29,551 nucleotides of DNA from Lunasporangiospora selenospora. Taxonomy: Eukaryota; Mortierellomycota; Mortierellomycetes; Mortierellales; Mortierellaceae. The stretch covers positions 311-29,861 of the forward strand of contig JAABOA010000056.1 of the NCBI GenBank assembly GCA_015680635.1, given 5' to 3'. Below the pieces are notes generated by a model that saw only the letters and a program-made list of their open reading frames with translations, had not been told where the DNA came from and did no database searches. Positions 1 to 29,551 of the stretch are shown one piece after another. A program made the position numbers and the translations under genes. How positions within the stretch are numbered: position 1 is the first letter of the stretch; every line of letters begins with the position of its first letter.

Positions 1-184
1 ACTTCCCCGCAATATCGTCCTTTCCTATTCGAGCGACTGAGGACCAGACCGAGATGCCCTCAGTACTTTGCTCAGAAAACAAAAAAAAAACTCTCACTGG
101 GTATCATGGCCTTTGTACCTTTTCTCCTTGTCTCTTCCTATCATTGGGCCATCCATAGTAGAGCTTGACGGTGTTTGTTCTTTT

Positions 185-229
<45 letters not shown>

Positions 230-273
230 CCTCAGGCTCTGACAATCTCCTTCCTTTTTTCATATTATTCTAG
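1..273 (+). other. 3' part of an intron of the purine permease gene
   Basis: No coding exon is visible here. The permease reading frame enters at position 274, directly after the acceptor TTCTAG at 268-273. In AzgA proteins the residues before Ala-Tyr-Ile-Ile-Ser-Val-Asn-Ala form a conserved Arg-Ala-Gly-x-Thr-Thr-Phe block, and no frame of 1-273 encodes it. The upstream exon therefore most likely lies left of the window, and the intron is at least 273 nt. It holds a long CT microsatellite about 50 nt before the acceptor, which may serve as an extended polypyrimidine tract. Confidence 0.7.
186..226. repeat. (CT)n microsatellite, about 20 units
   Basis: An uninterrupted CT dinucleotide run lies inside the intron of the purine permease gene, upstream of its acceptor. 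It is expected to vary in length between strains. Confidence 0.95.
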
Positions 274-1971
274 GCCTACATCATTTCTGTTAATGCCCTG
301 ATTGTCGCCGATTCGGGCGGACCATGCCATTGCACTATTGCCGGAGACCCAACGTGCGCCTCGGACCCTGCCTACCAAAGCTGCCTCGCCACGCTCAAGT
401 TGGACCTGATTACTGCTACGGCTGCCATTGCCTGCTTCTCGACTATGCTTATGGGCATCTTTGCCAATCTGCCCATCGGTCTTGCACCTGGCATGGGTCT
501 GAATGCCTACTTTACTTATACCGTTATCGGTTACCATGGCTCAAACAAGATCTCATACGAGACCGCATTGGCTGCCGTCTTTATTGAAGGCATCATCTTT
601 GTCTTGCTCTCGATCTTTGGTATCCGTCAATGGCTCGCACGACTGATTCCCCAGAGTATCAAGATTGCGACAGGTGCTGGCATTGGTCTCTACCTTTGCT
701 TTATCGGCATGCAATCATCTGCTGGTATTGCACTTATTGGTGGAGACTCTGCCACATTGGTCGCACTTGCTGGTTGTATCAAGGACGCCGAGGGTGCCTG
801 CATTCCTGGCAGCCACATGCGATCACCAACAACCTGGATGGGTATCTTTGGTTTTGTGATCATCTCTGTCTGTCTGGTCTTCCGTGTCAAGGGTGCCGTT
901 TTGGTCGGCATCGTATTCATTTCGGTCCTGTCCTGGATCCGAGGCACCAGCTTCACCTACTTCCCATACACCCCCCAGGGCAATGCCATGTACGATTACT
1001 TCAGAAAGGTTGCCTCTTTCCACCCAATCCAGATCACATTAGGTCGGATGAACTTTGACCTGGGTTCCTCTGAGGTTTGGATCGCCTTGATCACCTTCCT
1101 CTATGTCGATATTATGGACACGACCGGAACTCTGTATTCGATGGCCAAGTTTGGTGGTTACATGTACCGAAACGGTGACTTTGATGGCTCGACCGCCGCC
1201 TTTATCTGTGATGCCGCCTCCATCTCGGTCGGAGCTCTCTTGGGTGTCCCCCCCGTGACAGCCTTTATCGAGTCCGGAGCCGGTATCACTGACGGTGGTC
1301 GCACAGGCATTACCTCAATTGTCACCGGATTCCTCTTCTTCATTTCACTCTTCTTCTCGCCCATCTTTGCCTCCTTCCCACCATGGGCTACTGGCCCTGC
1401 CTTGATTGTCGTCGGCTCGATGATGGTCAAGTCAGTGCGGTCCATTAACTGGGACTATGTCGGAGATGCCATCCCTGCGTTCTTGACCATTGCCTTGATG
1501 CCCTTGTCCTACTCGATTGCCTACGGTCTTATCGCTGGTGTCGGTTCGTACATTGTCATCAACAGCGCCGTCTACCTGATCGAGGTCATCTCGGGTGGTC
1601 GTATCACGCCAGATGATAAGGATCTGCGAGAACCCTGGGCCAATAGTGTCACAGGTGGAGACACGAGCATCTTTTCGTACGAGACCATGGTTCCCAACTG
1701 GCTCCAGCGAATTATCTGCAAGGTCCGAGGCAACATCTATGTGGACCCTCTGGATGTTCTTGAAGAAGAAGAGCGTCTTGAACGCGAGGCCGCGATTCAT
1801 GCGGAGGAGAAGGATATGAGAATCCCCATGGAGACGATGGGACTTTTGCCAACGACCCCACCCTTGTCAAGTTCCCATGCCTCGGAAGAGACTCATGGCC
1901 TTTCCATGCCCCCGCGCATGTTTTCGTATACTGAGTCCTCGCAGGATCTGCATCGTCAGCGACCTCTGTGA
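274..1971 (+). CDS. azgA: AzgA-type purine (adenine/guanine/hypoxanthine) permease, 5'-partial
   Basis: This is a plasma-membrane proton symporter family for purine uptake (NCS2 fold, AzgA-like branch). The frame is open from the acceptor at 273 to TGA at 1969-1971, giving 565 visible residues. Visible hallmarks are AYIISVNALIVADSGG at the new N-terminus, a Cys-containing extracellular loop, the GLAPGMGLNAYFTY signature, YVDIMDTTGTLYSMAKFGGY, and ESGAGITDGGRTG, which corresponds to the TM10 substrate-binding motif of the family. Many hydrophobic helices are separated by short loops. The C-terminal 110 or so residues are a hydrophilic, Glu/Ser-rich cytosolic tail. Family members have roughly 570-600 residues, so only a short N-terminal part is missing. 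That part should be in an exon left of the window. An internal Met at 400 is not the start, because clear family sequence lies upstream of it. Gene identity is certain at family level; substrate preference is inferred from the family. Confidence 0.93.
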   Translation, partial: AYIISVNALIVADSGGPCHCTIAGDPTCASDPAYQSCLATLKLDLITATAAIACFSTMLMGIFANLPIGLAPGMGLNAYFTYTVIGYHGSNKISYETALAAVFIEGIIFVLLSIFGIRQWLARLIPQSIKIATGAGIGLYLCFIGMQSSAGIALIGGDSATLVALAGCIKDAEGACIPGSHMRSPTTWMGIFGFVIISVCLVFRVKGAVLVGIVFISVLSWIRGTSFTYFPYTPQGNAMYDYFRKVASFHPIQITLGRMNFDLGSSEVWIALITFLYVDIMDTTGTLYSMAKFGGYMYRNGDFDGSTAAFICDAASISVGALLGVPPVTAFIESGAGITDGGRTGITSIVTGFLFFISLFFSPIFASFPPWATGPALIVVGSMMVKSVRSINWDYVGDAIPAFLTIALMPLSYSIAYGLIAGVGSYIVINSAVYLIEVISGGRITPDDKDLREPWANSVTGGDTSIFSYETMVPNWLQRIICKVRGNIYVDPLDVLEEEERLEREAAIHAEEKDMRIPMETMGLLPTTPPLSSSHASEETHGLSMPPRMFSYTESSQDLHRQRPL

Positions 1972-2781
1972 TTTTTCTTGGGATTTCCCCTCTGCTCTCC
2001 ATGTACTTCCCCTGGACTGCGGTGTCTCTAGTTTGTGTTGGTTCCTTGAAAGTGGACTATTACCCATCCCATCCTTCCCATCACTCTCTCATGCTTTTCC
2101 ACGCACTTGCTAGTTTCACTTTACACCAGGGGTACACCGCAAAAGAGACGCACAGAGATGAAAAGCAGAGCAAATAATAAGAATTATAATAAAAAAGAAG
2201 AACCCCTCACTCTTTTCTGTTACTTTGTTATGTTTATCATGCATCCTAGCACCGCAGAGTATATACATTTTGCTGTAGCTTTGACTGATGAGAATATGTA
2301 AAGTTTTGTAGAGGGTGAGTGTACATGTAGCCCCAAGAGTTTATTGTCGTTTGAGAACGAGACGAGGAGGAGGGGGGGGGAGGGAGATGGTTGAAAACAC
2401 CAAGGTTGAAGCTAGATCCTCAGGTTAAAGAGTGATGGAGGAATATTAACAAAGTCGGTCCGAATATACGCTGCTTCGTGTCCACGAAAGAAAGTAAAAA
2501 TACAAATAAGCAAGGCTCCTTGTGGAGGAAAAACGGAAGAGGGGAGAAAAAAGAGGAATAGGGAAAAAAAAAAAAAAAAGAGAGAGAAGAAAAAGAAACG
2601 AGCCCAATGCACACATGACAGAGAACAAGAAAACATTGGCTCAAAAGAAAAAAGAAAAGAAAAAAAAGAAAAAAAGAAGGCATTAGAGACAAATCAACCG
2701 GGTTAGGTTCCCGAACCTCGTCTCCCCCCCAATGTGGGTACCTTTGACATTTTAAATACAGAACAATAAGAAATTCCGACA
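1972..2781. other. Convergent 3' intergenic region (permease / Cdc20)
   Basis: This holds the 3' flanks of two convergent genes. An AT-rich stretch with AATAATAAG and ATAATAAAAAA near 2173-2195 could serve permease polyadenylation. Purine-rich low-complexity runs follow: a G-rich patch at about 2366-2386 and A-rich blocks at about 2562-2600 and 2645-2680, which are T-rich on the Cdc20 strand. The overlapping Phe/Leu/Ser-rich open frames on the minus strand are translations of these A/G tracts and are not supported as genes. Confidence 0.7.
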
Positions 2782-5541
2782 CTAGCGGATTCGGGTCATC
2801 GAGGAAATGGTACGTCCACGAATAGTCGTTCCTCCATCAGCACCTCCAAACGGATCGTTCTCGTCGCGATCGTTCCTCCATCGAGAGGACGACCCAGGTC
2901 CTGAATAGGAGCCCGTTCTCGTGAGCGTCTTACTGCCCGTTCCGCTTCCTTTCTGGTCCTTCTTGCTCTTGGCCTCAAACAATTTCCAGAACTTGAGATT
3001 CTGGTCACTGGCCAAGGTGGCCACCGTCTGCCCATCAGGACTAAGAGACGTGTGGAGCACTCTCGAGTCGTGGGCAGGAATGTCAATCACCTTGCTCAGG
3101 GACGGGTATCCGTACACAGAGAGATTGTTGTCTGGATAGCCATGAGATGTCACAAACTCTCTATAGTCCTTGGACCAGATAATCGATGTCACTTGTGAAA
3201 CAGTGTTGACCGTGTTCAAACGTGCGCCCGTAGTCGAGTTCCAGAAATGAATTTGCTTGTCATATGTGCCACCGCCCGACGCAAGTAGATTATTCTGCCA
3301 AGGACACCATGCAAGCGCCTATTTAATCCATGCAGGTAACATCCATTAAGCATCAGATTAGTGAGTTGATATTTCTTACAGCCACCCAAAAGACCTTCCT
3401 GTCGATTTCTTACCTTGACAGCTGCCGTATGGTTCGTCTTGGTAAACTTTGGAGTGATACTTCGAGAGTCCCAAATATTGACCAAGTTATCATTTCCGCC
3501 ACTTGCAAGCTGCATTCCATCCTCACGCCAAGTCAGTCCACAGACTTCGTTACTATGATTAATCAATTCGGCCACTTTATGGTTCTGGATTCGGACATCG
3601 TGATTCCAGATACTTCCGTCTCGGCATCCTGAGCTCAGGATATGCTTGTCCCACGCCAAGACGCCGACTCTGGAGGCATGGCCCGACATGGATCGAACCT
3701 TGGTCTTGGATTCCACGTCCCAGATTTGTGTATCGCCATCAAACATACCAATGGCCAAATAGGCTCCATCGAATGCCCAAGAGACCGAAGCAACAGCATC
3801 CATGTTTCCTGTCAACGTGACCAAATTCTCTACTTGGCCTGACTCTGCGTTCCAGAGAAAAACTGACTTGTCCAGTCCAATGGCAAGGAGATTGGTGCAT
3901 GACCAGTCCAAGAGATTCAAGTAATAGTCGTCCAACAGTCCTGGCGCATCTAGAACCTTTTCGGGACTCGTGAGGATCGTGCGTTTGCGAATGAGATTTG
4001 AAGCTGAATTGGACCGCCCAAAGCTTGGGTGGCGACTGTAGATGCTGCGTGTCTGGTTCGAGTCGCTCGCTCGGAAGGGATTGGCCCCAACAGAAGGTGC
4101 CTCGACGTTGAAGGCAAGGATTCGGCTGTTGAGTGAAACCCCGCAAGCATGGGCAACTTGCTCCCTGTGGATGTATTCGCTGTCAATCACTTCGTCTTTG
4201 ATATTATAGCTCGGTAGTGGTAGAACAGAGTGGACCGTCGTTGTATCATCCATTGTAGCATGCGCGCTGTTGAGATTCATGGCACTCCTGTTGGGTATAA
4301 AGCGGTCGCCCTAATGCCAGTGAGTCATTGCAATTTTCCAAACGAAGATGACGATAAAGGCATATCGTGTTAGTTTCACAAGCAGAAAAAAAAAGAATGG
4401 CAGTATATAAAAGATAGAAGCAAAGTCAACAGAGGTGGAAAGACCCCACGATTCGGTCCCTTACCACACACAAGACTCTCTTGGCTTTTTTGGGCGACTT
4501 TGGGACAAAGTCGTTTTTGACCACGTCCAATTTAACAGAGATGCCGTGGAAACTCACGGCCCGGGAGAGACCAGGTTTGGAGGTAATTGAGGGTGACGAA
4601 GCCTGGGGCGTCGACTTTGTGTTGGCTGTCATGTTCAGAGCGTTGGCCTTTCCAGGACCAGCACTGTCGGCGCGAATGAGTGTACGAAGTGGGTGTTGCT
4701 TCAAAGGTGACGTTTTGTTGGGGTCGTTTGTAGAGACTTTCCCGGGAGTTGTAATGAGAGCCGATGTCGTAGAGGTCCTCTTGAAGAGGGGACGATTGCT
4801 GCTTAATAGCTCTAAATTACCAATCTTTTGCAATGTGGTGGCTGTCGTTGGCCTCTTGGGAGATCTCTGAAGCAAGGAGGCCACCCTATCCACATGTGGT
4901 GAATTCTGCAATCCTGCGGATGAAATTGGTCGCTTCCCGAGAACACTACTTGGAGTAGCAGTGGGAGGACTAGAGGTTGGGGTCGTGCTTTCCTTTACAC
5001 TCTCCAAGGGTTTGCTTGGTGTGGTCGGGATAGATGCCCTATCAGCGATATTGCCTTTGTTGGTTCTCGCTACAGTAGAATCCCGAAGCTGAAGAGAAGC
5101 CGTTGGGCCAGCGCTTGCGGTACGTGATAACAACAGAGTAGAGGACGAAGGTGCTGCAAGCTGGCGTGGGGTTGATAACAAACCGCTATTCGAGAATCGG
5201 TTCTTGGGAAAGAGAGACGCCCCGCCCAAGGACGCGCTAGCAGCAAAGCCTCCAACACGACCAGAACGGCTTCCCAGCTTCTGCTCGGCGCCCAATGCTG
5301 AGCCTCCTCTTCCAGTAGATCCACCTTCCTTAAATGACTTTAAGAGCATTTCATAGCGAGCATTAGCTCTTGACGTTGTCCCATTGTTGCTGGTGCCTGA
5401 GCTGCTGCTGCCGCTAGAAGCGCCACCACTTTCGCGGTTGGATGCTGGTAAAGAAGGTGTTGACAGAGTCGACGACATTGTGGAGGTGTTGCTAGATTTC
5501 GGTGGCGATGGCGAAACCAACGCGCCCGATGGCGAAGACAT
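2782..5541 (-). CDS. cdc20: APC/C activator Cdc20 (Slp1/Fizzy), WD40 protein
   Basis: Cdc20 brings substrates to the anaphase-promoting complex and is the target of the spindle checkpoint. There are three exons: 5541-4465, 4310-3414 and 3318-2782. The introns are 154 and 95 nt, both phase 0, and the product is 836 residues. Exon 2 opens exactly on the C-box GDRFIPNRS (residues 360-368). A Mad2-interaction-like motif RILAFNVEAP is at about 422-431. The seven-blade WD40 domain starts near VLDAPGLLDDYYLNLLDWS and includes LASGGNDNLVNIWDSRS and DIPAHDSRVLHTSLSPDG. The last two residues are Ile-Arg, the IR tail that docks on the APC/C. Similarity to fission yeast Slp1 (for example KFTKTNH, and TRIR at the end) points to Cdc20 rather than Cdh1. 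Exon 1 is unusually long, Ser/Thr/Pro-rich, and has about a dozen S/T-P sites, several with CDK-like basic residues. A run of 19 A bases lies directly before the start codon. Confidence 0.95.
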
Positions 5542-5936
5542 TTTTTTTTTTTTTTTTTTTGGAAGGAGAGGGTGTTTTTTGTTGGACTCGAGTTGGCCGA
5601 GACCGTCCCTGGTTTGTCGACTCCTGTGTATAAAAAAGAGAAAGAGAAAGGGCTGCTGATGTACGCGTTTCCGTTGCCTTTCTAGATCAAGCTACGCTCG
5701 CCAATGTATATGCTGGTGATGTCTTGATTCAGCTGGTCCGCCCTGAAGAGGAAAAGGTGAAATTCTTTTTATGGATGCCTGGCGGAGATGAGATGGAGTG
5801 CAACCACACCTGAACTTTACCTGTGCAACTTTGAATAGCTGTGGCTTGGTAAAGTGCCTCTAAAACTAAGGCATTCCACCATTTGACAGAAAGCCTTGCA
5901 CTTGTTCCTACACTTCAAACTGCTTGCTCATCCAAG
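5542..5936. promoter_or_regulatory. Divergent promoter region Cdc20 / TFB5
   Basis: These 395 bp lie between two divergent starts and must hold both promoters. Directly upstream of the Cdc20 ATG (minus strand) is an uninterrupted A19 tract (5542-5560). GTATAAAAAA at about 5628-5637 on the + strand resembles a TATA element but is 300 bp from the TFB5 start. No coding frame is supported. Confidence 0.6.
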
Positions 5937-6416
5937 ATGGTCAAGGCGGTGAAGGGCAAGTAATCATGTCCGGGAGGTCGAGGGTTTTCTCTAAAGGCTT
6001 GCATTAACCATTTGATGCCATCTCTTCTCTCTCCCCCCCCCCTCCTTTTTTAATATATTCTCTAGGCATTGTTCTTGAATGGTAATTGCTACTTTTGTTC
6101 TGGGAAATGCAAAGCCTTTATATGTTCATGCTTGCACGTCTTCCATGCAAGCGCACAGCATTGAGGAAACCAAAGCACCGGAAACACCGACTTTTCTTTC
6201 TTGTTCCTGACTCGATACATTTGGCCTATTTAAACACTTAGCGATTCCTCGGTCAAACAGATTATCCTCGGATTAAATGAACGCGGCCAGTTCATTATCG
6301 AAGACCTTGACGATACTCATGTGTTTGTCGACGCCTCTTGTGTCGAGCAGCTTCGAGCAGACATCGATCAAATTTTGAACGAGAATACCTACAATGCGGA
6401 AGAAGCAAACAAGTAA
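5937..6416 (+). CDS. TFB5: TFIIH core subunit TFB5 (GTF2H5/TTDA homologue)
   Basis: This is a small subunit of transcription and nucleotide-excision-repair factor TFIIH that stabilises p52/Tfb2. The exons are 5937-5955 (19 nt), 6066-6081 (16 nt) and 6242-6416 (175 nt), giving 69 residues against about 71-72 in human and yeast. The protein begins MVKAVKGIVLECDSSVKQII and contains the family block GQFIIEDLDDTHVFV at about residues 27-41. Intron 1 (5956-6065) starts with GCAAGT, a GC-AG intron. The only nearby GT (5960) would put a stop in the next exon, while the GC site restores the conserved Lys-Gly-Ile-Val-Leu-Glu-Cys sequence. Intron 2 (6082-6241) is a normal GT-AG intron. Because the exons are so short, no exon of this gene gives a long open frame, and automated annotation could easily miss it. 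It is divergent from Cdc20 and convergent with the tRNA dehydratase gene. Confidence 0.92.
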
Positions 6417-6749
6417 ATTGGATAGTGGCCCGCAGACCTTTAAAGGACAAATCATGTCAAAGTAGATGTGGGACGCCACCACCACTAAAGACCACGACCC
6501 ACATGAGTGCTGCCATTGCAGCAGGTCATAAGATCGTAGCTATGATTATCTCGGCCTTTTTTTTTTCTCTCTCGCTCTTTTGGAATGCACCGATCCTGAT
6601 GTCTGAGGGCTCTATAGCTGTGCTAGTAAAGTAACCTTGTCTGGAATCATTCCTCTGAGCAATTACTGACATGTCCCTATCGCTTTTGCAGTGTCATAAA
6701 AATGCAATTTTCGTCTGTTTTGTTTTATTTCCCTTGTTGGCGTGAGATT
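6417..6749. other. Convergent 3' intergenic region (TFB5 / Tcd)
   Basis: These are the 3' flanks of two convergent genes, 333 bp. A T-rich stretch at about 6559-6580 and a T-rich end at 6710-6730 could serve as processing signals. No coding exon is supported on either strand. Confidence 0.6.
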
Positions 6750-8557
6750 TTATCGAAGTCGAGAAATTAGAATCTCCTCCTCATATCGTCCATTGATAGA
6801 GTCGACAATGCTCTTTCCATACTCTTTCTCCAGATCTGCATCTTCCGGCAATGCTAAATGTCGCTCCATCTCTGCCTGAGTCAGAACCACGGCATTCAGT
6901 AGACTGAGGGGCTCTGAACGGATCCAACGGCAAACACAAATCCGATCCATGCTCTGAGAAATGCCACTACGACCGCGGAACATCTCCTCTACCACATATC
7001 CGATATCACGGCGATCGAGCGGCATAGTGATACTCCTCGACTCATCCGAGTTCTGGCTATCATCAGCTCCGGTGGGTGCCATGGACTCTTCTCGAAGTTT
7101 CAGATCCCGATGAAGACGTTGATAGAGTACATCGCGATATCTGACCAGCAAAGGGTCCATTGGCCATCCTGCAATCTTGCAGATAATATGTGTTGCCATG
7201 GACATACCAAACATTGCTGGAATAGGCACCAATGTTGGCAGAACGGTAGTACCAGATGTAATTATCGGCAATGGATTGTATGCGAGTCCTTTTGGCTTCT
7301 CTTCTGATCCTGGCAGCATGCTTGATGCAGACTTGGTTGGCTTCTCGGTCGAAAACACAATCTCAATGCCAATGTCGACTCCCAACCGCTTCATCCTGCG
7401 ACGCACTGCCCTTGCCAACGGATCCTCTTTTTTCCCCAGACGCATAAGAAGAGAGGGGAGGGGCAATAAAAAGAAATATAATGTCGAATTAGGAAACATC
7501 CAAACACTATGCACACAATGTCTTTGTGCGACTCTAAGAAGCAGAAGGACAACCGTTGCTCCTTACCGATCGTTTCGGAGATATCGCTGATCTGAACACG
7601 AGAGGGGTCGGCTTTGACGCCTGCATCCATGGCACTTATCACTGGGATCTTGTTTTCGTAGCAGTACTTGAGCAATGCAAGTTTGCTCGTAAGGTCGCCA
7701 GTTGCATCCACGACATAATCCGGTGATCCTACAAGAAGTCATTGTATTCAACGCAACAATATTCATGTCAGTTGAGTGAGGGTGGTCTACGACTGGTAGC
7801 GGAGCAAATAGAGCAGAAAAAATAATAACCCCTGTAAGGATGTACCTGCAAGTAATGCACCAACCGTATCTTCCCGAAGCAGCTCGATGCGAACATCGAC
7901 ATCCACCCAAGGAACGACTTTCCTAAAGGTCCTCTTTAAAGCAATCGCCTTTGGTGTGCCAACATCACGTCTGGTTGCTGTCGAGTGCTGGTGGAGGTTT
8001 GAAAGACTGATTGTACCATAATCGATCATTCGGATCCGGCCAACGCCACTCTTCACGAGCATGGTGGCTGCCCAGCTGCCAATGTCGCCTAAGATTAACA
8101 ACGAGAGTAGCGTGTGAGTATCGCTTGCCATGCTGAGGGGACCCTTCATTATAGGTCTCCCTTTCCTGCTTCTTAACGGGCACACCTACTACTAACCTGC
8201 ACCCACCACAATCACAAAGGACTTGCGAAGCTTGGCAACGCCATCCTCTCCAAGGAATGCAATGTTTCTTGCCAGCTGCTCCTGAACCAACTCTTCATCA
8301 AACAGTCCTGTAGCCGGTGCATTGGATCCCGTGTCCTGCTCCTTTGGAGAGTCACCGAGGAATTGTTGACTCGGAGCAGACGAAAGACCCATAGACCCCT
8401 CTGACCTCTTTTTTGAGTGTCTTGCATGGTGTCTCCGTTCCGCTCCTTGATAAGAGAGAATAGCGGTTGCTGTGGCCGCAGAGGCGACAGCCGCCACGAG
8501 GATCATTTGGGTCGATTGACTTGTCCCTGTGGACAGCTTTTCCATTAGAGGCCACAT
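6750..8557 (-). CDS. TCD1: tRNA threonylcarbamoyladenosine dehydratase (Tcd1/Tcd2, E1-like)
   Basis: This is a ThiF/E1-superfamily enzyme that uses ATP to cyclise t6A37 of tRNA to ct6A. The yeast homologues are mitochondrial outer-membrane proteins. There are four exons: 8557-8197, 8088-7846, 7728-7567 and 7426-6750. The introns are 108, 117 and 140 nt, all phase 1, and the product is 480 residues. A hydrophobic helix at about residues 17-36, followed by Arg/His/Lys residues, fits an N-terminal membrane anchor. The nucleotide-binding loop is GAGDIGS (119-125). Next come MIDYGTISLSNLHQHS and DVGTPKA, the Asp and Ser-Asn-Leu elements of E1-like ATP sites, then PDYVVDATGD and the SDISETIEDPLARAVRRRM block typical of the TcdA/Tcd group. 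The last acceptor (AAAAAAG before 7426) is what joins this block correctly. Tcd1 and Tcd2 paralogues cannot be separated from this sequence. An alternative start at 8542 would remove five residues. Confidence 0.92.
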
Positions 8558-9168
8558 GCTGGGAATGAGACTTGGGTAGATTTGAATGAGTTGTTGGCCC
8601 TCAAAGTCAATGATAAAATAGAGATGTGGCTTTCCTCCACACGCGCTTTGGACTTTTAAGACTTTCGATTGAGCAGGTAGACTATGCCCTCTCTAATATA
8701 TAGATCGCCCATTCTCTAATTGGGACGTTGAAAAAAATAACCTGACTGCCACCCTGCAACTGACGCCCAGGCAAACCCGTACAGACAGATAACATGCTCG
8801 CATCTGGCATGGCTAGTGTTGGCTAACCGGCTTGTGTGAAGTTCGCTGGCCAAACGGCTACGGATAGCTCTTCTCCATTCTCACAAATCAGGTCTTCCGG
8901 GACGCTCTTCTTCCCGATCTGTCTTCTTCCACCTTTAAAGACTGGGGATTTGTAGCCGGAAATGCATCCTTACTGTTAGCTCGGGTGGTTTATTAATCGA
9001 ATCTTTCATTGGGAACTCAATGAGGAGAGCAGCCCAAACGAGATGTTGCAAAGCTCTTTGTCTCAAAAATCTCCAGTAAAAAGGGTTACGGACAAAATAA
9101 GAAAATCAGAGAGGTTTTATTACTGTACAATCGAGTTTTGGAGCTCGGTTTATAGAACGACAGTCCGT
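8558..9168. promoter_or_regulatory. Intergenic: Tcd promoter and malate dehydrogenase 3' flank
   Basis: These 611 bp lie between two minus-strand genes. On the minus strand CTATATATTA (about 8695-8704) is a TATA-like element about 140 bp upstream of the Tcd start. The part next to 9168 is the 3' UTR of malate dehydrogenase. No coding exon, tRNA or other RNA gene was recognised. Confidence 0.55.
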
Positions 9169-11237
9169 TTACTGGGGTGCAACCTCGGGCTTGGTCGCAA
9201 CCTCGGGCTTGGTCACAGCCTCGGGCTCAGTAATGAACTTTGTACCCTTCTCAATGTTCGCCTTGAGCTCCGTGTAGGCCTCATCAAGCAAACCCTGCTC
9301 GTGATCCGAGACTGCAGGCAATGGAAGAATCTTGGCAACACCCTCGGGACCGAACTCGACATCTTGAGCAAAGTAGTCAAGGCCAGTCTTTGCATGGAAG
9401 GCCTTAGTGCTCTCAGCATCGGCCAAGAGATTCACATAGGTAGACTCGACAATACCAGTCTTGCCATTCACTGAAGCCTCGAGGACTACGTTGGTGAAAC
9501 GAGCACCAGCGTAGGCCATAGAAAGAGTAGCCGAACCTGCACCAGCCTTGGCCTTCACGACTTCGTCACCACCGTACTGGATGCGATGAGTCAACGCCTT
9601 GACCTGCTCCTCCGTGAACTTTTGACCAGGGATCTGAGAGAGCAAAGGAACAATGGTAACTCCAGAGTGACCGCCAACGACTGTGACACGAGTGGACTTG
9701 GGGTTGATGTTGCTGTCAACCTCCGAGATGAAGCGAGAGGCGCGAACAACATCCAAGGTACTAACACCAAAGACCCTATTCAAGTTGAAGAGCATAGTAT
9801 TGTTAGAAATGTAATAGAGATTGCCATCTAGTGTGACAACATCTCTTTCTCTCTCTCTCTCTCTCTCTCAAACACATTCTATCTCGACGCCGTCGTTGTC
9901 AATTTGTTGTGTCGAGAAAATAACGGAAGGGGTAGAGCGAATTATCCACTTTCTGGCTCGCCTCTACCTGGGGCATGGTATTGAATTATTTGCATGACCC
10001 CAGTTTTTGCAGTTTTTGTGCCTCCGGGGAAGAGGGGGAGGAGGGGAAGAAGGATGTGAGCCTTGACCCCGCAGACTCCAAGGGTATAGTCATCTGAAAG
10101 GTGAACCCAATCACTCCACACAGAGCTTTAGAATCCTGTTGTAAAAGAGCTGTGATAACAGGCAAAAAAAATTGGGTGCGCGTATTACGAGTGTGGGAAT
10201 AAGGCACAGATATGACTCAACCTTGGTTATTTTGCCCGCGTGGAAGCACGTTGTAGCTCACAGCCCCTCCTCTTTACCGCCCCTTGGGAAGAGAATATAT
10301 GAGGGGAAGAGAGGAAAGATAAAAAAAAAAAAAAAGATGATAGACAAGACTTACTTCTTGGGGTTATAGACATTGTACTTCTTGAGCACCTCGCTGACGA
10401 TTGGCACAGTCGAGTTGACGGGGTTGGAGATGACAAGGACGAATGCATCGGGGCAGTTCCTGGCCACACCCTCAGCCAAGTCACGAATGATTCCTGCGTT
10501 GATCTTTTGGTGCAGAGCGAATAAAGAAAACCTTCTGTCAGGAACAATTATGTCTCTGCAAAATCCCACTCGGAAAATTGATGTTGACCCTTCTCTTGCA
10601 TATTGGTAAAAAAAAGTGCTGTACCTTGAAAAGATCGTCACGAGTCATGCCTGGCTTGCGGGGAACACCAGCTGGGATGACGACGGTATGAGCATCCTTG
10701 AGGGCTGCATCCATTTCGTCCTTGCCGTAACCAGTCACCGTGGAGCGGGTGTTAATGTGCGAGAGATCTGCAGCGACTCCAGGGGCGTTGACGATATCAA
10801 ACAGAGCCAAATCGGTGATCAGGTCTGACTGCTTCAAGAGCAACGACAAGGGCTGACCGATTCCACCGGCAGCACCGCAGACAGTAACTGTATTATTATT
10901 TTCGACATTGTGTTAGTAGAGTATAATACCAGGTTTCGATCAATCCAAGCTAATGTTTTGTGCGTCACCAATACCTTTGATATTATCGGGAGCAGGGGAC
11001 TATGAAAAAGTCATCCATGATGGTAATATTTGAATAGTCAAGGAGAGGCTAGATGAGTAAACTCGGTCATCTCATGGAGGTCGGCAAACACCATTCCCAT
11101 TCATGCGTCTCCACATTTCCTGGAGATGACGAGCCGGACATTGAAAACCCGAATAGCAAAGGTGACAGACAGAGAAGCTAAGCGCCGATCAAAAAAAGGG
11201 GAGGGGAGGGCGAAATTGACTGTTGATCCCTTACCAT
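9169..11237 (-). CDS. MDH1: NAD-dependent malate dehydrogenase, no targeting peptide (cytosolic type)
   Basis: The enzyme interconverts malate and oxaloacetate with NAD. There are five exons: 11237-11235 (ATG only), 10999-10975 (25 nt), 10887-10625, 10503-10355 and 9775-9169. The introns are 235, 87, 121 and 579 nt and the product is 348 residues. The protein begins [20 protein letters not shown], where the Rossmann loop GAAGGIG covers residues 14-20. Substrate-loop arginines are in [17 protein letters not shown] (R86, R92). [11 protein letters not shown] follows, then LDVVR with D155 and R158, and the catalytic histidine H183 is in [12 protein letters not shown]. No mitochondrial presequence is encoded by this first exon, so a cytosolic enzyme is inferred. 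The C-terminus carries a Thr-Lys-Pro-Glu-Val tandem tail. The ATG-only first exon rests on GATG|GTAAGG at 11235/11234 and on phase agreement. Confidence 0.92.
9179..9231 (-). repeat. 18-bp tandem repeat encoding the malate dehydrogenase C-terminal tail
   Basis: Two perfect copies of GCAACCTCGGGCTTGGTC (plus-strand reading, 9179-9196 and 9197-9214) are followed by a degenerate third copy up to about 9231. On the coding strand they give repeated Ala/Val-Thr-Lys-Pro-Glu-Val. The unit length is a multiple of three, so expansion or contraction keeps the frame. Confidence 0.9.
9849..9869. repeat. (CT)n microsatellite in the last malate dehydrogenase intron
   Basis: A short CT run lies near the 3' end of the 579-nt intron 10354-9776. 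On the gene strand it is a GA run. Confidence 0.9.
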
Positions 11238-11380
11238 CTTGATGCTTGTGTAAAAGTGAACGGAAAGAGTTTTGAGTGAGTGGAGTGGGTAGAGAAGAAT
11301 GAGAATGCAATGGTAGCGTGTGGGAGCAGCGTGTAAAAGTAAGAAAAAAAAAGTGCGCGCAGCACGAGCCGAGAACCTCG

Positions 11381-11387
11381 TTTTATA
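11381..11387 (-). promoter_or_regulatory. TATA box of the malate dehydrogenase gene
   Basis: The minus strand reads CTATAAAACGAGG, a good TATAAAA match, about 145 bp upstream of the ATG-only first exon. A C/T-rich leader follows. Confidence 0.5.
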
Positions 11388-12299
11388 GGCGAGACTTTTG
11401 CGGGCAGGGTGTTGGAGGTGAGCGCAACCCTCTTACTTGGCCTTGTGGACATGTCGAGCAGGGTGTCCGTGTATCTACACATAAGGTTATCCCACGGCGG
11501 GGTGACGAGCATTTTGCTCGGATCCGGAATCGAACGGGCAGCCTGTGCGCGCGCTATCTGTGTCCTCGCGTTTTCTTCCGTGTCTACGACCACTGGTTGG
11601 CCTTGCCGTTGAACAGGGGTCAAACATCCGGTTAATTTACACGCACCATTGTCTTGCCATCACACGGGAAAATGGCCTCGAAGACTTTATGCTGCCTTGT
11701 CGGCTCGTGCACAATGGACTAGCATCTGTTGGGTCCATTTTCCACCTGGCGACTTGGACCAGCAGACATTCCTTGCCCCAGCAAACGCGCAGCAAAAAGA
11801 AAAGAAAAAGAAAATACATCTGGTACCGTCATAGTATCCTTGAGTACACTTTTCCATGCGGTGTCAATTGTAACTCGAAACACTCGTACTCAGCGAGCAA
11901 AGAACAACGAGTAAACAGCATGTGTTATTGTCTGAATAAGCGAAACAGAGATGGAAGAGGAGGAAAGGGAGCTATTCCTGTATGTTCCTTCCCGGACAGT
12001 GTGTACACAGGCTTCTAAAGTCATTGGTGCCAGCCCAAGCAAGTTAGTTTTGGGCAGGGCATTGCAAGGGAAGTACAGAGCATGAAGACTCCGAGACTCT
12101 AGACCTTACTATTTTTTTCCTACCCTTGGCGGGTCTGGGAGGCGCGGGCAGATTTGGATAAAGCCGCGAGTCGGCCCTACCAGGTCCGGAAACGGGCAAG
12201 TTACATAGTTTATACAAATCAGGTCAGAGAACCTTCCATTATTAATAACTTTTTTCGTCCCCTTCTACTTCTCCTCATGTATTGCTTCACCACACTCAG

Positions 12300-12466
12300 C
12301 CCAACTTGCTACACGATCTCGACAATCAATTGAAAACGAACAACTGACGCTCCTACTTGAAGAAATGTCCAACGCCACATTTCAGCAAGGCAATTACACC
12401 ACATTATCATTTTTGCCTCAAATAGATAGAGGTTATGAACCAGACACACGCCCTCATTTAAAATAA
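12300..12466 (+). CDS. Candidate last exon of an unidentified small protein gene
   Basis: A pyrimidine tract and CACACTCAG (12291-12299) look like a splice acceptor. From 12302 a frame runs to TAA at 12464-12466, about 54 residues. It contains RQSIENEQLTLLLEEM, which could form a short coiled coil, and ends YEPDTRPHLK. The composition looks like protein rather than random translation. I could not find a convincing first exon: the acceptor implies phase 1, and the upstream ATG at 11950 offers only phase-2 donors. An ATG inside the exon (12365) could instead start a 33-residue peptide. I do not recognise the family. It lies antisense and close to the 3' end of ubiquitin-eL40. Confidence 0.25.
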
Positions 12467-12622
12467 TAGTCTTGCTTGCAGCAACTGATATGTAGAGCCA
12501 TTCAACAAATAACCGTTTTTTCTCTTTTGTGATTTTTTTAGGATGTCCAGGGCGAACTCTCGACGAGTTTTATTGATAGGAAAACGGCGACAGCACGCAC
12601 AAGCAGACAATGCGCGCATGAT

Positions 12623-14264
<1,642 letters not shown>

Positions 14265-15301
14265 CTATCGTCGCCTGGTGATGACACTCAGGCCGTCAAA
14301 GATGGGCAAAAGAACTACCTCCACGCGAGAGTCATTCTTCACATGGCGGTTAAAAGTGTCCAGCTTGTCTCCTAGATTTTGAGGAATTCTTCTGTCGTTC
14401 GAGGAGGACCCCTCGGCCACGCTTTTGCTCTTGGAAGCGGCTGCATCCTGCGATGCTCTGGCCGTGGGAGCGTTCAGGACAGTGCCGTAGAATAAAGTGT
14501 TATCGGCAAAGATAAAGCCATCCTTGCTGAGCAAGTTACTCTCAAGAATGGTATTGTAATAATTGATGTATCCTCCCTTGTCGGCATCTACCAAAAGTTG
14601 ACGAATTAGCGTGGGTGGGTGGGTTAGTCTAGCCTCTGCCATTTCTGCAAGATCGCCAGGTATAGTCAAGCAATTCCAGCTCTTGAACTGGTCTACCTAC
14701 CTAAGAAAATCACGTCAAATTGGATGTCTCTCTTGATCAATACTTGAAGGCTCGATGCGGCATCGCCTTCAAGGAGCTCAATCTTTGCGTATTTATCGCC
14801 AGAAGTGTATCCCTCACGCTCAAACGTCTCTCGAGAGAGACGCGCTGCTTTTGGATCCTTTTCACAGGTGTACAGTGTGGCACCTGGCTCAAGCCCATCC
14901 GCCATGGCCATTGCACTATATCCCATAAAGCACCCAAGTTCGAGCACTTTGTGGGGACGAATCATACGCATCAAAAGCTGCATTGTCTTTCCTTGCATGT
15001 CTGGCACAGACAAATGCGTGCCTTCAGGGTAGGCGGCAACTGTCGCCTCGCGAAGTCGGACAAACTTCCCGGGAAGGGGTGTTGACAGTGATTCGGCATA
15101 GGCGAGGATCGGATGATTGTCATCTTTCAAGACCGCAGACTTGATAGAGGGCGTGCTTCCTGAGGTGTGAAAGGACAGCACTGAGACTGCAGCCTTGGAA
15201 GGAAGGAAGCCCCGAGAGGTTGCTGGAGTGAGTCGCTGAAGAGCTGAGCATGTTGATGCGCGAGTGAATGAGCTTCTGGATAGATGGGTAAAAAACACCA
15301 T
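14265..15301 (-). CDS. SAM-dependent O-methyltransferase (caffeoyl-CoA/catechol OMT family, COMTD1-like)
   Basis: This is a class I, metal-dependent O-methyltransferase of the CCoAOMT fold. Exons are 15301-14701 and 14587-14265 (intron 113 nt, phase 1), giving 307 residues. The first 35 or so residues are rich in Ser, Arg and Thr with few acidic residues, which suggests a mitochondrial presequence as in animal COMTD1. The SAM-binding motif is VLELGCFMGYSAMAMAD (about 119-135), the acidic residue after strand 2 is in YTCEKD, and the metal and substrate site is FDVIFLDADK (D201, D203) with FADNTLFYG further on. The protein ends DGLSVITRRR, like the DGL tail of the family. Between ADNTLFYG and the end there is an Ala/Ser-rich insertion of about 30 residues. 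The physiological substrate cannot be read from the sequence. Confidence 0.9.
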
Positions 15302-15623
15302 GTCTCTTTGCTGTGAAATGAAATTTTAGAAATAGATTGGAATGATGGAGAAGGGAGGAAGTGGGGAGAAAGGAAATGGATAGGTGGGTAAGATAGGGGG
15401 TGTCTCCCGCTCAATATGTTTATCTTTAAATATCGATTCATGCGCATTGACTGAGGGGTAAGGAGGAAATCGTTGGCATAGTTGTCCCCACATTGGAACT
15501 CTTCGCTCTGCTACTGGTGCTTTTCTCTTGCACAATGCTAGGGACACACACCAGTGATGGTGGCACGCACTACTTTAGCCTAAAAGGCCCATTTATTTCT
15601 TCGCGAGTATCACAAGCGTATAT
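15302..15623. promoter_or_regulatory. Intergenic: O-methyltransferase promoter and eL28 3' flank
   Basis: 322 bp. On the minus strand ATATTTAAA at about 15425-15433 is a weak TATA-like element about 125 bp upstream of the methyltransferase start, followed by a pyrimidine-rich leader. No coding exon is supported. Confidence 0.5.
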
Positions 15624-16839
15624 TTAGAGCTTGAGGGCACGGAGACCCTTGGCAGCCTTCTTGGGGGCAGCCTTGACGGCCTTCTGGGAAGCAAGGACAG
15701 CAGAGAGACGGGCAAGAGCAGCCTAGATGGACATTCAATCGATAGTATGACGGATAAGTATGGTGTCTCGGATCAATTGAGTATGAGAGGGGAAAGGGGG
15801 CAGGATTATAGGATAATGAATTAAGGAGAGGATATTCCCAGTCAAGGCCCAGAGCTTTGGATATAGATCATCCATTGTCTGATAGTAATAAGCAAAGACG
15901 TGAGGGACCCGAGAGAGCTCTTTGGCTTCAACTCAGGCTTTGGTTTGCTGTTGCAAATAATGTACGCCCAGCTTTCATTTCGAAAGAGTCTGCTGGGTTC
16001 TAGCACTTTGCGTTTTTCAAGGAAATGGGGAGAGGGGAGGAGTAAAATGGAGCAAGGAAAACAAATACAAAAAACGAGAATGATCAAGGGAACAAAACAA
16101 TACCTTGCGGAGATCAGCACGGTAACCGCTGCGGGCAAGGTTGGCAATGGTGGCAGCCGACTTGCGGATACCCTTGGTCAAGATAACCTTGTTAATGGCC
16201 TTGGAGGGCTTGAAGGCAGGGACGGAGGTCTTCTTGGTGGAGAGGACGACACCACGGCCAGCAGCGGCCTGGATGTCAATGGTCTAGAATGTTCAGAAAA
16301 AGATATTTTGAACGTTTAGAACTCATGAAGGTTGATTCCAAAGAAATGAAGGTATTTGTATGCTGTTGAGGATGCCTCCTGTCTGATTGATCCCAATCCT
16401 GAGCAAAATATGATGAGTTGCTGGATCATTATCCACCATCCCTGTGCGCTGTTCTACTAAAAGGCTTTGAATTTTCAGCTGCCTGTTTCCAAAAAGCTCC
16501 TGACGGAAGGGGATTGGTAGGTGGGGAATCCATGAAAATGTGTCATGACTGAAGCTATATCATCCGCGCCCGATTGAGGCAGCACTTGCATACCTTCTTG
16601 TTAGCAAGGCCAGAGAACTTGTAGGTGTTCTTGTTCAACAAGTTACCAGCCTCCGAAGAGAACTCAACGCCGTTGCGCTTGATGAGGTAAGAGTTGTTGT
16701 TCTTGATAAGAAGCCTAATAGGTGATAAAAAAGGAGATCTCATTGTTAGGTCCATGTCCATTGTGCAGACGCCATGAGAAAAGGTATATCCTGCAGATTG
16801 ACAAAGAACAAATCATTACCAGGTAAGATCAGCCGACAT
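15624..16839 (-). CDS. RPL28: 60S ribosomal protein eL28
   Basis: This is a large-subunit ribosomal protein of the eukaryote-specific eL28 family (absent from baker's yeast, whose Rpl28 is a different protein, uL15). Exons are 16839-16820 (20 nt), 16714-16594, 16283-16104 and 15722-15624. The introns are 105, 310 and 381 nt and the product is 139 residues. It begins MSADLTWLLIKNNNSYLIKR, matching the conserved eL28 N-terminus with its Trp and Ser-x-Leu-Ile-Lys-Arg. NKNTYKFSGLANKK follows, then TKKTSVPAFKPSKAINK and a basic Ala-rich end. The short first exon leaves only the second exon recognisable as an open frame. Splice phases agree throughout (2, 0, 0). Confidence 0.94.
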
Positions 16840-17439
16840 GTTGAACTAGATTGGATTCGAGAAGGAAATGATCAAAAGTAGCCAAAATCGGAGATTAGAT
16901 GATGGTCATTCCTGGGATTGTGGATTCATTGATCAAGATTGTGTTTGGGAGAGCTCCTGCAGTTGGGCTGGAATATTGTTGATAGGTGTCAGGAAGTCAG
17001 TCCTATCTCCTGAGGGATTCCACCATGGTAGAGCCTTGTCATCATTCCAGAATCTCAGTTGGAAAAAAAATTAAAAATAAAAAATGATCCAGAAAAAAGT
17101 ACTAGGGATGACACATGATGCCCATGGTGATGATGTCGATAACGATGATCCAAGGGCTTCATATCAATGTCGGTCCGGTAGAGTGAATCCTGAGAGACGC
17201 CAAATGTTTCAATGCTATAACGGGTGCAGCCATGGAAATGTAGCACATTACAATGTTCCCAAGCGAATGTGAAGAGAAGGAATTCAATCTCCCCGGACCT
17301 GTTCTCCCTATAAACGAATGGATTGAACCGTGAAAATCTTGTTGGTGGCTTAGATACAGGACGTCACTGGGTCTGCCATCTGCCTAGGCTAAAGACGTCG
17401 GAAATACACAATCCACTAGGCACTTCATATTGGGGGAAA
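16840..17439. promoter_or_regulatory. Intergenic: eL28 promoter and Caf1 3' flank
   Basis: 600 bp between two minus-strand genes. It contains the eL28 promoter and leader and the Caf1 3' UTR, with an A/T-rich patch at about 17062-17082. I saw no clear TATA element, coding exon or RNA gene. Confidence 0.5.
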
Positions 17440-19143
17440 CTAGTTGTTTATTGCGGGCTTTGAGTAGCTATTGATCTTGCCGTTTGGCGTAGCTGATACA
17501 TTGGTAATCAATGGACTATCGTTTCCTGCTGCAGAATTGAATGTTGCGATCGAGTTTGGCTGTGATGCAGTTGATCCTACTGCTGAACCGAGACCGTACA
17601 AATATCCCCTAGGTAAGATTGAAGTATATTCAGGACCATTAGAAAAAATGACGAGTAGACCACAAGACAAAATGAAAGGATGATAGAGGAGCTGGTCCTG
17701 CTGATACTTACAGGTACTTTGTATCGTCAATCTTATCTTCGAAAAAGATCTGGCGCATTTTGAAGAAAGTTGAGCACGTCAAAAGACTGTCGCTTCCAGC
17801 TTGGTGTTGCGTACCAATTCTAGCAACCTACACACCAGAAATAGATTAATAAGTGATAATAAAGATGATGAGTGGTGGTGCATTTTGCGATGGTTGTCCT
17901 GGCAATCGGGTCAATATTGACAAACTCCTGAGCGTGTCTGATCCGCACCTGTAGGTCGTTTGCCAACTCCTGTAGTCCACCCTTCAGGTTTTTGCAGCTC
18001 TTCATCAGGTATTTAATGTCGTATATGCACGGAAAGTATGTTCGCAGCAGATCAAAGAACTCATTTTCCTCCGAGGGAAGAGGATTGCAGGTCAAGATCT
18101 TGAGTAGATATCCAAAATCGTAACCACTAGGATAGAGCAAAGACATTGAACAAAGTTAACAGATCAAGCACTAAAAAGAGTGGTGCTCAGTCCACCTTGC
18201 AAAAGAAGATTGTCGAACCATCTTGAGTCCGCCTGAAGAGAGTGGTCTCTAGGGCCCGTACCTGTGAAAAGAGATCCATTTTACTTCATCCAGAAGAACA
18301 AATCCTGAACTGATAAGGAGCTCTCCAAAATGGTGAACATCGATACCATAATCCTCGTGCTTCTGAAAGTTGATTCCTGATTTTGTTAGTAGGTCGATCG
18401 AATCCTGGGCGTACATGTCCTCGCTATTTTTTCCGGGTCAGAGTCAAGGGAGATAGAGGAAATAGGAACGATAGAAAGGAAAAGAGAGAAGAGTCAGACG
18501 GAGCACTGCCCGGTTACCCCTTTCAGTCACATTCGCGAATTACTTTTTTTTCTTCATCGATTCCATGGATAACGACTAGTCGGGCATTACGCGAGGCTGA
18601 ATTTGAAGTTGAACTGCCAAGTGCAGGCGTCTTTGGGTACGTTTCCGTTCTCATCGGCGAATGTCACGCCAAGCTGGATCATCTTTAACAGATCGACATT
18701 ACAACGCAAGGTCTGGTAATGATAGTCAGCCGAGGTTCGAAAATTCCCTATGAGAGTGCATTCTTGGGTGTTAGACGCTCTGTTGTTCTCTCTCTTTCTC
18801 TCTCTTATTGACACCCTGTGATCCTCTGGAGCATGAGTATTAAAGTCCAGGAAGTTCCTAGCACTGCCGACATACCAATGGGCCGAGCAACAACGCCTGG
18901 GAACTCAGTGTCCTATTGATGACCATTCAATGATAGAGATGGCGAAAGCGTATTGTGAGTGGATAGCTAATGGGAAGGGACAAGTTGCATTTTCTAACGC
19001 CTGCTGGGATTATAAAACGGGTGAATGAATACCATGGCCAAGTAAGGGTACTGATCTACAAGGTCTCGGAGAAGGGCCATCTCTTGGTCAAGATTCTCAG
19101 CCCAGACCTCCCTAATGATGGCTCTCTCATTTGGACTAGGCAT
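17440..19143 (-). CDS. POP2: CCR4-NOT deadenylase subunit Caf1/Pop2 (CNOT7/8 homologue)
   Basis: This is a DEDD-family 3'-5' exonuclease that shortens mRNA poly(A) tails within CCR4-NOT. There are seven exons: 19143-19033, 18912-18876, 18747-18591, 18423-18262, 18126-17949, 17827-17712 and 17608-17440. The introns are 103-167 nt and the product is 309 residues. All catalytic residues are present: D38 and E40 in MDTEFPG, D159 in [10 protein letters not shown], and H223 and D228 in [10 protein letters not shown]. The exon 5 stretch [20 protein letters not shown] is nearly identical to animal CNOT7. The C-terminal 40 or so residues are Ser/Asn/Ala-rich and variable. The start at [14 protein letters not shown] matches the usual family start. 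An upstream exon could add 88 residues (see findings). It is divergent from eIF2B beta. Confidence 0.95.
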
Positions 19144-20014
19144 CACAGAGTGTAACTTGGGATGAGAGTGGACAGGGGTGACAGGAGAGAAAGAGAATAG
19201 GCTATAATAGTAATGTCCAGCAAAGATGACACAGACATCCAAGGAAGAATGGAGACATTAGTTAGTAGATCCGGGGTAGAGAGAGATGGCATTCAAGCGA
19301 TGAAGGCGAAGCTGATCATGTCTTTGCATGGGGATTACGCGACAGACAAGAGATTCAACTACGTTTTTTATTTTTTTTTTATTTTTTACCTTGTCAGTCG
19401 GTGAGTCGGTGAGCAATGGAGTGGCAGATGATGTTGCAGACAGCCCGTCAAATGATTGCAATGGCTTCAGCGGGAGCAAGTTTGTTCGTGTGTCGTAGTA
19501 TGATAAAGATGTGTTGGAGAGACTGGTTGGAGACTGATAAACACGAAGGGTTGATGAGCGCAGGTTATGGGGACGATGAGGAGAGGAAGAAGGGATAGAT
19601 GTTGCATCAATTGGTGCCGATGCAACATTCACCCTGGCCACGTACGCTCCTTCATTATTCCAGCCAGGCAGCTGGATGGCCAGGACCCACGTACGACTGT
19701 CTCGTCAATTTTTTGTTTTCTTTTGCTCCGTCAGAGCTGACAATGCCTGAGTCTGCAACAAAGAGAGCTCTTTGTCCCTCCCCAACCAAACTTGACTTGC
19801 CTCTTTTTTTTTCTCTCTTTCTCTTTCACTTCAGGAAGCGACCAACCATTTCCTTTTTGCTGCCACCCTCTTTCCCTAGACACCGAGCTTAGGATCACGG
19901 AAATCACCACCGGAACCAACTGAACGCGAATCGTTAGTCAAGTACCGACATTTGTACCAGCTGCTGCATCAAATTGTCTGCCCTTAGTTTACAAAAACTC
20001 TCTCTGTCACCATC
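19144..20014. promoter_or_regulatory. Divergent promoter region Caf1 / eIF2B beta, with a possible upstream Caf1 exon
   Basis: 871 bp between divergent starts. On the minus strand an open frame at 19641-19390 (84 codons, Ser/Thr/Pro-rich) ends in GACAAG|GTAAAA and could splice to CCCAAG| at 19156 in frame with Caf1. A T-rich and A-rich tract occurs at about 19365-19388. Pyrimidine-rich DNA at about 19800-19830 may belong to the eIF2B promoter. Confidence 0.5.
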
Positions 20015-21545
20015 ATGAGCAAGAATAATGAACTTGTCGACGATCTTGTCGCGAAACTGAAGCGCCGCCAACTTGTCGGCTCCTCGACTGTGTCACAGGC
20101 GACACTTAAACTACTGATCGTTGTCATCTCAAGGAGCAATTGGACGACGGCAAACCAGCTCTTGACCCTGGTCAAGTCTGTTGGCCAGCGCTTGATCCAG
20201 GCCAACCCTACAGAGCTCGCTGTCGGCAATATTATCCGCCGTGTCCTCCATGTGATTCGTGAAGAGTTCCGCGAGGCCGATTCGAATGCCTCCTCGCACA
20301 GAAACAAGAGCACAGAGTCTAGCCACCCAACATCGTTGACAACCTCTTCTTCCATGTACAACCTTCTCGGCGAAACTGGATCGACAGTCAACGATAATGT
20401 TCAATACCCTTCAAGTTTGAGGAGTAACATTATCCAGGAGATCCGTGAAATCAAGGACGAACTGGAGAACATTTATGACAATATTAAGAACCAGGCGTTA
20501 CTCCAAATCCACTCAAAGTGAGTCATCGAGGGAGAAAAAAAATCCTCAACATTGGGTCGGTCGTACTACCGCCCTGCACACACTGCCAGTATACTAATTG
20601 ACGTGATGCACATCTACTCTGGGACACACTGATCTTAGTGAAATCATTATGACAATTGGGCGATCAAAGACTGTAGAAGAGTTCTTGAAGATGGCTGCTG
20701 CAAAGAGAAAGTTCCAAGTCCTGGTTGCAGAGACGGCACCTTCGTAAGAGACAGTCCGAGTTGTTGAGAATGTTGACATTTAACTTAGTAATCAAGTACT
20801 GATATGGAATCTCTATCCACGGGAAATTTGCATGGACAGATACTCTGGGCAAGAAATGGCACTTGAACTGTCAAAGGCTGGCATTGAGACGACAGTCATC
20901 CCAGACTCTGCTGTGTTTGCTGTGATGTCGCGTGTAAACAAAGTCATTCTTGGAACCCATGCTGGTAAGGGATCGGTCTTGAATATGAGACAATATGTGG
21001 TCTAGTAGGTATACTTTAGAAAGCCTTATATCCAACAAGAACTCACCTAATCGGCTCTCCTGACATGATCCAAAAAAAATAGTGTTGGCTAATGGAGGGC
21101 TAGTCGCAATTTCAGGAACACACATGATGGCAGCGGCGGCTAAGCACCATTCGATCCCAGTCGTAGTTTGCACTGGACTCTACAAGCTTTCTCCTCTATA
21201 CCCTTATGACGAGGACAGCTTCAATGTGATTTTCAACCCGGATTCAGTTCTTGGATTTGAGGAAGGCGACTTGGTGGAGAAAGTTACTGTGACAAACCCT
21301 TACTACGATTATGTGTCCCCAGACTTTGTCAACCTGTTTATCACCAATCAAGGCGGCCACCCACCATCATACTTGTATCGCCTCATGTATGTATATCTCT
21401 TCATGCTTTAACCTGATGTGGCTACATGGAAAGGTTTACTGTATTACGTATTTATTTATTCCTAACACGCTCGTTATTTTCTCTACTGTCCATGTTGAAT
21501 AGTGTTGAGAACTATGATCCAAACGATCACACATTCGATCTTTAG
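20015..21545 (+). CDS. GCD7: Translation initiation factor eIF2B subunit beta (GCD7/EIF2B2)
   Basis: This is a regulatory subunit of the eIF2B guanine nucleotide exchange factor that recycles eIF2 and senses eIF2-alpha phosphorylation. Exons are 20015-20517, 20639-20743, 20840-20964, 21083-21386 and 21503-21545. The introns are 121, 96, 118 and 116 nt and the product is 359 residues, against 351 in human. The N-terminal helical part contains [17 protein letters not shown]. The Rossmann-like C-terminal part contains [51 protein letters not shown], and the ending [17 protein letters not shown] followed by [17 protein letters not shown]. Ser/Thr-rich residues at about 90-125 are a loop insertion. 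The beta rather than alpha or delta assignment rests on the N-terminal helical block and the YDPNDH-type end. Confidence 0.95.
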
Positions 21546-22846
21546 AGACCCGACAGTGCAGCGTCAAAGCAATGTAACTTTTTTCCCCTCCTGCTTCCAT
21601 TTCTCTCTTTTTTTTTTTCTTTTAGCACCCCATAATGAAGATAGTTCCATCCTCTCCGAAGCATTGGAGTGCTCAGTGGTTGCATGATGTAGGACAGGGC
21701 CAATGTATTGTCAGGGTCATGGAGAGCAAACTTTTTTGTTATTGAGGAACAACTCGACAATGTTTGGTTTATTGGACTAGAGCATTGACAGCAACTGGAC
21801 AGATGAGGAGTGGCATGAAACAGCAAAATGCTTATGGTTCTTCAGTCCGCAGGGGTATTTGACTCACTTTTTTCTTACTCATTCTCTTGGGAATCGCAAA
21901 ATAAGCAGCATTGCCCAGATCTGAGGGCGCGGTAGAGCGATAGAGATGGAGAGCAGAAACAGGGGTCATCCGAGAAAACACAGGTGCATCGTTAAAAGAT
22001 GACTAGACTGCGGTGGTGTTCTTGTTTACCAAGCTCTTAGTCTAAAGGTGGAGGAGGCCTGGGAGAGTAGACAAAGAGGAGGCGCGGATGAGCGGGTGAG
22101 GACGATCCTCGTGGCAGGGGGAACGCGCCTTTTTCTCTCTTTTTTTATTTTTTTTGTGCTGGGAAGAGAGGGAGGCACAAAGGCAGGGCGCATATGGCAC
22201 AAGAGACAGACGGGACGAGACGGCCATTGCCTGGTATAAATATCGAGCAACATGATAAATTTAGGCAATGGGGAGGACGTGTGATATTTAAACGTAGTGT
22301 TGGACAGAGAGGAGAGAAGAAGTACAAGGTGGGCGGGGCGTGGCGAATACTTTGCCGATGCAGCCATGGGTGCCTTCTTCGCATCGATAAAGCCGCCGCG
22401 GCCGCAGCGCACGCAATGCGCTTCTGGGGGGCACACATATGCATGGGACCTCACCTCTTCGGCGGCCCTTGCATCGAACGGAGCCATGGGCCACACCTCT
22501 CTTCCACCCTCCAGATGAGGATATGGATGGTCTGGATCTCTTCTCTCTCTTTATTTCCTTTGGTCTTCGACCCCTCTGTCTGTCTCTGCCTTTCTCTCTT
22601 TTTCTCTCCTCAATCTCTCTCTCTCGACAATCGCTCACATCTGCTTCCACGCTTCCTTTTGCTCTTGCATCCACTTTTTCTCTCGCTATCTACTTCTCTT
22701 ACTCCTCTTTCGTTGGTCTCTTCCTCCACTCCAACCCTTTGGCCCTGGTACTCACTCCGCTCTTCCACCATCCATTGCCCTGTCCGCACGGTCATCCTCG
22801 TCTTCGTCCTCCCCCTCTCGTCAGGGCCGACCAGCATAGCATATCC
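21546..22846. promoter_or_regulatory. Intergenic: eIF2B beta 3' flank and kelch-kinase promoter/leader
   Basis: 1301 bp. The left part is the eIF2B 3' UTR, with a T tract at about 21606-21622. Further right are a TATA-like TATAAATA (22235-22242), a GC-rich box GTGGGCGGGGCGTGGCG at about 22329-22345, and a long CT-rich stretch (about 22535-22760) typical of fungal core promoters or leaders. Two + strand frames stay open through this CT-rich DNA because it lacks stop codons. I treat them as non-coding. Confidence 0.5.
22235..22242 (+). promoter_or_regulatory. TATA-like element upstream of the kelch-kinase gene
   Basis: TATAAATA on the + strand lies about 600 bp before the chosen start codon. 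The distance implies a long leader, a 5' UTR intron, or a different start. Confidence 0.35.
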
Positions 22847-25800
22847 ATGCCAGGCCCCTCCACCCACCCTTCCTGTGCCTGTGCACACCTCTACTCAACA
22901 GGTGCACGACCATCAGATCGATCACCACGATTCCCACTCACCACCACCATCCACTCATCTCTCATTCCGTCACGGTCATGTCCCTCCAGTCATCGCTCCA
23001 CATTCATCCATCACCAATCAGCCTTGTCTACCTCGCACCACTCCCGACCCCCAACCAAAGATCGCGCCCCAGTGGGACGAACACCAAAAACCTCTACCAA
23101 CTACAGTCGTCGCTGTCAGTTTCACTCTAAAGGCGGTAGCAGCAACAGCGACGACTCCAGCGACTACTCTAACGACAACGACAACGACAACGACAACAAC
23201 GACAACGATGACGACCATTTCTTTGACAAAGACCTCGGTCGCAGTCCTATCAACTGGCCCAACAAGGCTTGTCTGACAAGCCTCTCCACCTTCTCCACTT
23301 CCTCCACCTCCACCGCCCCCTGTTCTACTTCGACCTTTTCAAAAGCTCACAGGAGATCATGGATCCTCGCCTGTGCCACACTCCTGGCTGCGGCTACACT
23401 GCCGATCTCCTCAAATGCCGCAGGCACACAGCCGACCTGGCGCGCGTTCCACGGCGCGGCTATTATCGACACGTCCATGGTTGTCTTTGGTGGCTCGACA
23501 GATCCGACGCGGAGCCCTTATAGCTCCGCTGTCCCAGGTTCAAATGACGTCTGGGTCTGGAGCACCACCCTCCGACAATGGTCGCAGCCCACGATCCAGT
23601 TCCCGGGCTCGGCTTCAGGGGCTCCAGCACCACAAAAGTTCCTTTCATCCGTCTCGTTGCAGTCCCAGGGCAAGATGTTGTCCTTAGTGAGCAATAACTC
23701 GGGTACTGGTCTGGCGAACAATCTCCTCATGCTTGACACATACTTTTGGGTCTGGTCCGTCCCCAACTCACGTAAGCAGCGTTGTTGTTGTTTTTGGGTT
23801 TTCTTTCTATTTTTCCTACTTATTTTGCTCAATGCTTGTTCTTTGTTGTTATTATTGTTATTCTGTGTCCGAACGACAAAGGGACCTCAAGTGAGATGCT
23901 TTGTCTGGAGCCAATATTTACTCCTTCTCATCCCCACAGGATGGCCGTCTACTGTTCCTTGTCTAGAAATACTAACGCCCTTGCTCCTTCTCTTCTTCCC
24001 TTTCTGCTCCCTTCTTTCCCTTTGTGCGGGGGGTCTCTGGATGATCCCTCTACATTACAATCGAACGACAACTCGCCCATAATGACTGTCGGGACAATTA
24101 ACCCACCGGCGTGGCGGGACTCCTTGTTGGAACTCTACCCCACCCTTCCTTCTTAACACCACACGGTGCAACCGGATCCACAGCGAATGCTGCTGTGGCT
24201 CCACAGATGCGTCTTGGCGCAGCTATCGGTGTCTCAGACTCGGTGCTGTTTATTCATGGTGGCGTGGGTGTTGACTCGAAAGGCCTAGCAACATCGGCGG
24301 TCCTAAATGACCTTACCAAGCTGGTAAGAAAAACAAAAAAGTGAATGAACGGTGTTGTATCTGAAAGGGGCAAAGCTGGGGCGATAAAGGCGACAATAAT
24401 GGGGAGTTGGGACACACGCGCGAGTGTCGGGAAAAAAAATAGAGAAAGAAGGTCAGGATCTTCGGCGCGATTCCATGGAATTGGCCAGTCTTGCTTTCCC
24501 CCTTGGGGCCTTCTATCCCCCTTCTCTTTCTTCTCTCTTCCGACGAACAACCATCGGGCCACATTCGCATCCCGCTTTTCTTTTCGCACACACGACAAAG
24601 ATCTATATTTAAAAAGTGTGTGTGTGTTTGGGGGTACTGTGAGGTTGGTGTCTTGGTTGTTGAACAAATTGTGTTTACACATACACACACACGCGTGCCT
24701 GTGTGTGGATGCGTGTGGGCACGGAGTATTGGTCAACGCCCGCTCTCTCTCTCTCTCTCTCTCTCTATTTCTTTCTTTCCTTCTCTTCTCTACTCTACCC
24801 TTGAAAGTTTTTGTCTGTCTTTGGCAGACTTGAAGCAGGACAGATCCAGCTTGGGTAGCAGATCGGATGACGGATATAGTTGTCCAAGGGTGCACAGAAG
24901 AGGCGATCTATTTTTGAGCGCGTGCTGCCTTTTGTTGCTCGCCGTGTGCAATAGGCGAAAATGAACTGACGCTCGTATTCTTTTGCCCTGCGGGCCTGTG
25001 CAACACTATGACGAACGCCCGGGCATTCTATAGGATGAGAGCACCTTCCAGTGGACATCGATCGCAAACGGACCCACGCTCATGTTCCACACTATGTGCA
25101 AGCTAACAGGGTTGAACCGGATGGTGATCTTTGGCGGCTCCGACCAGAACACACAATCCTACAACACAGTCCATTCTTTCGACCTCACCCTTGAGACATG
25201 GAGCCTGGCCGTTCCTGTAAGTCCAGGCGTTGGTGGAAGTATCCCCTCGGCTAGAAAGGGTCATACAGCCATCTGCTTCAATAACACAATGATTGTCTAC
25301 GGTAAGTAGCTGTCCAGACCATTGACCATCTTTTGCATTGTTGTTTTTGTTGTTTTCTCCCCATTTCTACCACTGCCGTCGCCCCGTGTGTGCGCTTAGC
25401 CTCACTCGTCACCTCTCCCCGGCATATGCATTACGGAGAGAAGAGGAAGGGGGCACTGGAGATGTTATGCCGGGCTTGCATTTGTCTTGCATCGTCTCTC
25501 TTTCTCTCGTTGTTGTTCCTTACCTCCTATTATTACTGAGGGAGAGAAATGTGGTGTGTGTTGGGTGTGTGTTTGTGTTTCTATGCGTCTTTTGACCCCT
25601 AGTTCATTTCGGGGAGGTGTGGATTCCTTGATCCAATCTCGTGACCTGACCTTAACTTTCATTCTCTTGTATCCACTAGGTGGTGGCCCAGAGGGACCAC
25701 TTGACGACGATGTCTGGGTCTTGGATGCGTCCAAGACTCCATGGGTTTGGAACAGGATGACTACCAACAAGCAGATGGGTCCAGGACCAAGGACAGGCCA

Positions 25801-28800
25801 CTCTGCGCTTCTCAACGGCACCAACATGCTCGTCTGGGGCGGATACGGAACCCCAATCCAGGGCGACACAAATATTTATATCCTCGACACAAAGGAGTGG
25901 CAATGGTCTTCGTCCAAGGAGACTCCAGTTACACCTGCCTTACCAGTTCCCGATACACCCGCCCCTGCCCCGGAGAGAAAAAACAACCTCCCGCTCACCA
26001 TCGGCGTCATCAGCGGAAGTGTAGCCTTGATCGTGGCATTCGTAGGATTTCTGTTACTTCGCCGCCGTTCCGCAAGGAGAAATGCACTGCATGAAAAGAG
26101 TATCCAGGGTGCAGAAGCTGGTTCAAATACAAGCACCCATCTCGCGGAAAGAGAGCAACAACTTTCTCGAGATATCATCATGGACGATAAACTGGTTTAT
26201 TACAACAATGGCGATAGAGACTCGGGATCATCCCTTGGAAAACGGTCCCAAGCTGCTCTTCGAAGGTCTACACCTAGTTCCGGGTACCCAATGCAATCGA
26301 TCGCAGCGCTGACACGGACAACGCCGGACCAAAGTTCTAGTCGAGCAGAATCGAGTCAGTCTTCGGGACGATACCCTCATCAGTATTACAACTCTTCGCG
26401 AAAAGAAACGGATTCAAATAGGATGACCGCTGCTGCTGCTGCAAGAGTCGGGTCCATTTCATCGGATCCTTTTTATCCTTCTTACTTGGCAGAAGACGAC
26501 GAGGAAGATGCAGATCGCTGGACTTTTGCCTCGTCTTTATCGTTTGATCAACGGGATAGCCACAACAGCATGCCTACATTGCGCTATATACCCACGCGTG
26601 TCCACGGTCCAGGAAGCGCTCAGAGATCTTTGGGCCACTCAACGGGAAGTCTTGGGGGAGGGAGTTCACAACGAATGCAGATGGTGATCCACCCTCATGG
26701 TGGAACGAGGGGCTCTAGACGGGATCCTAGCAATATGTCAACCTTTTCCAACAATGGGTCTTCAATTGGTCCGGGGTCTATTTCTTTAACAACAGCGACT
26801 TCAACAGAACTCTTGAACCGAGACGGCTCGACTAGTCCACGAGACAACACACTATTTAATTCAGTCAGTCCTCTAGACAGGGTGACAATCATGTGCGCAG
26901 GAATTGATCCGAATAGAGCTAGCGAGGATGATGCACTCCAACTCGGATATCAGAGTCGGTCGATCCAGCTTCATAAGCGCAAAAGCGATCCTCAGGATTA
27001 CTCGCAGCATCCTGCCAAGGGGCTCTCAGATCTCAGTCGAAAGGACACGACCTCGACCTCGACCACTAAATCTTCCACGAGCTATACCACTCTGGAAAAC
27101 CCAGCATTGATGACCCTGGTTCAAAATTTACCGGCTCGATACAAACTCTCGAAATCACCTTGTCCCATACATGGAGAGACGAACGACATTCTCTTTGCCA
27201 TTGACTCTGACACACAACAGCCCATTGTCGTAAAGTCTTTTGCAAAGAAGGAAGCATGGGAAAGAGAGTGTAGGATGCTTCGAAGGCTTCGTGGACCCTA
27301 TGTCGTTGAAATGAAGCATGTGGCGACCCTTGTCCTGTCCGAAACAGATGATCCGAACAAACCCGCCAAGCTGCGACTGACAATTCTCGAGAGACTAGAC
27401 GAGACATTGGCCCAAATGCTAAAGAATGCGCGCAAGGCCAAGAAGGTGGCTCTTCAGGAACAAGCACAGCCGAATGAAAATCTCAACCTAGCAGGAGCGG
27501 GACTTTTCCGTTCAGGACCAGCACTGGATGTGGGCTACATCAAGGACATTGCCAAAGGAGTCTTGAGATGTCTGATATGGTGTCACTCCAAGAGGATTGT
27601 CTATTGTGATTTAAAGCCTTCGAATGTGATGCATAATCGGGATGATCCTCGCCCACAGTGGAAGCTGATCGACCTCGAGTCTTCTCGCGTGGCAAACGAG
27701 GAATGTATCGGCATCGGGACTGTGCGATATTGCCCTCCTGAGGTGGCACGAGGCACAACGGTCGACAAGCAAGCTTCGTCAGGAGTGACAGCCAGCTATA
27801 GTATTGACCTCTGGGCGTTTGGCTGTCTGCTTTATGTAAGTCGAGACCAAATCTGTTTCTTTATTATTATTTTTTTCATGACCTGATCTTGCGATTGTGC
27901 CTTGAATCTAACACCACTTTTTTTAAATTATTATAAATAGGAACTCTTCGCAACAAGACCGCTGTTCCCACTTTCGCTTTCCGACGATACTGTGCTTCAT
28001 TTCCTCGCCCACCCCTCCACTGATACGCCATCCCTGGCCAATGGCCTGAGATGGAATGGGTCGCGGGAGCTGGAGATTCCTCACTTTGAGGAGGCCGTTC
28101 CGGATGAGCATGCAAGAACGTTGATCCGCATGCTTCTTCATCCAGATCCTCTTCGCCGAGCAACACTGAACCAGATTTTGGTAGGTCGACATTTTCTTGC
28201 CCAATTTATCCCTTGACGGTCCCAGTGAGACATGAAAGCAGGATGTGCCTGTAAAATATGACACAAACTAACCCTCTCTTTTCTTTTGAAACACTTCGAA
28301 TTCCCTTCGTAGGCCTCGCAGTACCTCAGTGGATCTGGAGAGTCAAAAGTAGTCCCGCAGAGGTCACCGCAGACTTCACCCATTCGTGGCAATGCACCCC
28401 AGGAGTCGCAGCCGAACAACCGTCTACCCTCATCTCCTCAGTACTCACACCCTCTTCGCTCACCTCAGACTATACCCACGGACACACTTCTGAAGGAGCA
28501 TCCATGTCTGTTGATCCCTCTGCCCAACCTAGCCGAGACTCAATGGTTGGATCCCTCGACATGGACTTTGACCTCTTTTAAGATTTATTATCTTTGCCAA
28601 CATCCCGCAGCAAATCTGGACTCTAGTATTTCTAGGCTATCCGTGGATATTCAGAGTCATATGTCGAATAGCTCGGGTCAGAATCATGGTCATGATCATG
28701 ATCCGTCAACTGTTGGGCATTTTGTGGAACAACCCGGCTATGTGATCGAGCGTCCTCAAGAGATGTTTAAACAATTGAGCCCGCTGCTGTTGCTTTCATT

Positions 28801-29383
28801 GGACCTTCAAATCTCGAGAATGATGGATCAGGCACAATGCCCACCTGGATTTGAGGCTCTGGTCGAATTTGAATACGATGGAGAGAGGGATTTGGGGACT
28901 CTTGGCTTGAATGCCGTTTCTGAAGAGACGTTGAGCTCGGATCACAAGGTGGAGCTTGACGTTAGCGGCAAGGAAGAGTCCCACTCGGCAAATGCTGCGG
29001 GCGGAGGCATTGTACGTGGGTTTGCAGGTTATTGTCAATGGATCCGGAGTCGAATTTATCAGCTTGGATCTAAAGAGAACATTGACCAATCTATCCGGGA
29101 CCTTGAAGGTACTGTCAAGGGAGAAAAAATGGAGGAATGATGCAGAAAGGCTCTTTTTTGGTCTCTCGATCTATTTGCCGGCAGTTGATGCGTCTGTACT
29201 GACTTTACACCGCATTTCGTATTCTTTTTCTGCTGTTGTTGTTGAATAGCGTTCACAAAATCGGTCGATCCCGGTTATAATGCGACTGGGCTACAGTTGT
29301 TCGTTGGAGGCTCGAACCAGCGGATCCTGATTTGTTCTACACATGCTGGATTACCAGAGTATTCAAATTGGAAGCGTGTATAA
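22847..29383 (+). CDS. Kelch-propeller single-pass transmembrane protein kinase (receptor-kinase architecture)
   Basis: Seven exons: 22847-23771, 24184-24323, 25034-25301, 25680-27835, 27941-28180, 28313-29108 and 29250-29383, 1552 residues. A hydrophobic segment SWILACATLLAAATLPISSNA (about 171-192) looks like a signal sequence. A six-blade kelch-type propeller follows (about 196-530), with Gly-Gly strands near 213, 332, 387, 444 and 497 and one degenerate blade near 270. One transmembrane helix lies at 548-571, followed by RRRSARRN, which places the C-terminal side in the cytosol. A Ser-rich linker runs to about 930. The kinase domain (about 932-1243) has beta-3 Lys K963 (VVKSF), a helix-C Glu in WEREC, catalytic YCDLKPSN (D1088), IDLE in place of DFG (D1109), PPE in place of APE, and SIDLWAFGCLLY. 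The last 309 residues match nothing I recognise. The start codon is uncertain: 171 Ser/Pro- and Asn/Asp-rich residues before a signal sequence would be odd. Ligand and pathway are unknown. Confidence 0.8.
23170..23206 (+). repeat. AAC-GAC tandem repeat encoding Asn/Asp
   Basis: Alternating AAC and GAC triplets in the first kelch-kinase exon encode an Asn-Asp run followed by Asp-rich residues. It is a low-complexity acidic stretch, if this part is translated at all. Confidence 0.8.
24324..25033 (+). other. 710-nt intron of the kelch-kinase gene with several microsatellites
   Basis: The donor is CTG|GTAAGA and the acceptor CTATAG|GATGAG, phase 0. The splice joins Asn-Asp-Leu-Thr-Lys-Leu to Asp-Glu-Ser-Thr-Phe-Gln-Trp, a continuous kelch blade, so no exon is missing. 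The intron holds a short GT run (about 24616-24628), a CA/TG-rich segment able to fold back (about 24675-24720) and a CT run at 24743-24766. Confidence 0.75.
24743..24766. repeat. (CT)n microsatellite in a kelch-kinase intron
   Basis: An uninterrupted CT dinucleotide run of about 12 units, intronic. Confidence 0.9.
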
Positions 29384-29523
29384 CATTAACCACACCACGC
29401 CCATTGTTATTTTTTTATCTTAATTATTTCATCTCAACTCGACATTTGTATATATGAAGTAAGAGAAGAAGCAAGCGTGCGTCAACATCATGAAAAGAGT
29501 ATTACTGTAGAGGAGAAGAAGAA

Positions 29524-29551
29524 ACACACACACACACACACACACACACAC
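29524..29551. repeat. (AC)n microsatellite at the right edge
   Basis: An AC dinucleotide run continues to the end of the window, so its full length is unknown. It lies about 140 bp downstream of the kelch-kinase stop codon. Confidence 0.9.

What the first reader, a model, noticed from the sequence alone, without database searches (positions are those of the whole stretch)
22847..29383. Fungal receptor-kinase architecture: extracellular kelch propeller, one TM helix, cytosolic kinase
The frame-consistent splice model joins a signal-like segment, six kelch-type blades, one transmembrane helix with a positive-inside flank, a Ser-rich linker and a kinase domain in one polypeptide. Kelch proteins with a TM (attractin-like) and kinases are each known. 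Receptor-type kinases with this order are rare in fungi and would imply direct signalling from a surface carbohydrate or protein ligand. The link across the TM is strong, because kelch blades 5-6, the TM, the linker and most of the kinase are all in the single 2156-nt exon 4 (25680-27835).
Basis: partly seen in the sequence, partly recalled or inferred. Interest (0 to 1): 0.85.

Follow-up and report, generated by a model that had tools for sequence, protein, structure and literature searches.

The report
Kelch receptor kinase of basal fungi
This soil-fungus gene appears to make a cell-surface sensor, with a kelch propeller outside, one membrane helix and a protein kinase inside; the same design recurs in two phyla of early-branching fungi, a kingdom from which plant-like receptor kinases have been reported missing.

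Summary
In Lunasporangiospora selenospora (NCBI BGW38_008222, partial) one gene encodes a kelch propeller, a single transmembrane helix, a long disordered linker and a kinase. Exon 4 (25680-27835) is one open frame joining propeller, helix and most of the kinase. The same order occurs in many genera of Mortierellomycota and Mucoromycota: 103 of 138 database relatives show at least 120 residues of propeller, a helix and a kinase. Among 139 aligned rows (window included, rows with a letter counted) the catalytic K, E, D, N and D are nearly invariant; the HRD arginine is cysteine in 133 of 133 ('non-RD', as in the plant immune receptor EFR), and the DFG glycine is glutamate in 133 of 133. The helix carries GxxxG in 131 of 135 rows, and its basic flank lies on the kinase side in 135 of 135. 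By sequence the nearest solved kinases are CMGC (CDK12/13, p38). Databases name it 'F-box only protein 42' or 'CDK12/13'. Ten paper searches listed no description. Best reading: a conserved type I receptor serine/threonine kinase. Ligand, location, activity and transcript are untested; the translation start is unsettled.

The parts
22847..23771 (+). exon 1: N-terminal extension of doubtful coding status, signal-like segment, first part of the propeller
   Evidence: open frame, GT donor at 23772; start codon unsettled; NCBI P0001 covers it only from 23675
23351..23422 (+). signal-like hydrophobic segment (residues 169-192) directly before the propeller
   Evidence: hydropathy 1.55 over 19 residues; same place as N-terminal hydrophobic segments of relatives such as P0053, P0035, P0037, P0040
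24184..24323 (+). exon 2 (propeller)
   Evidence: AG/GT borders, phase kept; matches NCBI P0001
25034..25301 (+). exon 3 (propeller)
   Evidence: AG/GT borders, phase kept; matches P0001
25680..27835 (+). exon 4: last part of the propeller, transmembrane helix, linker, most of the kinase in one frame
   Evidence: 718 codons without stop; matches P0001
25988..26059 (+). transmembrane helix (residues 548-571) with GxxxG at 553-557, followed by RRR
   Evidence: hydropathy 2.53; GxxxG in 131 of 135 rows against 48.4 expected by shuffling; more K+R on the kinase side in 135 of 135 rows
26060..27127 (+). Ser-rich disordered linker (residues 572-927)
   Evidence: pLDDT mostly under 50 in the model of a relative; median identity 46% to 19 Mortierellomycota rows
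26498..26593 (+). conserved linker motifs DEEDADRWTFASSLSF and RYIP
   Evidence: conserved in the Mortierellomycota rows, recognisable in Jimgerdemannia, Umbelopsis, Phycomyces and Apophysomyces rows, absent or unrecognisable in others such as P0088, P0107, P0109
26861..26881 (+). conserved linker motif SVSPLDR
   Evidence: core VSPLD at 70% or more of 107 long rows
27128..27835 (+). kinase domain, part in exon 4 (Lys963 27233-27235; Cys1087 replacing HRD Arg 27605-27607; Asp1088 27608-27610; Asp1109 27671-27673; Glu1111 replacing DFG Gly 27677-27679)
   Evidence: PF00069 E 2.8e-27; residue counts
27941..28180 (+). exon 5: rest of the kinase C-lobe
   Evidence: AG/GT borders; matches P0001
28313..29108 (+). 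exon 6: end of kinase, spacer, most of the C-terminal domain
   Evidence: AG/GT borders; matches P0001
29250..29383 (+). exon 7: end of the C-terminal domain, stop TAA 29381-29383
   Evidence: AG border, frame closes; matches P0001, which stops one residue earlier
28478..29380 (+). C-terminal domain (about residues 1299-1552, split by intron 29109-29249): PCL..PLP, LCQH, GH.V, Y..W and C..H signature
   Evidence: found in 12 of 154 fetched proteins, P0001 included; invariant columns in 9 aligned rows; no Pfam family passes; partly confident in a model

Best explanation
The gene encodes a type I single-pass receptor serine/threonine kinase of a family conserved in Mortierellomycota and Mucoromycota. 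Shown by sequence and prediction: a kelch propeller, one transmembrane helix with a basic flank on the kinase side, a long disordered linker with conserved short motifs, and a kinase fold with all catalytic side chains. Inferred: a signal sequence sends the propeller to the outside; it binds a conserved surface ligand, perhaps a wall glycan or wall protein; the GxxxG helix pairs two receptors, bringing two kinases together. As a non-RD kinase it may not need activation-loop phosphorylation, so it would signal through proximity, through linker phosphorylation or through partners docked on the linker motifs. In part of the Mortierellomycota an extra C-terminal domain would recruit a partner.
Against: No transcript, localisation, activity or ligand data. 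The start codon is unsettled and 168 residues precede the signal-like segment. The glycine-rich loop keeps one glycine (Gly943) and the DFG glycine is glutamate, so activity is not assured. N-glycosylation sites are not clearly enriched in the ectodomain: observed over shuffled 1.09 in the propeller, 1.15 in the linker, 0.78 in the kinase. 35 of 138 relatives lack one of the three parts by my thresholds; some are visibly truncated records, the rest were not examined one by one. The shuffles for GxxxG do not allow for relatedness.
Confidence: 0.77

Rival explanations
1. The same membrane topology, but the protein stays in the endomembrane system and senses lumenal conditions, as Ire1 or PERK do, rather than sitting at the cell surface.
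For: Topology data cannot tell ER lumen from outside; the N-terminal extension before the signal-like segment is odd for a secreted protein.
Against: No Ire1-type RNase or lumenal family in Pfam; named relatives on hand come from two fungal phyla only, whereas Ire1 is general in eukaryotes (recalled).
Confidence: 0.17
2. The kinase is a pseudokinase or nearly inactive and works as a scaffold or allosteric partner of another kinase, as was argued for the plant receptor EFR.
For: Non-RD and DFG-to-D[FLM]E in 133 of 133 rows; glycine loop reduced to one glycine. EFR, also Cys for Arg, signals without its own catalysis (PMC8463890, passages).
Against: Lys, Glu, Asp, Asn and Asp of catalysis are nearly invariant, which a dead kinase would not need; a few rows do lack the catalytic Asp (3 of 134).
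Confidence: 0.2
3. A gene-model artefact that fuses a kelch gene and a kinase gene.
For: No transcript was seen; NCBI's own model is partial.
Against: Single exon 4 joins the parts; the same order in 103 of 138 relatives; trees with the same main split.
Confidence: 0.02
4. A cytosolic kelch adaptor of the FBXO42/KLHDC kind, or a CDK12/13, as the database names say.
For: NCBI names; kelch matches to KLHDC2/3 and FBXO42; kinase profile nearest CDK12.
Against: No F-box in the Pfam scan; a hydrophobic helix at that place in 134 of 138 relatives; the HRD Arg, present in CDK12, is replaced.
Confidence: 0.02

Closest known systems
Plant non-RD receptor kinases (EFR, FLS2, XA21)
   Same: Single-pass topology, N-terminal ectodomain, cytosolic Ser/Thr kinase with Cys for the HRD Arg (EFR C848 from PMC8463890, passages; FLS2 and XA21 recalled)
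   Different: Kelch propeller instead of leucine-rich repeats; kinase nearest CMGC by sequence; DFG Gly to Glu
CMGC kinases CDK12/CDK13 and p38/ERK
   Same: Best profile matches to solved kinases (E 3e-23); PPE motif and the stretch before it align with CDK12 VITLWYRPPE
   Different: Membrane-anchored under a propeller; both the HRD Arg and the Arg before PPE are Cys
LZTR1, KLHDC2/3, KEAP1, FBXO42 and attractin kelch propellers
   Different: LZTR1, KLHDC2/3, KEAP1 and FBXO42 are intracellular adaptors; attractin is extracellular but has no kinase (both recalled)
Kelch-TM proteins without kinase in the same genome (L018, L019)
   Same: Kelch frames, then a glycine-rich helix, then a basic flank
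   Different: No kinase in the open frames of the stretches read (about 3.3-3.4 kb each)
Entamoeba kinases with kelch or with a transmembrane helix
   Same: Kelch or membrane anchoring joined to kinases is reported (PMC2939887, passages)
   Different: Kelch is reported there in tyrosine kinases, transmembrane helices in other kinases; a kelch-TM-kinase order is not stated in those passages

Membership tests
type I single-pass receptor Ser/Thr kinase | folded ectodomain, one transmembrane helix, kinase domain, in that order | tested here: met
type I single-pass receptor Ser/Thr kinase | kinase side faces the cytosol (positive-inside) | tested here: met
   135 of 135 rows have more K+R on the kinase side
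type I single-pass receptor Ser/Thr kinase | N-terminal signal sequence | tested here: inconclusive
   hydrophobic segment in the right place here and N-terminal in several relatives, but the start codon is unsettled here; no signal-peptide predictor was at hand
type I single-pass receptor Ser/Thr kinase | plasma-membrane location, ligand binding, ligand-dependent kinase activity | not testable with these tools
   needs experiment
receptor tyrosine kinase (a UniRef name for P0077) | tyrosine-kinase catalytic loop (DLAARN or DLRAAN, recalled) | tested here: not met
   rows matching the motif read DLKP[STN]N; Lys1090 in 133 of 134
plant RLK/Pelle receptor kinases | kinase of the TKL/RLK-Pelle group | tested here: inconclusive
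   the 60 listed profile matches to solved kinases are CDK or MAP kinases, but only 60 of 1772 were shown; VIA rows of several groups are tied
plant RLK/Pelle receptor kinases | leucine-rich, LysM or lectin ectodomain | tested here: not met
   kelch families only for the ectodomain in Pfam
CMGC kinases | closest sequence relatives among solved kinases are CMGC | tested here: met
   best 60 of 785 and of 1772 shown
CMGC kinases | Arg before APE/PPE in the activation segment (CMGC arginine, recalled) | tested here: not met
   Cys at that place: RYCPPE against CDK12 WYRPPE
F-box only protein 42 | F-box domain | tested here: not met
   no F-box among 14 Pfam families at E up to 1
attractin | CUB, EGF, C-lectin and PSI domains beside the kelch propeller (recalled) | tested here: not met
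   none among the 14 Pfam families
Ire1/PERK | lumenal Ire1/PERK domain, or kinase followed by the KEN RNase | tested here: not met
   not among the Pfam families; no Pfam family passes in the C-terminal domain

The most novel reading that the evidence does not exclude
A separate origin of receptor kinases in fungi. A kelch-TM surface protein captured a CMGC-like kinase in a common ancestor of Mortierellomycota and Mucoromycota; the kinase lost the RD arginine as plant immune receptors did. The result is a standing surface sensor of walls or bacteria, in a branch of fungi part of which (Mucoromycotina) has few NLR-like proteins.
Probability: 0.25. Interest if true: 0.9.

Novelty: new variant of a known kind. 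Interest (0 to 1): 0.72.

Why it matters
Fungi were reported to lack LRR-kinase and LysM-kinase receptors (PMC2939053, passages), and Mucoromycotina to have few NLR-like proteins while still reacting to bacteria (PMC9119436, passages). A conserved receptor kinase in these fungi and their Mortierellomycota neighbours gives a concrete candidate for surface sensing that can be deleted, localised and screened for ligands. It also corrects misleading names ('F-box only protein 42', 'CDK12/13').

Tried and rejected
Artefact of two fused genes: rejected on exon 4, on the relatives and on the trees.

Sequon enrichment as proof of an outside propeller: tried, not discriminating.

C-terminal domain: no Pfam match that passes (best E 0.049) and no second copy in the own genome. 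It was folded only together with the kinase; the fold searches on that model were filled by kinases, so its fold family is untested. A resemblance to C-terminal domains of other Mortierella proteins is recalled only and was not tested.

Alternative 5-prime splicing to bring a start codon near the signal segment: acceptors exist, but no donor of the searched patterns was found in 22300-23200. Left open.

Trees: they agree in the main split and in the window's own group of ten rows (support 86 and 99), but the second Mortierellomycota group holds together (99) only in the kinase tree, and the placing of several Mucoromycota rows differs. Both were quick trees of 59 chosen rows of 139.

Taxonomic limit: three protein searches showed the family in named rows of Mortierellomycota and Mucoromycota only, plus unnamed rows; I looked up four species and assign the other genera from memory. 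75 of 195 hits were not listed, and searches scored only about 8000 candidates each, so absence from Glomeromycotina, Dikarya or others is not shown.

Literature: ten searches (one search was on non-RD kinases) gave no listing that describes a kelch receptor kinase of fungi. Six of them held more papers than were listed. Open-access library only; a paper on Phycomyces and Mucor signalling genes and one on non-RD kinases that I wanted to check were not held.

Full report
What is there. The window is G000:C49:311-29861. A database protein from a contig of that length, named for Lunasporangiospora selenospora (BGW38_008222, partial), is 100% identical to residues 277-1551 of my splice model. NCBI places the species in Mortierellomycota. 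The model has seven exons, 22847?-23771, 24184-24323, 25034-25301, 25680-27835, 27941-28180, 28313-29108 and 29250-29383, with GT/AG at the internal borders and a closed frame of 1552 aa. The start is not settled: ATG 22847 is in frame but leaves 168 mostly low-complexity residues before the signal-like segment, and the first upstream in-frame stop is at 22388. Several relatives show such a segment directly before the propeller and near the N terminus (P0053, P0035, P0037, P0040 and others), while many database models start downstream of it.

Family. One search gave 56 hits, of which 53 are this family (52 Mortierella-side rows, one of them unnamed, and one Lichtheimia). One search, with the Lichtheimia protein, gave 97 hits, of which 85 are this family, fragments included, reaching Mucor, Rhizopus, Phycomyces, Absidia, Umbelopsis and Jimgerdemannia; NCBI puts Lichtheimia, Umbelopsis and Jimgerdemannia in three classes of Mucoromycota. 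One search, with a kinase region alone, gave 195 hits; the 120 listed look like this family and 75 were not shown. From the 154 proteins fetched I dropped P0001 (same as the window) and 15 other kelch-only or kinase-only rows, leaving 138 relatives plus the window, 139 rows. Of the 138, 103 have at least 120 aa of propeller, a helix and a kinase; 80 have a near-complete propeller. Kinase and kelch trees of 59 chosen rows both split into 20 Mortierellomycota and 39 Mucoromycota rows at full support, and both hold the window's own group of ten rows (support 86 and 99); the second Mortierellomycota group is united only in the kinase tree, and some Mucoromycota rows sit differently. Distances correlate at 0.89 overall, 0.69 and 0.58 within the sides. 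So the two parts have largely travelled together (inference). Median identity of the window protein to 19 Mortierellomycota rows is 71% (kelch), 46% (linker) and 81% (kinase), and to 39 Mucoromycota rows 37%, 20% and 48%. Species names carry between one and five rows (two in Mortierella sp. AM989 and AD094, three in Dichotomocladium elegans, five in Mortierella alpina, which may be several strains). A slowly changing ectodomain in few copies argues for a conserved ligand rather than a diversifying immune repertoire (inference).

The kinase. Among 139 rows, those with a letter: Lys963 138 of 138, Glu974 138 of 138, Asp1088 131 of 134, Asn1093 134 of 136, Asp1109 133 of 133. The HRD Arg is Cys in 133 of 133 and the DFG Gly is Glu in 133 of 133. 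[quoted passage not shown] By profile the 60 listed solved kinases are CDK or MAP kinases, led by CDK12, and CDK12's VITLWYRPPE aligns with the family's VITPRYCPPE, but the arginine of that motif is lost. The catalytic loop DLKPSN or DLKPTN speaks for Ser/Thr, against the UniRef name 'receptor protein-tyrosine kinase' of P0077.

Membrane. The kinase side has more K+R in 135 of 135 rows, mean 7.0 against 1.0. GxxxG occurs in the helix of 131 of 135 rows, 48.4 expected from shuffling each helix segment; relatedness is not controlled in that count. The linker holds conserved short motifs: an acidic WTFASSLSF block, RYIP and SPLD, which some Mucoromycota rows lack. Sequon counts did not help to place the propeller.

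C-terminal domain. It is found in 12 of the 154 fetched proteins, P0001 included, all on the Mortierellomycota side, with invariant PCL..PLP, LCQH and C..H positions in 9 aligned rows. No Pfam family passes. In the held genome it was found only here.

Relatives without kinase. Of 18 kelch matches in the own genome, I looked at eight loci outside the window; two hold kelch frames followed by a helix and a basic flank but no kinase in the stretch read (L018, L019), a plausible source or partner of the receptor kinase (inference). The held genome is 8.2 Mb in 475 contigs, so copy number here may be incomplete; only one copy of the receptor kinase was found in it.

What is known. Reports on fungal receptors state the absence of LRR-kinase and LysM-kinase receptors (PMC2939053, passages) and few NLR-like proteins in Mucoromycotina (PMC9119436, passages). 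Kelch in Entamoeba tyrosine kinases, and transmembrane helices in other Entamoeba kinases, are reported (PMC2939887, passages). Ten paper searches listed no description of this family.

Verdict. Observation confirmed; interpretation supported. Added here: conservation of the whole design in two phyla, the non-RD and D-x-E kinase, its CMGC-like sequence and the extra C-terminal domain. Open: expression, location, activity, ligand and the exact N terminus.

Noticed in passing
window 28478-29380: Uncharacterised C-terminal domain after the kinase, in 12 of 154 fetched proteins, all Mortierellomycota-side, no Pfam family.
   Followed up: partly
L018 (G000:C214) and L019 (G000:C371): Kelch-TM proteins with glycine-rich helices and basic flanks, no kinase in the stretch read, in the same genome.
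   Followed up: partly
window 19988-21411: Upstream neighbour on the same strand: initiation factor 2B family (PF01008), a housekeeping gene unrelated to the finding.
   Followed up: no
window 274-1971: Xanthine/uracil permease family gene (PF00860).
   Followed up: no
window 3216-4310, 9169-9867, 12623-13243, 14693-15325, minus strand: CDC20/Fizzy WD40 protein, malate/lactate dehydrogenase C-terminal domain, ubiquitin-ribosomal L40e fusion and an O-methyltransferase. Frames 4426-5691, 6750-7562 and 8192-8692 gave no Pfam family.
   Followed up: no
database proteins P0002-P0052: Many are named 'F-box only protein 42', a few 'Negative regulator of mitotic exit' or 'Cyclin-dependent kinase 12/13'.
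   Followed up: yes
P0105 (Rhizopus stolonifer): The Pfam list of this family member also holds HMG-box domains, possibly a fused gene model.
   Followed up: no
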